A stretch of 64,000 nucleotides of DNA from an uncultured Myxococcales bacterium (GTDB lineage: Bacteria > Myxococcota_A > UBA9042), in contig CAIMLR010000036.1 of NCBI GenBank assembly GCA_903842345.1, positions 310,001 to 374,000 on the forward strand. The letters are read 5' to 3'. Under the pieces are notes generated by a model. It was not told where the DNA came from. It made no database searches and worked only from the letters and a program-made list of their open reading frames with translations. A program made the translations under genes and the position numbers. Below, in pieces: positions 1 to 64,000 of this stretch. Positions within the stretch are counted from its first letter, which is position 1. Each line of letters begins with the position of its first letter.

Positions 1-347
1 CGGCCAATCGGCAGCGCCGTCTTGGCTTGGGGCCGCAGCAGGAAGAACGCCAGCGCACCCGCCTCCGTATCCTGCCGCACCGCCGCGGTGCCCAGTCCGA
101 GCGCGACCAGCGCGATGGCGCGAATGCCCCACGTGTCGACATATTCGGCAAAGTGATCCGCCGACTCGACGGAAAAGCGCACGATCGCCCAGCCGCCCAG
201 CGTCACGGCCAGCGTCATGGCCAGCCACGGCCACAGCGTCCGCAGGCGCAGCGTACGCACCAGCTGAACTTGCATGTGGATGCCCACCGCCGCGGGCAGC
301 GACAACTTCCTGGCCTCAGGCGCCTGAATCCACGACCAAGCGGTCAT
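1..347 (-). CDS. ABC-2 type permease, partial (3' end outside window)
   Basis: The reading frame opens at an ATG at 347 that overlaps the stop of the upstream ATPase gene (ATGA). It stays open to the window edge, so only about 115 N-terminal residues are visible. AGGAGGT lies 3-9 bases before the ATG. A hydrophobic stretch around residues 39-52 (WPWLAMTLAVTLGG) and another around 75-88 (AIALVALGLG) look like membrane helices, as in the membrane subunit of ABC-2 exporters. It is the last visible gene of a four-gene operon alternating ATPase and permease, so it most likely pairs with the ATPase at 344-1291. The substrate cannot be inferred. Confidence 0.7.
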   Translation of the reverse strand, partial: MTAWSWIQAPEARKLSLPAAVGIHMQVQLVRTLRLRTLWPWLAMTLAVTLGGWAIVRFSVESADHFAEYVDTWGIRAIALVALGLGTAAVRQDTEAGALAFFLLRPQAKTALPIG

Positions 348-1291
348 TTGACCTCCTTTGCCAGCGCATGGAACAGGCTGATGAGGTCGTCACCATCGGT
401 CGCAGCAAAATCGACGTGCGCCCCTGACGCAAGCACGGCCTGGGGCAGCGCGGCGAACAGTTCGGCCGGCTCGGACGCTTGCACGGTCAGGTATTCGGCA
501 TCGATCTTCAGCTCCGTGACCGGTGCGCGGCTCAGCAGCTCGCGGGCCAGCGCGCGCGGATTGCTCGCCTTCAGGCGCAGCGCCTGCGCCCGTTTGTGCA
601 GCAGCGCGCGGATTTCCGCCTGACTGCCCGCCGCCACCACGCGGCCGCGGAAGAGCAGCAGGAGCCAGCCGGCGATCGACTGCACTTCCTCCAGAATGTG
701 ACTGGAGACCACGACGCACGCGCCATTTTGCGCCGCCTCGTGCATCAGCGTCGCGACTTCCAGCCGCCACATCGGGTCCAGCGCGTTGAGCGGTTCATCG
801 AGCAGCACCAGCCGCGCTGGCAGGGCAAACGCCTGCGCCAGCTTGACCCGTTGCCGCTGACCGCGGGACAGCCCGCCGAGCGCGTCATGCCACTTCGCCT
901 CCATGCCCAGCCGCGTCAGGATCGCCCGCGCGCGCGTGTCGGCATCGTGCGCCACAAGCCCGTGGCACCGCAGCACCATCGTCACGAGACTCAGCGGCGT
1001 GTCGAGCTTGGGCAGGCTGTCCCCGTCGGGCACCAGCGCAATCTGCCCTTCCAGCGCCGCATCGCCCAGGGTCTTGCCACCCAGCCAGGTCACCTTGCCG
1101 CGCGTCGGCGTCTTGAGCCCCGCCGCGAGGTGGATGAGCGTCGATTTGCCCGCGCCATTGGGACCAAGCAGCCCGACCACGCCCGGCTGCAAGTCAAATG
1201 TCGCGTCCAGCAGCGCCACGTTGGCGCCGTATTGTTGGGTCACCCGCTGCATCCGCAGCACGGTGTTGTCCGGCGGCAATGGCGTCAGCAT
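344..1291 (-). CDS. ABC transporter ATP-binding protein
   Basis: This is a 315-residue nucleotide-binding subunit of an ABC exporter. It shows Walker A (GPNGAGKST), a signature loop of the form LSRGQRQRV, Walker B (LVLLDEPLNALD) and the H-loop (SSH), all in standard order. The C-terminal ~100 residues lie beyond the core and resemble the extension common on ABC-2 ATPases. Its ATG abuts the stop of the permease at 1292-2236, and its stop overlaps the start of the next permease, so it is translationally coupled to both. The substrate is unknown; exporters of this layout handle drugs, lipids or peptides. Confidence 0.9.
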   Translation of the reverse strand: MLTPLPPDNTVLRMQRVTQQYGANVALLDATFDLQPGVVGLLGPNGAGKSTLIHLAAGLKTPTRGKVTWLGGKTLGDAALEGQIALVPDGDSLPKLDTPLSLVTMVLRCHGLVAHDADTRARAILTRLGMEAKWHDALGGLSRGQRQRVKLAQAFALPARLVLLDEPLNALDPMWRLEVATLMHEAAQNGACVVVSSHILEEVQSIAGWLLLLFRGRVVAAGSQAEIRALLHKRAQALRLKASNPRALARELLSRAPVTELKIDAEYLTVQASEPAELFAALPQAVLASGAHVDFAATDGDDLISLFHALAKEVK

Positions 1292-2236
1292 TTACGCCCT
1301 CCCCTTGCCCATCGGCGGATTGCGCAGGAGCCGCACCAGCAGCTGCCACCCGCCCACGGCGAGACCCGACCAGATCGCGACACCCACGACGGCGCGCGTC
1401 AGCAGGCCCTCCGGCAGCGGCTGCGGCGAGAGGAGCGCCATGGCGAACGCGTGCACAGCGTTGAGGCCTTGCGCGAGATTGAACGACTGCCACAACGTGC
1501 CATTGCCGCCGACGTTGGCAAGCACCAACGCCAGCGGAATCGAGCCGAGCAGGAGGCCGGCAAACAGCAGCGGCGCGCCATTGGTCGAGCGCGCCAGCGA
1601 CGAACAGCCCAGTGCGACAGCGGAAATGACCGCGGCGACAAACAGCGACACGAGCACTTCCGCGAACGCGACCATGAACCAGAACATGAGGCCAGCGGCG
1701 ATCGAGCCGCCATCCAGCGACAGGCCAAACGACGCGATCTGCACGAGCACGAGCAGCACCGCCGCGCTGGCCAGCTCCAGCCACGTGACGAGCGTCGCCG
1801 CGAGAAAGCGCGCCAGCAGGTAGTCGCGGCGCCGCAGCGGCCGGGAGAAATAGAGGAGGAGCGCGCCGGACTGGACGTCGCTGGCGATGACCGGCGCGAC
1901 CCAGATTGTCGTCTGCAGGAACGCCGTGAGCAGGTTCATGCCAAACAGGATCGGCATCGCTTTGTCGGTCACAAACACGCGGCGATCGTCGCCGAGCACT
2001 TCCATCAACTGCGGAAAGTGCGTCACCAGCGCGAGGATCGCGGCGCCCAGCAGCGCGCCCGCGGGAAACGACACCGCGGTCAGCTTGGAGGTCAGGCTGC
2101 GCAACTGCAGGCGCGCAAACATGCCGACGAGCCAGCGCAGCCGCTCGGCGTCCGTCAACGGCTTGGCGTCCAGCTTGGCAAAGCCGCCGGGATGAAAGAA
2201 CGCCCGCGCGGGCGGCTGTTGTGGCGTTTGGCTCAC
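1292..2236 (-). CDS. ABC-2 type permease
   Basis: This is a membrane subunit of about 314 residues with roughly six hydrophobic segments. They include a pair near the N-terminus (FPAGALLGAAILALVTHF and an adjacent one around LLTAFLQTTIWVAPVIASDV) and a last one near the C-terminus (AVVGVAIWSGLAVGGWQLLV). The loop PLRRRDYLLARF after the second helix is typical of ABC-2 permeases. I chose the GTG at 2236 because it overlaps the upstream ATPase stop (GTGA). A longer in-frame extension to 2350 is Arg-rich and overlaps the upstream gene, so it is unlikely to be coding. Confidence 0.82.
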   Translation of the reverse strand: MSQTPQQPPARAFFHPGGFAKLDAKPLTDAERLRWLVGMFARLQLRSLTSKLTAVSFPAGALLGAAILALVTHFPQLMEVLGDDRRVFVTDKAMPILFGMNLLTAFLQTTIWVAPVIASDVQSGALLLYFSRPLRRRDYLLARFLAATLVTWLELASAAVLLVLVQIASFGLSLDGGSIAAGLMFWFMVAFAEVLVSLFVAAVISAVALGCSSLARSTNGAPLLFAGLLLGSIPLALVLANVGGNGTLWQSFNLAQGLNAVHAFAMALLSPQPLPEGLLTRAVVGVAIWSGLAVGGWQLLVRLLRNPPMGKGRA

Positions 2237-3174
2237 AGCAACCTCTGCGCGTCGAGGTTGCCGGCATTTTGCACGTGGCGCATGAACGCGCTGGCCATGT
2301 CCTCTTCCGCGGCTTTGAGCCCGCTCACGCCCACGCCCGCGTCCGCGCACGCCTGCCAGAGCTCAGCCACGCGATCGGGCGGCAATTGCACCAGCACGTC
2401 CCCGTCTTGCAGCGTCGCGCCAATGCCGCGGGTCTCGAACAGCTGCATGAGCTTGGCCACGTCGCCTGTCGGCCGCAGCTGGAAGGACGGTCCGCCGGAA
2501 GCCGCGCGAAACCGCGCCATCGGCCCGGCAAAGCTGACCTGCCCACGCGTCATCAGCACCACGTAGCTGCAAATCGCTTCCACGTCCGCGAGGATATGCG
2601 TCGAGAGCAACACCGACGCGCCCTGCTTCGCGATCTCTCCCAGCAGCGCGAGCATCTGCGCGCGACCATCGGGATCGAGCCCCGCGGTCGGCTCATCGAC
2701 GATCAGCAGCTGCGGGCCGTGACACAGCGCCATGGCGAGCCGGAGCCGCTGGCGCTGGCCCAGCGAGAAGCCGCTGGCCTTGCGGTAGCGATTGTCGGTC
2801 AGTCCCACCAGATCCAGCGCCTGATGCGCGCGCGGCGTCGCGTCAAGCGGCGGCACGCCGGAGAGCTGCGCGGCGTGAACCACCTGCTCGGTCGCGGTCA
2901 TGTCGGGAAAGAGGCTGTCGTCCTCGGGCATGTAGCCGATGAGGCCGCGGACGCGCACCGCCTCGGCCGGCATCGGCAGGTCGAGCACCTGAATCTCGCC
3001 CGTGTCTGCGCGATCGAGGCCCAGCAGGAGGCGAAACAGCGTGGACTTGCCCGCGCCATTGGGCCCCAGCAGGCCCACGACGCCGGTCGGCAGCGTCATG
3101 GTGACGCCGCGCAACGCTTCCACGTCGCCAAAGCGCTTGGAGACGTCCTTGAGACTGGCGAGGGAAGTCGGCAT
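2233..3174 (-). CDS. ABC transporter ATP-binding protein (first gene of the exporter operon)
   Basis: This is a 313-residue ATPase subunit with Walker A (GPNGAGKST), signature FSLGQRQRL, Walker B (LLIVDEPTAGLD) and H-loop (STH). The start is set at the ATG at 3174 (MPTSLASLKDVSKRFGD), where the ABC fold begins. An in-frame extension to 3231 would run into the divergent lipoprotein gene. It is the promoter-proximal gene of the ATPase-permease-ATPase-permease operon. Having two different ATPases suggests either a heteromeric exporter or two related exporters expressed together. Confidence 0.9.
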   Translation of the reverse strand: MPTSLASLKDVSKRFGDVEALRGVTMTLPTGVVGLLGPNGAGKSTLFRLLLGLDRADTGEIQVLDLPMPAEAVRVRGLIGYMPEDDSLFPDMTATEQVVHAAQLSGVPPLDATPRAHQALDLVGLTDNRYRKASGFSLGQRQRLRLAMALCHGPQLLIVDEPTAGLDPDGRAQMLALLGEIAKQGASVLLSTHILADVEAICSYVVLMTRGQVSFAGPMARFRAASGGPSFQLRPTGDVAKLMQLFETRGIGATLQDGDVLVQLPPDRVAELWQACADAGVGVSGLKAAEEDMASAFMRHVQNAGNLDAQRLL

Positions 3175-3210
3175 GGCGCAAGATTGGCACAGGGTTGGAG
3201 GCGCGTCGAG

Positions 3211-4050
3211 ATGACCAGAGTTGCAATCCACGGAGCCGCCGCATTATTCCTGCTGCTGGCGACAGCGTGCGGTGCATCGGCCGCGGGCGGCGCTGACGCG
3301 ACGGGCGATGCTGCGGGTTTGCCGGGTTTTGGCGAGGCGTGTGCGGCGGGTTCCTGTGCCGCAGGGCTGACGTGCCAGGACAGCGACTACGCGCCGTTCC
3401 CGTGGTGCACGCTGCCTTGCGCGGATGAAAAGGCGCCCTGCGACAAGACACGGCTTGGCGGGCGTGCCGGGCTGTGCATCAGGATGCCCGCCGGCTGGCG
3501 CGGTCCGACCGAGGCATTTTGCGCACCGACTTGCGGCAACTCCTCGCAGTGCACGCCGCTCGACGGCCGCTGGGAAACCTGCGCGCTACCCGCCTACAAG
3601 AAAGTCCCGCTCTACGGGGACGTCGGCAAGGTCTGTCAGGCGCCGAGCGCGAACGGCCAAATCCTTGTCGATCCGGTGACGTGCAACTGGCAGGACCTCG
3701 TGACCGATCCCAAAGTGCAGGCGTTGGACGGCATCTGCAAGGCCTTCTGCGGCTTCCTCACGACCTGCCAGGTCAAGGCGCCGGGACAGACCAGCGCCTG
3801 CTGCAGTTGGCAATGCATCCAGCACCTGACGCCCGGCGGCGTGCCGGACATGGGCCGCAAAAACGCCCTGCAGTGCTACCTCAACTCGTTTGACGGCAAC
3901 GCGCAGAGCCCCAACGTGTGCAGCGCGTACATCACCGACTGCGGACCTCTGTGCAAGGACGACGCCGCGTGTGGCGACCTCGACCCGTGCACGGCCGATA
4001 CCTGCCGCGACTGGCAATGCGTCAAGACCCCGATCGACGGCTGCAAGTAG
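3211..4050 (+). CDS. Cys-rich lipoprotein, unknown function
   Basis: This 279-residue protein opens with a short signal peptide ending in a lipobox (LLATAC), so it should be lipidated at residue 20. The mature part holds about 30 cysteines, many in close pairs (CC, CxxxC), which suggests a disulfide-stapled, surface or periplasmic fold. A short Asp/Ala stretch (GGADATGDAAG) follows the lipid anchor, as in several other lipoproteins here. The C-terminal motif DLDPCTADTC resembles the short Cys-rich modules common in myxobacterial surface proteins. The family is not recognised. It diverges from the ABC operon with a 36-bp gap. Confidence 0.78.
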   Translation: MTRVAIHGAAALFLLLATACGASAAGGADATGDAAGLPGFGEACAAGSCAAGLTCQDSDYAPFPWCTLPCADEKAPCDKTRLGGRAGLCIRMPAGWRGPTEAFCAPTCGNSSQCTPLDGRWETCALPAYKKVPLYGDVGKVCQAPSANGQILVDPVTCNWQDLVTDPKVQALDGICKAFCGFLTTCQVKAPGQTSACCSWQCIQHLTPGGVPDMGRKNALQCYLNSFDGNAQSPNVCSAYITDCGPLCKDDAACGDLDPCTADTCRDWQCVKTPIDGCK

Positions 4051-4087
4051 CGATTCTGGCGCCGCCGCCGGTCCTGTGTAAGCTACG

Positions 4088-4125
4088 GCGAGCCCTGCGG
4101 CGTGAATGGCCGCGGCAGGCTCGCG
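4088..4125 (+). terminator. Candidate intrinsic terminator / strong hairpin
   Basis: A GC-rich inverted repeat has outer arms GCGAGCC (4088-4094) and GGCTCGC (4118-4124), continuing inward with further pairing (CTGC/GCAG and GGC/GCC, with a bulge) around a 7-base loop. It is followed by GTTTAAC, which is only a short T run. It lies 38 bp past the stop of the Cys-rich lipoprotein and before the ribosome site of the next gene, the expected place for a terminator. The weak T tract leaves room for a different role. Confidence 0.45.
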
Positions 4126-4158
4126 TTTAACAGTTGGGACATCCCAAGGAGACCGCCC

Positions 4159-4779
4159 ATGCGCGCCCGCATCGCCCTCGTGCTCACCAGCCTCGCGCTC
4201 TCGCTGACCGCCATGCCCGCTTTCGCCAGCGACGTCTTCATCAACGGCCTCAAAGCGACGAACCTGAAGCTCGGCGAACTGTTGAATTGCACGGTCAAGT
4301 TCGATGGCGATGGCAACATCCACATTCTCTCCCCCGGCTACAACGTGGTCCCGGACAAGGACGGCAATCCCAAGCTCACGGGCATGTCCGATCTGGTGGG
4401 CAACCCGATCCCGACCGATGGCCAGGGCAAGACCAAGAACCGCTACGTGCTCGTCTATCAGCCCAACGTGAAAGTGACCGTGCAGTTCGAGGTCTTCATC
4501 AACGGCCGGATGTTCAAGAAGATCGGCCTCGCGGACAGTGGTTTTACGCTGGACCTGACCCAGGAGCTGCGCCCGGGCTACAACGACATCCGCGTGGTTG
4601 GCAAGCCGGACAAGGCGCCGGGCGGTGGCACGGAAGCCGACGTGGCGATGGTCAAAGTGCTGGCGGGCAAGGAAGTGGAAGGCCGCTTCATCGCCAAGAC
4701 GCCGGCGGTTTGGGAATTCGTGCGTTCCGCGATCGACCATCAGCCGCTGGATCGCACCGGCCGCTTCGTCGCCGAGTAG
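4159..4779 (+). CDS. Secreted protein, unknown function
   Basis: This 206-residue protein has a clear Sec signal peptide (about residues 1-23, ending MPAFA) and no lipobox. The ATG at 4159 follows AAGGAGA with good spacing. The mature part looks beta-rich, with no cysteine array and no membrane segment. The only landmark is an N-terminal segment starting DVFINGLKATNLK and a second VFINGRMFKKIG about 90 residues on; the shared 'VFING' hints at an internal repeat of a small beta domain. The family is not recognised. It ends 3 bp before the epmA-like gene and is probably cotranscribed with it. Confidence 0.75.
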   Translation: MRARIALVLTSLALSLTAMPAFASDVFINGLKATNLKLGELLNCTVKFDGDGNIHILSPGYNVVPDKDGNPKLTGMSDLVGNPIPTDGQGKTKNRYVLVYQPNVKVTVQFEVFINGRMFKKIGLADSGFTLDLTQELRPGYNDIRVVGKPDKAPGGGTEADVAMVKVLAGKEVEGRFIAKTPAVWEFVRSAIDHQPLDRTGRFVAE

Positions 4780-4782
4780 CGG

Positions 4783-5967
4783 ATGGCGATTTGGCGCGTG
4801 CTGGCGGTGCAAGGCCGTGAAGCGATCCTGTGGCGGGAAAACGAAACGAAGCGTGCGACGCTGCCCGACGGCACGGACGCGCGCCCGGGCGACCTGTTTG
4901 ACGCGCATTGGCACCGGCTCGGCCAAAGCACGCACCGCGATTTTCCCCATCCGGACGGCGACTTTGCCCGCCTGACCGCCGATTCCGGCCAGCGGCTGGC
5001 GATCCTGCGGCAACGCGCGCGGCTGCTGGCGACGACGCGGCGGTATTTTGACCGGCGGGCCTTTCTGGAAGTCGATCCGCCGGTGATGGCGTTGTCGCCG
5101 GGCCTGGAACTGCACCTCGACGCCGTGGAAGTCCATCTGCGCCAAGGGATGGGCGGCGCGCCGGTGACGCGGCACCTGGTGACGAGTCCGGAATACCACT
5201 GCAAGCGGCTGCTCTCCGCGGGGCTGGAGCAGGTCTACAGCCTTGGCCACGTGTTCCGCTCGGGCGAGCGCGGCCAGTGGCACAACCCGGAATTCGCGAT
5301 GCTCGAGTGGTACCGCGCGGGCGGGACGTGGCAGCAGATCGTCCGCGATTTCCAAGGGCTGGCACGGGCCTGCCAGAAGGCGCTGGGGGAGGACCACGTG
5401 ACGTTGGATTTGCGCGGGCGCTGGCCGGTGCTGTCCGTGCGCACGGCGATTCGGCGTTTTGCCGGCTTTGATCCGGGCCGCTGCGACGACGTCGCGCTCG
5501 TGCATCAGCGCGCGCGGGCCGCGGGCCTGCACGTTGAGACCGAGGACACGATCGCCGACGTGCTCCTGCGGGCGCTGGCGGAGCGCGTGGAGCCGCGCCT
5601 GACGGAATTCCCGGTCGTGGTGCTGGCCGACTGGCCGCTGTGTATGGCCTCGCTCGCGCGCCCCAATCCGCGCAAACCGTGGCTGGCGGAGCGTTTTGAG
5701 ATCTACTTCGCGGGCATCGAGATCGCCAATGGCTTCGGCGAGCTTGTCGATCCCGTGGAACAGCGCCGGCGTTTTGCCGCCGACCTCGCGCTCCGCGTGC
5801 AGCTCGACCGGCCGGTGTATCCGATGGACGAGCGCTTTCTGCTGGCGCTGGCGGACGGCGTGCCGGCGGCGGCGGGCGTGGCTGTGGGCATCGATCGCTT
5901 GTTGATGTTGCTGCTGAATCTGAACGACATCGAGCAAGTGCTCGCGTTCCCGTTTGAGCGGGCGTAG
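4783..5967 (+). CDS. epmA: EF-P lysine ligase EpmA (GenX/PoxA-type lysyl-tRNA synthetase paralog)
   Basis: This 394-residue protein matches the class II lysyl-tRNA synthetase catalytic core. It has motif 2 (FRSGERGQWHNPEFAMLEWY), the substrate-pocket segment IEIANGFGELVDP and motif 3 (GVAVGIDRLLMLL). EpmA lacks the tRNA-binding domain and attaches a lysine to elongation factor P, helping ribosomes through polyproline runs. The first ~75 residues precede the catalytic core and are longer than in the enterobacterial enzyme. They are too short and divergent for me to call an anticodon-binding domain. The partner enzyme EpmB and efp are not in this window. The gene ends 4 bp from a convergent lipoprotein gene. 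Confidence 0.85.
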   Translation: MAIWRVLAVQGREAILWRENETKRATLPDGTDARPGDLFDAHWHRLGQSTHRDFPHPDGDFARLTADSGQRLAILRQRARLLATTRRYFDRRAFLEVDPPVMALSPGLELHLDAVEVHLRQGMGGAPVTRHLVTSPEYHCKRLLSAGLEQVYSLGHVFRSGERGQWHNPEFAMLEWYRAGGTWQQIVRDFQGLARACQKALGEDHVTLDLRGRWPVLSVRTAIRRFAGFDPGRCDDVALVHQRARAAGLHVETEDTIADVLLRALAERVEPRLTEFPVVVLADWPLCMASLARPNPRKPWLAERFEIYFAGIEIANGFGELVDPVEQRRRFAADLALRVQLDRPVYPMDERFLLALADGVPAAAGVAVGIDRLLMLLLNLNDIEQVLAFPFERA

Positions 5968-5971
5968 CGCG

Positions 5972-6850
5972 CTACGGCCCTGACACGAGCCAATCGTCGA
6001 CCCAGCTCGTCGCCTGCAGCGGCTCATTGGTCAGCGTGTGCAGCAAGCCGTTGGCAGTCGGCGACGCGTCAATGCCCTCCACTTCCGGCAGGATCGTTCC
6101 AACCGCCGCCATTCGGCCAATCGTGCCGATTTGCCGCGTCTCGCCGGTCGCCAGATCCGCCCGGTACAGTCCGTGGACTTCGTCGTCGCACGAGAACCAC
6201 AGCGCGCCGTTGGCCACGTCCACGCCCTGCATCGCGTCCAACTGGCGGGAAAGCGTCAACGACGGCAGCGGCGCCCAGCCGTTCTTGACGTCGTAGCGGC
6301 GAATCTCCGTGCCATGGTAGCGGTCCGGCGTGTAGGCGATCAGCGTCGCCTCGTCGATGCACAGGCACGGATTTTCATGCTGCGCCAAGTCGTGCGAGCC
6401 GAGGAACGCCAGCGTCTGCGGATCGAACCAGGCGACCGCTTGCTTGCCGGTGCTGAAGTCGCCCTGCTCCAAACCGGCGTACAGCTTGCCGTCCGCCATG
6501 TCGATGTCGCCGATGTGGCCGTAGCCCTGATCCAGCAGCGTTTGCGGCAGCGGATTGATCTTCTCCACGAGCTGGTTGAACTGCTCGTCGGTGCGCCAGA
6601 GACCGGCTTTGGCCGAGAACGCCCAGCCGCCAGGCAGACGCGCGATGCCCTGGCTGTAGAGCATGCTGACGCCGCTGGAGACGCTGAGGCTGACGTCCCA
6701 GCCAGCGGGGCTAACGTCGCCAGCCGCATCGACCGCGGCATCCCCCGGCGCGGCATCGGCCACGGCATCCGCGGCGGCATCGACGTTGGTCGCGGTTGTC
6801 GCCTGACAACCAGCCAGGGCCAGACCCAGAATCACGGACAGACGATGCAT
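5972..6850 (-). CDS. Lipoprotein with Asp/Ala linker, possibly beta-propeller-like
   Basis: This is a 292-residue lipoprotein. The lipobox is at ALAGC, followed by about 35 residues rich in Ala and Asp (such as DAAADAVADAAPGDAAVDAA) before the folded part starts near GWDVSLSV. The folded part contains spaced segments such as DIDMADGKLYAGL, VDVANGALWFSCDD and LYRADLATGETRQIG that resemble blades of a beta-propeller. The fold call is my inference. The ATG at 6850 is preceded by GGGAG; a longer frame upstream has no signal peptide. No enzyme motif is seen. Confidence 0.72.
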   Translation of the reverse strand: MHRLSVILGLALAGCQATTATNVDAAADAVADAAPGDAAVDAAGDVSPAGWDVSLSVSSGVSMLYSQGIARLPGGWAFSAKAGLWRTDEQFNQLVEKINPLPQTLLDQGYGHIGDIDMADGKLYAGLEQGDFSTGKQAVAWFDPQTLAFLGSHDLAQHENPCLCIDEATLIAYTPDRYHGTEIRRYDVKNGWAPLPSLTLSRQLDAMQGVDVANGALWFSCDDEVHGLYRADLATGETRQIGTIGRMAAVGTILPEVEGIDASPTANGLLHTLTNEPLQATSWVDDWLVSGP

Positions 6851-6889
6851 GTTGAACTCCCGCGGCAAGCACACCGAACGGTCACACGC

Positions 6890-6918
6890 ATCGCACACGA
6901 TTGTCATCCAAAGGTCAA
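6890..6918 (-). promoter_or_regulatory. Weak sigma-70-like promoter for the lipoprotein at 5972-6850
   Basis: On the minus strand TTGACC is followed after 17 bp by TGCGAT, about 40 bp before the ATG. The -35 box is good and the -10 box poor, so this is tentative. Confidence 0.3.
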
Positions 6919-6950
6919 ACTGCCGCGGCCGAGAGGCGACCAAAAGCAGC

Positions 6951-6982
6951 GCGGGCCACCTTGGTTTCCCAAGGCAGCCCGC
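6951..6982 (-). terminator. Intrinsic terminator of the triple-DsbA gene
   Basis: A near-perfect 32-bp inverted repeat has outer arms GCGGGC/GCCCGC and inner arms CCTTGG/CCAAGG separated by a 2x2 mismatch. Read on the minus strand the loop is GAAA, a stable GNRA tetraloop. It is followed by GCTGCTTTTGG, giving a T run just after the stem. It sits about 30 bp after the stop at 7014, so it should end transcription of the thiol-oxidoreductase gene. Confidence 0.8.
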
Positions 6983-7013
6983 ACTTCAAACACAAACACT
7001 GAGTCGCTTGCGA

Positions 7014-9071
7014 CTACAGCTTGCCGTCCGCCAGCTTCTTGATGATTTCCTTCATCTTGTCAGCCTGCATCGGGCCATTGTAGGACCGACCATTGATGTA
7101 CAGGCTCGGCGTGCCGCGGACTTCCGCCGTCTCGGCTTCCTTCAGGTCCTTGTCGAGACGCGCCTGGTACTTCTTCTCGTTGACGAACTTCTCCGCCTTC
7201 GCGACGTCCACGCCCGCATCCTTGGCCCAGCCTTTGAGCTTGACCAACTGCGCCGCCTGGCGCGCCGGCATGTCGCCATCGGGCGGCATCATCGTGCTGT
7301 AGTTGTTGAAGATCAGGTCTTCCATTTCCCAGAACTTGCCCTGATCCTGCGCGGCCATCGCCCAGTACATCGCCTGGCAAGCCGCCGGGTGCATGTCGCG
7401 GCTCATCTTCGGGTTGCACTGGCTGGACAGCGGGAAGTGCTTGAACACGATCGCGACGTCCGGAACTTCCTTCTGGACCTGCTTGAGGGTCGGGATGATC
7501 TTCGCGCAGAAGGGGCACTGGAAGTCTTTGTACTCCACGATCTTGATCTTGGCGTTCTTGTTGCCGAGGATCGGCGAACCGTCGTAGTCAAAGTTGTTGA
7601 CCTTCGGGTCCAGCGGCGGCGGCGGCGTGAACTCTTTGCCTTCCGCGATCATCTTGCCGTAGACGTCCTTGGACGACGTTCCCGCCTTGATCAGCGCGTC
7701 AGCCTTGGCCAGTTCTTCGTCCACAACGCGCTTGAAGTCTTCCGGCGCGCGGCCAGCGACCATCTTGCGACCCTGCACGAACACGCTCGGCGTGCCGGTG
7801 ACCTGGATCTTCTCCGCGGCGGCCATGTCGGCTTCCACGACGGACTTGAACTTGTGCGACTTCACGCAGTCGTCAAACTTCGCCATGTTCACGCCCGCTT
7901 CCTTGGCGTGCTTCTCGATGCCAGCGGCATCCAGCTCGCCCTGATTGGCGAACAGCTTCTCTTCCAGCTCCCAGAACTTGCCCTGATCCTTGGCGCACTG
8001 CGCGGCTTCAGCAGCCGGCATCGCGTTCTGGTGGAAGCTCAGCGGGTAGTTCTTGAACACCAGCTTGACCTTGTCCGGGTACGCCTTGAGCGTGTCTTCC
8101 AGCGCCGGGACGACCTTGGAGCAGAAGGGGCACTGGAAATCGGTGTATTCGACGATCGTGATGGGCGCCTCGGCCTTGCCCTTGACGGGCTCATCGCCAC
8201 GGAGGACGACTTTCCACACGGTCTTGTCGTCCGGCGGCGGCTGGTTCGGCTTGTCGCCACCCTTGGCAGCGTCAGCCGGCGCGGCGTTGGCCGGCGGGTT
8301 CTCGCCCTTGAACACCCACTTGATCATGTTGTCGCCCAGCGCCGGGTTGTTGACGCGGGTCAGCTTCTCGACCAGATCCGGGCCAGCCTTGGCGCCCTTG
8401 CCGATCTCGTCGTTGGCCTTGGTGATCTGCTCGTCGATGATCTTCTTGAAGTTCTCGATCGGCTGCGCGCCCGAGACGTTCACGCCGTTGATGAAGAAGC
8501 CGGGCGTACCGCGGACGCCGAGCGCCGTGGCCGTCGCCATGTCCTTCTCAACTGCCTTCGCGATCTCCGGATCCTTGATGTCCGCTTCGAATTTCTTCAT
8601 GTCGAGGCCGATCTCGCCGGCCCACTTCTTGTAGTTTTCGTCCGACAGCTGCTGCTGGTTGGAGAACAACTTGTTGTACATTTCCCAAAACTTGCCCTGC
8701 TTGTGGGCGGCCAGAGCGGCCGTCGCAGCGGGCTTGGCGTTCTGGTGGAACGGCAGCGGCTGGTTGATGAAGACGACGCGCACGTCATTCGGGTACTGCT
8801 TGCGCAGGTCCTCGAGCGTCGTGAACGCGCGGCTGCAGAACGGGCACTGGAAATCGCTGATTTCGATGATCGTCACCTTGGCCGTATCCGGACCAATCGA
8901 CGGCACCTTCAGCGCAGCACTTGCCGGAGCCTGTGCGGGCGCGTCAGCCTTGACCGTTTCCGGCGCCGCAGCACCGGGCGCAGTAGCCGACGGCTTGGAC
9001 GTCATCCGCCCGCCGACAAAGGCCAGCACGCCGATCGCGATAATCGCGATGATCGCATTCTCCTTCTTCAT
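7014..9071 (-). CDS. Membrane-anchored protein with three tandem DsbA-like thioredoxin domains
   Basis: This 685-residue protein starts with a hydrophobic anchor (about residues 7-22), so the rest should be periplasmic. Three DsbA-type domains follow, each with a CPFC active site preceded by 'DFQ' (C76, C314 and C519) and each with a cis-Pro segment (RGTPGFF, TGTPSVF, RGTPSLY). All three CxxC pairs are intact. Linkers between domains are Pro/Ala/Asp-rich. Such proteins catalyse or reshuffle disulfide bonds; three active domains in one chain is unusual. Many Cys-rich lipoproteins in this window are plausible substrates. The ATG at 9071 follows AGAGGA. Confidence 0.9.
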   Translation of the reverse strand: MKKENAIIAIIAIGVLAFVGGRMTSKPSATAPGAAAPETVKADAPAQAPASAALKVPSIGPDTAKVTIIEISDFQCPFCSRAFTTLEDLRKQYPNDVRVVFINQPLPFHQNAKPAATAALAAHKQGKFWEMYNKLFSNQQQLSDENYKKWAGEIGLDMKKFEADIKDPEIAKAVEKDMATATALGVRGTPGFFINGVNVSGAQPIENFKKIIDEQITKANDEIGKGAKAGPDLVEKLTRVNNPALGDNMIKWVFKGENPPANAAPADAAKGGDKPNQPPPDDKTVWKVVLRGDEPVKGKAEAPITIVEYTDFQCPFCSKVVPALEDTLKAYPDKVKLVFKNYPLSFHQNAMPAAEAAQCAKDQGKFWELEEKLFANQGELDAAGIEKHAKEAGVNMAKFDDCVKSHKFKSVVEADMAAAEKIQVTGTPSVFVQGRKMVAGRAPEDFKRVVDEELAKADALIKAGTSSKDVYGKMIAEGKEFTPPPPLDPKVNNFDYDGSPILGNKNAKIKIVEYKDFQCPFCAKIIPTLKQVQKEVPDVAIVFKHFPLSSQCNPKMSRDMHPAACQAMYWAMAAQDQGKFWEMEDLIFNNYSTMMPPDGDMPARQAAQLVKLKGWAKDAGVDVAKAEKFVNEKKYQARLDKDLKEAETAEVRGTPSLYINGRSYNGPMQADKMKEIIKKLADGKL

Positions 9072-9177
9072 CACATCCTCTGCTCGGTGACGGCAATCCG
9101 CACCGGAAAAATCGGTCAGCCAGAACTGGTGGCCTTTGGGACTCACGACGCACACTTGCGCGACCGTGAAGCGGGGC

Positions 9178-9206
9178 ATTGTAGACGCGCGCCGCATTGC
9201 CTGCAA
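9178..9206 (-). promoter_or_regulatory. Sigma-70-like promoter for the triple-DsbA gene
   Basis: On the minus strand TTGCAG is followed after 17 bp by TACAAT, a strong -10 match. Transcription would start near 9171, giving a leader of about 100 bases before the ATG at 9071. Confidence 0.45.
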
Positions 9207-9296
9207 CCCCACAGTGTCTCCAGTTATTTCCCGGCTTGCCAGAACGGCCAAGGCGCGCTGCAATGGCCGCGCGGCGCAAGGGTCGCGGAGTCGCTC

Positions 9297-10250
9297 GTGA
9301 CGCGTTATCTCATCATTTTGCTTGTTGTTTTCCTCACGCACGGCTGCGCGGAGTCGCCGCCCGCGCCTGCGCCTGACGCGACGCAAACGCCGCTGCAGCG
9401 CGATCCGCATCTGGAAGCCCAGGGCCGCGATCCAGACGCTGTGCCGGAGGCGATCCGCGACGCGCTCAAGCAGTTCCGCGACCGCTTTGCCTGCAACAAC
9501 ATTTCCGGCTGTCCCTCGGAGAAAGTGCTGCTGAACTATGGCTGGGCGGCGCGACCGTTCCTGCAGCAGGTGTTTGAAAAAGCGCCTGAGCAGGCGCAAT
9601 ACCGGTCCCGCGCGGTCCGCCTCATCGCCGAACTGCGCGATCCGCTGGCGCGCGGATTCCTGCGCGATCGGTTGCAGGACAGCGACCCGGAGACCCGCGC
9701 TTACGCGGTGTTTGGCCTTGGGCTCATCGACGATCGGGACATGGCGCGGCTGTTGCCGACGATTGGCCGCGACGATTCCAGCGCCTGGATGGCGCCGGTG
9801 CGGCTGAGCGCGCTGTGGCTGGCGCTGCGCTGGGGCGATGCGAGCGCGCAGCAGGCGTTTGTGCAGCAGCTGGCGATGCTCGCGGAACAGCAGATGGCGG
9901 TTCAGGGGCTCGTTTGGGGGCTGACGCTCTGCGTGCGCGACGACGGTCCGCGGTGTCAGGCGGCGCTGCCGACGATCGCCCGCCACCCGAATTTTCTGGT
10001 GCGGCGCCAGGTCGCCAAGGCGATGGCCGCGGCGCCCCAGCCGAGCTACGCGCTGGGACTTGTCGCGCTGACGACGGAGTCGGCGCGGTCGATCAGCGAG
10101 CCGGCGGAACAGGCGCTGCGGGTGCTGTCCGGACAGGATTTGCACGGCAGCGCGGAGTGGCGGCGCTGGTGCGAGGCGACCCAATGCCAGCGCGCAGCGG
10201 AGGCGGCGATCTTGGCGCTCCACGCCGAGGCCACGCCCACAGCGCAGTGA
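9297..10250 (+). CDS. HEAT-like repeat lipoprotein
   Basis: This 317-residue protein starts at a GTG (9297) preceded by GGAG. Its signal peptide ends in the lipobox LTHGC. The mature part is alpha-helical with repeats typical of HEAT/armadillo scaffolds, for example SRAVRLIAELRDPLARGFL, then RAYAVFGLGLIDDRDMARLL and VRRQVAKAMAAAP. Such repeats bind other proteins and have no catalytic role of their own. It runs in the same direction as plsC 55 bp downstream. The partner is unknown. Confidence 0.78.
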   Translation: MTRYLIILLVVFLTHGCAESPPAPAPDATQTPLQRDPHLEAQGRDPDAVPEAIRDALKQFRDRFACNNISGCPSEKVLLNYGWAARPFLQQVFEKAPEQAQYRSRAVRLIAELRDPLARGFLRDRLQDSDPETRAYAVFGLGLIDDRDMARLLPTIGRDDSSAWMAPVRLSALWLALRWGDASAQQAFVQQLAMLAEQQMAVQGLVWGLTLCVRDDGPRCQAALPTIARHPNFLVRRQVAKAMAAAPQPSYALGLVALTTESARSISEPAEQALRVLSGQDLHGSAEWRRWCEATQCQRAAEAAILALHAEATPTAQ

Positions 10251-10305
10251 AATCGCCGCGCTGGTGAAACTTGCCCCTCACCGGCGGCTGGGCTACCGTG
10301 CGCCA

Positions 10306-11082
10306 ATGGCCGATGCCCACCCTCCAACGCCACCTCTGACCCTGCAAGGCGTGCTGCGCTGGATCTGGCAGAACTTCGCGTTCTGGTTCGGTTTGCTTCT
10401 GTTCATTCCGTCGCTGCTGACCGTGATGCTGCTCAGTCTCGGGCGCGCGCGTCACACGCTCGGGCGGCACATGCTGCGCGGCTGGGGCCAGGCAATGCTC
10501 GCGGTATTGGGCGTTCGGCTTGTCGTGCAGCCGGAGCTTGCGGCGGCGCTGGCGAACCGGGAGCGGCGGATCGTCGTCTTCAACCACACGTCCACCGTCG
10601 ACATGTTCCTGTTTCCGGCGATCTGGACGCCCGGGATGACCGTAGTGGCCAAGCGCGAGATGGCGTGGATTCCGCTTGTCGGCCTCGGTTGTTGGCTGAT
10701 GGGCTTCCACTTCGTCAACCGCAAGAATTCCCGGACCGCGCGCGCGTCGATGAAAGCAGCGGCGGAGGAAGTCCGGCGCGCCAATCTCTCGCTGCTCATG
10801 TCGCCGGAGGGCACGCGATCGCCGACCGGCCATCTGCAACCCTTTCGCCTCGGCGCGTTCTACGCCTCCATCGACGCCGACGCGCCGATCGTCGCGATCC
10901 TCGTGCGCGGTCTGGACAAGCTGTTTCCGCGGCATTGGGCGTATTGCCGACCGGGCACGGTGACGCTGGAGCTGCTGACAACGATGCCCAGCGGCGCGGC
11001 CGATCCCAGTCGCGAGGCGGTCCATGCGCGCGCGGAGCACCTGCGGGCGCTGTATCAGCAGGCGCTCAACGATTTCGACTAG
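10306..11082 (+). CDS. plsC: 1-acyl-sn-glycerol-3-phosphate acyltransferase (PlsC family)
   Basis: This protein of about 258 residues acylates lysophosphatidic acid to phosphatidic acid at the inner membrane. The catalytic HX4D motif is present (NHTSTVDMF, H94 and D99), with the later motif SPEGTRSPTG that binds glycerol phosphate. A hydrophobic segment near residues 20-45 gives the membrane anchor. I prefer the ATG at 10306; a GTG at 10264 would add 14 residues, and neither has a clear ribosome site. The last four bases overlap the convergent heme lipoprotein gene. It could also be a paralogous lysophospholipid acyltransferase. Confidence 0.85.
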   Translation: MADAHPPTPPLTLQGVLRWIWQNFAFWFGLLLFIPSLLTVMLLSLGRARHTLGRHMLRGWGQAMLAVLGVRLVVQPELAAALANRERRIVVFNHTSTVDMFLFPAIWTPGMTVVAKREMAWIPLVGLGCWLMGFHFVNRKNSRTARASMKAAAEEVRRANLSLLMSPEGTRSPTGHLQPFRLGAFYASIDADAPIVAILVRGLDKLFPRHWAYCRPGTVTLELLTTMPSGAADPSREAVHARAEHLRALYQQALNDFD

Positions 11083-11582
11083 TCGTTCTTCGCGCCGCCA
11101 GCGATCCAGGCGCCGATGCGCGCTGCGTCGGCCGCGCTGAATACGAAACCCGACGCGCTCGGCATTTTGCCGGCGTTGCCGACCTGCCGCAGGTTGCGCA
11201 TCAGCTTGGACTTGGCCGGATTGGCGGCGTCCGTCGAGAGGACCATCTTGGAGGTGCCGGTCAGCGACGTGTAGCACCCGTCCTTGTCCGGGCAGATGAA
11301 CTTGCTGACGACGTAGCCGGGTTGATCGACCGACGTGTGGCAGCCCGCGCCCGCGCACGTGGCCGAACCGGTCGGGCCAAAGTAGTCGGCGTAGATGCCC
11401 GTCCACGTCGCCGGACCCAGCGGGCTCACGTCGGCAGCGATGTCAACCGCCGCATCCGTCGCGCCGGCGTCGGCTGACACCGCGTCATCGGCCGTGTCAG
11501 CCGCGCCAGCCGCGGTCGTTGAAGAACAGGCGCTGAGCGCCACCGGAAGCAGCCAACACATCACATTCAATCGCTGCAGCAT
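11079..11582 (-). CDS. Small lipoprotein with a single cytochrome-c-like heme motif
   Basis: This is a 167-residue lipoprotein (lipobox ALSAC) with a long Ala/Asp linker (about residues 25-52) and a domain opening WTGIYADYFGPTG. It contains CAGAGCH, a CX4CH heme motif rather than the usual CX2CH, and later Met residues that could be axial ligands (KMPSASGF). This resembles the small cytochrome-c-like domain on many surface proteins that bind one heme. Two further cysteines (CPDKDGC) may form a disulfide. It lies 29 bp downstream of the diheme cytochrome and is probably cotranscribed. Confidence 0.7.
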   Translation of the reverse strand: MLQRLNVMCWLLPVALSACSSTTAAGAADTADDAVSADAGATDAAVDIAADVSPLGPATWTGIYADYFGPTGSATCAGAGCHTSVDQPGYVVSKFICPDKDGCYTSLTGTSKMVLSTDAANPAKSKLMRNLRQVGNAGKMPSASGFVFSAADAARIGAWIAGGAKND

Positions 11583-11611
11583 CAGTACTCCCGGTGGCGC
11601 TGGCCTTCAAA

Positions 11612-12676
11612 TTACTTGGTGTAGCACGTGAACGGACCGTTCTTGATCGGCGGCAACGTGTGGATGTACGTCGCGATGTCGGTCATGTCGCCGTCGGTCA
11701 TGTCGCCCATCCAGCCGTGGCCCATTGGGCTGGCGTCGCAGAGCGGGTTCTTGGCCTTGTCAGTGTTGCCCTTGATCGACGCCACGATGTCCGCGATCGT
11801 CCAGCCGGCGAGGCCCGTCGCGTCCGGCGTAATGTTGGTCGAGGTCGCAATCTTGGCGTCCGCGGTCGCCTTGTGCTGCCGGCCGCCGGCGTAGGCCATC
11901 TTGAAGTTGGCGATGCCCGGCGAGACTTCCGGCGTGTGGCACTGGATGCACGCGCCCGTCGCCAGATAGCGACCGCGCTCCGCGGCGGCAAACAGCGGGT
12001 CCGTCGAGGCCAACGTGGTGTGCGGAATGTCGCTGTCCTTGGCCGAGGCCGCCGCCAGCACGCCCGGAGGCGGCTCCACCGTATCCGACGGCACGACGTT
12101 GTCGACCGCCGGAATCGTCCGCAGGTAATCGACCATCGCCTGCACGTCCAGGTCGTTCAGCAGCGCGTATTCCGGGTACGGCATGATCGGCCAGAACGCG
12201 ACGTCCTGGTCGTCGACGCCCTTGCGAATGCCGTTGGCGATCTGCACGTCGGTCCACGTGCCGATGCCCTGCTCGGCGTGCGGTGTGATGTTCTCCGCGT
12301 TGACGATGTTGGTCGTCCCATCGGGCATCGGGAACGCGTACGAGGTGCTGCCCGCCAGGTACTTGGTCATGTCCGGCTTGCCGTCAGCGCCCTTGGGCGT
12401 GTGGCAGACGCCGCAGGCAAAGACCGCGTCGATGAGGTACTTGCCGCGCGCGATCGACGCGAGCTTGGCCGCGCTTGTCACGTCGCCTGACATGTCGGTT
12501 GCGAGAGCGTCCGTGCCGGCAGTCGTGTCGGTGCCCGCGGTCGCATCCGTGTCCGTCGCCGCGTCCGCCGTCGCTGCATCGTCGCTCGTGGCCGTCGCCG
12601 CCTTGCTGGAGCACGCGCCCAAGCCCACCGCCAACGCCATCGCCAAACAAGTTCCCGTCATCCCAAACTTCTTCAT
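11612..12676 (-). CDS. Diheme c-type cytochrome lipoprotein
   Basis: This is a 354-residue electron carrier. The signal peptide ends in a lipobox (GLGAC, C22), followed by an Asp/Thr/Ala linker (about 25-65). Two cytochrome c domains follow, with CGVCH at 88-92 and CIQCH at 243-247. Met residues such as in ASPMGHGW and in YAFPMPDG are candidate sixth ligands. The layout matches diheme cytochromes that pass electrons to alcohol or aldehyde dehydrogenases or to terminal oxidases, but no such enzyme is encoded nearby. The ATG at 12676 is preceded by AAGGAGAAGGGA, an excellent ribosome site. Confidence 0.88.
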   Translation of the reverse strand: MKKFGMTGTCLAMALAVGLGACSSKAATATSDDAATADAATDTDATAGTDTTAGTDALATDMSGDVTSAAKLASIARGKYLIDAVFACGVCHTPKGADGKPDMTKYLAGSTSYAFPMPDGTTNIVNAENITPHAEQGIGTWTDVQIANGIRKGVDDQDVAFWPIMPYPEYALLNDLDVQAMVDYLRTIPAVDNVVPSDTVEPPPGVLAAASAKDSDIPHTTLASTDPLFAAAERGRYLATGACIQCHTPEVSPGIANFKMAYAGGRQHKATADAKIATSTNITPDATGLAGWTIADIVASIKGNTDKAKNPLCDASPMGHGWMGDMTDGDMTDIATYIHTLPPIKNGPFTCYTK

Positions 12677-12714
12677 TCCCTTCTCCTTGTTGATCATCCT
12701 GATTCCCGTCCAGA

Positions 12715-13407
12715 TCATCGGCTCGCCATCGTTGGCGTATCCGCTAGCATCACCGCCTGCGTCCACTCACCGCAGCGCCGCACACCGTCCTTGGGCACAT
12801 CGCACCGTTCGAGTCGCAGTTGCAGCCGCAAACCGACCTGCGCCGTCATACCGACTTGCGACCACGGCAGCGCGACAAACGCCACCCATTCCTCGTCGTC
12901 TTCGCCCGCCGCATCGTTCAGGCTGCCATCCCGGTCCATCGACACCTGCGCCTCGCTCCGCCACGTCGCATCCAAACCCATCGCCAGCCGCGCCAGCTCG
13001 GCCACTTGTCCGGTCGGCGCAATCGCCAGCGTGAGGATCGGCGCGGTCGGCTGTTCCGCCTGGATCTGCACGAGGAACGCGTCGGACCGCGCGCCCTGCG
13101 CCTCGATGTCCTGATCGGCGGCATACAGGCAGACGTACAGGTTCTCCGCGTCCCACAACAGCCGCGCGTTGCTGTACGGCCGCGCCGCCGCTTGGCTCTG
13201 CGGCATTTTCCACGGCCCCGTGCCCGCGGCCGTCTGCCAGATCGCGTCGTCGTCGTGCTGGGCAAGAACCGGCGGACGCGGCGCGCGCGGCACGGCGAGG
13301 GCGATTTCGCGCGCGGGCAGCGTCACCGCCACGGGCGCAGGGCACGCGGGCGCGGGCGGCCGCTGACAGCCAAGCGTCGCCAGGAACAGGAGCACGGCCA
13401 GCCTCAC
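12715..13407 (-). CDS. Lipoprotein with a CBM9/DOMON-like carbohydrate-binding domain
   Basis: This 230-residue lipoprotein (lipobox ATLGC) carries one beta-sandwich domain. The core pattern DDDAIWQTA ... ARLLWDAENLYVCLYAAD ... SDAFLVQIQ ... WVAFVALPWSQVG is the signature of family 9 carbohydrate-binding-like domains, found on extracellular enzymes and on outer-membrane cytochrome systems. The N-terminal region is Pro/Ala-rich. Its start overlaps the stop of the upstream phosphoesterase gene (ATGA), so the two are coupled. The ligand could be sugar or heme; the sequence does not decide. Confidence 0.75.
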   Translation of the reverse strand: MRLAVLLFLATLGCQRPPAPACPAPVAVTLPAREIALAVPRAPRPPVLAQHDDDAIWQTAAGTGPWKMPQSQAAARPYSNARLLWDAENLYVCLYAADQDIEAQGARSDAFLVQIQAEQPTAPILTLAIAPTGQVAELARLAMGLDATWRSEAQVSMDRDGSLNDAAGEDDEEWVAFVALPWSQVGMTAQVGLRLQLRLERCDVPKDGVRRCGEWTQAVMLADTPTMASR

Positions 13408-14723
13408 TTGGTCGGCGTCCCGTCAGGCTTGACCGCAAATTTCTGGATGCTCGCGTGCGTCTGGTAGTCCAACGCGTCGATCACGAGCGCCTTGTCGGCG
13501 CGCTGGCGGATGACCGTGTAGCCGTAGTTCACGCCGGTCGCGAGCGGCGCGCCGCCATTGCCCGTGATGACTTCGCGGTCCGACGCGTAGTAGTCAAACG
13601 TGTGGGTATGCCCGACCAACAGCAGCGTGAATGGATACTTGGCGATGATCGCCGCGCTTGGCGACACACCCGGCGCGGTCGTCACCATCACGCCCTCGTG
13701 GCGCACGACAAACGTGTAGGTCGTCGGCTTGGCCATCGCGTTTTCCAGCCACGTCGCCTGCTCGCTGGACCACGCGTTGGCGGCAATCACCACGAATTTC
13801 GCGGTCCACGACCCGTCGGTCGCCTTGAAGTTCAGCACGTACCACGGCTTGGTCAGCCCCAGCGGCGCCATCAGCTTCTGCATGAAAATCTGGTACGTCT
13901 GCGGCGTGCCGTCCTGATTGCCGGTACCGCAATTGCTGATGACTGCGCCCGTGCACTCGTGGTTACCCATGCTGTGCCACACCATGCCGGTGTAGTTGGC
14001 TTGCGCCTGCAGGTACAGGTCAAATTGCGCGGTCGCGGCGTTGCTGTTGGGCGAGCTGAACTGGTAGTCGCCCGTCGTCATGATGAACGGGAGCGGCGGA
14101 TTCTCCGCCTGCACGTCCTGAAAGATTTGCGTGATGACGGCGGTGGGATAACCGCTCAGGTCGTCTTTGCTGGGCGGCCGCGTGTCGCCGACGATGGCAA
14201 AATCCAGGCTGTCCAACGTGCCGCCGGTCGGGCCAATCGACTGCACGCCGCTCGCGTCGCTGGCGATTGCGTCGGTGCCTGGCGCGCCGGTGTCGCTTGG
14301 GCCGGCATCGGCGTTGGGGCTGCCGCACGTCGTGGGATCGGGGGCGGCCTGGCATTTGCACGACTGCGTATTGCAGTACCAGCCGGCGTAGCAGCCGTTG
14401 GGGTCGCACGTCTTGCCGGGGGCGCATTTGCAACAGCCCGGAACCGTTGGACCGTTCAGGTTGCCGCAGACCTGCGGGAGGCCGCCGGTGGCGTCGATCG
14501 GCGCGATGACGTCGAGGATTGCGTCCACGACCTTGCCAGCGTCAAAGGCATCGGCTGCGTCCGGGGAGGTCGTGGCTTGGGTGTCCGCGGCATCGCCGGG
14601 CGCGATGTCCGCGACCCCGCCGGTGTCAAAACCGGAGAAGACGCCGCCGCCGCCGCCGATGTTGGCGCCCGTGCACGCGGCCACGCCGCCGAAAATCGCA
14701 AGAAGACCGAGGAACTTCATCAT
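13404..14723 (-). CDS. Lipoprotein calcineurin-like metallophosphoesterase
   Basis: This is a 439-residue lipoprotein (lipobox GVAAC) with an Asp/Ala-rich linker and a Cys-knot-like stretch (about 10 Cys between residues 85 and 135). A metallophosphoesterase domain fills the C-terminal half. The metal-binding motifs are in order: FAIVGDTR, MTTGDYQF, SMGNHE, VVRHEG and LVGHTH. The enzyme should hydrolyse phosphate esters outside the inner membrane. The ATG at 14723 (or the next codon, also ATG) begins the signal peptide. The upstream extension to 14882 overlaps arcA and is not convincing. Confidence 0.85.
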   Translation of the reverse strand: MMKFLGLLAIFGGVAACTGANIGGGGGVFSGFDTGGVADIAPGDAADTQATTSPDAADAFDAGKVVDAILDVIAPIDATGGLPQVCGNLNGPTVPGCCKCAPGKTCDPNGCYAGWYCNTQSCKCQAAPDPTTCGSPNADAGPSDTGAPGTDAIASDASGVQSIGPTGGTLDSLDFAIVGDTRPPSKDDLSGYPTAVITQIFQDVQAENPPLPFIMTTGDYQFSSPNSNAATAQFDLYLQAQANYTGMVWHSMGNHECTGAVISNCGTGNQDGTPQTYQIFMQKLMAPLGLTKPWYVLNFKATDGSWTAKFVVIAANAWSSEQATWLENAMAKPTTYTFVVRHEGVMVTTAPGVSPSAAIIAKYPFTLLLVGHTHTFDYYASDREVITGNGGAPLATGVNYGYTVIRQRADKALVIDALDYQTHASIQKFAVKPDGTPTK

Positions 14724-14794
14724 CGCAGCGCCGCACCCTGAGGGGCGGACACAAACCGCCGTTGGGTTGGACGCGCCGGCGCGGCAATTGATGG

Positions 14795-14806
14795 CACGAA
14801 TTCGTG
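14795..14806. promoter_or_regulatory. 12-bp perfect palindrome upstream of the phosphoesterase gene
   Basis: CACGAATTCGTG is a perfect 12-bp palindrome 72 bp before the phosphoesterase start, in the 106-bp gap after arcA. A second perfect palindrome (CGCGCCGGCGCG, 14772-14783) lies next to it. These could be operator sites, but GC-rich palindromes are common by chance. Confidence 0.25.
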
Positions 14807-14829
14807 GACTGGTGACGAAGAAAAACGCT

Positions 14830-16110
14830 TCAGCCCGCGCGCGCCACCGGCAAAGTGAGACACCGCGGCCCACCGCGCCCACGCGACAGCTCCGCGCCGC
14901 CCACGGCGACGACGATCCGCCGGTCGCCTTGCAGCAGCAGCTCCGAATTGGCGACGAACTGCGGCGCCGACATCACTTCAAAGCCCGCGCGGTTCAACGC
15001 CCGCAGCGTGTGGGCGTTGCGCCGGTAGAGCACGATGCGCCCGGGCGCCAGGCAAACCGCGTTGGCGCCGTCCGTCCACTGCTCGCGCTGGGCCGCGACG
15101 GCATCGCCATCGCCGCACGGGACGACCTGCATGCCAGGCAGCCGTTCCCGGAGGATTGCCGGCAGATCACAGCCCAGCGCCTTGCCGGTCCGGAGATCGT
15201 GCACCGCGCACCGCTCATCATCGGGACTGTGGGCGTCGAACGCCGGCAGATAGGCCAGGACCGCGTGCGTGTCGATGAAGGTCAGCAGGGTATCGAGGTG
15301 CATCGTCGCCCGCCGCAGCGGCAAACGGACGCCCAGCACTTGCACGTCCGCGGGCAGCCTCTCGGTCAGCAGGCGGGCCGCACGCTCGCTCGTCCGCGGC
15401 CCGTGACCGATGAGCACCAGCTTGGGCCCGACGTTCAGGACGTCGCCGCCTTCCAGACAGACATCGGGGTCGGCGTTGCCATCGTGGAGATCCAGCGTCG
15501 CGACGCCGTGAAATTGCGGGTGGTGGCGGACAATCGCGCGCGACAGCACGCCATCGCGCCGCCGCGCCCGGTGCCGCGGCCACCCCAGCGCGATCGTCGC
15601 GCCGATCGGCGCCCACAGATCGCGGGCAAACAGCAGGTTGGGCGCCGGCGCCGGGAGGATGAGCTGTTCCGTGTGCGGCAACGCACCTTGAATCAGCGCC
15701 TCGGCCAGCCGTGCGCCGCGCAGCTTGGTCAACGCCACAAACGCGACGCGCCGTTCCGCGACGGACAGTCGGTCGTCGGACAGCACCTGCGCCACGACCT
15801 CCGCCGCAACGGTTTCCTCCGCCAGCACTTCGCCCAGCATCACGCGCACGTCCAGGCACGCCTGCGGTCCCGTGACAGCGCGCACGACGGCGGCCAGCTC
15901 AGCGTGTTCATCGCGCAGCAGCGGCAACAGCACCAGGTCGTCAAACAGGAGATAGTCGCGGTTTTCTTCCAGCACCTCGCCGCGCTGCACGTGCGACTCA
16001 ATGTGCCGCGGCAGCATCCGATCCAGCTCATCGCCCGGCGCAAAAAGCGCACACGCGGTCAGGCGCGAGACTTCGTCGTGAATCACGTGGCTCGCTGACG
16101 GCGCGTGCAT
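14830..16110 (-). CDS. arcA: Arginine deiminase
   Basis: This 426-residue enzyme converts arginine to citrulline and ammonia. Family landmarks are all visible: the N-terminal region with DELDRMLPRHIESH, the segment CLEGGDVL, the catalytic-His region MHLDTLLTFID (H271) and the C-terminal nucleophile motif SRGRGGPRC (C417). The length is typical of bacterial arginine deiminases. The usual partners arcB, arcC and arcD are absent from the window, so this may serve acid or ammonia stress or signalling rather than fermentation. It starts 6 bp after the big Ig-like lipoprotein gene; AGGTCGCG precedes the ATG. Confidence 0.9.
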   Translation of the reverse strand: MHAPSASHVIHDEVSRLTACALFAPGDELDRMLPRHIESHVQRGEVLEENRDYLLFDDLVLLPLLRDEHAELAAVVRAVTGPQACLDVRVMLGEVLAEETVAAEVVAQVLSDDRLSVAERRVAFVALTKLRGARLAEALIQGALPHTEQLILPAPAPNLLFARDLWAPIGATIALGWPRHRARRRDGVLSRAIVRHHPQFHGVATLDLHDGNADPDVCLEGGDVLNVGPKLVLIGHGPRTSERAARLLTERLPADVQVLGVRLPLRRATMHLDTLLTFIDTHAVLAYLPAFDAHSPDDERCAVHDLRTGKALGCDLPAILRERLPGMQVVPCGDGDAVAAQREQWTDGANAVCLAPGRIVLYRRNAHTLRALNRAGFEVMSAPQFVANSELLLQGDRRIVVAVGGAELSRGRGGPRCLTLPVARAG

Positions 16111-16116
16111 CGCGAC

Positions 16117-18135
16117 CTACTGGACGGTCAGGCTGACCGTCGCGGGGGGCGTCCACGCCAACTGGTTCGGGTCATCCGCGCTGATCGTCAGCGCCATCGC
16201 CTGCACCGTGTACTTGCCCTTGGCGTCCGGCACAAAGGACACGCTGGCGTCGCTGGTGGACTGGCTGCTGTCGCCGATCCACGCCTTGCTGCCCGCGGGA
16301 CGCTCAATGAGCGCCCATTTCCAGGTCTTGCCGTCCGGGAAGCTGCCCAGCGTGAGCGCACCGGAGACGATGCACGGCTTGCCAGAAGCCGGCGCCGCGG
16401 TGTCCACGCTCAGGATCGCCGACGGCAGCTTGACGCCCGCCGTGGTGTTGCCGGTCAGGTTGATGGTCTGGTAGCCGGCCTTGCAGTCGCCGCCTGACAC
16501 CGAGCCGGTGATGCAGTAGACGATGTGCAGCAGATCATTGGCGTTGATCTTGTTGTCATCCGGCGGATGGAACTCGATGTCGATGCCGAACTGGCCATTG
16601 CCGCCACCCGCCGCGGACGGCGTGATCTTGCTGGCGCCCACCGGCGTCACCAGGCCATGGTACTTCGACTCGTACTGCGGCGACGCGCAGGGATCGCTGC
16701 CGCTCGGATTGCTCGTGCCGTTGTTGACGCAAGCCTTGAGCACGTCCAGCGGCGCGCAGCTCTGGTTGGCAAAGACAATGTGTCCCTGCGCCTTGTTGCC
16801 CTTCTCCGCGTACAGCCACATCGTGTCCGGCGCGAAAACCAGCGTCGGCGTGTCGCAGCTCGCCGCGAGAATCGCGATCTCCACGGTCTGCGGCGGATTG
16901 GGCGTCTGCGTGTACGGAATCAGCAGCTTCGCAGCCGGCGGCGGCATGCCGTTGGTCGGCGGCGTGTAGGTGATCGAGAAATCGACCGACTGGCCAATCG
17001 CGATCGAGCCTGCGCTGTACGGCTTGCCGCGCGGCTGGCCATTCTTCTGCAGCGTCAGCGCGTACACCGCGTCAACATCGGCCTGCGTGGAAGGCGCAAT
17101 CGGCGCGATCGTCGGCGGGTTGTTCCAGGCAAACGGCGACGGACCGTCGTTGTGGACATTGCAGACCCGCGTGACGCCTTGGCCAGCGCCCTGAAAGTTG
17201 TACTCAATGACCGACGGATCATTGCCCTGGCACGTCACCGTGAAGCTCGAGGCGGCCTCGAACTTGGAATACAGCCGCACCGTGGAATCGCCCGTCACCG
17301 GGTCATTCGTGTAGATGTGCAGCTGCACCTCGTCGTTGTCCGGATTGCTGTCCGGCGTCATGACCAGGCACACCTTCAACAGCTTCTTGTTGTTCGCCGG
17401 ATTGTCCGTCGAGCCAAGAGGGGAAATCTGGTCGCCCACGGTCGGCTGCTGCGTGATCTTGTATTCCGGGCTGTTCGGCGAAATGTCCGACAGCTTGGTC
17501 ACGACGAGCGCCGCGGAACCCACGTTGCCAAAATACGCGCACTTCTCCGTCGGCGCGGACGCCTTGGGGTTGGTCCACGGCAGCTCTTTGGTCTGCAGCT
17601 CGATGATCGGGCCCGCCGCGGAGATGTCAAAGCACATGTTGTTGTACTTCGTCGTGTCCTTGTAGTCGTTGTGCTCAATGTCGAGCGTCGCCTTGTCCTC
17701 TTCACCCGGCGACGGCGCGTACGTCACGGTCGCGATCAGCGACTTGCCCACGTCCAGCGACGCAAGGCCGCCCGGGCACGTCGCCGTGTCCAGCGTGTGC
17801 GGTCCGTACGCGATGGTCATGAGCTTGGTGCTCGTCGTCGTAAAGCTGATCTTCTTCACGCACAACAGGCCCTTGGAGCCCGTGTTGGTGATGGTCAGCT
17901 TCTTGGACTGCTTGATGACGCCGTTGGTATCGTCGGTGCCAAAATGCGCGCAGGTGTTGTCGCTGAGCTTCTGACCGTCCACGAGCACGGAGATTTCCGG
18001 GTTGTCGTCAACGCCGAACGTGCTGCTTCCGCCAGAACTGCAACCGGCGACGGCGATGAACGCGCTGCCAACGAGAACGGACGCCACGCGGAGGCTGTGG
18101 AACAGTTTCCAGCCGCGCTGAGCCTTGCTTGCCAT
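16117..18135 (-). CDS. Large lipoprotein with choice-of-anchor-D/Ig-like domains
   Basis: This is a 672-residue lipoprotein (lipobox AVAGC) made of consecutive beta-sandwich domains of the ASPM/SPD-2/Hydin type. The typical strands KLTITNTGSKGLLCVKKISF, then a 'TVTYAPSPGEEDKATLDIEHND' type strand, are visible, and related units recur. Several units carry a Cys pair (such as CAHFGTDDT and CAYFGNVG), which suggests disulfide-stabilised, exposed domains. No enzyme motif is seen. It is 34 bp downstream of the VWA-containing lipoprotein and upstream of arcA, so all are likely in one transcript. A structural or adhesive role is an inference. Confidence 0.75.
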   Translation of the reverse strand: MASKAQRGWKLFHSLRVASVLVGSAFIAVAGCSSGGSSTFGVDDNPEISVLVDGQKLSDNTCAHFGTDDTNGVIKQSKKLTITNTGSKGLLCVKKISFTTTSTKLMTIAYGPHTLDTATCPGGLASLDVGKSLIATVTYAPSPGEEDKATLDIEHNDYKDTTKYNNMCFDISAAGPIIELQTKELPWTNPKASAPTEKCAYFGNVGSAALVVTKLSDISPNSPEYKITQQPTVGDQISPLGSTDNPANNKKLLKVCLVMTPDSNPDNDEVQLHIYTNDPVTGDSTVRLYSKFEAASSFTVTCQGNDPSVIEYNFQGAGQGVTRVCNVHNDGPSPFAWNNPPTIAPIAPSTQADVDAVYALTLQKNGQPRGKPYSAGSIAIGQSVDFSITYTPPTNGMPPPAAKLLIPYTQTPNPPQTVEIAILAASCDTPTLVFAPDTMWLYAEKGNKAQGHIVFANQSCAPLDVLKACVNNGTSNPSGSDPCASPQYESKYHGLVTPVGASKITPSAAGGGNGQFGIDIEFHPPDDNKINANDLLHIVYCITGSVSGGDCKAGYQTINLTGNTTAGVKLPSAILSVDTAAPASGKPCIVSGALTLGSFPDGKTWKWALIERPAGSKAWIGDSSQSTSDASVSFVPDAKGKYTVQAMALTISADDPNQLAWTPPATVSLTVQ

Positions 18136-18169
18136 GAGGGTGCTCCTGAACTTGCTGCCGGTGCGGGGA

Positions 18170-21100
18170 TTACTGCACGCAGAGCATCTTGTAGTGAATG
18201 TAGATCTTGTCGTTCTTCTGCGGCACGCACGTGCCGGTTTGATTGAAGATGACCGAGTTCGACGGCGCGTCGTACTTCCAGGTGTTGGGACCCTGCGCGC
18301 ACGGCGTGGCGTTGAGCTTCACGTCGATGGTCGACGGCTCCGGATTGCGCGTCAGGAAGTACTGCATCGCCAAACCGAACGCCTGCGTGCCAATCGAGCT
18401 CATCGCCGGGCCAAAGTCGATGTCGCAGACGCTGGCGAACACGCCGCCGGTCGTCGCCGCCATCTGCTGGAAGCGCTGGCAGTCTTCCGCGGAGCCCGCG
18501 CCCTGATCCGTGCAGCCGCCGGACGGACCGGCGATGGCGTGGAAGTGGAACAGGTTCTTGTTGGCGGCGCCCTTGAACGAGTAGAAAAGGTTGGTGTAGT
18601 ACGTCATGTCGCCGGGCGACTGATCGTCTTCGTCGCCCATGTGCACGACTTCCAGGCTGGCGTTCTTGCGCAGGAACAGGCGGTTCTCGCCGCCGCAGCC
18701 CTTGGTGCCGTCTTCCGGACTCGTGGTGCACACTTCGCCGCCCGCGCAATCGGAATCCTTGGTGCAGACCTTCTTGGAATCCAGGATCAGCGGCAGCGTC
18801 AGGGCCTTTTCAACCGCCCAGAAGCCCTGCTCGGTCGACGATCCTTGATCGCCCTGCTTCGCCAGCGTCTGCAGCATCGACGACGGATTCGCCTGCGCCT
18901 TGGACACGAAGCGCAGGTCGTTGATCGGGCGGAGACGTCCCGTCTGCTTGGGATCTTCCATGTCGGTCGTCACGACGCCCACGTGGAAGTCGTTGTTCCA
19001 CAGCTGGGCGATCTTCACGAAGGTCGCAAAGCTGTTGGCGAGGTTGGTCTGCTTGTCGCTCATCGACGGCGAATTATCGACGACGAAGAGGACGTCCACT
19101 TTGGAGCCGTCGGCCTGGTCGTAGATGTCGGTCCACTCGGTGTCGAGCGTGCCTTCGCCGGTCAGCGGCACGGAGAACGAATCGCCGAGGCAAAGTTCAC
19201 CGGTCTTGCTGCAATCCGAGGTCTTGTCGCACACGCTGCTCGTCGCGCCCGCGGCGTCCGTGCACATGCCGTTCTGGCCGGTCGTGATGGTCAGCTGGCA
19301 GGTCAGCTTGGCCACCTTCTGCGGACCGTACTGCACCTTGAACGTCTGCGGCGTCTTCTGGGAGATCGGCAGGCCGTCCTTGGGGATCGCCGGCTTCTGC
19401 ACGAAGCTGACTTCCGGGCCGCAGCCGTCGAGCGTCACCTTCGTCACGTTCACGTCCACGGAGCCCTGGTTGTAGATGGACGCGGTCGTCGCCGGCGACT
19501 TGCAACCCAGCGTCACGACGCCAAAGTCGATGTTGTCCGGCAGGACCTGCACCTTGGACAGGCCGACCTTGGCGACGAGATTGGGCTTGGCGTTGCCGAT
19601 GGTCGAGAAATTCGCCGGGTCGACGTTCGGGTAGTTGGAGACCACGCCGGTCGACGCGTCCTCATACTTCAGCACAAGCAGGCCATCGATCTCCGTGACC
19701 GTGTTGGCGGTGCCGCCCGCGAGCTGGCCCAACGTGTCAGGCGCTTGGAAATTGACCAGCATCTTGCCGGAGTCGCCGGGCGCGAGCTGGAACAGGTTGG
19801 TCGCCAGCGGGCCCTTGGAGTAGAACGTGGTGGGGGTCGACGAGCACTTGGTGCCGCCGCCGCCGAACGGACCGGCCGCCTGGTAGCAGTTGACCAGCAC
19901 GGCCGAATTGAACACGCACGGGCCAGTGCCGCTGTTCTTGACCAGCAACGGCAGGAGCTTGGACTTGCCGTAGCCCAGCAGGCCAAAGTTCAGCGGCTGC
20001 GGAATCAGGTCGATCTTGCACGTCGTGCCATCCGCGCGGTGCGCCACGAGCAGGACCTTGAAGTCCGGCGTACCCGCGTCAGCCGAGTGGATGTGCAGCG
20101 TCGCGGTCGCCACCTGGCCCGACGGGCCCTTGTTCTGGAAACGCACGTTGAAGTCGACGAGGTTCGCCGGATCGATGTTCATCGCCACCGGCGGGATGCT
20201 GCACGGCGGGATCGTCATCGCCGGGTCAATCGAGAACTCGCTCAGCGCGTCGTCCGTGATCTCCACCGCGGACACTTCCAGCGGCGCCGAGCCTTCGTTG
20301 TACAGCGTCACTTTGCGCTTGGCATACAGGATGGCCGGCGGCGCCGACTTGCCGACGAACGCGTAGTCCGCGACGCAATCCTGGGTCGGATCGGTGCAAG
20401 GCGCGTCGTTCACCGACACGCGAATCTTCGGCGTATCCGTGTGCGCGAACATCGGCACCGGAATCTCCGGATCGCTCTGGTCGTTCGACGACACGAGAAT
20501 CGAACCCACCGCGGTGTTCGCCGGCAGCGGCTTGCTCGCCGTCAGCGTGACCGTCACCTTCTGGCTCGGACCGTTGGGCTCCAGCGTGTACGGCGGCGGC
20601 GGGCTGATTTTGACATCTGCCGCGGCGACCGTGCTGAGCGACGAGAGCTTCACGTCGCTGACCACCAGCGTGGCGAGGCCTTTGTTGGTGATCTGGAAGA
20701 TGCCGTCCTTGATGTCGCCGATCTTCATCGAGTCGTAGTCGAGCTTGGTCGGGAAAATGCTGATGAGCGGCGCGATCTCATTGCCCAGCACCGGCGCGCT
20801 GATCTTGCGCTTGTCGTCGGTCTCAACCTGCAGCGTGCTCGTGTCCGAGTTGCCCTTGGTCGGCTTGTACTTCAGCGTCACGATGCCCGACGCGCCTGCG
20901 ATGATCGGCGTGTTCGCGTCCGGAATGCTGACGATCGTAAAATCGTCCGAACCCGACGACGACAGCGCCACGTGCGTCACTTTCAGCGGCTTGGTCGAGT
21001 AGTTGATGAGCTGCACGTCGATCGTCGGCGCGTCGCCCGTCTTCACGTTGCCAAAATCCACCGGCGACGGCTGGATGACCATGGTGTTGCCAGAAGTCAC

Positions 21101-21622
21101 GACTTCAATCGGGATCGTCAGGAGCTTCTTGGTCGAATCGGTCGCGTTGGTGTCGAGCAACAGCGAAATCGTGCGCACGCCCGGCGTCTCCGGCAGGTAG
21201 GAGACCTTGAAATCGTAGTGATCGCCGGGATTGGTGATGTCAATGTAGCTCGCCGCCGTCGGCATTGCGGTCGTCAGGTCCGTCGTGACGCCTTTGAGGA
21301 GGTCTTTGTTCACCGTGACAAAGCGCGGATTGTGCATCCGCAAAATGCCCTTGTTGCCGATGTGCGTGATGCGCACGCTGATCACCTGCGCGGGGTCCGT
21401 CGGCAGCTTGTCGAGGAACGTCACCTTGGCCGGATCGACCTTGTAGCGCACGTCAAAGTCAACGCCGAGCGCGCCGTTGGTGCTCTTGTTGGGATCAAAC
21501 GGATCGGTGGCGTTGTCCGTCGTGTGGGTGTTGGAGCAACCGACGACGCCGGTTGTCATCGCGGCCAGAGCGACAACGACGGCGCAAAGCTGCGCGCGCA
21601 AGGTGAAAGAGTTGAACTTCAT
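18170..21622 (-). CDS. Giant lipoprotein: Ig-like repeats plus VWA domain
   Basis: This is a 1150-residue lipoprotein (lipobox GVVGC). About residues 40-820 are tandem choice-of-anchor-D/Ig-like domains, with recurring units of the type PSPVDFGNVKTGDAPTIDVQ and PQPLNFGLLGYGKSKLLPLL. A von Willebrand A domain starts near residue 840; its metal-ion adhesion motif DNSPSMS begins at D849. The last ~300 residues hold Cys-rich insertions (CTKDSDCAGGEVC). Similar lipid-anchored VWA proteins act as surface adhesins. Start chosen at the ATG at 21622, preceded by GAGG. Compare the other VWA lipoprotein at 34450-36414. Confidence 0.82.
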   Translation of the reverse strand: MKFNSFTLRAQLCAVVVALAAMTTGVVGCSNTHTTDNATDPFDPNKSTNGALGVDFDVRYKVDPAKVTFLDKLPTDPAQVISVRITHIGNKGILRMHNPRFVTVNKDLLKGVTTDLTTAMPTAASYIDITNPGDHYDFKVSYLPETPGVRTISLLLDTNATDSTKKLLTIPIEVVTSGNTMVIQPSPVDFGNVKTGDAPTIDVQLINYSTKPLKVTHVALSSSGSDDFTIVSIPDANTPIIAGASGIVTLKYKPTKGNSDTSTLQVETDDKRKISAPVLGNEIAPLISIFPTKLDYDSMKIGDIKDGIFQITNKGLATLVVSDVKLSSLSTVAAADVKISPPPPYTLEPNGPSQKVTVTLTASKPLPANTAVGSILVSSNDQSDPEIPVPMFAHTDTPKIRVSVNDAPCTDPTQDCVADYAFVGKSAPPAILYAKRKVTLYNEGSAPLEVSAVEITDDALSEFSIDPAMTIPPCSIPPVAMNIDPANLVDFNVRFQNKGPSGQVATATLHIHSADAGTPDFKVLLVAHRADGTTCKIDLIPQPLNFGLLGYGKSKLLPLLVKNSGTGPCVFNSAVLVNCYQAAGPFGGGGTKCSSTPTTFYSKGPLATNLFQLAPGDSGKMLVNFQAPDTLGQLAGGTANTVTEIDGLLVLKYEDASTGVVSNYPNVDPANFSTIGNAKPNLVAKVGLSKVQVLPDNIDFGVVTLGCKSPATTASIYNQGSVDVNVTKVTLDGCGPEVSFVQKPAIPKDGLPISQKTPQTFKVQYGPQKVAKLTCQLTITTGQNGMCTDAAGATSSVCDKTSDCSKTGELCLGDSFSVPLTGEGTLDTEWTDIYDQADGSKVDVLFVVDNSPSMSDKQTNLANSFATFVKIAQLWNNDFHVGVVTTDMEDPKQTGRLRPINDLRFVSKAQANPSSMLQTLAKQGDQGSSTEQGFWAVEKALTLPLILDSKKVCTKDSDCAGGEVCTTSPEDGTKGCGGENRLFLRKNASLEVVHMGDEDDQSPGDMTYYTNLFYSFKGAANKNLFHFHAIAGPSGGCTDQGAGSAEDCQRFQQMAATTGGVFASVCDIDFGPAMSSIGTQAFGLAMQYFLTRNPEPSTIDVKLNATPCAQGPNTWKYDAPSNSVIFNQTGTCVPQKNDKIYIHYKMLCVQ

Positions 21623-21753
21623 TGCGGTCCTCATCGAACTTGCGGTTCGCTTGCTGCCGTTTCCCGGGTCGCCAAGCTCCACCCCACGGGAGCCTGTCAG
21701 CCGGTGCTTGAATGTGCGCTGCCACCCTCCGTTCCACGACGGCGGGCGGTTTC

Positions 21754-23931
21754 CTAGAACGAAGGCGCCGGGAAGTTCGGCGTAACGACTTTCTGTTTGG
21801 AAGCGTTGAGCTTGCCTTCGATGGTGCCACTCGGCCAGTCGATCGTCGCGACGTACCAAAGGTCCTTCTTGTTGAGCGCGAACGCCTCTTCGTACTGCAG
21901 CAGGCCGTACACGTAGACGCGCACGGTGGCGGTCGACGGGCCATAGCCGTGGTCGTCGTAGTAGTGCACGCCAACCGAGTAGAGCTTGCCATCTTCCGGC
22001 AGCGTCAGGTTCAGATTCTCCGGGCCAGCGCCGTCGGTATCGTCGCGATCGAGGTGCGGATTGTCGTCGATGTTCGGATCGTAGCTGCCCCATTCCAGGA
22101 CCTTGCCGCTGCCGCAGTTGTACCAGAAGCAGTCGTATTGGTCGGCGAACCACGGGTCGGGCGTGCCGTCCTTGTCCAGATCGATCGCGGTCGCCGCGTA
22201 CGGGTGGGCAAAGTGCAGGTCCAAGTCGGAACCCTTGAGCGGGCCTTCATCGGATTCATCCGAATCGCCCGGCGTGTGCCACGTCAGCTCAACGTGAATC
22301 GCCTGATCCGGCAGCACCTTGACGAGCTTGCACGACGGCGCGCAGCTGTCCTTGCCCTGGTCATCCGTGACGGCCAGGCAGAAGGTGTACTCACCCGCGA
22401 CGTTCGGCGTGAACGTGACGCTCTTGGCGCTGTCCGTCGGCGTGTACTTGGACACGGAACCGTTGGGCTGCGTGACCGTCCACTTGTACTTGGCGATCGC
22501 CGCGCCCGTCGCGTAGCTCTGACCGCCGTCCAGATGCAGCACGGTCTGCGGCACCACGGCGTCGCCTTCCAGCACCTGCACAACCGCCGTCGGGCAATCG
22601 CCCGTCGAGCCAAAGCCGGAAAGTGCAACGTTGACTGGCGTGTTCGGCGAAGCCGGCGCGCTCACGACAACCGTCGCGGTATCCAGCACCGGCGAACCGT
22701 CCGCGTTCTTCTCGGCAACCGCCGCGGGCGTGTACGTCACGTTGAACGTCGCCTGGCTGTTCTTGTCGATGGTCAGCGGCGCCGCATCGCTGGGCGCCTT
22801 GCCGCCCGTTGCCGCGATGGACGTGAAGTCGATGGCGAAGTTGCCGGCGCCCTTGTCGTCAAACGCAAGGCCGGTGATTTTCACGGCTTCATCGCCGCAG
22901 GACTTCAGCGTAACGGTCTGCTTGGCCACGCCGCCGACCTTGGAGCCGCCGAAAACGACGTCCGTCGGGATGACCTTGAGGCACGGGCCGGTCGAATTGA
23001 CCTTGACGCCGACGCGCTTCCAACCCGGGCCGCCCTCCGCCGTGAGCGACGGATCGTTGGTGTGCAGGATGATGTCGCCGTTGCGGGCGTTGTCGTCCTT
23101 GCCCTTGTAGACAACCTGGACGTCCTTGAAGTCGCCCGGCGCGAGGTCGATCTGCGGATTGACCGCGATGACCGCCGTCGTGTGGTATTCGGCGCCATCA
23201 ATGACGAGCGTGAAGGAGTCGTCCAGCGCCGTCGCGTCGATCTGCGCGATGACGAGGTTCGCGGTGCCCTGGTTGCGGATCGTGAAGTTGTTGGTGCCGG
23301 TGCCGGGCGCTTTGACAAAGCCGAGGTCGACTTCGCTCTCAACCGCGATCTTCGGCACGCCGTTGGCGGTCTTGATGTTGACGACAAAGTCCGGAATCGG
23401 CGTTGCGGACGCGTCATTCGTCGCGAGGTGGAGGCGCGCGGTGCGCACTTTGTCGTCAACCGGCTTGGTGTATCGGATCGTGACCTTGACGCTCGTCGCG
23501 CCGGTGCCGCCGGTCTGGGCAACGTTCGGCCATTTGGTCGTGGCGCACGGCGTCGTGCCGTCCGGGCCAAAGCAGGCAAACGCAGGCGCGTCCTCGGGCG
23601 CGGGCGCGGTGTAGTCCAGCGTGACCGAATTGAACGCCAGCGGGCTGTTGCCGTTGTTGGTGACCGTCAGTTCCAACGTGCCGTCGCCGGAGCCGCTGTT
23701 GAAGATCTTGGTCGACTTGTTGGAAACCGGGCCGTTGGAGTCGTTGACCTTGATGACCGGCTTGCAGTCGATCGAGAAGCCGCCGCTGGTGCCGCAGTTG
23801 CCGCCGCCGGTGGTCGTGGTCGTCCCGGTCGTGCCGCCGGCCGGCGTCTTGGAGGAGCAACCCACGCCCAGAGCCAGGACCATCGCGGTCACGGAAAGAA
23901 CTCGCAGGGCAGAACGGATTCGAGAAGTCAT
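21754..23931 (-). CDS. Surface lipoprotein of the Ca-loop/DUF2135-like family (copy 1 of 4)
   Basis: This is a 725-residue lipoprotein (lipobox GVGC). Domain order: Gly/Thr-rich linker, Ig-like domains with choice-of-anchor-D features (NNGNSPLAFNSVTLDY, IRNQGTANLVI, TLKSCGDEAVKI), a PKD-like domain (about residues 455-535; YKWTVTQPNGS, FCLAVTDDQG), then a last ~190-residue domain. That last domain carries DLDLHFAHP, a Ca-binding-type loop DLDKDGTPDPW, YDCFWYN, DDTDGAGPENLNL and VGVHYYDDHGYG. It is shared with the genes at 36808, 39271 and 41664 and resembles YfaP/DUF2135 domains. It is encoded upstream of two related Ig-like lipoproteins in the same direction. Confidence 0.78.
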   Translation of the reverse strand: MTSRIRSALRVLSVTAMVLALGVGCSSKTPAGGTTGTTTTTGGGNCGTSGGFSIDCKPVIKVNDSNGPVSNKSTKIFNSGSGDGTLELTVTNNGNSPLAFNSVTLDYTAPAPEDAPAFACFGPDGTTPCATTKWPNVAQTGGTGATSVKVTIRYTKPVDDKVRTARLHLATNDASATPIPDFVVNIKTANGVPKIAVESEVDLGFVKAPGTGTNNFTIRNQGTANLVIAQIDATALDDSFTLVIDGAEYHTTAVIAVNPQIDLAPGDFKDVQVVYKGKDDNARNGDIILHTNDPSLTAEGGPGWKRVGVKVNSTGPCLKVIPTDVVFGGSKVGGVAKQTVTLKSCGDEAVKITGLAFDDKGAGNFAIDFTSIAATGGKAPSDAAPLTIDKNSQATFNVTYTPAAVAEKNADGSPVLDTATVVVSAPASPNTPVNVALSGFGSTGDCPTAVVQVLEGDAVVPQTVLHLDGGQSYATGAAIAKYKWTVTQPNGSVSKYTPTDSAKSVTFTPNVAGEYTFCLAVTDDQGKDSCAPSCKLVKVLPDQAIHVELTWHTPGDSDESDEGPLKGSDLDLHFAHPYAATAIDLDKDGTPDPWFADQYDCFWYNCGSGKVLEWGSYDPNIDDNPHLDRDDTDGAGPENLNLTLPEDGKLYSVGVHYYDDHGYGPSTATVRVYVYGLLQYEEAFALNKKDLWYVATIDWPSGTIEGKLNASKQKVVTPNFPAPSF

Positions 23932-24210
23932 CGCTTTGGCCTTGTCGCTCGGGCGCGCTGTTGTCTGTCTGGGCCCGGGCGCATTGCCGCGGGAGTGACA
24001 GATGGCAGATCTTCCAATCAGGGCAGTGCGCTTCCGGGGAAGGCAATGCAGTTGCACGTGTCAATCGTCCACTTCGCCGTCAGTTTGCACCGGCAGCTGA
24101 ACGCTACACTCTAACGAAGATCTGCCCCAACGGGCAAGTGATTGTTACAGGCCACGCCGAGCGCGTTTTCGGCGCCAAAAGGACGTCTCGCGGCGATTCC
24201 GGTCGGCCAA

Positions 24211-24447
24211 CTACCGCAACGTCGGATCGGCCACCGAGGCGCTGAGTGCCGCGCGCAGCGACTTCTTGATCGTCAACAATCGTTCGAAACGCGCGCGCTG
24301 GTGGCCTTCCATGTACATCGTCGCCGGACGGGCGATGTGGCCATCGACCGTTGTGCCGGTAAATTCGATGAAACGGGCTCGGTCCGGCTCGGCGCCAACC
24401 GCGCTTGAAGCGAGAAGCAACATCAGGGCAACACTACATTTCTTCAT
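24211..24447 (-). CDS. Small secreted protein, paralog of 24565-24819
   Basis: This 78-residue protein has a signal peptide ending near SSAVGA. The mature ~58 residues share with the gene just upstream the pattern DGxI-(2)-PxTxYME-(2)-QRARFxxLL-(2)-KKSxRxxL and a C-terminal TLR/TLK. The mature segment looks helical, basic and amphipathic. The family is not recognised. It is the last gene of the barrel/TPR cluster and likely acts with it, judged by position only. Confidence 0.65.
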   Translation of the reverse strand: MKKCSVALMLLLASSAVGAEPDRARFIEFTGTTVDGHIARPATMYMEGHQRARFERLLTIKKSLRAALSASVADPTLR

Positions 24448-24564
24448 GGTTTCCTCGCCGAGCGGGCCGGAAATGGGCCCAAAGCTCAGGAGGTCAGACG
24501 ATCGCGCGCGCCAAAAGTTCTACCGCGGCGCAGATCTTGCCGCAGGAACCGCCGCGCGTGCCGC

Positions 24565-24819
24565 TTATTTCAAGGTGCGCTCTTTGGCGGATTCAATCAG
24601 CGTCGGGCGAAACGACTTCTTGAGCTTGAGCAGCTTGTCAAAGCGCGCGCGCTGGCGCGATTCCATGTACAGCGTCGTCGGCTTCTTGATTTCGCCGTCG
24701 ATGAGCTGGTCGCTGAAGTCGTAAAACTTTGATTTGTCTTCAGCAAACGCCGCTGCGGCAGGCATCAGGCCAGTGATGACCAGGGTGAAGGCAGCGATTT
24801 TCAGGTTCTTGCGGGCCAT
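24565..24819 (-). CDS. Small secreted protein, paralog of 24211-24447
   Basis: This 84-residue protein has a signal peptide (about 1-26, ending AAAFA). The mature part includes KFYDFSDQLIDGEIKKPTTL and then YMESRQRARFDKLLKLKKSF, matching its neighbour closely. The ATG at 24819 is preceded by GGAGATCGCC. The two copies are separated by 117 bp and share about half their mature residues, so they arose by tandem duplication. Proteins of this sort can be small partners of outer-membrane complexes, but no function is known to me. Confidence 0.68.
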   Translation of the reverse strand: MARKNLKIAAFTLVITGLMPAAAAFAEDKSKFYDFSDQLIDGEIKKPTTLYMESRQRARFDKLLKLKKSFRPTLIESAKERTLK

Positions 24820-24884
24820 GGCGATCTCCAAGTGGGCTGAGTCAGTCTAGCGTTACGCGCCAGCGACGCAATCGAATTCTGCGG

Positions 24885-26870
24885 CTACTTCGGCGCCGGC
24901 GCCGGCTCTTGCGGCTTGTTGTTCGGGTCTTTCGCCTGCTGTTCCAGCATCATGCCCTGTTCAATCGCCTGCACGCGGCTCTCGATCGCAATCGAGTTCT
25001 TCCACTTCAGCGCCATCGCCGCTTCATTGGCGATCGCCGCGGCCTTCAGCTTGGCATAGTCCGGCGTCATCTTCTTGGGCGCCTTTTCATACTTCTTCAG
25101 CTCAACGCGCGCGGCGTCCAGCTGCGGCTTGACCTCGTCCGCCTTGGGCAGATTGGCGTCCTTGATGTAGCGCTTCCAGTACTCGATCGACCGCTTGCCG
25201 TCGTTGAACGGCTGGTTGTTGTAGATGAGCGCGAGACGCACAAGGATCGCCGTGCGGGTCGCGTCCTTCACGAGCACTTTCTCATAGATCTCCGCGGCCT
25301 TCTTCGGCTCGCGCTTGCCTTCCAGGGACAGCGCGTAACCAGTCAAGGCCTCCAGGTTGTCCGGCTCCAGCGCCAGCGCGGCTTTGTACTGCTTCTCCGC
25401 GTCGCGGTAGTTCAGGTATTCCAGGTAGATGGCGCCGAGATTGAGGCGCGCGCTCGCAGCGTTCGGGTTCAGCTTGACCGCACGGTCAAACGCGACGACC
25501 GCTTTGGGCAGGTCGCCCAAACGCACGTACGCGAGGCCCAGGTTGGCGAGCGCTTCCGGATTGGCGGGGTCGAGCGCGAGCACCTTGTCTTCCAGAATCC
25601 ACCGGGCGATGTCGTTGTTGCCCTGACGCAGCTTGATGAGGCCGCGGATGTTCAGCGCGATCGTGTCTTCGCGATTGGCGCGCAACGCCGTGCGCACAAA
25701 CTGCTCGGCGAGGTCGAGGTTGTCCTGGTCCAGGTAGTAGATCGCCAGCGTGACGTTGGCGACGGTGTTGTCCGGATCCTGGCCGCGAATCGACTCGCAC
25801 ACGCCCTTGGCCTGCTCGGCGAGCTGCGTCGCCCGCGTCTTGTCGCCCGCTTCCAGGGCGCGCCGCGATTCTGCGAGGCTGGCGCGCGCGATGTACGCCT
25901 GTGCGGACAGCTGCAACGACTTCTCGTGGTCATCCTGCGGCGCGATCGCCTTGGCCTGCTCATAGACCGCGACGGCTTCCTTCCACTTGCCCTGACGTTC
26001 CAGCGCCATGCCGAGGTTGAAATACGCCTCGTAGAAACGCTTTTCGCCGTTGACCGCCTTCTGGAACTCGACGGCCGCGCCGGGGTAGTCCGGGCCGCAC
26101 TTGGCGCAGCGACCGTCTGACGTCAGGCAAATCGACGGGCACTTGTAGGTCGAGCACTGGCCGTTGGAGACGTCAATGTATTCGCCGACCTTGCACGGAC
26201 CCGCGCCTTCCGACTTGTTTTCCAGAAGTTCCTTGCCCGTGCATTCGCGCTCCTGCAGGAAGCAGCCGTCCGAGCCGGCCTTGCAGCGCACGTAGCTCTT
26301 CTCGGCCGGCGCGGCGCTGCCGTCAGCGGGCGGCAATGCGGCGAGTTCCTTCAGCCAGTCGCCGCACCAACGCGGCGCACCGGATTTCAGTTCTTCCGGC
26401 TTGCACTCGTAGGTGTCCTGCTCGCACGTCAGGTCGCGCTTGCCGCCGACCCACGGTTCGCACGGCAGGTCTTCGCTCTTCTTTTCCATCTTGCCGGCAA
26501 TCGGCTGGCCAGCGTCGTCAAGCGCGGGGACTTCTTTCTCGACGCTCCGCGAAAAGCGCGCGCACCGCGTGATGTTGCACGACTCGGGCGCGTCAATCGC
26601 CACGCTCGCGCATGCCGGCGGCGCAATGCGCGCGCATTCCTTGCCGAGCGACACGAAGCCGGGGTTGCAGCACTCGCCGTTCTCAAGCATCTGGTATGGA
26701 TTGCACTTGGGCAGCTTGCGCAGCGCCGCCGCCAGACCCGCGCGCATGGAGGCTTCCACCTCGGGCGACAGGCTCGGCAGGTGATCCTGACCGTCAGCGG
26801 CAAACGCCGGCGCCGCAGCGGTCAGCGCAAGCAGGGCAATCAAACTCGTGGTCGTCAAAGTCAGCTTCAT
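24885..26870 (-). CDS. Periplasmic TPR protein with Cys-rich N-terminal region (GltE/NfsE position)
   Basis: This is a 661-residue protein with a Sec signal peptide (about 1-24). Residues ~40-255 hold about 20 cysteines (CNPYQMLENGECC and later), suggesting several disulfides. From ~260 onward there are at least eight TPR units, e.g. YEAYFNLGMALERQGKW and PEALANLGLAYVRLGDL. TPR proteins scaffold multi-protein complexes. Order after two barrels and two other TPR genes matches the position of GltE (AglT) or NfsE in the Myxococcus gliding and spore-coat complexes as I recall them. I see no lipobox, and the Cys-rich head may be lineage-specific. The ATG at 26870 is preceded by GAGG. Confidence 0.8.
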   Translation of the reverse strand: MKLTLTTTSLIALLALTAAAPAFAADGQDHLPSLSPEVEASMRAGLAAALRKLPKCNPYQMLENGECCNPGFVSLGKECARIAPPACASVAIDAPESCNITRCARFSRSVEKEVPALDDAGQPIAGKMEKKSEDLPCEPWVGGKRDLTCEQDTYECKPEELKSGAPRWCGDWLKELAALPPADGSAAPAEKSYVRCKAGSDGCFLQERECTGKELLENKSEGAGPCKVGEYIDVSNGQCSTYKCPSICLTSDGRCAKCGPDYPGAAVEFQKAVNGEKRFYEAYFNLGMALERQGKWKEAVAVYEQAKAIAPQDDHEKSLQLSAQAYIARASLAESRRALEAGDKTRATQLAEQAKGVCESIRGQDPDNTVANVTLAIYYLDQDNLDLAEQFVRTALRANREDTIALNIRGLIKLRQGNNDIARWILEDKVLALDPANPEALANLGLAYVRLGDLPKAVVAFDRAVKLNPNAASARLNLGAIYLEYLNYRDAEKQYKAALALEPDNLEALTGYALSLEGKREPKKAAEIYEKVLVKDATRTAILVRLALIYNNQPFNDGKRSIEYWKRYIKDANLPKADEVKPQLDAARVELKKYEKAPKKMTPDYAKLKAAAIANEAAMALKWKNSIAIESRVQAIEQGMMLEQQAKDPNNKPQEPAPAPK

Positions 26871-26939
26871 CAGGTTCCTCGCGGTGCCAGGCAGTGCCAC
26901 TCGGGGTGGCCGCTGCCGGTGTCTCAGATGCGGTCGGAA

Positions 26940-29900
26940 TTACTTGGGCGCGGGCGCATCCGCCTTGGGCTTGTAGGACGCAGTCAGCTTGCCGCGGCGC
27001 ACGGAGGTCACAAAGGCCGCCGAGGTCGCTGCATCCGTCGCTTTGTCCGACTTCACGGCGGTAATCGCCTTGGGCAGATTCGGATCCTTCTCGATGGTCG
27101 GGAACGCGTTCGGGTTCACCCGCGCCGCGTAGTCGCCCGCCTCTTTGGACCACTTGTTGTACACGCCGGCGTTGTGCGCGAGCGTAATGGCAAAGTTCAA
27201 ACCGGCCAGCGCCTGCTCTTCGATCGGCACCGCGAGCTTCTCAATTTCCTGGCGGTACTTGTCTTCCAGATCCGGGTTGGCCTTGACCTCGGGCGGAATC
27301 GGCGCGTTGAACAGGTCTTCCTTGAACTTGAAGTACAGCAGACCGACGCGGAACGCCGAAGCCGCCGCCCACGAGCGGCCATTGGTCGGCAGCGTCGCGT
27401 CCATCACTTCGTGATAGCTCTTCTCCGCCTTCTTGAGCAGCTCCGCCTTCTTCTGCAGCACGCCGCCGAGCTGGGACATCTTCTTGACGTTCTTCAGCGT
27501 CACCGCGTCAAAGTCGTCAAAGTCGTACTCAGCTTTGTTGAAGACCGCTTCACCGTAGTAGTACGGCGCGCGGCCCTTGGCGCCATCCTTGGACGTGTAC
27601 GCCTTGACCGCCGCGTCCGCCGTCTTCACGACGTCTTTGCGGTTCTTGGCGGCATTGTCGGTGCGCAGCGCCTCGGAGCGACGACCCAGCGATTCAACCG
27701 CCAGATCCGGGCGCGCCGTGCCGTACTTGGTCGCGACCGCTTGGTACTGCGTCGCCGCAGCCTTCGCGCCATCGACGCCCATCTTCTCCAGCACGTGAGC
27801 CTTTTCCATCTCCGCGTCCGGAATCGCCGCCTTCAGTTCCACGGCGCGCGCCGTGTCCTTGGCGCCATCGGGCTTGAGCGAACCCGCCACGCCGATGAAC
27901 TTGTCATACGCCGCCGCCGACTCCTTGTAGTTCTGCAGCGCGTTCAGGATCGCGCCGGCGTTGATGAGCGCCTGCGCCGCGTCCGCGTTGTCGCGCAGCT
28001 TGGCCATGTTCAGGAACGCGTCAGCCGCATCGCGGAACTGCGTCATCTGCTCGTACACGAGGCCGATGGCGAACATCGCTTCCGGCGCGATCTTGGCCTT
28101 GGGGAATTCCTTCACGACCTGCTCGTATTCCTTAATCGCCTTGACGTCTTCCTTCTGCTCTTCGTACAGGATCGCCTTGTAGTACATCGAGTGCGCCGCG
28201 AGCTCCGGCTCATCCTTGCGGAATTCCTTGAGGATCGTGTCGTACTTGGCATGCGCGCCGTCAAAGTCCTTCTTCTCGGCCAGCTCGCGCGCCTGCTCGG
28301 CCATCGCCACGACGATGTACTTCCGCAGATCCGCGGTCTCCAGCACGATGCGGCCCTTGCGCGCCAACATCTTGCGCGACCAATCTTCAATGCGCTCCCA
28401 GTTCTTCTGGCGGGCGTAGATGTCGATCATCGTCTTGACCGCGATTTCCGCCGTCTTGGATTCCGACTTGAACGAGTAGACCTGCTCAAAGCGTTTCAGC
28501 GCCTCGTCATACTGGCCACGATCGTAGTACGTCGCCGCGGCGAGATACATGATCTCCGGCACTTTCGCGCCGCGATTGCCCAGCTTGCCCTTGGCCTTGA
28601 GCTGCTCCATCAGGTTCACGTACGTGTCCGCGCCCTTGATGTAGTCGACTTCCAGCGGGTGCAGCGGCTCGGCGCGCTTGGGCGTGCCCGCCTGACGGAT
28701 TTCTTCTTCCGTCTTCGGCTCTTTCTTGACCTTGGTGACTTTGACGCCCTTGCCGTCATCCGCGCGGACATTGTCCGGCACGAGCGACGGGCAGGTCGCC
28801 TTTTCCACCCACTTGTCGTTCTCCAGGCAGACGTGCGTCTTGCGCATCAGCTCTTCCACGGAGTAGAGCAAGCCGAGCGCCGCGTCTTCCACGTATTCGC
28901 CCGCGGTATCCAGCTCGATGACGCGCTTGTACTGCTGGCGCGCGCCCTCGTAGTCCTTCAACTGGTCAAACAGGATTTCCGCGTAGTAGAAGTTGACGAT
29001 GTACGCCTTCTTGGAGTTCGGGTAACGCCGCACAAACTCGTTGTAATCCTTGGCCGCGGCCGCGTATTCGGGCTTGGCGCGCTCGGGCTCCTTGGACTCT
29101 TCCTCGATCTTCTGCGCGGCCTGGTGGTGGTGATTGGCCACGTACAGCAGCAGCGTCTCGCCCATCTTCTGGGCCTTGTCCAGCGACTCCGCGTTGCCCT
29201 TGTTGGCGGCAATCCACGGGCTGGTCCGGTCGTCGGTGAACGCCAGGAACTCGCGCACGGCCTTCTCGATGTCCGGGAAGTTGCCGATCTTCTTGCGCAC
29301 GTCGATGATCTGCTCATGCCAATCGACGCAGCGCTTGTCGCTCGGCTTGTTCTCGATGAAGTGGTGCAGCAGCTCGATCGCGTTTTCGTCCTTGTCCGTG
29401 GCGATGTAGATGTCGGTCAGCTTCTCCAACCGCAGCCACATGCCCTTCTCGCCTTCGACGGACGTGAAGTACTCTTTGGCTTCCGGCCAGCCGTGATCCA
29501 GCTCGCCAAACGCCTGGACCAGGTCCTTGAGCGCCTGATCGCGGAACTCGATCTTGCCCGCCGCGCGGTCCTCGCCGATTTCCTTGACGACCTGCTGGAA
29601 CGTCTCGATCGTACGACGGAATTCGCGCAAGTTGTAGTACACCCAGCCGAGCTTGTAGAGCGCGTAGTTGTACATGCCCGCGGTCTTGTAGTTCTGGGTG
29701 ATCTTCTCGTAGTTCATCTTGGCGAGCGTCAGGTTGTTCGCCTCGAAGAAGTGCTCGGCCAGCGCGAGGTGCGTATTGGCGATGTACGGCGACTGCTGGA
29801 AGTTCTGCACCAGCTTGTTCAGGTACTGCACGCCCTTGTTGGAAAGCACTTTGTCGCCCAGCGCCTTGCCCTGCTGGAGCGCAGCTTTGCCGAGGCGATA

Positions 29901-30491
29901 CAGCACCTCTGACATGCGCTTGTAGTTCGGCTGCTGCTGCAGGATCTTCTCGTACCACGTCAGCGACTGCTGGTAGTTCTCCACCGGCGGCACCGGCTTG
30001 GTCGGGCGATGCGCTTCCGGCGACTTCTCCCACGCGTCAACGGCCTTGTTGTACTCGGACATCTGCGCGAGGTAGTTGTAGTGGGAGATCTCCCAGTACG
30101 ACTCCGCCAGCCGGAAGTACAGATCCGCGACGTTGTCCTGACGCGGATTGCGCTCGATCATGTCGTTGATCGTCTTGATCATCTTCTGGAGCGACTCGAT
30201 CTTCTGCCGCTGCAGGTCGCGCTCCTTCTGGGTCAAGCCGAGCGACTCCATGCGCTCGTAGTCGAACTCGCCTTTCTTCAGCGAGTCGTCTTCGGCCTTC
30301 TTTTTGGCTTGCTCGGCAGTCGGCTTCGCTTCTTCAACGAGCGACCCCTTCTTCTCGACCTTCTTGCTCGCAGCGCCGGCTTCCGCCTCAAGCTGCGTCT
30401 CCTCTTCCTGTGCGAACGCCATCGGCGCAACAAAGGCGAAAGCGGTCAAGACGGCAGTGAACCGCAGGACTTTCTTCTCAAGCTTCAACAT
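26940..30491 (-). CDS. Very large periplasmic TPR protein (GltD/NfsD position)
   Basis: This 1183-residue protein has a signal peptide (about 1-28, ending MAFA) followed by an acidic/Lys-rich segment. TPR-like helical repeats run through most of its length, such as YFRLAESYWEISHYNYLAQ, YRLGKAALQQGKALGD and PEAMFAIGLVYEQMTQFRDA. There are no enzyme motifs. It would form a long periplasmic superhelix bridging partners. It sits between the GltC-like and GltE-like TPR genes, with 66 and 69 bp gaps, and is probably cotranscribed. The name by position is from memory of Myxococcus and not by alignment. Confidence 0.82.
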   Translation of the reverse strand: MLKLEKKVLRFTAVLTAFAFVAPMAFAQEEETQLEAEAGAASKKVEKKGSLVEEAKPTAEQAKKKAEDDSLKKGEFDYERMESLGLTQKERDLQRQKIESLQKMIKTINDMIERNPRQDNVADLYFRLAESYWEISHYNYLAQMSEYNKAVDAWEKSPEAHRPTKPVPPVENYQQSLTWYEKILQQQPNYKRMSEVLYRLGKAALQQGKALGDKVLSNKGVQYLNKLVQNFQQSPYIANTHLALAEHFFEANNLTLAKMNYEKITQNYKTAGMYNYALYKLGWVYYNLREFRRTIETFQQVVKEIGEDRAAGKIEFRDQALKDLVQAFGELDHGWPEAKEYFTSVEGEKGMWLRLEKLTDIYIATDKDENAIELLHHFIENKPSDKRCVDWHEQIIDVRKKIGNFPDIEKAVREFLAFTDDRTSPWIAANKGNAESLDKAQKMGETLLLYVANHHHQAAQKIEEESKEPERAKPEYAAAAKDYNEFVRRYPNSKKAYIVNFYYAEILFDQLKDYEGARQQYKRVIELDTAGEYVEDAALGLLYSVEELMRKTHVCLENDKWVEKATCPSLVPDNVRADDGKGVKVTKVKKEPKTEEEIRQAGTPKRAEPLHPLEVDYIKGADTYVNLMEQLKAKGKLGNRGAKVPEIMYLAAATYYDRGQYDEALKRFEQVYSFKSESKTAEIAVKTMIDIYARQKNWERIEDWSRKMLARKGRIVLETADLRKYIVVAMAEQARELAEKKDFDGAHAKYDTILKEFRKDEPELAAHSMYYKAILYEEQKEDVKAIKEYEQVVKEFPKAKIAPEAMFAIGLVYEQMTQFRDAADAFLNMAKLRDNADAAQALINAGAILNALQNYKESAAAYDKFIGVAGSLKPDGAKDTARAVELKAAIPDAEMEKAHVLEKMGVDGAKAAATQYQAVATKYGTARPDLAVESLGRRSEALRTDNAAKNRKDVVKTADAAVKAYTSKDGAKGRAPYYYGEAVFNKAEYDFDDFDAVTLKNVKKMSQLGGVLQKKAELLKKAEKSYHEVMDATLPTNGRSWAAASAFRVGLLYFKFKEDLFNAPIPPEVKANPDLEDKYRQEIEKLAVPIEEQALAGLNFAITLAHNAGVYNKWSKEAGDYAARVNPNAFPTIEKDPNLPKAITAVKSDKATDAATSAAFVTSVRRGKLTASYKPKADAPAPK

Positions 30492-30557
30492 CTGGTAACC
30501 TCAAGAGATGGCCACGCTGGCAGGCAGCCGCGGGCGGGCGGAGCGAACGGGACCCGC

Positions 30558-32483
30558 TTAGCGGTTCATCGCCGAGCACTGCTCTTTGACAAACGCGCGA
30601 TAGGCGCCAATTTCATCCTTCCAGAACTCACCTTCAAACGGCCACACCATCGAATCCGAACCGGCGATGGCCAGCGAGCCCTGCGTCGCAACGGTCGCGT
30701 CCGCAGCAGTCTTGTCGCCCTTGATCTCGCCTTCAATCTTGACGAGCTTCAGTTCTTCCAGGTCGACCCGCAGCTGGTCCAGCTTGTCCTGATACGTGCC
30801 GATGTCCTTCTCCGTCTGCCGCAGCGTCTTTTGGATGACGACGCCCGCTTCCGAGATGCGCTCATTCTTCAGCTGGCCAAGCCGCGCCAGCAGGTCCTGA
30901 CCGAACGCGCCAAGCGGCGTCAGGTTGGCCTTGATCAGCGCCTCTTCCTTGTCGATCTGCTTGATCGTCTGGTAAAGATTGAAGAACTCAACGTTGCTCA
31001 GCACCGGCGACTGCAGGCGCCGCGGCAGCGACGACGCCGACTTCTTGTTCACGGACTCGATGAACGAGCTGTAGAAGTCTTCCGGGCGCTTGTTCTTCTT
31101 CAGGAAGTCGCGGAGCGGCGGCGACAGGACGAGCACTTCCTGGGCAAACATGTTCATCGCCGCTTCCGCGTGTTCCGCCTGGCAGAGATTCACAAAAGTG
31201 GTCGCTTCCAGCACCCAAAGCTCCGGATAGAACTGGTGGGCGAAGAACGGCGAGTGCAGCGCGTGGAACGTGCCCAGCGCGCGGGACGTGTCGTTCTTGA
31301 GGAAGTACGTCCAACCGGCTTCGTAGAACGCTGACGCGAGCTTGGGCGAATTCTTGGAGATCTTCTTGTAGTAGTAGATCGCCGCGTCAAACTGCTCAAA
31401 CTCGTACGCGAGGCGGGCGAGCGCGAGGTACGCGAGGTCAACGACCGGCTGGCCAGCGGCGCCCTGCGCTTCACCGGCGATGACGGCGGACTGGAACGCC
31501 TGACTGGCAGCCTTGACCATTTCGGCTTTGCCCGTCGACTCGTCCTCAAAAGCGATGAGGCCAATGAGGTACTGCGCGCGGCCATAGTCTTCCGACTTGC
31601 TCGCGACCTTCTCCAGGTACGGCTTGGCGTCCGCGGACAGGCCAAAGTCGTGCAGAAATTCGCCAACGAAGTAGTTGAAGTTGCTCTGGAACTTCTCATC
31701 CGCGCCAGAGACGTTGAACTTGGTCAGGTCTTCCAGCTCGGGCGGACGGTAGTTGATTTTGCGGCGCAGGTCGCGCAGCTGCTCAAACGCGGGGACAAAG
31801 AACATCTTGTCCGAACCCGCGCGCACGACTTCCAACAGCAGGTTGGCCGCCGACTGCATCAGACCCGCACGCGCGAGCGCGTTGGCGATGCCGTACTTGG
31901 CGACGTACACTTCCTGGCTGTCTGGCGGGAACGGCACGCCGCCCGGGCCATCTTCAATGAACTTGTTGAACACCTGGATCGCTTTGACGAACTCGCCGCT
32001 GTTGGCGTAGTCCTGACCCGTCTTCAGCACCTTGGACGCGAACGCCTTGCGCACGGAATCCTGACGGCGGCGCTCTTCTTCAGCCAGCCGCACGGCTTCT
32101 TCCTTGATCTGCGCTTCCTCGGCCGCCTGTTCAGCCGCCGACAGCTCGCGCTTCTCCTTTTCCTTGACCTTGCCCGCTGGCGTCGTGGCCGGCGTCTCCG
32201 CCTTGCCATTTTGCAGCATCGCGCGGATCACCTTCTCCGACACGCCTTTCTTCTTCAGATCGACGATGTCCGACGGCTTCAGGTTGAACGCCGCGGCGTC
32301 TTTTTGGATCTTCTTGATGATTTGCTCATCCGGAATGTCCAGGCCAACCAGCGTCACCACGTCCTGCACCGTAATGGCGAACGCGTGGGCGGCCGGCAGC
32401 AGCAGCGCAAAAGTGGTCGTACCCGTCACCACAAGGCGACTGAGGGTGCGGTTCAGGAACTTCTTCTGGGCGAGTGGCTTCAC
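30558..32483 (-). CDS. Periplasmic TPR protein (GltC/NfsC-like)
   Basis: This is a 641-residue protein. The GTG at 32483 is chosen because GGGAG lies eight bases upstream. The signal peptide ends LLPAAHAFA. Right after it comes a helical module (VTLVGLDIPDEQIIKKIQKD and VSEKVIRAMLQ), then a charged coiled-coil stretch (residues ~85-130, KEKEKRELSAAEQAAEE), then TPR units (such as YLALARLAYEFEQFDAAIYY). A late coiled coil (~520-580) is rich in Lys, Glu and Leu. It directly follows the two barrel genes, as nfsC/gltC do in Myxococcus, where the protein links the barrels to the rest of the complex. Confidence 0.8.
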   Translation of the reverse strand: MKPLAQKKFLNRTLSRLVVTGTTTFALLLPAAHAFAITVQDVVTLVGLDIPDEQIIKKIQKDAAAFNLKPSDIVDLKKKGVSEKVIRAMLQNGKAETPATTPAGKVKEKEKRELSAAEQAAEEAQIKEEAVRLAEEERRRQDSVRKAFASKVLKTGQDYANSGEFVKAIQVFNKFIEDGPGGVPFPPDSQEVYVAKYGIANALARAGLMQSAANLLLEVVRAGSDKMFFVPAFEQLRDLRRKINYRPPELEDLTKFNVSGADEKFQSNFNYFVGEFLHDFGLSADAKPYLEKVASKSEDYGRAQYLIGLIAFEDESTGKAEMVKAASQAFQSAVIAGEAQGAAGQPVVDLAYLALARLAYEFEQFDAAIYYYKKISKNSPKLASAFYEAGWTYFLKNDTSRALGTFHALHSPFFAHQFYPELWVLEATTFVNLCQAEHAEAAMNMFAQEVLVLSPPLRDFLKKNKRPEDFYSSFIESVNKKSASSLPRRLQSPVLSNVEFFNLYQTIKQIDKEEALIKANLTPLGAFGQDLLARLGQLKNERISEAGVVIQKTLRQTEKDIGTYQDKLDQLRVDLEELKLVKIEGEIKGDKTAADATVATQGSLAIAGSDSMVWPFEGEFWKDEIGAYRAFVKEQCSAMNR

Positions 32484-32561
32484 GGCTCGGCTCCCTTTAC
32501 ATTGGCCGTCCAAGTGCGGACGGCTTCAGAATCGTTGCGACGTTGGGTCAACAGAATCGGT

Positions 32562-33467
32562 TTACTGCAGACCTGAAGTGAACCAGGTGATCGACACGGT
32601 CGCCGCCATCGGGTGCGACACACCGCCGGCGCCCGGATGCGTGGTCGAACCAAACAAGTCGCGCAACTTCGGGTAGAAGAGCTGCGTGTAGTCGATGCCG
32701 AGCGCGAAGCGGTCAGACAGATAAATCTGCATGGTCGCGCCGACGTTGCCCGCGGGATCCGGCGCGTACGTCGGCTCCGACTCGTGGCCCTGGTCGACAA
32801 TCTTCGTCAGCACTGCGCCGACGCCAAAGTTCAACGAAAGGTCGAACTCGACGAGCTTGGTGGTGAAAAAGCCGAACTTGCCGTGCAGCAAGTTCCAGTC
32901 GACGCCGGCGAGCGCGTAGCCCAGCAGCGTCTGCGGCAGGCGGACTTCCAGACCCGGACCGTCGGGACGCGACGTGGTCAGGCTGGACTGCAAGGAGGTC
33001 TGCTGCGGCAGCGTGTAGTTGGCACGGATGCGGAGGGCAAAATCCTCGGAGAAGTAGTACTGGTAGCCGACGCCCATGGCGACGTAGGCGAAGAAGTCGT
33101 CGTTGGGCACGACGCCGGCGGAGAGCGACAGACCGTGGCGACCTTCCTTGAGGATGGCGCGCTTCTGGATGACGCGGATCTCGCGGCGCTGGGCCCAATC
33201 GAGGCGACTGCCGGCGGGAACGCTGTCGTCCGAGATGCCGTAGGCGCTCTCAACGGCGCCGCCGACTTCTGGCACGGCTTCAGCCTTGGCGGGCTTGGCC
33301 TCAGCCGGCTTGGGCTCCGCAGCCGGCGCTTCAACCGGAACAGCAACAGCTGGCGCATCGGCGGCCGGCGGATCCGCCGCGAAGGCGGGCGCAGCAGTCG
33401 CAACCAGCGCGCACGACGCGGCCAGAAGCGGGGACTGCCAGGACTTGAGAATCAGCGGGAGGCGCAT
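32562..33467 (-). CDS. Outer-membrane beta-barrel protein (GltB/NfsB-like)
   Basis: This 301-residue protein has a signal peptide (ending PAFA), an Ala/Pro/Glu-rich linker (~30-70), then a barrel with alternating strands, e.g. GLSLSAGVVPNDDFFAYVAM, GVGYQYYFSEDFALRIRANY and MQIYLSDRFALGIDYTQLFY. The 'VPND-F-F' and 'LRxNYTxP' features match the Myxococcus-type outer-membrane barrel family (OMP_myx_plus, from memory). The protein ends in short beta strands with an aromatic residue near the end (ITWFTSGLQ). It is a paralog of its upstream neighbour. The ATG at 33467 follows AGAGGT. Confidence 0.82.
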   Translation of the reverse strand: MRLPLILKSWQSPLLAASCALVATAAPAFAADPPAADAPAVAVPVEAPAAEPKPAEAKPAKAEAVPEVGGAVESAYGISDDSVPAGSRLDWAQRREIRVIQKRAILKEGRHGLSLSAGVVPNDDFFAYVAMGVGYQYYFSEDFALRIRANYTLPQQTSLQSSLTTSRPDGPGLEVRLPQTLLGYALAGVDWNLLHGKFGFFTTKLVEFDLSLNFGVGAVLTKIVDQGHESEPTYAPDPAGNVGATMQIYLSDRFALGIDYTQLFYPKLRDLFGSTTHPGAGGVSHPMAATVSITWFTSGLQ

Positions 33468-33523
33468 CAGGACCTCTATCAGACAGGGTGTCGCGAACGG
33501 GGCGAACTGCGGAGCAGCGCGCA

Positions 33524-34321
33524 CTACTTGGTCAGGAATGCCACGCCGAGGGTGAACTCGACCGGCGCCAGGAACGGCTTGCCTTGGTCAGGAACGTACA
33601 GGAACTGGCGGTAATCCGTGCGGATGTTCAGCCAGCGCGTGACGTAGAAGCGAAGGGTCGCGCCCCAGTGACCGCCAAACTTGGTGGCGGAGACCGCGGG
33701 CAGGTCTTCATTGCCGTCGGACGTGTCAATCTTGGCGCCAATGATGCCGAGACCGCCGACGAAGCCGATGTCAAAGTTGCTGAGCTTGGACGCGAAGATG
33801 CCGAGCTTGCCGTGGAACGGCGACCACGCGAGGTCCACCGAGCTGAGCCACGTCATCTGCGGGGCTTTCTTGGCGCCTTTGGTCAGGTCGGTTGGGCCGT
33901 TCTTGCCGCCCGGAACGGCGACGAGAAACGCCTGCAGGTCGCTGTTGGCGTTGAACAGGTAGGAGAAACCGGCTTCCACGGACAGCGTGTCCGTGAAGAA
34001 GAAGCCGAGGCGACCGCCAACCGACTTGGGGAAGTAGAACGAGTCATTGGGCACGATGCCGAGGTGCAACGCCGCTTCAAAGCCGCCCTTGCGCTCGTAC
34101 ATCGGGTTCTGCAGCGACGACACTTTCTGTTCGGCGTTCCAGTACTTGTCGAGTTCCGAGTCAATCGGCTGATTGCCGTTGTATGTCGGATCACCCTTTG
34201 CCTCTTCTGCCCAAGCAGCGTGCGGCGCGGTGGTGGCCGCCGCCAGGACGGCGAGGCTCAAGCCCAGGTTGCAGAGAACGCGGTTGAGCGTCCGGGCAAG
34301 CTGGCTGCGATTGAGGTTCAT
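33524..34321 (-). CDS. Outer-membrane beta-barrel protein (GltA/NfsA-like)
   Basis: This 265-residue barrel has a signal peptide (ending AAWA). Strand signatures are FEAALHLGIVPNDSFYFPKS, GGRLGFFFTDTLSVEAGFSY and LRFYVTRWLNIRTDYRQFLY. The same 'GIVPNDSFYF' and 'LRFY-N-R-DY-QFLY' core is found in the neighbour at 32562, so the two are paralogs. The ATG at 34321 has GAGGAGAAG immediately upstream. In Myxococcus, paired barrels of this kind form the outer-membrane part of the gliding and spore-coat machines. Confidence 0.82.
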   Translation of the reverse strand: MNLNRSQLARTLNRVLCNLGLSLAVLAAATTAPHAAWAEEAKGDPTYNGNQPIDSELDKYWNAEQKVSSLQNPMYERKGGFEAALHLGIVPNDSFYFPKSVGGRLGFFFTDTLSVEAGFSYLFNANSDLQAFLVAVPGGKNGPTDLTKGAKKAPQMTWLSSVDLAWSPFHGKLGIFASKLSNFDIGFVGGLGIIGAKIDTSDGNEDLPAVSATKFGGHWGATLRFYVTRWLNIRTDYRQFLYVPDQGKPFLAPVEFTLGVAFLTK

Positions 34322-34449
34322 CTTCTCCTCCATTCTAACTCTCGCTGGCCTGTCTCTCGCGGGCGTGGCGTCGGGTGACGGGCGCGCGGTCATAACCAAG
34401 GACTTTCGTCCGGAAAACTGCGGACCCAAATGGCCCGCGCGGCGTTCGC

Positions 34450-36414
34450 TTACGGCTTGATCGCGTCAACGCACTTCTGGCCGGCCGTGCACGTGCCGTT
34501 GCGGCAAGTGCCGCTGGCGCCGCAGGGCTCGCCGTTGGGCGCCTGGACCGTCACGCACACGCCGCCGTCACCGCAGTGATTGGCGCCGCAGCTGTCCGTG
34601 CCGCCGCAGTCGGCGTCAGCCGTGCACGGAATGCGCATGACAACGCGGCGATCTTCCTGGCCGTTGACCGTGAAGCGCCACGACGACGGGTCCAGGTCGT
34701 GCACCGCGGGATCGAGGCTGGCGAACTTGGCGTCGTTGAACACAAAGTCGCCGTCGACCGCGCGAATGGCGCCCTTGGGGAACTCCGATTCCGTGTTGAT
34801 CGACGCCCACTGGTAGCCGACGCGCCACGTGCCCGACAGGCCGTTGCGCACGCGGTTGACCGCGCGGGCGAGGGCATCGGAGAAGTCCTGCTGCGCCGAC
34901 TTGTTGAAGTTCTCGCTGTTGATGAACTGGTACGTGCCATCGGTGCGGCAAGCCATTTCCATCATGCGCGGATCCGGCTCTTTGTAGCCCGGCGCCTGGA
35001 ACTGCACAAAGTGCACGTGCACCGGGTAGTTCAGCTTGGCCATCTTGATGAGCGTCTCTTTCCACTTCACGTCGGCGGTCGCGCACTTGACGCGGCACTT
35101 GCCCAGCGTGTCCTTGTCCTTCAGCGACATGTAGCTGAAGTCGTCGCCATCGACGCAGGTGTCGGGACCGTCGGTCACGACGACGATGTGCATCGCGCCA
35201 AGCGGGCCAAACGAGCCGTCCGGGCAGTCGGCGCCGCCGCCCGCGAGGAAGGTGAACGCGTTGTCGATGGTTTTCCAGAGAGAAGCGCGGCCGGTCGCGG
35301 TGTTCCGCTTCAGGTCGATGCCGTTTTCCAGGTCGATGCGCTTGCTCTGATCGGAGCCGAACGCCAGGCACTGCGCGGAAGCGAGCGCCACGTTGTAGCT
35401 GTCGTTGGTCTGCGTGGGGTCCTGATCGCAGGTGCCGGGCGAGGGGCAGGAACCGGCGTTGTCGGGACGGCAAGCCGCACCTTCCGTCGCGGGATCGCCT
35501 GAGCCGTTGCAGATGAACGAGTCCGACGCCGCGACCTTCGGGCCGTTCTCGTCGTACAGGTAACCGACGACGCGGTCCTTGGCGTTCAGGCTTTCAATGA
35601 AGTTGGTCGCCGCGGTGAACCGCATGCCGCTCCAGTCCGACGCGACCTGGGTCAACGGCGGCTGCGCGGGGTCGTAGTTGCCTTCCGCGTCTTCCTTCAG
35701 CGTTTCCTTGTCGACGTTGCCCTTCATCGAGCCGGAGTTGTCCAACACCAGCGCGACGTTGATGCGCGTCGCCTCGTCCTGCGCCGGATTGCAGCGATCG
35801 GCGATGTTCTTGTAGACGACCGACTTGGCGTCGATGGTCTGCGCAGTCGCACCGCACGGCGACAGATCGGACTGGGCGCCGACGCAGCGCGCCGAGAACT
35901 GGAAGTTGCCGACCGACACCGTCGCGGGCACATCCGTCCGCACGCGGGTGAGGTTGATGAGTTCGCCTTCCTTGATCGAGTTGTCCTTGTCATCCGGGCA
36001 AGCCGGCTTGTTCAAGCTCGAGGACATGAAGTTGGCGGTCACTTCCATGCCGTTGGCTTCACTCGGGCCCGGCTCAGCCGGCAGCGAGGGATCGGCGGGG
36101 TCAAGCGGCGCGCCGCAGACGCGACCCACAACGTGGCCGTTGGCATCGATCTTGGCCGGGAAGGCCGTCACGGCTTCAATCGCGTAGAACTTGCGATCGG
36201 GCAGCGTAAACTTGGCCGTCGAGTCGCAAGACGCCAAGCCGCCGCTCATCGCCAGCAGGCTCGCCAAGCTCAGCGCGCTCGCGGCCGTCGGCACCCAGCG
36301 GCCAGCAGGCATGAGGCCCTGCATTTTCGGCTTGTTGGAGGCGTGGAGGTGCCCGTGCGCGGCGTGGGGGCGCCCGTTCGAGGCTCGGTTGTTGCGGTCC
36401 AGATTCATCGACAT
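34450..36414 (-). CDS. Cys-rich VWA-domain lipoprotein (CglB-like adhesin candidate)
   Basis: This is a 654-residue protein with an unusually long N-terminal leader (63 residues, His/Asn-rich first half) before the lipobox GLASC. The VWA domain begins near residue 218 with an intact metal-ion adhesion motif DNSGSM (D225). It is interrupted by Cys-rich insertions, and a Cys-rich tail follows (CTADADCGGTDSC type). AGGAG lies 5 bases before the ATG at 36414. In Myxococcus the VWA lipoprotein CglB is the surface adhesin of the gliding complex. Here the gene is first in the same strand run as the barrel and TPR genes, so a similar role is likely. This is inference from domain and position. Confidence 0.78.
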   Translation of the reverse strand: MSMNLDRNNRASNGRPHAAHGHLHASNKPKMQGLMPAGRWVPTAASALSLASLLAMSGGLASCDSTAKFTLPDRKFYAIEAVTAFPAKIDANGHVVGRVCGAPLDPADPSLPAEPGPSEANGMEVTANFMSSSLNKPACPDDKDNSIKEGELINLTRVRTDVPATVSVGNFQFSARCVGAQSDLSPCGATAQTIDAKSVVYKNIADRCNPAQDEATRINVALVLDNSGSMKGNVDKETLKEDAEGNYDPAQPPLTQVASDWSGMRFTAATNFIESLNAKDRVVGYLYDENGPKVAASDSFICNGSGDPATEGAACRPDNAGSCPSPGTCDQDPTQTNDSYNVALASAQCLAFGSDQSKRIDLENGIDLKRNTATGRASLWKTIDNAFTFLAGGGADCPDGSFGPLGAMHIVVVTDGPDTCVDGDDFSYMSLKDKDTLGKCRVKCATADVKWKETLIKMAKLNYPVHVHFVQFQAPGYKEPDPRMMEMACRTDGTYQFINSENFNKSAQQDFSDALARAVNRVRNGLSGTWRVGYQWASINTESEFPKGAIRAVDGDFVFNDAKFASLDPAVHDLDPSSWRFTVNGQEDRRVVMRIPCTADADCGGTDSCGANHCGDGGVCVTVQAPNGEPCGASGTCRNGTCTAGQKCVDAIKP

Positions 36415-36469
36415 GACGCTCCTGAGGAACTGCGCGAGGCCGGGGTGTGCGACGTTGGCGGGCTTGTTT

Positions 36470-36515
36470 TGCCCGGAAACGAGGCAACTCAGACGTTGCG
36501 GGCGTGCCCGGAAAC
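36470..36515. repeat. 11-bp direct repeats before the VWA gene
   Basis: TGCCCGGAAAC occurs at 36470-36480 and again at 36505-36515 (35 bp apart). Each is near a CGTTGCGG element. They lie 56-101 bp upstream of the VWA gene start and could be tandem operator sites. Confidence 0.35.
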
Positions 36516-36688
36516 CCGTTGCGGCATCGCACGTTGGCTACCTTGAAGGACAGAATCCTCCACAGGCAGGGCGTTGATAGTTCCCCGTTGACGCGCGCGA
36601 GTCAAGTCTACTGCTCCGTGAGGGAGTGTGTGTTGCGCGCGTGTTGCTTCCGCGGGATGCGGTGGAGACCGGCCACGGCATTTGCAAG

Positions 36689-36717
36689 TTGACGCATTGC
36701 GGCAAGAACCCTAGAGT
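36689..36717 (+). promoter_or_regulatory. Sigma-70-like promoter of the lipoprotein trio
   Basis: TTGACG is followed after exactly 17 bp by TAGAGT. Transcription would start near 36724, giving a leader of about 84 bases before the ATG at 36808. Confidence 0.5.
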
Positions 36718-36807
36718 TGAAGGTTGGTGTGCGCGGGGGTCGATTGACTTTCGCACGGCCGGCTGACCCCGCCGCATCCGATTCACGCGAACTGAGGACT
36801 TGCTGCC

Positions 36808-39201
36808 ATGCTCTCAACCACTTTGCCCCGCTCTGTCGTCACGCTGCCTGCGGCCAAGGTGTCCGCGCTGCTGGTGCTCGCGCTCGCGGCGGCAGCTTGC
36901 AGCAACGGCTCCAGCACCGGCACCAATACCCAGCAGGGGACCGGCGCGATCCAGTGCATCATCAACAGCAGCCTGGACTGCAGCGCCATCGCCAAGATCT
37001 TTGACGTCAGCACCAACCAGAGCGTCACAACCGGCAACACCATCTCCGTGCAGGTCGGCGGCGGTGTGACCGCGACGGACGGCAACGACACGGAGTTCTC
37101 CATCACCAACGCCGGTTCGTCGACCGCCGCCGCGGAGCTGCGCATCGCCAAAATGGAGCTTGTCTACGAGCCGGCGAGTCCGCTGGAAGACAAGTCGACC
37201 GGCGATCTGGCGTTTACCTGCTGGGACTCGGCGAAGAAAGAGAGCTGCGGCACGCACACCTTCAACGCGGTGGTCCCGTCCGGCTTTGAGAACGGCAGCA
37301 CGCGCGTCACGTCTGAGCGCTTCTTCATCCGCTTCAAACAGTTCGACACGAACGATCGCAAGGCCAAGCTGAAGATCACGTTCCTCAACGACCTGAGCCT
37401 CAACTCCAAGTCGGCTGGCGTGTACACCATCAACCTCGCGACCAAGCTCGGCGTGCCGAAGATCACGATCGACCCCAATGAGCTCGCGTGGGGCTACGTC
37501 AAGCCGGACACGCAGGAGCACGGCCAGTTCACGATTCGCAACCAAGGCGACGGCGTGCTGACCTGCAAGTCCATCCTGTTCACGGCGAGCGCGCCGGTGT
37601 TCACGATCGACGAGCTGGGCAAGCTGACCAACATTCCGTCGTCGTCCAGCAAGGTCGAGCTGCCCGAGCCGCTGTCGATTCCCGTCGCCGGTTCGCTGGA
37701 CGTGCACGTCACCGTCTCCCCGACCGATGACAAGCTCAAGACCGCGACGTTGACGCTCTTCTGCAACGACCCGAGCCAGCCCAACGGCACGCCGGTGCCC
37801 ATCAAGGCCAATTCAGAAGTGCCGTGCCTCAAGCTGACCCCGACGACGGAGAACTTTGGCGGCGTGCTCGCGGCGGGCGGCGAAGACTCGCGCGTCGTCA
37901 CGGTCACCAGCTGCGGCGGCACGGAGCTGTGCCTCACCGGCTTTGACTTCGCCAACAACACCGCGGCCGCGGGCGAGTTCATCCTGGACTTCTCGCCCAT
38001 GCAGGTCATGTGCCCCGGCATTGACGCCGCGACCGGACCGACCAAGGACAAGCCCTGCTGCGTCCCGGCGGGCGGCAAGAGCACGACCTTCAACATCAAG
38101 TACACGCCCAGCGACGTCAGCCCGGCCGACCCGAACAATCCGGGCCAGCAGCTCGCGGACACGGCGCTCATCCAGGTGACGTCCAACGCGTTCTCCAATC
38201 CGCCGCCGACCGTCGCGGTTTCCGGCACCGGCGTGCTGCAGACCTGCCCGATCGCCAAGATCGACGTGACGGAAGGCGATGAAGTCGTGCCGCAGACGAC
38301 GCTGCACCTGAAGGGCGATGGCTCCAAGGGCACCGGCGGTCAAGGCATCAAGACCTACAAATGGACGGTCAAGCAGCCCGCGGGTTCGAACAAGGGCTTC
38401 CTCCCGGCCAGCTCCTTCCCCAATCCGACCTTTGTGCCGGACGCAGCGGGCGAATACGAATTCTGCCTGGACGTGACGGATGTGAACGGCGTCAAGTCGT
38501 GCTCCCAGACCTGCACCAAGGTGCTTGTGGTGCCGAACAACGCGGTGCACATCGAACTGCTGTGGGATACGCCTTCCGATCCCGACCAGACCGACACGGG
38601 TCCGGCGGCGGGCGCGGACATGGATCTGCACTTTGCCAACTACCTGGCGTCCGGCCCGGATCTCGACTGCGACGGCACGGGCGACCCGTGGTTCAACAAC
38701 CCGTTTGACTGCTTCTGGTTCAACAACTCGCCGGAATGGGGCTCAGCGAACAAGGCCGTCAAGGACGACCCGACGCTTGACCTCGACGACACCGACGGTG
38801 CCGGCCCGGAGAACTTGAACCTGGAACATCCGGAAGGCGATCCCGCGCTGCCGCGTTGGTACGCAATCGGCGTGCACTACTGGAACGACCACGGCTACGG
38901 CGTTTCCTACTCGACCATCACGGTCTACCTGTTTGGCGCGGTCGCGCTGAAGATCGACAAGATCTCCATGAATCCGCTGGACATGTGGTACGTGGGCAAG
39001 CTGAACTGGCCCAACCAGCTGACCGGCACGAGCACGCCGCCGTTGACCGTCTGCTACCAGAGCGGCGACACGTGCAGCGGCAAGGGCAAGATGTGGCAGC
39101 CCAAGGGCGACTGGTGCATGACGCCTTGCTACATCAACCCGACGTTCGCGGCGACCACGGGCGGCGCGACGCCGACCAACTGCAAAAACGCCACTCCGTG
39201 A
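36808..39201 (+). CDS. Surface lipoprotein of the Ca-loop/DUF2135-like family (copy 2 of 4)
   Basis: This is a 797-residue lipoprotein (lipobox AAAAC). It has Ig-like domains with choice-of-anchor-D features (IDPNELAWGYVKPDTQEHGQ; TIRNQGDGVLTC), a PKD-like domain (~490-575, YKWTVKQPAG and FCLDVTDVNG), then the shared C-terminal domain from ~578. The latter shows DMDLHFANY, the loop DLDCDGTGDPW, FDCFWFN, DDTDGAGPENLNL and IGVHYWNDHGYG. A further ~50-residue Cys-containing tail follows. It is the first of three tandem paralogs; 69 bp separate it from the next. Likely exposed and calcium-stabilised; function unknown. Confidence 0.78.
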   Translation: MLSTTLPRSVVTLPAAKVSALLVLALAAAACSNGSSTGTNTQQGTGAIQCIINSSLDCSAIAKIFDVSTNQSVTTGNTISVQVGGGVTATDGNDTEFSITNAGSSTAAAELRIAKMELVYEPASPLEDKSTGDLAFTCWDSAKKESCGTHTFNAVVPSGFENGSTRVTSERFFIRFKQFDTNDRKAKLKITFLNDLSLNSKSAGVYTINLATKLGVPKITIDPNELAWGYVKPDTQEHGQFTIRNQGDGVLTCKSILFTASAPVFTIDELGKLTNIPSSSSKVELPEPLSIPVAGSLDVHVTVSPTDDKLKTATLTLFCNDPSQPNGTPVPIKANSEVPCLKLTPTTENFGGVLAAGGEDSRVVTVTSCGGTELCLTGFDFANNTAAAGEFILDFSPMQVMCPGIDAATGPTKDKPCCVPAGGKSTTFNIKYTPSDVSPADPNNPGQQLADTALIQVTSNAFSNPPPTVAVSGTGVLQTCPIAKIDVTEGDEVVPQTTLHLKGDGSKGTGGQGIKTYKWTVKQPAGSNKGFLPASSFPNPTFVPDAAGEYEFCLDVTDVNGVKSCSQTCTKVLVVPNNAVHIELLWDTPSDPDQTDTGPAAGADMDLHFANYLASGPDLDCDGTGDPWFNNPFDCFWFNNSPEWGSANKAVKDDPTLDLDDTDGAGPENLNLEHPEGDPALPRWYAIGVHYWNDHGYGVSYSTITVYLFGAVALKIDKISMNPLDMWYVGKLNWPNQLTGTSTPPLTVCYQSGDTCSGKGKMWQPKGDWCMTPCYINPTFAATTGGATPTNCKNATP

Positions 39202-39270
39202 TGGCGCACGTCGCGTCCCGCGCCTGACCGCCACGGCCAGACGCGCGACCGCGGCAAATGCTGAGACCCG

Positions 39271-41598
39271 ATGAACTTGCGCGCCCCATTGATTGACCGC
39301 TCCTGCCGCAACGTCGCGTTGCTGGCCAGCCTGTGCGTCCTGGCCGCGTGCAGCAGCGGCAAGACCACCGACGCCGACGCGAGCGGCGGCCCCAGCAACA
39401 ACTGCTCCGGCGGTTCCGGCAGTTTGGGCGCCGACCGCGTGGGCGTGTTCGCCGCCGCGCTTGGCTCCAAGCTCCTGAAGTCGGACGACACGGTCAACGT
39501 GTCCACGGGCGCGACGTCCAACAACGACATTGTGCTCAGCAACATCGCCGCGGGTTTTGGCGCGCTGGAAGTCGCCATCGACTCCGTCAAGTTTGACTAC
39601 GCCGCGCCGGTTGGCGGCAAAGACGCGACCTTGCCGGCATTTGAATGCGAGACCGACGACGGCACCGGCGTTGCGGGCGCGCCCAACTGGGTCCCGTGCA
39701 AGGGCGTGAGCTGGCCGACGCTGATTCCCAACGATCCGTCGTACGACGAGACCTGCGCGAGCACGCACCACGCCAAGAAGCAGACCATCCGCATCGTCTA
39801 CCACAAGCCGACGGACAACGGTTCGCGCGCGGCGACGCTGACGATCAACCACATCGACACGGTCACGCAGTCGGGCAGTTCCGCGAAGATCACGACGTTT
39901 GTCGTCAAGCTGGCGGCCAAGGTCGGTAGCCCGGCGATCAAGCTGGACCCGCCGGAGATCGACTTTGGCACCGTGCCGATGGGTCAGGATATTTCCTCGA
40001 CCGTGACGGTGAGCAACCTGGGCGACGGCGATCTGGAGATCAAGTCGCTGACGGTCGCCAAGGCGGCGCCGACGTTCTTTGAAGTGCTGACCGACGATGG
40101 CAAGACCTACAAGGGCAACGCCGCGCCGATCGCGCTGGATCCGCCGTGGGTGCTGACGCCCGGTGCGGCCAAGTCGATGAGCGTGACCTTCCACGGGCTG
40201 GACACGGTTGGCCACGGCGCGGATCTGACGTTCTCGTCCAACGACGGGAAGAATGCCGAAGCAACGGTGATGCTCAAGGCCAACCAGAAAGTCGCGTGCA
40301 TCAAGATCCTGCCGGACAAGCTGCTGAACTGGGGCGCGGTGCTTGTTGGCCAAGCGTCGGTCAAGACGGTGACGCTGAAGAACTGCGGTTCAGAGGTTCT
40401 CATCCTCGACAACTTCGCGCTGGCGGACGACACCGACAGCGCCTACGTCATGGACCCGAAGACGTTCCTGCTGGCGCAGAACACCGCGCCCGCCGCGCCG
40501 ATCCACGTGCCGGCCAACTTCATCGTCACGGTGCCGATTACCTGCACGCCGCCCGCTGCGCAGACCGACCCGTTCAAGGCCAACCTCACGTTCACCGACA
40601 ACACGCTGACGCCGAAGAAGACCGTGGCGCTGCAGTGCAACGGTGTGACGACGAGCTGCGCGACGCCGATTGTGACCTGCGCCGAAGGCGAGGAAGTGCC
40701 GCCGCAGTCCGTGATTCATCTGGACGGCACGGGTTCGCTCGTCGCGTCGGGCAAGTCGCTGACCTACAAGTGGACGGTCGTGCAGCAGCCCGCGGGCACG
40801 GACGCGTATGCGTTCACGCCGTCGGACACGGCCGCGAAGGTATCGTTTGGCACGACGACGGCGACGCCGAACGGCCCGCAAATTCAGCTCAACGTCGTCG
40901 GCGTGTACAAGTTCCGCCTGACGGTCAAGGACAGCGATGGCAAGGATGGCTGCGGACCGATGGACTACATCGTGCAGGTCATCCCGGACGCCGGGCTGCA
41001 TGTGGAACTGCTGTGGGACACGCCGCAGGATGCCGACAAGAACGACGATCTGGGCGCCGATCTCGACCTCCACTTCGCGCACCCGGATGCCGAAAAGGCC
41101 AACCTGTGCGCCAACCCGCTGAAGATGTGCGGCACCAAGCCGTGCGCGTGTCAGCCGGACGCGGATGGCGACGCCGTGCCGGATCCTTGGTTCGCGGCGA
41201 CGTACGACTGCTTCTGGTTCAATTCGCAGCCGCTGTGGGGCAACCCGCAGATTCCGGAGGACGATCCGTTCCTGGCGCTGGACGACACCAACGGTTGGGG
41301 GCCAGAGAACCTGAACATGGCCGCGCCCGATCCCGTGCTGTACCGCATTGGCGTGCACTACTGGGACGCCCACGATTTTGGCGATTCGACCGCGACGATT
41401 CACATCTGGATCGACAGCAACCTCGTCGGCACGCTGACGCAGAAGCTGCAGGAATGCGACATGTGGTGGGTCAAGCGGCTCGATTACGCCAACAAAGCGC
41501 TCACTGACTACCCCAACGCGGGCGCAAATGGCAAAGTGACGGCGAAGTACCCGCTGGCCCAGTTCAACGCTGGCCTGGGTTCGCCCTGCAGCAAGTAG
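39271..41598 (+). CDS. Surface lipoprotein of the Ca-loop/DUF2135-like family (copy 3 of 4)
   Basis: This is a 775-residue lipoprotein (lipobox VLAAC). It follows the same domain plan as copy 2: a beta domain with KFDYAAPVGGKDATLPAFEC, anchor-D-like Ig domains (PPEIDFGTVPMGQDISSTV, ILPDKLLNWGAVLVGQ), a PKD-like domain (~480-570) and the C-terminal domain from ~576. The last has DLDLHFAHP, an insertion with four extra cysteines (CANPLKMCGTKPCAC), the loop DADGDAVPDPW, YDCFWFN and DDTNGWGPENLNM. The Cys insertion is unique to this copy. Overall divergence is large, so the duplication is old and the copies may have separate roles. Confidence 0.78.
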   Translation: MNLRAPLIDRSCRNVALLASLCVLAACSSGKTTDADASGGPSNNCSGGSGSLGADRVGVFAAALGSKLLKSDDTVNVSTGATSNNDIVLSNIAAGFGALEVAIDSVKFDYAAPVGGKDATLPAFECETDDGTGVAGAPNWVPCKGVSWPTLIPNDPSYDETCASTHHAKKQTIRIVYHKPTDNGSRAATLTINHIDTVTQSGSSAKITTFVVKLAAKVGSPAIKLDPPEIDFGTVPMGQDISSTVTVSNLGDGDLEIKSLTVAKAAPTFFEVLTDDGKTYKGNAAPIALDPPWVLTPGAAKSMSVTFHGLDTVGHGADLTFSSNDGKNAEATVMLKANQKVACIKILPDKLLNWGAVLVGQASVKTVTLKNCGSEVLILDNFALADDTDSAYVMDPKTFLLAQNTAPAAPIHVPANFIVTVPITCTPPAAQTDPFKANLTFTDNTLTPKKTVALQCNGVTTSCATPIVTCAEGEEVPPQSVIHLDGTGSLVASGKSLTYKWTVVQQPAGTDAYAFTPSDTAAKVSFGTTTATPNGPQIQLNVVGVYKFRLTVKDSDGKDGCGPMDYIVQVIPDAGLHVELLWDTPQDADKNDDLGADLDLHFAHPDAEKANLCANPLKMCGTKPCACQPDADGDAVPDPWFAATYDCFWFNSQPLWGNPQIPEDDPFLALDDTNGWGPENLNMAAPDPVLYRIGVHYWDAHDFGDSTATIHIWIDSNLVGTLTQKLQECDMWWVKRLDYANKALTDYPNAGANGKVTAKYPLAQFNAGLGSPCSK

Positions 41599-41663
41599 CG
41601 CGCGGCCGGACCTTCTTGCGGCAGAGCAATGGTGCGGTAGCACACGGTGTCTGGGGAGCCCTC

Positions 41664-43895
41664 ATGAACAAGCCTCTACTTCTCGCGTTGGTATGCTGCG
41701 TTGCGGCCACGGTGCAGGCCTGCGGCACGGATACCGCGAGCACTGGCCTTCCCGCCTCCTGCACGCAGGACGACAAGCTCGACCGCCGCGGCAAGCTGGA
41801 CCTCCGCGATCCCAACAAGCAGGACGCCAAGGCCACGCCGTACCTGCTGGACGTGTCTGGAATCGCAACGGGCAAGACCAAAGACCTCGAATTCACGGTC
41901 GCCAACGTCGCGGAGGCGAGCCTGGCCAAGCCGATCGTCATCACCGGCGTCGACGTCGCGGAGACCGACGACTCGGGCGCGGACGTGACCTCGCACCAGT
42001 TCCAGTGCCTCGGTCCGGACGGTCAGGACTGCGCGATCGCGGCGTTTCCTGCGCTGATTCCCGAGAGTTTTGACACGGGCTGCGCGCCCGATGGCGCCGT
42101 CGTCGTCGCGCAGAAGCTGACGATCCGCTACACGCGACCGCCGTCCGCCAAGACGCGGCACCTGAAAGTGTCGCTGCACCTGACCGGCGATCCCGCGTAC
42201 GCAACGTCGACGCGGGACATCTACATCGACACGTCGTTTGGCAGTCCCAAGCTCGCGTGCACGCCGCTGGACGTCGATTTCGGGATCGTCGCGGAGGGCA
42301 CGCCGCCCACGCCGTTGCCGCTGACGTGCAGCAATCTTGGTTCGGCGCCGGTGCAGATCTACGAATTGGATCTGAACGGCACGTGGTATGGCGCGGTCAC
42401 GGCGGCGACCCAGAAGCTCGTCGTCGGCGCGCCGCTGATCTTCGCGACGCCGATCGCGATTGAAGCCGGCGGGAGTCTGACCCTGCAGGTGTCCCTGGAC
42501 GCCGACAAGGCGACGCTCAAGCAGGGCGCGACGCTCGTCATCAACAGCAACGATCCCAGCAGCAGCGTGCTGAAAGTGACGTTGAAGGCCAATTCGACGG
42601 GGCCTTGCCTGCAATTGGCGCCGACGGCGGTCGATCTCGGGCCAGTGGGCTTGGGCCAAAAGGGCACGGAGCAGGTCACGCTGACCAACTGCGGCCTGGA
42701 ACCGATCAACGTGACGAATGCGGCGCTGCAGCCGGGCGCGAGTCCGGGCCTGGGCGTGTCCTCGCCGGGCGGCGCGTGCGGCACGGTGCTGCCGTCGGCC
42801 GGGACGCCGTGGGTGTTGCAGCCCAAGGCGTCGTGCGCGGTGCAGGTTGAGTATGCGCCGCCAGGTGCGGGCGTCACGGCGAGCGCAACGTTGCAGGTCG
42901 ACAGCGACGCGGGCGCCAAGACTCTGCCGGTTACCGCGCAAGGCGTGGCGGTCAGCTGCGGCTCCGCGTGCTTCACGATGAAGAACAAGATCAGCAACCA
43001 GCTGATCAGCAACAGCGTGACGCCGCAGACGCCCATCGTGCTGGACGGCGGCTGTTCAACGGCGGCGCCGGGGCAATCCGTCGGCTCGTGGACCTGGACG
43101 CTGCAGGCGCAACCGCAAGGTTCCTACGCGTCCTTCCTGCCGGCCAAGACTGGCAAAACGGTGACGCTGACGCCCACGGTTGCGGGGACTTACACGATCA
43201 AGCTGGATACCGTGGACAGCGCGGGGGCGCCGGGGTGTCAGTCCAAGACCTTGAATCTCATTGTGGTGCCGGATGACAAACTGCACGTTGAGCTGACGTG
43301 GACGACGGCGGCGGACAAGGATCCGACCGATACGCTGGGCACAGACATGGATCTGCACCTGGCGCATCCCAACGCGATCAAGGCCAAAATGCCGGATGCG
43401 GACAAGAATGGCGAGCCGGATCCATGGGGCAACCTCTGCGATTGCTTCGTCAACAATCCGACGACGAGCTGGGGAGACCTGGCCAACACGGACGACGACG
43501 CGTTCCTCGCGCTGGACGATCGCGACGGTTGGGGCCCGGAGAACATCAACATCCACGTGCCGCAGGTCGGTTTGGCGTACGCGATCGGCGTGCGCTATTG
43601 GTATGACAAGCCGACGGACGCGAAGACGGGCAAAGTCGCCATCGATCCCGCGACCGGCAAACAATTCACGAGCATGGGGCCGTCGCTTCCGCGAGTCCGC
43701 GTGTACCTGGATGCGAACGTGACCCCTGCGTACGACGTTTCCGGACCGTCCATGGTGAGCGGCGATATGTGGTGCGTTGGCGAAGTGACGTGGCATACCA
43801 ACGCGTTTGTTCCGTGCAAAGGCGCAGATGCCAAGGGCGTGTTGCTGACCCCGTACTACCCGGTTTATCCGCAAACACCGCCTTCCTGCAATTGA
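41664..43895 (+). CDS. Surface lipoprotein of the Ca-loop/DUF2135-like family (copy 4 of 4)
   Basis: This is a 743-residue lipoprotein. The ATG at 41664 is preceded by GGGGAG; the signal peptide ends ATVQAC. Plan as in copies 1-3: beta domain, anchor-D-like domains (ACTPLDVDFGIVAEGT; APTAVDLGPVGLGQKGTEQV), PKD-like domain and a C-terminal domain from ~540 with DMDLHLAHP, loop DADKNGEPDPW, DDRDGWGPENINI and IGVRYWYD. This copy has CDCFVNN in place of YDCFW and a ~25-residue insertion after the YWYD strand, so it is the most divergent member. No terminator is evident after it. Confidence 0.77.
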   Translation: MNKPLLLALVCCVAATVQACGTDTASTGLPASCTQDDKLDRRGKLDLRDPNKQDAKATPYLLDVSGIATGKTKDLEFTVANVAEASLAKPIVITGVDVAETDDSGADVTSHQFQCLGPDGQDCAIAAFPALIPESFDTGCAPDGAVVVAQKLTIRYTRPPSAKTRHLKVSLHLTGDPAYATSTRDIYIDTSFGSPKLACTPLDVDFGIVAEGTPPTPLPLTCSNLGSAPVQIYELDLNGTWYGAVTAATQKLVVGAPLIFATPIAIEAGGSLTLQVSLDADKATLKQGATLVINSNDPSSSVLKVTLKANSTGPCLQLAPTAVDLGPVGLGQKGTEQVTLTNCGLEPINVTNAALQPGASPGLGVSSPGGACGTVLPSAGTPWVLQPKASCAVQVEYAPPGAGVTASATLQVDSDAGAKTLPVTAQGVAVSCGSACFTMKNKISNQLISNSVTPQTPIVLDGGCSTAAPGQSVGSWTWTLQAQPQGSYASFLPAKTGKTVTLTPTVAGTYTIKLDTVDSAGAPGCQSKTLNLIVVPDDKLHVELTWTTAADKDPTDTLGTDMDLHLAHPNAIKAKMPDADKNGEPDPWGNLCDCFVNNPTTSWGDLANTDDDAFLALDDRDGWGPENINIHVPQVGLAYAIGVRYWYDKPTDAKTGKVAIDPATGKQFTSMGPSLPRVRVYLDANVTPAYDVSGPSMVSGDMWCVGEVTWHTNAFVPCKGADAKGVLLTPYYPVYPQTPPSCN

Positions 43896-44236
43896 GAACC
43901 GCGACGTTGCCGTGACGAATCCATCGGCCCGCAACGACTAAGCTCTTGACCACGCATGGGAAGTCGGCTAGATTCCGCCGCGCTGTCGCACCCCGCATTG
44001 GTCGCGGTGGCATGCGCTCCGAACCAGTTTTCTCACCCAGGCCTGTGCCAGGCCGAGTTGTGTAAAGGCCAAGCGACTGCCCAATGACAAAGTCAGTGTT
44101 TCGCGCAGGATTGTGTGAAGCAGTGGCCTTGAAATGAACGCCTTCTGAATAGCCCAAGCATCGCACGGCCAACGTCATCAGTACGAAAGTGCACAGACCC
44201 CCAACGCCATTCAGGCAGTTTCAAGAGGCATAAGTC
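43896..44236 (+). other. 341-bp gap upstream of HU
   Basis: No gene is supported. It contains the strong promoter at 43946-43974, so HU has an unusually long leader of about 255 bases. Within the leader are a short hairpin (GGCCT/AGGCC near 44040) and a 17-codon open frame at 44084-44137 beginning MTKS, which has no ribosome site. An uncharacterised leader RNA is possible. Confidence 0.45.
43946..43974 (+). promoter_or_regulatory. Sigma-70 promoter upstream of HU
   Basis: TTGACC is followed after exactly 17 bp by TAGATT, one of the best housekeeping-type promoters in the window. The start point would be near 43981. Confidence 0.6.
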
Positions 44237-44515
44237 ATGACCAAGTCCGACCTGATCGAAGCCGTCGCCGCCAAAGGCTCCTTGACCAAGGACAAGGCCA
44301 GCATCGTCGTCAACTCGATTTTCGACATGATGGTCGAAGCACTGAAGAAGGGCGATCGCATTGAGATCCGCAACTTCGGCAACTTCACCGTGCGCAAGTA
44401 CCCGGCCTACACCGGCCGCAACCCCAAGACTGGCAAGCCGGTCAGCGTGGGCGAAAAGTCCATGCCGTTCTTCAAAGTCGGCCTCGGCCTGAAGGCGAAA
44501 GTCGACAAGAAGTAA
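44237..44515 (+). CDS. HU/IHF-family DNA-binding protein
   Basis: This 92-residue histone-like protein has the standard fold: two N-terminal helices (MTKSDLIEAVAAKG), then the strand IEIRNFGNFTVRKY and the DNA-wrapping arm with GRNPKTGK. The C-terminal helix ends LGLKAKVDKK. The arm's Pro next to the conserved Asn (RNPKTG) is the residue that kinks DNA. The sequence does not decide firmly between HU and an IHF subunit; the EIRNFGNF strand leans toward the IHF side. An IHF-like protein would assist the sigma-54 promoters found here. Its leader is long, suggesting regulation at the RNA level. AAGAGG precedes the ATG. Confidence 0.92.
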   Translation: MTKSDLIEAVAAKGSLTKDKASIVVNSIFDMMVEALKKGDRIEIRNFGNFTVRKYPAYTGRNPKTGKPVSVGEKSMPFFKVGLGLKAKVDKK

Positions 44516-44689
44516 GCCTTGTCGGCGCGTCTGTGTATTTGACTCGGCCGTTCGAGGCGCCTCTGCAGCGTTTCGGACGGCCGTGTCATTTGACGGCGCA
44601 TCGTTCCGTCTGTCCTTTCGCGGCATTGCGGCGAATCGCCCCTTGCCGCCGCTTGAAGATCGTCGCGGTCGCGCCGCTGTGAGGCTTTC

Positions 44690-46060
44690 ATGTCCAGTCC
44701 CCATCTTCCCATCGCCCTGCCCGACTTGCCGATCGCCACCGTTGCCGGCATCGCCCCGTTTGACGGTCAGCGGGTGCAAATCCGCGGCTGGCTGTACGGC
44801 CGGCGCTCCAAGGGCAAGCTCCACTTCCTGCAGGTTCGCGACGGCTCCGGCATTATCCAAGCGGTCATGTTCAAAGGGGATGTCGACGAAGCGACCTTTG
44901 AGATCGCCAACCATCTGAGCCAGGAAACGTCGATCCTCGTCTCCGGCATCGTCCGTCGCGATGAACGCGCGCCGAGCGGCTATGAGCTCGCGGCGGATGG
45001 CTTGACGGTCGTGAAAGAATCCGCCGCCGATTATCCGATCTCGCCCAAGGAACACGGCGTCGCGTTCCTGATGGACCACCGCCACTTGTGGCTGCGTTCG
45101 CGCCGCCAGCACGCGATCCTGCGGGTGCGCGCGCGCATCGTGAAGTCGATTCGCGACTTCTTCGACAGCAGCGGCTACCTCCTGCTGGACACGCCGATCT
45201 TCACGCCGGCCGCCTGCGAGGGCACGTCGACGCTGTTTGAGACCGATTACCACGGCCAGAAGGCGTATTTGAGCCAGTCCGGCCAGCTGTATAACGAAGC
45301 GAATGCCATGGCTTTTGGCAAGGTGTACACGTTTGGGCCGACCTTTCGCGCGGAGAAATCCAAGACGCGGCGGCACCTGACGGAGTTCTGGATGGTCGAA
45401 CCGGAGGCGGCGTACCTGGACCTGAACGGCGTGATGGATCTGGCTGAAGGCCTTGTGTGCACCATCGCCGCGGACGTGCTGCGCGACTGCGGCGCTGAGC
45501 TGGACACGATCGACGCGATCCGCAGCGAAGTGGAAGAGCAGAAGCAGTTGAAACCGCGGCGCGAGGCGCTTGCGCTCATCAAGGGGCCGTTCCCGCGGAT
45601 TGATTACGCCGATGCGGTCGACATGCTGCACAAGCTGGGCAGCGACATGCCGTACGGCGACGATCTGGGCGCCGACGACGAGACGATCCTGACGCAGCAG
45701 TTTGCGACGCCGATCTTCGTGAATCGCTACCCGGCTGAAGTCAAAGCGTTTTACATGAAGCGTGACCCGGAACGGCCGGATCGCGCGTTGTGCGTCGATA
45801 TGCTGGCGCCGGAAGGTTACGGCGAAGTGATCGGCGGCGGCCAGCGCGAGGATGACCACGACACGCTGCTTGCGGCCATCAACAAGCACCAGCTGCCGGT
45901 GGAAGCCTTTGATTGGTATCTGGATCTGCGCAAGTACGGCTCCGTGCCGCACGGTGGCTTTGGTCTGGGCTTGGAGCGCACGGTCGCGTGGGTGTGCGGG
46001 CTCCCGCACGTGCGCGAGACGATTCCGTTTGCCCGCCTGATGGACCGCCTGCATCCGTAG
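44690..46060 (+). CDS. asnS: Asparaginyl-tRNA synthetase
   Basis: This 456-residue class IIb enzyme charges tRNA-Asn. The N-terminal OB-fold ([20 protein letters not shown] onward) binds the anticodon. The catalytic core carries motif 2 ([20 protein letters not shown]) and motif 3 ([14 protein letters not shown]). The segment 'EKSKTRRHL' and the 'EPEAAYLDL' that follows distinguish asparaginyl from aspartyl enzymes. Length is normal for bacteria. It lies 174 bp after HU with no clear promoter in the gap, apart from a palindromic GAGGCGCCTC and an inverted CGGCCGT/ACGGCCG pair that could form a hairpin. Confidence 0.95.
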
Positions 46061-46085
46061 GATCTGCGGGAGTCGGTTCTGCCGT

Positions 46086-46114
46086 TTGACACGTTGCCGT
46101 GGTCAAGCTAGCTT
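46086..46114 (+). promoter_or_regulatory. Sigma-70-like promoter before the PP2C gene
   Basis: A perfect TTGACA is followed after 17 bp by TAGCTT. The -10 box is only a partial match. The start point would be near 46121. Confidence 0.4.
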
Positions 46115-46195
46115 CGCGAAACGGGCCAAGCGCGCGTGCGTGGTCAGCGGCAGGATCGATACCCGAGACGCTGCGGACCCGCGCAACAGGAACTG

Positions 46196-47137
46196 ATGCC
46201 GAAGAAGGCCGAGCCAAGCCAGCCAGCCGCCGCGACCGGGACCGAACCGGTGGCGGCCCCGCGTGCGCCACGCGAGGCGATGACCCGCGAGGTCTTTGGC
46301 TTGACCGACGTCGGCCTTGTCCGCGACGGCAATGAAGACGCGATGTTGCTGCTGGAGCCCGAGAGCCTGTACGTCGTCGCCGACGGCATGGGCGGCCACA
46401 GCGCGGGCGAAGTCGCCTCGGCCTACACCGTGGAAGCGCTGCGGGATTTCTACGAGAACGCCGATTTCACCGCGCGCATCAAACGCTACTGGCGGCGGCT
46501 CAAGCGCAAGGGCGAGACCGGACTGGATCGCAGCGCCCACGGCTTGCGCCTGCGCAAAGCGGCGGAGCGCGCCAATTTGACCGTGTTCACAATGGCGCAG
46601 ACCCACGAGCAGCTGCGCGACATGGGCACGACGCTCGTGGCGACGAGCTTCGTCGGCAACCGCGTCTACGTGGCCAACGTTGGCGACAGCCGGGTCTATC
46701 GCCTGCGCGGCCGCAAGCTGACGCAGCTGACGGAAGACCATTCCCTGCTGAATGAATACATCCGCATGAACCTGCTGCAGCCCGACGAGATCGAGAACTT
46801 CCCGTATCGCAACGTGATTGTGCGCGCGCTCGGGCTTCAGGAGTCGGTCGTGGCGGACATCACCGTCGCGAGCGTGCGTGTGGGCGATCAGTTCCTGCTC
46901 GCGAGCGATGGCCTGACGGACCTCGTCAAGGATCGGGACATTCGCGACATCATGGCCGCTGCCCCGACCGCGGAGACGGCGTGCTATCGCCTCGTCGAAG
47001 CCGCCAAGTTGCGCGGTGGCCACGACAACATCACGACGGTGATCATCCGGATGCACGAGGCTGACTGGGCGCCAACGCATTCCACGACGCCGCCGCCGCC
47101 ACCGCCCGATTTTCCGCCGCCTTTGCCGTCGGCCTGA
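46196..47137 (+). CDS. PP2C-type serine/threonine phosphatase
   Basis: This 313-residue cytosolic phosphatase removes phosphate from Ser/Thr residues and likely opposes Hanks-type kinases, which are plentiful in Myxococcota. Metal-binding motifs are in order: GLVRDGNEDAMLL, VADGMGGHSAGE, LLASDGLTDLV and GGHDNITTVII. The first ~30 residues are Ala/Pro-rich and lie before the domain; the last ~20 are Pro-rich. The ATG at 46196 has AGGAACTG before it. No kinase gene is adjacent in the window. Confidence 0.9.
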   Translation: MPKKAEPSQPAAATGTEPVAAPRAPREAMTREVFGLTDVGLVRDGNEDAMLLLEPESLYVVADGMGGHSAGEVASAYTVEALRDFYENADFTARIKRYWRRLKRKGETGLDRSAHGLRLRKAAERANLTVFTMAQTHEQLRDMGTTLVATSFVGNRVYVANVGDSRVYRLRGRKLTQLTEDHSLLNEYIRMNLLQPDEIENFPYRNVIVRALGLQESVVADITVASVRVGDQFLLASDGLTDLVKDRDIRDIMAAAPTAETACYRLVEAAKLRGGHDNITTVIIRMHEADWAPTHSTTPPPPPPDFPPPLPSA

Positions 47138-47218
47138 TCGGATCAGCCAGGGCAGCTGCGTGCACGTTCCAACGAACACAAAACCAACCGACCCAACACG
47201 AGTCGAACCGAGGGTGTG

Positions 47219-48250
47219 ATGACGCGTCGTTACAAAGTTGCCATTTTGGGCGCTACAGGTGCCGTGGGCCGCGAGATGCTGGCCGTCCTGGATGAACAGC
47301 GGTTTCCGGCGAGCGAGGTGATCGCGCTCGCGTCGTCGCGGTCCGTGGGCGAGGAAGTCGATTTCGGCAACCGCAAGCTCAAGGTGCGTCTGGCGGAACC
47401 GTCGGCGTTTGACGGCGTGGACATCGTGCTGGCGTCCGCGGGATCGGCCGTGTCCAAGCTCCTGCTGCCCGAAGCGGTGCGGCGGGGCGCGCTGTGCATC
47501 GACAACTCGTCGGCGTATCGCATGGATCCGGACGTGCCGCTCGTGGTGCCAGAGGTGAATCCTGAGGCGATGGCGGACCACAAGGGCCTGATCGCCAACC
47601 CGAATTGCTCGACGATCCAGATGGTCGTGGCGCTCAAGCCGCTGCACGACGCGGCGCACATCGAACGCATCGTGGTGTCGACCTATCAATCGGTGTCCGG
47701 CGCGGGCAAGAAAGGCATCGACGAGCTCTCCAGCCAGACGATCGCCCTGCTCAACCAGCGGCCATTTGACGTCTCCGTGCACCACGCGCGCATCGCGTTC
47801 AATACGATTCCGCACATCGGCACGTTCATGGACAACGGCTACACGGACGAGGAGTGGAAGCTCGTGCGCGAGACCCGCAAGATCCTCAACGAGCCAGCGT
47901 TGCGCGTGATGCCGACGTGCGTGCGCGTGCCGGTTTTTGCCGGTCACTCGGAGTCGATCGCCCTGGAATTCGCCCGCCCGATCACGGCGGCGCAGGCGCG
48001 CGCGATCCTGGAAGGTTCGCCGGGCGTGACCGTCGTGGACGATCCCGCCGAGAAGCGCTACCCGATGCCGATGGACTGCGCGGAGAAGGACGACGTCTTT
48101 GTCGGTCGCATTCGTCAGGACGAGAGCGTGCCCAACGGCATCGCGCTCTGGGTCGTTTCCGACAACTTGCGCAAGGGCGCGGCGACCAACGCGGTGCAGA
48201 TCGCGCAGCTTGCCGTCTCGCGCGGCTGGGTCCACGGCGCGCCGGATTGA
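47219..48250 (+). CDS. asd: Aspartate-semialdehyde dehydrogenase
   Basis: This 343-residue NADP-dependent enzyme makes aspartate semialdehyde, a branch point to lysine/diaminopimelate, methionine and threonine. The N-terminal ILGATGAVGREML binds the nucleotide, the catalytic Cys is in NPNCSTIQ (C130), and the segment STYQSVSGAGKKG follows. The C-terminal part carries the conserved His of the active site (RVPVFAGHSESI). The ATG at 47219 is preferred over the GTG one codon earlier; AGGG lies just upstream. Length is typical. Confidence 0.94.
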   Translation: MTRRYKVAILGATGAVGREMLAVLDEQRFPASEVIALASSRSVGEEVDFGNRKLKVRLAEPSAFDGVDIVLASAGSAVSKLLLPEAVRRGALCIDNSSAYRMDPDVPLVVPEVNPEAMADHKGLIANPNCSTIQMVVALKPLHDAAHIERIVVSTYQSVSGAGKKGIDELSSQTIALLNQRPFDVSVHHARIAFNTIPHIGTFMDNGYTDEEWKLVRETRKILNEPALRVMPTCVRVPVFAGHSESIALEFARPITAAQARAILEGSPGVTVVDDPAEKRYPMPMDCAEKDDVFVGRIRQDESVPNGIALWVVSDNLRKGAATNAVQIAQLAVSRGWVHGAPD

Positions 48251-48304
48251 ACGAGCGGCAATAAACGCGGGCGCCGCGCGGTTGTAGAGAACGTCGGGCG
48301 GATT

Positions 48305-48358
48305 TGCCAGAATGGCACGCGGCTTGGCAAGGTGGGCTGCATCTGTGCCGCCGCGGCA
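48305..48358. promoter_or_regulatory. Twin enhancer-type dyads upstream of the fused Fn3/barrel gene
   Basis: Two TGCC-N5-GGCA dyads lie 41 bp apart centre to centre: 48305-48317 (TGCCAGAATGGCA) and 48346-48358 (TGCCGCCGCGGCA). Their centres are 112 and 71 bp before the -24 GG of the sigma-54-like promoter at 48421. The same two elements at the same distances precede the gspC promoter. This is the expected place for an activator of sigma-54 promoters. The protein that binds is not identified. Confidence 0.6.
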
Positions 48359-48420
48359 GGCACAGGAAGCGGGTCTGATGGCCAACTTCAAGTGTCTACA
48401 CGGTAAAGCTGCGCGGCCAG

Positions 48421-48437
48421 TTGGCACGGACTGTGCA
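48421..48437 (+). promoter_or_regulatory. Sigma-54 (-24/-12) promoter
   Basis: TTGGCACGGACTGTGCA matches the YTGGCACGNNNNTTGCW consensus at all but one defined position, with GG-N10-GC spacing intact. The start point would be near 48448, about 40 bases before the ATG at 48488. Confidence 0.65.
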
Positions 48438-48487
48438 TGTTGTACGAGATGGTGCTCAGGACCGCGCACCCGGCGAGAAGCGAGACA

Positions 48488-50278
48488 ATGAAACGGCCGA
48501 CCCACAAACACTTGTTCTCCCTGTTCGCTGCGCTGACGTTGACCGGCGCGCTGTCGCAGACGGCGTTGGCCGCGGTCGTGCGCATTGACGCCGTTGAAGC
48601 GACGCCCAAGAACGACTTCACGCCTGACGTCGTTCGCTTTGGCCAGCCGCCGTATCAGGCGGCCGACTCGCTCGTGCCCCACAACCTGAACATCGCGGAC
48701 TGCAAAGCGATTTCCGCAGTTCAGACCGGCGCGCGCGTGCGTCTGACGTGGACGTGGCAGGACAAGCAGGCGCTGAACCTGACGCCGGTGTATGGCATCA
48801 AGGTCGCCGCGCCGGGCCAGAGCTGCGACGCCAACAGCATGACGGAGAGCGTGACGGCCAACGGCTGTCAAATCATCTGGTCTGATCGCAGCTTCTCCAA
48901 TCCGCTGACCGCTTCTGGAGAAATCGTCGACGTCGACTTCAAGTCCTTGCTGGGCCCGTACGCCGCCGATCCGGGCGGCAACAACTGCAACGCCAACACG
49001 GAGTCGGACTCCAAGATCTATTTCGTCCTCCCGTCGAACACGGGCATCGGCGGCTCGACGTCAGTCTATTTGGGCACGTCGATGAACATCCATCTGGATC
49101 TCGCGCCGCCGCCGACCCCGACGATGGATGACCCGGCGCCCGGCAACGCCAACTTGCGCGTCTCGTGGACCCAAGCGGACTCGACGGACACGACGGTCTC
49201 TGCGCGCGTTTACTGGTCCGATCAACCGTTCACGCCGGCCAACGCGTCGACCCAGGCCAGCCATTCCGGCACGATGACCGGCACCAGCTTCCAGATCACC
49301 GGCTTGCAGAACGGCACGACGTACTACGTCTCGGTCACCGCGGTCGACAACAACGGCAACGAGAGCTCCGGTTCGCCGGTCAAGACGGGCGTCCCGGTCA
49401 TCACGTACGACCTGTGGAACAAGTACCAGGAAGACGGCGGCCAGGAACAGGGCGGCTACGCGCCGTGCAACGCCCAGCCGCATGGCAACGGTGGGCCGAT
49501 GGCGCTGCTCAGCGCGTTCACCCTGCTCGTGCTCCTGGTCGCGCGCCGCCGCACGCGCGTGCCGGTCGCCAAGATCGCGATCGCGCTGCTGGTTTGCGCT
49601 CCGCTCGCCATCCCCGCTGAGGCGCAAGCCGTGTCCCCGCAGACCGCGAGCGTGGACTTCCGCATCAGCAACTACACCCCCAGCATCGACAAGGCCTTTC
49701 CCAGCCGCACGCCGTACGCGGACGTGATGAAGGACGGCGATCTCGGCATCGGGGTCAACATCGACTGGCGGATTTGGCACGGCTTTGGCGAATTCGCCAT
49801 GGGCATGGGCATCGGCCGCTGGTCGCACCAGGGCACGGCGCTGCTCACCGACGGCTCCGCCTCCAACGACAAGACCCGCCTCACCATCATCCCCATCACC
49901 GTCGACGCGGTCTACCGCTTTGACGTGCTCGCTGAACGCTACGATTTTCCGCTGGTGCCATACGCCCGCGTCGGCGGCGTCTACGGCTTGTGGTGGATGC
50001 TCGACGGCGTCGACAACATCAGCGTCTACACAACCAAGGCCGGCAAGAACATCCGCGCGATTGGCGGCACCGGCGGCTTGTCCGGAACGATTGGCCTGCG
50101 CCTGTTGCTTGACGTGTTCGAGCCCGGCGCCGCGCGCAGCTTTGACATCGAGATGGGCGTCAACCACAGCTACCTGTTCGCCGAAGCCCAGAAGCTGTGG
50201 CTCAATGACTTTGGCAGCTCCAAGTCGATCAACCTCTCAGACACCGTGCTCGCGTTCGGCCTGGCGTTCGATCTGTGA
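48488..50278 (+). CDS. Fn3 / MYXO-CTERM-like / outer-membrane barrel fusion protein
   Basis: This is a 596-residue protein with a Sec signal peptide (about 1-32), a beta domain, a fibronectin type III domain (~200-300; VSWTQADSTDTTVSARVYW, TYYVSVTAVDNNG) and a MYXO-CTERM-like helix (~335-352) ending RRR. Immediately in frame comes a second signal-peptide-like segment (~358-378) and a barrel (~379-596; GIGVNIDWRIWHGFGEFAMG). From memory, Myxococcus encodes these halves as neighbouring genes (MXAN_2561 and MXAN_2562 families), so this looks like a gene fusion. An in-frame GTG at 49559 could restart the second half. It has a sigma-54 promoter and overlaps truA (GTGA). Confidence 0.75.
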   Translation: MKRPTHKHLFSLFAALTLTGALSQTALAAVVRIDAVEATPKNDFTPDVVRFGQPPYQAADSLVPHNLNIADCKAISAVQTGARVRLTWTWQDKQALNLTPVYGIKVAAPGQSCDANSMTESVTANGCQIIWSDRSFSNPLTASGEIVDVDFKSLLGPYAADPGGNNCNANTESDSKIYFVLPSNTGIGGSTSVYLGTSMNIHLDLAPPPTPTMDDPAPGNANLRVSWTQADSTDTTVSARVYWSDQPFTPANASTQASHSGTMTGTSFQITGLQNGTTYYVSVTAVDNNGNESSGSPVKTGVPVITYDLWNKYQEDGGQEQGGYAPCNAQPHGNGGPMALLSAFTLLVLLVARRRTRVPVAKIAIALLVCAPLAIPAEAQAVSPQTASVDFRISNYTPSIDKAFPSRTPYADVMKDGDLGIGVNIDWRIWHGFGEFAMGMGIGRWSHQGTALLTDGSASNDKTRLTIIPITVDAVYRFDVLAERYDFPLVPYARVGGVYGLWWMLDGVDNISVYTTKAGKNIRAIGGTGGLSGTIGLRLLLDVFEPGAARSFDIEMGVNHSYLFAEAQKLWLNDFGSSKSINLSDTVLAFGLAFDL

Positions 50279-51105
50279 GCGAAGAGACGAATCCCGCAGC
50301 GATGCGTCAGGTTCTGCTCTGGGTGCAGTTTGACGGCACCGATTTCTGCGGCTTTCAAAAACAACTCACGGATCGGACGGTCGCCGGCACGCTTGAAGCG
50401 GCGTGGCTCAAGATGCTCGGTGAGACCGTCATCGCGCGCTCCTCCAGTCGCACGGATTCCGGCGTCCACGCCCGGCGCATGCCGGTGCTGATCCGCACCG
50501 AAAAAGCCATCCAACCGCGCGGCCTGATGCTCGGCTTGAACAGCTTCTTGCCCAGCGATCTCGCGGTCCAGGAGGCGGTGGAAGTCCCCGGCGATTTTGA
50601 CGTTCGCAACGACGCCGTCGGCAAGCGCTACGTCTATCGGCTGTGGGTTTCCGAGAGCCGCGCCCCGCTCTGGCGCCGCTTCGCGTGGCAGGTCCGCGGA
50701 CCTCTCGACGTCGACGCGATGCAGGAAGGCGCGCGGCTGCTCCAGGGCGTCCACGATTTCAGCACGTTTCGCGGCGCCGGCTGCACCGCCAAATCGACGA
50801 TCCGCAACATCCGCCGCATCCACGTCGACGCCAGCCAACTGCCGCTCGTGCAGATCGAGGTCGACGGCAACGCATTCCTGCTCAACATGGTGCGCATTTT
50901 CGCCGGCACGCTCGTGGACATCGGCCGCGGGCGCTTCAAGCCGGACGCCATCCCGGCGATCCTCGCGTCACACGATCGCACGCGCGCGGGACAGACGGCG
51001 CCGTCGCATGGCTTGACGCTGGATGAAGTGTTTTACGGACCGGCGGGCGCGCGCCAGGGGGTCGACTACAAGAACCTGCTCGCCCACATGGACCAGGCGC
51101 GCTGA
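50275..51105 (+). CDS. truA: tRNA pseudouridine synthase A
   Basis: This 276-residue enzyme converts uridines at tRNA positions 38-40 to pseudouridine. The catalytic Asp is in SSSRTDSGVHA (D61), and the conserved segments FDGTDFCGFQ, GVHDFSTFRG and FLLNMVRIFAGTLVDIGRG are present. Length is typical. The GTG start overlaps the stop of the fusion-barrel gene, so translation is coupled and truA is probably driven by the same sigma-54 promoter, or has its own promoter inside the preceding gene. It converges with the lipoprotein at 51110, only 4 bp away. Confidence 0.94.
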   Translation: MSEETNPAAMRQVLLWVQFDGTDFCGFQKQLTDRTVAGTLEAAWLKMLGETVIARSSSRTDSGVHARRMPVLIRTEKAIQPRGLMLGLNSFLPSDLAVQEAVEVPGDFDVRNDAVGKRYVYRLWVSESRAPLWRRFAWQVRGPLDVDAMQEGARLLQGVHDFSTFRGAGCTAKSTIRNIRRIHVDASQLPLVQIEVDGNAFLLNMVRIFAGTLVDIGRGRFKPDAIPAILASHDRTRAGQTAPSHGLTLDEVFYGPAGARQGVDYKNLLAHMDQAR

Positions 51106-51109
51106 GTTC

Positions 51110-52186
51110 CTACAGACACGCGAAGCTGGAAGTGCCGGCATTCCATTGGCATTGCTGCGGCGAGCAGTCCAACATCGCGACTTTGCCATTTTGGCAATAG
51201 ACCCACGTGTTGCCATCGCACTGGCCACTTGTCGTGACGATGCCGCCACAGGCCGCGCCAATGACGGGTTTGCACGCGCCCGCGGGGCAGCCCCAGCCGG
51301 TCGGACACGTGCCGCATTCGCCACCGCAGCCGTTGTCGCCGCACTTTTTGAGCGTGCCGTCGGGGAGCTTGCAGCTCGGCTTGCAGATCTTCTGGATGCA
51401 GCCGTTCTTCTGGTTGGGAATGTCGTAGCCGCAGGTCTTGGTGTCGACGGGCAGCACCGACGCGCAATCCTTGACGATTTTCTTGGCCAGCGCGCCAGTG
51501 CCTTCGCACGTGATGAGCAAGTCGGCTTCGCAGTTGCCCTTGGCGAGGTCGATGCCGGCGCACGCCGATTTCATGCACTGGCCCGCGTCCGAGCAGTATT
51601 CGCTCGTCGCGCAGATGCCGCAGTTCTTGCCGCAGCCGTCGTCGCCACACACTTTGCCCGTGCAGGTGGGCTTGCAATCGTTGGGGTGGCAGAGAAAGTC
51701 GATGCCGCAGTTGAAGCCGCTGTCGCACAGGCCGCATTGGCCCTGGCAGCCGTCATCGCCGCACGCCTTGGGCTTGCCGTTCGGCGCGGTGCAGGCTTTC
51801 TGGCAGAAGTCCTCGCACTTGCTCTGGTCCTTGCTGCAAAACTTGCCGCTCGGGCAGAAGCCGCAGACGGACGCGCAGCCGTCCGATCCGCAGATCTTGG
51901 GGATGCCCGTTGCGGTGTTCTTGCAGGTCTTCACGCAGCCGTCGGGAATGTCCAGGAGGGTGGCGTCGGTTATCGTCTGATCGGTGTCGCCGTCCGCGAT
52001 GTCCGAGCCTGGGTCGATGTCGTCCGTGAGCGCATCCGTCAAATCCGTCGCGTCACCCGCCAAATCGGCGGCCACATCGCCCGCGGCGTCGGCGGCAACG
52101 TCCTCGTCCGTCGCCGCTTTCTTGGCAGCGCCGCAAGCAACAAGGCAACACGCAAACAGGACGGCCAAAGGCACGCGCAACGACAT
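51110..52186 (-). CDS. Cys-repeat lipoprotein
   Basis: This is a 358-residue lipoprotein (lipobox LVAC) with a long Asp/Ala linker (~25-75). Four tandem Cys modules follow the pattern CGxDGC-(2)-xCGxC (CGSDGCASVCGFC, CGDDGCQGQCGLC, CGDDGCGKNCGIC and CGDNGCGGECGTC), each surrounded by further Cys. Such repeats occur on surface proteins of Myxococcota and are held by disulfides, perhaps with metal. A C-terminal domain without repeats follows. The ATG at 52186 is preceded by GAGGAGTCC. It diverges from the T2SS operon and may be a T2SS-linked surface protein, but that is only position-based. Confidence 0.8.
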   Translation of the reverse strand: MSLRVPLAVLFACCLVACGAAKKAATDEDVAADAAGDVAADLAGDATDLTDALTDDIDPGSDIADGDTDQTITDATLLDIPDGCVKTCKNTATGIPKICGSDGCASVCGFCPSGKFCSKDQSKCEDFCQKACTAPNGKPKACGDDGCQGQCGLCDSGFNCGIDFLCHPNDCKPTCTGKVCGDDGCGKNCGICATSEYCSDAGQCMKSACAGIDLAKGNCEADLLITCEGTGALAKKIVKDCASVLPVDTKTCGYDIPNQKNGCIQKICKPSCKLPDGTLKKCGDNGCGGECGTCPTGWGCPAGACKPVIGAACGGIVTTSGQCDGNTWVYCQNGKVAMLDCSPQQCQWNAGTSSFACL

Positions 52187-52262
52187 GAAGGACTCCTCAA
52201 CCCACGCCGGATCAACCAGCAGGGCGTCAGCATACTGGCCGCGGCGCAGATCGCCAAGATCA

Positions 52263-52324
52263 GGCTGTATTGCCAAATTGGCACAGCCAAACGCGGCGTG
52301 AGCCCGAGTCGTGCCAGCGCGGCG
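52263..52324. promoter_or_regulatory. Twin enhancer-type dyads upstream of the T2SS operon
   Basis: Two dyads of the TGCC-N5-GGCA type lie 41 bp apart: 52271-52283 (TGCCAAATTGGCA) and 52312-52324 (TGCCAGCGCGGCG, last base off). Their centres are 112 and 71 bp before the -24 GG at 52389, identical to the arrangement before the gene at 48488. The first is nested in a larger inverted repeat (52263-52288, GGCTGT...ACAGCC). Confidence 0.6.
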
Positions 52325-52386
52325 CGGCAGTTCGACCGCGCAGGCGGCCAAACCGGCGGATCAATGACGATCTTTTTTTACACAAG

Positions 52387-52403
52387 CTGGCACGATGCTT
52401 GCT
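52387..52403 (+). promoter_or_regulatory. Sigma-54 (-24/-12) promoter of the T2SS operon
   Basis: CTGGCACGATGCTTGCT matches the sigma-54 consensus YTGGCACGNNNNTTGCW at every defined position. The start point would be near 52414, giving a leader of ~57 bases before the gspC ATG at 52471. A seven-T run in an AT-rich tract (52369-52379) lies just upstream, perhaps easing bending. This should drive gspC through at least gspL. Confidence 0.75.
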
Positions 52404-52470
52404 TCTACAACGTACGGGCGACTGCGCCCAGCCTTGAACGCCCCGCTTGGGGCGCGCGGATGACGGACGG

Positions 52471-53511
52471 ATGGAGACCTTAATCAAACGGCATTTCTGG
52501 GTGATCAACCTGCTGGGGTTGGGCGTGATTGCCTGGCTTGCCGCCGGGTCGGTCAACGCAGGCGTGGGCGTGCTGCTGGCGAAAGCCGGACGCGGCGACG
52601 ACAAAGTGAACATCGCGGCGGCGACGGGCGACACGCGGGTGCAGAAGCGCCTGACGGACGGGCGCATGCACGACGAGTCGGGCGCGCTTGTGTACGGCCG
52701 CAGTCTGTTCCTGATTGAGGAACCGCCGGAACCGGAGCCCGAACCGGAGCCGGGTGAAGGCGGCAGCGATGGCGAAGGCGGTCCGGGCGTGGAGCAGGTC
52801 CTCGAGGCCACCTACGAGCCGACGACGCTGCCGATCAAGCTGCTGGGAACGATGGTCGTGAAGCCGGCGGCGTTCTCGTCGGGCTCGGTGGAGATCGACA
52901 AAAAAGAGCAGAAAGTCGTGTCCGTGGGCACCGTGCTGATGGACGGCAAGGCCGAGGTCGTGCTGATTGCGCGCAACTACCTGGTGCTCAAAGAGGACAA
53001 CAAGCTGACCGTCGCGCTGATGTTTACGGGCAAGGAAGGCGAAGCGGCGGCGGTTCCCGGGCAGCCCGGCCAGACGATGCCGCCCCCCGCGATTGCGCCC
53101 GCGGGCGATCGCGCGCCCAGCCGTCCCGCGGTGCCGACGCCCGCGACGAGCGGCAAGGCGGGCGACGCGCCGGGCGTGAAAAAGACCGGGACGTACGCGT
53201 GGAACCTCGAGCGGGCGCACGTGAACGACAAGCTGAAAGACGTGACCAAGCTGGGCAGTGAAGTGCGGCCGGTGCCGAACTACCGCAACGGCAAGTACGA
53301 CGGCGTCAAGATGCTCGGCATGAACGATTCCAGTTTGTTCAAAGAAATCGGCTTTGAGAACGGCGACATCCTGCAGTCGGTGAACGGCGAGCGGATGGAC
53401 AGCGCCAACAAGTCGCTGGCGCTCTACGAGGCGCTGAAGAACAAATCGCGGTTGACCGTCTTGATTGAGAGAGACGGGATCGCCAAGACGTTGCGCTACA
53501 CCATCCAGTGA
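52471..53511 (+). CDS. gspC: Type II secretion protein GspC
   Basis: This 346-residue inner-membrane protein links the T2SS inner-membrane platform to the secretin. It has one N-terminal transmembrane helix (~9-28, VINLLGLGVIAWLAAGSV), a Pro/Glu-rich spacer, the homology region (~115-185; PIKLLGTMVVKPAAFSSGSV) that binds GspD, and a C-terminal PDZ-like domain (~280-346; GFENGDILQSVNGERM). The ATG at 52471 is chosen; a TTG further up would add a few residues. It lies directly downstream of the sigma-54 promoter. Confidence 0.88.
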   Translation: METLIKRHFWVINLLGLGVIAWLAAGSVNAGVGVLLAKAGRGDDKVNIAAATGDTRVQKRLTDGRMHDESGALVYGRSLFLIEEPPEPEPEPEPGEGGSDGEGGPGVEQVLEATYEPTTLPIKLLGTMVVKPAAFSSGSVEIDKKEQKVVSVGTVLMDGKAEVVLIARNYLVLKEDNKLTVALMFTGKEGEAAAVPGQPGQTMPPPAIAPAGDRAPSRPAVPTPATSGKAGDAPGVKKTGTYAWNLERAHVNDKLKDVTKLGSEVRPVPNYRNGKYDGVKMLGMNDSSLFKEIGFENGDILQSVNGERMDSANKSLALYEALKNKSRLTVLIERDGIAKTLRYTIQ

Positions 53512-53578
53512 GCGGGCAGACTTTTTGTGAGTTTTCGCGTCGCAAGGCGCACACCCGGTCGGCCAACGGCTGGGCGAG

Positions 53579-56545
53579 ATGAAAGGCAACAGGCTGGACA
53601 TGCTGAGTCAAAATATGAAATTGAAGTTGTTGACCGCCGCGACGCTGCTGTTTTCGGCGCAGAGGGTGCTGGCGCAAGCCGCCGGTGGCGCAGCCAAGCC
53701 AGAACCGGCCAAGGCGGAGGCGCCCGGCGATCGCACGATCCCGGTCCGCACGGGCACCGGCACGCTCAACAAGACCGGCAAAGCGGGTGAGTTGAAAGCG
53801 GGCGGCGGCACGGGCGTGTTGAAGCGCGGCAAAGGCTCGCTCGACCCGAGCTACGATCCCGCGGACGCGACAAAGAAGCTGGGCAACAAGGACGACGAAG
53901 CCCCGCCGCCCCGCAACAGCAGCGGCGGTGGCGCCGACAAGGCCCTGCCCAGCGTGTTGACCGGCGGCGCGGACGCGAACGACAAGAAATTGCCCGAGGA
54001 CGTCATCAAGTTCACGGCCAACTTTGGCGCGGACATCCGCTGCAAAAAAATCCCGGCGAGCGCGCGCGTGACGCTCGACTTCCAGGACGCGCCGATCGAG
54101 GCCGTGACCAAGCTGCTGTCCTGCTGGACCAACCGCAACATCATGATCGACACGCAGAAGAAGGGCGGCAAGATCACCATCCTGTCGCCGCAGCCGGTCA
54201 GTGTGTACGAAGCGTATCGGGCGTTCCTCTCCGCGCTGGCGGCGAACGGCCTGACGATGACGCAGAAGGGCAGCTTCTACCACATCGTCGACAACACCGA
54301 GGCGCGGGCGAGCGGCGCGAACGTGCTGGGCACCAGGTCCACGGTACCGTCGGACGACAACATCGTGACGCGGCTCATCAAGCTGAAAAACATCGACGCG
54401 AAGGACGTGGAGCAGCTCGCGGGCAAGTTCAAATCCAAGGCCGGCGACGTCTTTGTCTACCCGCCGAACAACACGCTCATCATCACGGACACGGGCACCA
54501 ACATCCAGCGCATCATGAAGCTGCTGGCGGACGTGGACCTGCCGCTGGGCGCCGAGAAGATCTGGATTCGCCCGGTGCAGCACATGGACGCGGGCGAGTT
54601 GGTCGAGAAAGTGACGGCGATTTTTGACGCTGGCGGCAAGGGCTCACCGGCGCCGGCGGCGGGCAAAGATGGGGCGCCTCCAGGTGCGGTGCCGTCGACG
54701 GCCAACAAGGTCGTGCTGTCCAAGGTCATCGCGGACGACCGCAGCAACCAGATCATCATCATCGCTACGCGCGCCAACTACCTGAAGGCGGACGCGCTGA
54801 TTCGCAAGCTGGACGTGCCGATTCCCGGCGAAGGCGGCATGCACATCTACCACCTTGAAAACGCCGACGCGGAAGACGTTTCCCAGGCGCTGTCAGGCCT
54901 GACGGGCGGCGGCGGCGGTGGCGGCAGCAAGAAGCCCGCGAGCGGCGGCGGCGCGGCACCCAAGAGCGGCGGCGCGTCCAAGGGTCCAAGCGGCCCGGCG
55001 TCCCTGTTTGAAGGCGACGTGAAGATCACTGCGTACAAGCAGTCGAATTCGCTCATCATCGAGAGTTCGCTCAAGGATTACCTGTCGCTGCAGAAGATCA
55101 TCGGCGAGCTCGATCGCCGCCGCAAACAGGTCTACGTCGAAGCCGTCATCATGGAAATCTCGACGTCCAAGAACCGCAAGACCCAGCTCGCCGGCTCGGC
55201 AGGCACCACTTTCGACATCGGCGGCGCGTCCGTGCCGTTGCTTTTCGGCTTGGGCGGCCTCGGCATGAGTGGCGTCAGCTTGCAGCAGTTGAACCAGGGC
55301 GGCTTTGCCGCGGGCTTGCAGGGACCGCTGCTGAACGTGAGCACCGGCAACACCGGCACGAGCTCGGTTTCCTCGGCGGCGACGCTGTCGATCCCGGCGT
55401 TCGGCTTCCTCATTCAGGCCATCCAGGAGAACTCGGACGTCAACGTGTTGTCGACGCCGTCGATCCTGACGCTCAACAACGAAGACGCGGAGATCACCGT
55501 CGGCCGCAAAGTGCCGTACCGCTCGCAGTCGATGGGCAGCATGAGCGGCCTCAGCAGCATGATGGGCGGCTTGGGCGGCATGGCCGGCGGCGCGCTGGGC
55601 GGCATGGCCGGCATGGGCGGCCTCAGCAGCATGATGGGCGGCATGGGCGGCGGCACGGTGCAGTTCCTGGACGTCGATTTGACGCTCAAGATCACGCCGC
55701 AGATCAATGAATCGGACTTCATCAAGTTGAAGATCGACGAATCCCTCAATGAAGTCGAAGGCATCGATCCCAACCTCGGGCCGACGACGTCCAAGCGCAA
55801 AGTTTCCAACACGGTGGTCGTGCGCGATCAGCAGCCGGTCGTCATCGGCGGCCTTGTCACGGACCGCGAGACGACGGGCGTGGCGAAAGTGCCGATCCTC
55901 GGCGACTTGCCGCTGCTTGGCCTGCTGTTCCGCAAGACCACGAAGCTCATCGAGAAAAAGAACCTGATGCTCATCATCGTGCCGCACATCATCAAGGATC
56001 CGAGCGATCTGGAGCGGATGCACGAGACGAAGATGGCGCAGATTCGCGAGTTTGCCGACGAGCTGGCGACCAAGCGCAAGGAGTACGAGGGCAAGATCGA
56101 CTTCCGCAAGAAGAAGGGCTTCCTGGAGTCGCTGTTCCAGACGGTCGACAAGGCGGCGACGGAGCGGAAGCTGGCGGAGAAGGCCTACTTTGACAACATG
56201 GACGTCGACATGGTCGGTTCGCCGGACTCGCACAACCTGGAACACGACGACTTCTCCGACAAGAAGGAAGAAGAAGCCCCGGACGCGAGCGAGCCGGACG
56301 TGATTGAGCTGCCCGCGGGCGACGGCAAGCCGACGGCGGAGAAGCCGGGCGACGAGTCGGCGACCAAGCCGGCGGCAAGCAAGGACGCGGCGGCCAAGGC
56401 GCTGAAGGCGGCCAAAGCCAAAGTGAAGGCGAAGCCGGGCAAGGCGGGCAGCACGAAGGTCATTGAGAAAGAACCGGGCGCGGCGAAGACGCCGGATGCG
56501 AAGCCGGATGCGTCCGACAAGCCTGCCAAGCCGGGTCAGGAGTAA
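53579..56545 (+). CDS. gspD: Type II secretion secretin GspD
   Basis: This 988-residue outer-membrane secretin is longer than usual. After the signal peptide it has N0 (~140-210, VTLDFQDAPIEAVTKLLSCW), N1-N3 domains, and the C-terminal secretin domain with the VPY gate segment and KVPILGDLPLLGLLFR. Unusual are a Gly/Met-rich insertion in the gate region just after VPY (~645-700, with repeated GGLSSMMGG units), a Gly-rich linker after N3 and a Lys/Ala-rich C-terminal tail of ~100 residues beyond the pore. The ATG at 53579 is used; in-frame ATGs at 53600 and 53615 are possible. Confidence 0.92.
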   Translation: MKGNRLDMLSQNMKLKLLTAATLLFSAQRVLAQAAGGAAKPEPAKAEAPGDRTIPVRTGTGTLNKTGKAGELKAGGGTGVLKRGKGSLDPSYDPADATKKLGNKDDEAPPPRNSSGGGADKALPSVLTGGADANDKKLPEDVIKFTANFGADIRCKKIPASARVTLDFQDAPIEAVTKLLSCWTNRNIMIDTQKKGGKITILSPQPVSVYEAYRAFLSALAANGLTMTQKGSFYHIVDNTEARASGANVLGTRSTVPSDDNIVTRLIKLKNIDAKDVEQLAGKFKSKAGDVFVYPPNNTLIITDTGTNIQRIMKLLADVDLPLGAEKIWIRPVQHMDAGELVEKVTAIFDAGGKGSPAPAAGKDGAPPGAVPSTANKVVLSKVIADDRSNQIIIIATRANYLKADALIRKLDVPIPGEGGMHIYHLENADAEDVSQALSGLTGGGGGGGSKKPASGGGAAPKSGGASKGPSGPASLFEGDVKITAYKQSNSLIIESSLKDYLSLQKIIGELDRRRKQVYVEAVIMEISTSKNRKTQLAGSAGTTFDIGGASVPLLFGLGGLGMSGVSLQQLNQGGFAAGLQGPLLNVSTGNTGTSSVSSAATLSIPAFGFLIQAIQENSDVNVLSTPSILTLNNEDAEITVGRKVPYRSQSMGSMSGLSSMMGGLGGMAGGALGGMAGMGGLSSMMGGMGGGTVQFLDVDLTLKITPQINESDFIKLKIDESLNEVEGIDPNLGPTTSKRKVSNTVVVRDQQPVVIGGLVTDRETTGVAKVPILGDLPLLGLLFRKTTKLIEKKNLMLIIVPHIIKDPSDLERMHETKMAQIREFADELATKRKEYEGKIDFRKKKGFLESLFQTVDKAATERKLAEKAYFDNMDVDMVGSPDSHNLEHDDFSDKKEEEAPDASEPDVIELPAGDGKPTAEKPGDESATKPAASKDAAAKALKAAKAKVKAKPGKAGSTKVIEKEPGAAKTPDAKPDASDKPAKPGQE
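55547..55642 (+). repeat. 24-bp direct repeat in gspD
   Basis: A 24-bp sequence beginning GGCCTCAGCAGCATGATG occurs at 55547-55570 and 55619-55642, 72 bp apart, in the Gly/Met-rich gate insertion. Recombination would remove exactly 24 codons without a frameshift. Confidence 0.8.
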
Positions 56546-56554
56546 GAGCGCGCT

Positions 56555-58279
56555 ATGGTAGATCCACGGACAATTGGCGAGATCCTCGTGGACGGCGGCA
56601 TCTGCTCGGCGGAAGCGGTGGAATCGGCGCTGAAGACGCAAGATGAGCGCGGCGGGCTGTCGGGGGAAATCCTCGTGCAGCAGGGCTCGCTGACGCGGCT
56701 GCAGCTGATCGCCGCGCTGGGGCAGCAGTTTGGCCTCGCGGTGCAGGAGAAGATCGACGACACGACGCTGGACGCTTCGCTCGTTGCCAACATCACGATG
56801 GGCTATGCCCGCGAGGCTGAGGTGCTGCCGATCCGCAAGGTCGACGGCATCCTGGAAGTCGCGGTGGCCAATCCGCTGGCGTTGGACGCGCTGGATGACC
56901 TGCGGGTGATGTTTGGCGGCATGCGCATCCAGCCGCTGCTGGTGACTGTCGACGTGCTGCACGCGGCGATCAACACGGCGTTTGACCGCCGCGCGCGCGC
57001 CGATCAGGTCGTGGACGACATGGAGAAGGGCGACGACGGCGTGGCCGACATCGCCATGGAACTGGAAGACGCGGCCAAGGACATCCTCGATGAGGACGAC
57101 GAAGCGCCGATCATCCGACTCGTGAACTCCGTGCTCAACCAGGCCGCCAAGGAACGCGTCTCGGACGTGCACATCGAGCCGATGGAAAAGTACGTGCTGG
57201 TGCGGTTCCGCCGCGACGGCGTGCTCAAAGAAGTCGTGCGCACGTCCAAGAAGTTCCAGGCGTCGATCACGAGCCGCGTGAAGATCATGGGCGGCCTGAA
57301 CATCGCCGAGAAGCGCCTGCCGCAGGACGGCCGCATTCGCATCAAGGTGGCGGGGCGCGACATCGATTTGCGTCTCTCGACCATTCCAACCGCGCACGGC
57401 GAGCGGATCGTGATGCGTCTTTTGGACAAAGGCTCGACGACGCTGGACCTGAAGACGCTGGGCATGCGCGACGACGTTGTGACGGCGATCCAGGAGCTTG
57501 TGCACAAGCCCAACGGGATTTTGCTCTGCACGGGGCCGACGGGTTCGGGCAAGACGACGACGCTGTACTCCGCGCTGATGTCGATCAACAAGCCGGACAT
57601 CAACATCCTGACGATCGAAGATCCCGTGGAATATCAGCTGGAAGGCATCGGCCAGATGCAGGTCAATCCGAAGATCGGCTTCACGTTCGCCAGCGGTCTG
57701 CGCGCCACGCTGCGTCAGGATCCGGACGTGGTGCTGGTCGGCGAAATTCGCGACCTGGAAACGGCGGAAATCGCGGTTCAGGCGGCCTTGACCGGTCACT
57801 TGGTGCTGTCGACGGTGCACACCAACGACGCGGCTTCAACGTTCACGCGGCTCGTCGATATGGGCGTGGAGCCGTTCCTGCTGTCGTCGTCGATTGCCGG
57901 CATCCTGGCCCAGCGCCTGTGCCGCGTCCTGTGCCGCGACTGCAAGGTGCCGCACACGCCGACCAAGCTGGAGATCGAACAGTTGGGCATGACGCCCGAC
58001 GATCCGCGGCTCAAGACCGCGACGTTCTTCTCCGCCAAGGGCTGTCCGCAGTGCTCGATGTCGGGTTACGCCGGGCGAATGGGCTTGCACGAGCTGCTGA
58101 TTCCCAACGAGGACGTCAAACGCCTTGTGGTGAGCAAGAACGATGCGGGCGCGATCAAGCGCGCGGCGGTGGCCAACGGCATGCTGACGCTGCTGCACGA
58201 CGGCGCCTACAAGTGCATGTTGGGCAAGACGACGGTGGAAGAAGTCATGCGCATCGCCAACGCCGATGTGGAGGAATAA
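56555..58279 (+). CDS. gspE: Type II secretion ATPase GspE
   Basis: This 574-residue cytoplasmic ATPase powers pseudopilus assembly. It has an N-terminal domain (~1-150), Walker A GPTGSGKTTT (~327-336), Asp box IEDPVEYQLEG, Walker B VVLVGEIRDLETAE and the His box STVHTND. A zinc site of the usual four-Cys type is intact (C460RDC463 and C497PQC500). Length fits the family. It starts 9 bp after gspD. Confidence 0.94.
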   Translation: MVDPRTIGEILVDGGICSAEAVESALKTQDERGGLSGEILVQQGSLTRLQLIAALGQQFGLAVQEKIDDTTLDASLVANITMGYAREAEVLPIRKVDGILEVAVANPLALDALDDLRVMFGGMRIQPLLVTVDVLHAAINTAFDRRARADQVVDDMEKGDDGVADIAMELEDAAKDILDEDDEAPIIRLVNSVLNQAAKERVSDVHIEPMEKYVLVRFRRDGVLKEVVRTSKKFQASITSRVKIMGGLNIAEKRLPQDGRIRIKVAGRDIDLRLSTIPTAHGERIVMRLLDKGSTTLDLKTLGMRDDVVTAIQELVHKPNGILLCTGPTGSGKTTTLYSALMSINKPDINILTIEDPVEYQLEGIGQMQVNPKIGFTFASGLRATLRQDPDVVLVGEIRDLETAEIAVQAALTGHLVLSTVHTNDAASTFTRLVDMGVEPFLLSSSIAGILAQRLCRVLCRDCKVPHTPTKLEIEQLGMTPDDPRLKTATFFSAKGCPQCSMSGYAGRMGLHELLIPNEDVKRLVVSKNDAGAIKRAAVANGMLTLLHDGAYKCMLGKTTVEEVMRIANADVEE

Positions 58280-58312
58280 CGGGCGGTGACGCCGCGACGG
58301 AATCGCGCATGA

Positions 58313-58330
58313 CCCCGCTGTAGGGCGGGG
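58313..58330 (+). other. GC hairpin between gspE and gspF
   Basis: An 18-bp hairpin (CCCCGC, 6-base loop, GCGGGG) lies in the 93-bp gap. It has no T tract, so it is unlikely to terminate. It could slow or stabilise the transcript, dividing the T2SS operon after gspE. Confidence 0.35.
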
Positions 58331-58372
58331 CGAGACGATCGGCGGAACAAAAAGGGCAACGGTAGAAGGCAG

Positions 58373-59638
58373 ATGGCGGTTTACGAGTACACAGGCAAAG
58401 ATGGCAGCGGCAAGACCGTCAAAGGCGTTTTGGACGTCGATGGCGTCCGCGCGCTCAAAAATGCCCTGCGCCGCGACCGCATCTTCCTCATCGAATACCA
58501 CGAGTCCAACGCGCGCGGCAAAAGCAAAGGCAAGATCGGCGTTGGCGGCGCCAAGAAGCAAGGTTCGCGCGAGCTGGATCTGGAAGAACTGCTGACGCGC
58601 ATCACGCCGCAGGACATCAGTGAAATGACGCGGCAGCTTGCGACGTTGATCAAGGCGGGCGTTCCGCTCGTTGACAGCCTCGCGGCGATTGTCGAGCAGG
58701 TCGAGAACCCGAAGCTCAAGCGCATCCTCGCGCGCGTGCGCACGGACGTGAACGAGGGCGCGCCGTTCTGGCGGGCGCTCGCGGTGCACGACAAGGTCTT
58801 TGAAACGACGTACTACAACATGGCGCGCGCCGGCGAGTCGTCGGGCAACCTCGACACCGTGCTCGCGCGGCTCGCGGACTTCACTGAGTCGCAGGTCCGC
58901 CTGCGCAACAAAATCATCGGCGCGATGACCTACCCGGTCATCATGCTCTGCATCTCGTTTGCCATCGTCACCGGCATGATGGTCTTCGTCGTGCCGCAGA
59001 TTACCGTGATGTTTGAGGATCTCGGCGCGGATCTGCCGCCGCTGACCAAAGTCCTCATCATGAGCTCGCACTTTGTGACCGGCTGGTGGTGGCTGTACGT
59101 GCCCGGCGTCGTGGGCCTCGTCGTGCTGATTCGGCGCTGGCTGGGGACGGAAACCGGCGCGGATTGGCGGGACAAGACGCTGCTGAAGGTGCCGATCCTG
59201 GGCGATCTCATCCGCAAAATCGCGATTTCCCGCTTCTCGCGCACGCTCTCGACGCTGCTGTCATCGGGCGTGCCGCTGCTGACGGCGATGGAAATCGTCG
59301 AAAACGTGGTGGCCAACCGCGTGCTGGCCAAAGTGCTGGCGGAGGCGCGCAACGCGATTCGCGAAGGCGACAGCATCGCCGGGCCGTTGAAGCGCTCCAA
59401 CCAGTTCCCGCCGATGGTCGTGCACATGATCTCGATTGGCGAGCGGTCCGGCGAGCTGGAAAACATGTTGAAGAACGTCTCAGAGAGCTACGAGAACCAG
59501 GTGGACACGCGCGTGAATGCGCTGACGAGCCTGCTCGAGCCGCTGATGATCGTGTTCATGGGCATCGTGGTGGCGTTCCTGGTGGCGGCTATCTTGCTGC
59601 CGATGATGAAGCTGACGCAGGCAGTGCAACAGGGCTGA
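58373..59638 (+). CDS. gspF: Type II secretion inner-membrane protein GspF
   Basis: This 421-residue polytopic protein is the inner-membrane platform. It has two repeats of the GspF domain (~85-210 and ~290-410), each starting with a 'RQLATLIKAGVPLVDSL' / 'SRTLSTLLSSGVPLLTAM' motif, and three hydrophobic helices (~180-205, ~230-250, ~385-410). The region before the first repeat (~1-80) is soluble and Lys-rich. AAGG lies just before the ATG. Confidence 0.94.
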   Translation: MAVYEYTGKDGSGKTVKGVLDVDGVRALKNALRRDRIFLIEYHESNARGKSKGKIGVGGAKKQGSRELDLEELLTRITPQDISEMTRQLATLIKAGVPLVDSLAAIVEQVENPKLKRILARVRTDVNEGAPFWRALAVHDKVFETTYYNMARAGESSGNLDTVLARLADFTESQVRLRNKIIGAMTYPVIMLCISFAIVTGMMVFVVPQITVMFEDLGADLPPLTKVLIMSSHFVTGWWWLYVPGVVGLVVLIRRWLGTETGADWRDKTLLKVPILGDLIRKIAISRFSRTLSTLLSSGVPLLTAMEIVENVVANRVLAKVLAEARNAIREGDSIAGPLKRSNQFPPMVVHMISIGERSGELENMLKNVSESYENQVDTRVNALTSLLEPLMIVFMGIVVAFLVAAILLPMMKLTQAVQQG

Positions 59639-59656
59639 ACGACTTGGAGGTGTGAG

Positions 59657-60085
59657 ATGATGGACAAGAAGCAGTTGGAACAGGTGTTGGCAGAAGTCCG
59701 CAAGGGCGAACGTGGCATGACGCTCATCGAAATCATGGTGGTGATCGTGATCATCGGTGTGCTGGGTTCAGCGCTCGCTTACGGCGTGTTCGGCATGCTG
59801 GGCGACGCCAAGATCGACGCGGCGCGCGCACAGGTGCAGACCGTCGGCGGCGTGATTGAGGCGTTTCAGGCGCGCAACGGCGATTATCCGCAGTCGCTGC
59901 AGGCGCTGACGGAAGGCAAGCGCGCCAAGCTGAAGACCGGCAACCTGAAAGATCCGTGGAAGCAGGATTTGCAGTTCTCCGTCCAGGGCGACGACGGCTT
60001 CTCGCTGTGCTCCAACGGTGAAGACAAGCGCCCGGGCAGCCCGGACGACATCTGCTACGGCCAGCCGGACAACAACAAGCAGTAA
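59657..60085 (+). CDS. gspG: Major pseudopilin GspG
   Basis: This 142-residue protein is the main pseudopilus subunit. The prepilin peptidase site is KGERG/MTLIE with Glu at +5, preceded by a 20-residue leader. The N-terminal helix follows, and the C-terminal part has the typical DPWKQDLQFSV and a Cys pair (CSNGEDKRPGSPDDIC). The loop DDGFSLCSNGEDKRPGSPDD supplies the conserved calcium-binding residues of GspG. The ribosome site GGAGGTG is the strongest in the operon, in keeping with high expression. Confidence 0.95.
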   Translation: MMDKKQLEQVLAEVRKGERGMTLIEIMVVIVIIGVLGSALAYGVFGMLGDAKIDAARAQVQTVGGVIEAFQARNGDYPQSLQALTEGKRAKLKTGNLKDPWKQDLQFSVQGDDGFSLCSNGEDKRPGSPDDICYGQPDNNKQ

Positions 60086-60114
60086 GCCGGCATCGGCTGA
60101 GGAAATGGCGCGCA

Positions 60115-60786
60115 GTGCGGAATTCACGTGGCTTTACGCTCATCGAACTGATTGTCGTGGTCGCCGTCATGGCGGTGATCACGACGGCGGTTGTGACTGG
60201 CGTGGGCAACGTGCGGGGCGCGTCCGTGCAGTCGGAGACTGGCAAGATCGGCGTGGCGGTGCGGTACCTGTACAACCTGACCGTGCTGTCCGGCAAAGTA
60301 CACCGGCTGGTGTTCGACCTCGACAAGCGGATGTACTGGGGGGAAGAGCAGACGTCGGACGATCCGTGCCAGCAGTTTCTCCTGCCGGGTGAGGGCGACG
60401 AAGAGGCGGCGAAGAAGCCCAAGAAGAAAGCCAGGAAGGGCAGCAAGGCGGAGGAAGAACCGCCGAAGCTCGACGGCGGTTTCACGGAGACCAAGTCGAA
60501 GTTGCTGGCGAAGTACACGATGGACGCGGGGATCTCGATCGCGGGCGTGATGACGTCGCACCAGAACGAGCCGCTCAAGAAAGGCACGGCGTACCTGTAC
60601 TTCTTCCCCAATGGCACGACGGAAAATGCGTTGATTTGGGTCAAAGGCGACGGCGCCGCGGAAGACGACGATGCCGACGTGATGACGGTCGAGGTCAAGG
60701 CGCTGCAAGGCGCGGCCAAGCTGCACAACGAGAAAGTGCCGTTTGAGAAGATCGACAAGAGCGACGTTGAAGCGGGGGAAAAATGA
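60115..60786 (+). CDS. gspH: Minor pseudopilin GspH
   Basis: This 223-residue minor pseudopilin starts at a GTG (60115). The cleavage site is NSRG/FTLIE. After the N-terminal helix the protein has a Lys/Glu-rich stretch (~100-125, AAKKPKKKARKG) that looks like an insertion relative to typical GspH, then beta strands. Its stop overlaps the ATG of gspI (ATGA). Confidence 0.85.
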   Translation: MRNSRGFTLIELIVVVAVMAVITTAVVTGVGNVRGASVQSETGKIGVAVRYLYNLTVLSGKVHRLVFDLDKRMYWGEEQTSDDPCQQFLLPGEGDEEAAKKPKKKARKGSKAEEEPPKLDGGFTETKSKLLAKYTMDAGISIAGVMTSHQNEPLKKGTAYLYFFPNGTTENALIWVKGDGAAEDDDADVMTVEVKALQGAAKLHNEKVPFEKIDKSDVEAGEK

Positions 60787-61706
60787 ACCACCGCCGCGGC
60801 TTTACGCTCCTGGAAGTCCTCATCGCCATGTCGATCCTCGCGTTCGCGTTGACCATCATCACCGCAGGCGCGTCGTCATCCGCGGTGTTCTCCAAGCGCG
60901 TCTACCGCTCCACCGCGGCTGCCCTGCTCTTGCGCGGCGCGGTCCTGGACATTGAAGAGAAGTACCGCAAGGACGGCTTTCCCACCAATGACGTCAACGG
61001 CAAGGACTGCGAGCTGCCCAAAGTCTATGCCCGCCAGTTCAAGTGCACGTACGACCTCATCGGCTTGAACCTCGATGACGGCATGATCAGCGACATCACG
61101 GGGCGCGCCCAGCAGTCGCTGACCCAAGCGCAAGAAGGCCTTGCCGCCACGGGCGCGCTGGACAAGCTGAGCGCGCCGACGGCAGGCGGGGACAAGAACA
61201 AGCCGGCGAATCTCTCGCAGTCGGCCGGCAACGCCAAGGACACGGGCCTCGACCTGACGCAAATCGCCAAGGGCGGCGACCTGATGGGGCTGCTCGGCGT
61301 GCTGCTGATGTCCGGCGAGCAAGGCATGGGGCTGCTGAGCCTGTGCGACATCAACATCTCCGTGCTGCAGATGTCGATGGGCCTGATGGTCGCGGAGCTG
61401 CTGCCGCGCGTGCTCAAGCGCGCGTCGGATCGCACGCGCAAGGTGATCCTGCACCTGAGCTGGAAAGACGACGAATACGGCATGGACGCTGAGGCCAAGA
61501 AGCGCAAGTCGCTTGTCGTCGAGAGCTTCACGACCGCGGTCAGCGAGGAAGAATCGCGGCAGATCATGCAGATGAAGGCGATGGACAAGATCCAGAACGC
61601 CGTGGCGCCGCCAGGAATGCCGGGCGCGCCGGGCATGACCAACCCGATGAGCGGTCCGGGCGTCGGCATCGGCGGCTCAGGCGCGATGGGCGGGGTGCGG
61701 CGATGA
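60783..61706 (+). CDS. gspI: Minor pseudopilin GspI
   Basis: This 307-residue pseudopilin has cleavage site HRRG/FTLLE. It is far longer than the usual ~120-residue GspI; beyond the normal fold are a Lys/Asn/Ala segment (~115-165) and a Pro/Gly/Met-rich C-terminal tail (~275-307; GVGIGGSGAMGG). Overlaps at both ends are 4 bp. It should form part of the pseudopilus tip with GspJ and GspK. Confidence 0.85.
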   Translation: MNHRRGFTLLEVLIAMSILAFALTIITAGASSSAVFSKRVYRSTAAALLLRGAVLDIEEKYRKDGFPTNDVNGKDCELPKVYARQFKCTYDLIGLNLDDGMISDITGRAQQSLTQAQEGLAATGALDKLSAPTAGGDKNKPANLSQSAGNAKDTGLDLTQIAKGGDLMGLLGVLLMSGEQGMGLLSLCDINISVLQMSMGLMVAELLPRVLKRASDRTRKVILHLSWKDDEYGMDAEAKKRKSLVVESFTTAVSEEESRQIMQMKAMDKIQNAVAPPGMPGAPGMTNPMSGPGVGIGGSGAMGGVRR

Positions 61707-62623
61707 ACGCTTCCCGCGGGTTTACGCTGATTGAGATCCTCGTGGCCGTCGCCCTGCTGGCGATGATGGGCCTGATCCTGACAACTGCGACGGGGTCGAT
61801 CCTCGGCGCCATCAAGGACACGCGCGAAAGTCAGGAGCAGTACCACGCCGCGCGCGTCGCGCTGGGACGCATGGAGCGGGAAATCGCGATGGCGTACCTG
61901 TCCAAGCACCAGAGCGAGTTCAAGACGACAAAGACCGCGTTCATCGGCAAGGGCAACAGTCTCACCTTCAGCTACATGGGCCACCGGCGCATGACGCGGA
62001 ACGCGCCAGAGAGCGATGAAGGCTTCGTTACGTACCGGCTGGAAAAGGACAAGACGACCGGCCAGAGCATCCTCGTGCGGCGTGAAAAGCCGGTCATTGA
62101 CAACCAGCCGGAGAAAGGCGGCCAGAAGCTGGTGCTGGCGACGGGCGTGAGCAAGCTGACGTTCTCGTATTGGGACTTTGACAAGGAAAGTTGGCAGTCG
62201 GACTGGAAAGTGGAGATCGACAACGCCAAGGAAGCCGAGATGAAGAAGTCCATGGCGGCGACGGCGATCGGCGCAGCGACGGGCAACAACGACCTGGGCA
62301 AGGCGCTGGTGCAGGCGCAAGCGCAGACGCAGGAGAACACCCACGGTCCGGACGACCTGTGGCTGCCGGCGCGCGTGCGGATCGCGATGACGCTGGAGAC
62401 GGACGATACGGAGCTGGCGTTTGAGACGCAGACCCGCGTGCGTGTGATGCAGCCGATTGAGTTTGGCGGCATTCACACGCCCAAGCCGTATGAGAACACG
62501 CTGAATCCGTATGCGGCGATTCCGGCGACGACGCCCAACGGCTTCAGCGTGCCGGGCGCGGGCGTCGGCATCGGCGGCGCAGCGGGCATGGGCGGCATGG
62601 GCGGCATGGGGCTGGGACGATGA
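61703..62623 (+). CDS. gspJ: Minor pseudopilin GspJ
   Basis: This 306-residue pseudopilin has cleavage site ASRG/FTLIE. It has the GspJ pattern of a helix followed by long beta strands (GNSLTFSYMGHRRM, KLTFSYWDFDKE), an Ala/Gln-rich helical insertion (~170-210), and a Gly/Met tail (GVGIGGAAGMGGMGGMG) nearly identical to that of GspI. The ends overlap gspI and gspK by 4 bp. Confidence 0.86.
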   Translation: MNASRGFTLIEILVAVALLAMMGLILTTATGSILGAIKDTRESQEQYHAARVALGRMEREIAMAYLSKHQSEFKTTKTAFIGKGNSLTFSYMGHRRMTRNAPESDEGFVTYRLEKDKTTGQSILVRREKPVIDNQPEKGGQKLVLATGVSKLTFSYWDFDKESWQSDWKVEIDNAKEAEMKKSMAATAIGAATGNNDLGKALVQAQAQTQENTHGPDDLWLPARVRIAMTLETDDTELAFETQTRVRVMQPIEFGGIHTPKPYENTLNPYAAIPATTPNGFSVPGAGVGIGGAAGMGGMGGMGLGR

Positions 62624-63885
62624 AGCAACGCTGGACCACTGCTGTGGCAGAAGCGTTCGCCGCCGGAAGGCGCGCGGTTGGCGAAGGCGCGCCCGGTCCA
62701 AGCGATCGGCAGCGCGGCATCGCGCTCATCCTGGCGCTGGCGGCGATCGCAATCCTGTCGATTTTCTCACTGGAATTCACGTACACCTCGCGCGTCGCGG
62801 TCAAGACGTCGAATTACGTCGAGGCGGAAGTCGAGGCGCACCTGCATGCCCGCGCGGCGGTGGAATTGGCGGCGCTGGTGATTGGCTCGACGGACATCGT
62901 GGAGAGCATCATCGGCAAGTACGCCAGTATGATGGGCGGGCAAAAGCCGCAGATCAACACGGGCGCCTACGCCTGCGAGTTCGTCAACGCGTTCTGCAAC
63001 GGCGAGATGAACCTGATGGGCATCCAGCTCGTCGACCTGAAAGGCAACCCCGGCGCGAGCCTGCAGCGCGGCACGTGCGGCTGCACGAGCACGGACGAGG
63101 ATGGCCGCGTCAACGTGAACCGCGTCAAGAGCCTCGGCGAGAAGCAGGCGGTGTTCGATACGCTGTACAAAGTGCTGGAGCGCAATGAAGGCGTGACCCA
63201 CGTTGGCGAGCTGGACAAGGAAATGGCGCAGTTGGCGCTGAACATCATCGACTGGTCGGACGCGGACCAGCTCAAGACGGACGTGGATCCGGCGACGCGC
63301 AAGCTGCTGGAATCTCAAGGCGCGGAAGGCTCGCCGTATGCGCGGCGCGGCGGCAAGGTCAAGGACGCGCCGTATGACACGAACGAGGAAGTGCGGATGG
63401 TCGACGGCATGACCGACGCGATCTGGTGCAAGTTGCGCAAGCAGGTGACCGTCTATCAGACGGAGAAGCTGAACGTGAACACGGCCAACATCGAGGTCAT
63501 CAAGGCGCTGATCTGCAAGAACCTGGCGAATCCGGCCAACGAGAACATCGCGTGCGCGCGCGGCTTCCAGCAAAACGCCTTTGTGCCCGTGAACATCGCC
63601 GGGCAGTACATTGAGGTCTGCCGGACGTTGAAGAAGATGGTGTTCTCGCCGCCATTCGCCAATCCGCAGCGCTTTGTGCAGTTCTTCAGCCGTTTGGGCA
63701 TGGTGCTGCCGCAGGACTACACGCAGGTGCTGCAAATCAACCAGCAGCGGATGCTGGATGACGTGGGCACGACCGGCAAGATCGTGCGCATCGACGCGTA
63801 CGGCACGTCTGGCAAAGTGGTGAAGAAGATCACGGCGCTGCTCGATACGTCGACGCAGAAGTACGTGTACTGGAACGAAGACTGA
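62620..63885 (+). CDS. gspK: Minor pseudopilin GspK
   Basis: This 421-residue protein is the pseudopilus tip subunit. It has an extended cytoplasmic leader (~33 residues), cleavage site RQRG/IALIL lacking Glu at +5 as is usual for GspK, then a large globular part including LNIIDWSDADQ and the SAM-like segment LNVNTANIEVIKALIC typical of GspK. It ends 12 bp before the gspL ATG. Confidence 0.9.
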   Translation: MKQRWTTAVAEAFAAGRRAVGEGAPGPSDRQRGIALILALAAIAILSIFSLEFTYTSRVAVKTSNYVEAEVEAHLHARAAVELAALVIGSTDIVESIIGKYASMMGGQKPQINTGAYACEFVNAFCNGEMNLMGIQLVDLKGNPGASLQRGTCGCTSTDEDGRVNVNRVKSLGEKQAVFDTLYKVLERNEGVTHVGELDKEMAQLALNIIDWSDADQLKTDVDPATRKLLESQGAEGSPYARRGGKVKDAPYDTNEEVRMVDGMTDAIWCKLRKQVTVYQTEKLNVNTANIEVIKALICKNLANPANENIACARGFQQNAFVPVNIAGQYIEVCRTLKKMVFSPPFANPQRFVQFFSRLGMVLPQDYTQVLQINQQRMLDDVGTTGKIVRIDAYGTSGKVVKKITALLDTSTQKYVYWNED

Positions 63886-63897
63886 GGGAACGACGCT

Positions 63898-64000
63898 ATG
63901 GCACACCGGATTTTGGGCCTGGACATCGGCCGACGCGCGCTGAAGCTCGCCATTGTCGACAAGACATTGCGGCAGGCTTCGCTCACGGGCTGGGATGAAG
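63898..64000 (+). CDS. gspL: GspL/PilM-like actin-fold protein, partial
   Basis: The frame starts at the ATG at 63898, after GAGGGAACG, and stays open to the window edge. The 34 visible residues include ILGLDIGRRALKLAIVD, the first strand-turn-strand (phosphate-1 loop) of the actin-like ATPase fold, as in PilM and the GspL cytoplasmic domain. Position after gspK supports GspL. Confidence 0.75.
   Translation, partial: MAHRILGLDIGRRALKLAIVDKTLRQASLTGWDE

Follow-up and report, generated by a model that had tools for sequence, protein, structure and literature searches.

A VWA-lipoprotein-led gene run of Glt type in an uncultured lake myxobacterium

The origin of the Glt gliding machine and the timing of its adhesin gain are open questions. 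Both are touched by eight co-directional genes of an uncultured lake myxobacterium, located on the minus strand of a 64,000-nucleotide stretch of DNA (the window), from 36414 down to 24211, with a spacing of about 20-120 bases. Does this run, which starts with an adhesin-like gene, encode a Glt-type machine, and what would such a machine do in its host? In transcription order, the run comprises a VWA lipoprotein, two barrels, a GltC homologue, a GltD-like protein, a GltE-type protein, and two GltF homologues, measuring 654, 269-301, 301-320, 641, 1183, 661, 84, and 78 aa, with the start codons of the VWA and both barrel genes uncertain by some tens of codons. A sequence-only reading had described eight genes in this order, and its coordinates and sizes hold.

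Protein families of the run

The first gene (34450..36414, minus strand; true start perhaps downstream of the annotated ATG) encodes a predicted outer-membrane lipoprotein with a MIDAS-bearing VWA domain, its localisation being assigned from the lipobox. The lipobox (Cys63) and the intact MIDAS-type motifs DNSGS (225-229) and TDG (414-416) are conserved in most of 25 orthologues. In the PDB, the predicted structure (pLDDT 79, pTM 0.83) finds its matches among folds of the VWA/integrin type. At the sequence level, the window protein has no direct Pfam match, although its orthologues in relatives do match Pfam VWA; it has no NCBIfam match at E 1, and a PDB sequence search yielded nothing useful for it or for the barrel.

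The earlier description of this protein as CglB-like is apt for its architecture and position, comprising a VWA fold, a lipobox, and a place at the front of the run. CglB, the surface adhesin of Myxococcus xanthus gliding, is likewise an outer-membrane lipoprotein with a VWA domain and acts beside barrels, as the window protein presumably would. The window protein, likened to CglB by architecture and position, differs in its 654-aa length, its Cys-rich C-terminal part, and the inclusion of its gene within the run.

Two outer-membrane β-barrels of the GltA/GltB type follow on the minus strand, at 33524..34429 (probable start 34333) and 32562..33524 (probable start 33467). They match TIGR04565 OMP_myx_plus with 81.6 and 87.7 bits, respectively, against a curated cut-off of 60, the model spanning a wider barrel subfamily than GltA/GltB. 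The predicted model of the second barrel has eight strands, with OprF/OmpA as the best PDB match.

The next protein (30558..32483, minus strand), a secreted 641-aa TPR protein, matches NF033756 gliding_GltC with 178.5 bits (E 2.5e-52) over profile positions 5-619 of 622. The equivalog cut-off is 450, and the match identifies the protein as a GltC homologue rather than an equivalog. A PDB sequence search with GltC returned generic TPR matches only. The 1183-aa secreted TPR protein (26940..30491, minus strand) lacks a model of its own and is assigned as GltD-like from its position after gltC and from a profile-profile comparison, in which its family aligns with the GltD-like proteins of the genome's core system over ~990 columns (E 3.8e-86), against E 2e-7 for a TPR control (GltE).

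The 661-aa TPR protein (24885..26870, minus strand) is assigned to the GltE type by position, by its orthologues, and by NF033758 gliding_GltE, which it matches with 62.5 bits, below the cut-off; other TPR models score higher, and an orthologue in another family reaches 102 bits with gliding_GltE. Its Cys-rich N-terminal head, singled out in the sequence-only reading, is real but family-specific: it is confined to the window's family, and elsewhere GltE is an ordinary lipoprotein without the head. The two small secreted paralogues that end the run (24565..24819 and 24211..24447, minus strand) are present as described. Their proposed status as new partners was dropped, since both match NF033764 gliding_CglF (E 1e-10 and E 4.6e-5, respectively) and are thus GltF/CglF homologues. 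The comparison with M. xanthus proteins was made through NCBIfam models, and the GltC, GltE, and GltF matches, together with those to GltJ described below, all fall below their equivalog cut-offs, indicating homology rather than identity of function.

TPR proteins yield many weak matches, and generic barrel and TPR proteins could in principle resemble the glt order by chance. We regard this explanation as extremely improbable and reject it. Matches to the GltC, barrel, and GltF models are specific, the first two of these models hit none of 14 control genomes, the GltD-like profile match lies far above the TPR control, and the order is conserved across the phylum. Profile searches with NCBIfam models thus bear out the proposal of a Glt/Nfs-type envelope complex, far beyond generic barrel and TPR similarity.

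The run is flanked by lipoproteins with Ig- and PKD-like domains, which are possible accessory parts. Divergent from the VWA gene, the first (36808..39201, plus strand) carries Ig-like (ASPM-SPD-2-Hydin) and PKD-like domains according to Pfam; it is a conserved neighbour, and its relatives adjoin the VWA gene divergently in several families. Its paralogue lies immediately downstream of the run (21754..24057, minus strand; Pfam K319L-like PKD and HYDIN-type Ig). Arrays of such paralogous lipoproteins extend on both sides, at 16117-24057 (minus strand) and 36808-43895 (plus strand). A terminator-like hairpin (24122..24137, minus strand) directly follows the last gene; this site is weak, coming from a consensus scan in which such hairpins are no commoner than in shuffles. 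Farther away, genes at 52471-63885 resemble a type II secretion operon that seemingly runs on beyond the window end (L195).

Conservation of the run and the GltC phylogeny

The type of GltC found at the window locus (W-type) is present in most genomes of the window's class, and the VWA-barrel(s)-C-D-E-F run is kept in nearly all class loci with enough flank, one barrel being usual outside the window's family. Beyond the class, W-type GltC occurs in families f19, f28, f30, f42, f43, and f48, within runs composed of a VWA-type lipoprotein, one or two barrels, C, D, E, and F. Gene calls in relatives were made with a simple purpose-written script, and the named relatives are uncultured Myxococcota, many of them lake-derived. 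Two W-type loci (L106 and L136) are titled Klebsiella pneumoniae and Anaeromyxobacter dehalogenans and look mislabelled.

Chance does not explain the run: almost all relatives whose flanking sequence is long enough show it again, and no control genome is matched by the models for GltC and the barrel. The VWA lipoprotein is an operon member throughout the lineage, in agreement with the sequence-only reading that placed the adhesin gene inside the run, and this arrangement, with the predicted adhesin inside the operon, is conserved across much of the phylum. In f19 genomes, a VWA-type protein occupies the same position (profile match E 3e-25 to 4e-7), with the MIDAS aspartate replaced, often by glutamate (e.g., ENSGS in place of DxSGS; L259, L260, L261, L262, and L270).

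GltJ is a gliding-specific inner-membrane protein. Outside the window's class its gene usually closes the run, following gltF in f19, f28, f48, and the L146-L151 lineage (f30); in the window's class it is no longer in the run. The proposal that the locus is an ancestral version of the machine is plausible solely for the deeper, GltJ-bearing form.

In a careful tree, relied on in preference to a larger, quick GltC tree, 21 W-type GltC proteins form a single clade with 100/100 support, apart from the core and C3 types. The W-type proteins carry an additional N-terminal domain, which is absent from core-type GltC. The locus thus most likely represents a distinct Glt lineage, separate from the GltG-linked core complex.

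Motor, inner-membrane parts, and MglA

The genome has three GltC-GltD systems, one of which is the window locus. The second is GltC2-GltD2 on contig C2, with a GltF-GltG-TPR group ~50 kb from GltC2, and the third is barrel-GltC3-GltD3-GltE3-small protein on C23. GltG homologues lie on C2 and C23 and none within the window. A GltJ homologue with a zinc ribbon and a GYF domain lies on C14 and none in the window's run. One ExbB and two ExbD genes on C7 form a candidate AglRQS-like motor trio, also unlinked to the run. The statement that inner-membrane and motor genes are missing is thus correct for the window and incorrect for the genome, where homologues of GltG and GltJ and the AglRQS-like trio are found elsewhere. 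Since these parts are unlinked to the run, we infer rather than observe their partnership with the window complex.

Three side observations were also made. A third system resembling Glt, made up of a barrel, a long GltC, GltD, GltE, and a small protein, is conserved beside an ObgE-like GTPase gene (L017 8579-18529 and L207-L211). A tandem pair of AgmX/PglI C-terminal-domain proteins occurs at L191 9491-13177, with no FHA domain in the one scanned. In L271, L275, and L279, a small lipoprotein gene lies divergently beside core-type gltC, comparable to cglC beside gltBAC in M. xanthus (PMC4488436).

MglA, the switch that steers gliding in Myxococcus, appears from genome searches to have been mostly lost in the window's class. 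Its absence was first suggested by PF00025, a weak detector, and a true MglA adjoining MglB, encoded in an L146-lineage genome, was used as the query instead. It had no match in 50 of 52 class genomes, the window's own included; the two matches were in G024 (42% identity) and G036 (30%, within a larger protein). With most of these genomes at 85-97% completeness, scattered gaps cannot account for the absence. The loss may represent a single evolutionary event, so that its coincidence with the unlinking of GltJ is no more than a correlation. The gliding machinery of M. xanthus depends on MglA (PMC9481161), and gliding of the known kind is thus not expected in a class where MglA is undetectable in nearly all genomes.

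The undetectable MglA, the unlinking of GltJ in the class, and a run devoid of GltG, GltJ, and motor genes would also suit a static scaffold, for the envelope or for adhesion, that is no longer coupled to a motor and in which the barrels and TPR proteins merely display the VWA lipoprotein. We consider such a scaffold quite unlikely, since GltD, GltE, and GltF are all kept across the whole class and the genome retains GltJ, GltG, and the AglRQS-like trio.

Proposed function and relation to known Glt and Nfs systems

The reading we lean towards, with some reserve, is that the run encodes that half of a Glt-type force-transducing complex which lies in the outer membrane and periplasm, for motor-coupled surface adhesion or gliding, operating here without MglA. 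The M. xanthus proteins GltB, GltA, and GltC bind one another as parts of the gliding complex (PMC4488436), and Glt transmits the work of the motor to the surface (PMC3169522, PMC3858216). Given their homology to M. xanthus Glt, the window proteins should form the outer half, with the VWA protein as the surface contact. The barrel pair would hold the VWA lipoprotein at the surface, where it would act as a metal-dependent adhesin, and GltC, GltD, GltE, and GltF would carry force across the periplasm. The AglRQS-like proton-channel trio would drive the complex via the homologues of GltJ, of GltG, or of both, all of these genes lying elsewhere in the genome, and in the window's class the complex would have to operate without MglA.

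This force-transducing reading draws on the family matches of the barrels, GltC, GltE, and GltF, the full-length GltD-like match, the conserved MIDAS, the gene order, and the W clade. Further points in its favour are the GltJ that follows GltF in several other families and the GltJ, GltG, and ExbB/ExbD genes of the window's own genome. Against it count the missing MglA, the unlinked motor and inner-membrane parts, the sub-cut-off GltC, GltE, GltF, and GltJ scores, and, for Bradymonadia, type IV pili as an alternative. Glt paralogues, moreover, need not serve motility, as the M. xanthus clusters G4 and G5 are of unknown function and have no motility effect (PMC3169522). Two genomes whose GltC falls in the W-type clade, G058 and G169, appear to be the cultured Bradymonadia Bradymonas sediminis FA350 and Persicimonas caeni, respectively. 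Bradymonas is described as weakly gliding and Persicimonas as flagellated and gliding (PMC7188933); surface movement in Bradymonadia is also credited, partly, to type IV pili (PMC7188933, PMC11509652). No account of the operon in Bradymonadia was found in the open literature searched. Given that the fuller run carries GltJ and occurs in these apparent cultured gliders, its likeliest role combines surface adhesion with gliding or surface transport.

Compared with M. xanthus Glt (gltA-K, CglB, and AglRQS), the window run has a matching order of barrel pair, GltC, GltD-like protein, GltE, and GltF and shares the VWA lipoprotein, and families related to the window's have GltJ within the run. It differs in forming one run, where Glt has two clusters, in placing the VWA gene first, in lacking linked GltG, GltJ, and motor genes, in the undetected MglA, and in matches below the equivalog cut-offs. 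The Glt core complex (GltC, D, E, and G with AglRQS; Luciano et al. 2011), which is also represented by the system on C2, has the GltC, GltD-like, and GltE families in common with the window; the window GltC, however, belongs to a separate clade with an extra N-terminal domain, and its run includes barrels and a VWA protein and lacks GltG.

An Nfs-like role is the chief alternative, and the absence of MglA from almost all of the class speaks for it. Here a surface polysaccharide (capsule or coat), and not the cell, would be moved or anchored by the complex, and the VWA protein would bind the glycan. The Nfs spore-coat complex (M. xanthus nfsA-H) is a Glt paralogue that transports the Exo spore coat without MreB (PMC3858216). 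Its A-to-F parts are likewise clustered in one region, and GltJ is absent from Nfs and from the window's run alike. Related runs in other families, however, carry the GltJ that Nfs lacks, NfsA-H as described has no VWA member to compare with that of the window, the window run has no G, and no glycan export genes were recognised adjoining it. We judge glycan transport unlikely on balance, if deserving of serious attention.

On a wider scale, we tentatively raise the possibility that the VWA-led run represents a third Glt lineage, spread across the phylum. Its full VWA-barrels-C-D-E-F-J form would be the gliding or surface-adhesion machine of Bradymonadia and other non-Myxococcus Myxococcota, with an MglA-free adaptation in the window's class. 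A conserved operon joining a VWA adhesin, barrels, and GltC-GltF, with GltJ in its fuller form, offers a compact, testable gene set for cultured gliders. A class that retains the complex but has lost MglA almost entirely is, in addition, a natural experiment on how the complex works in the absence of that switch.
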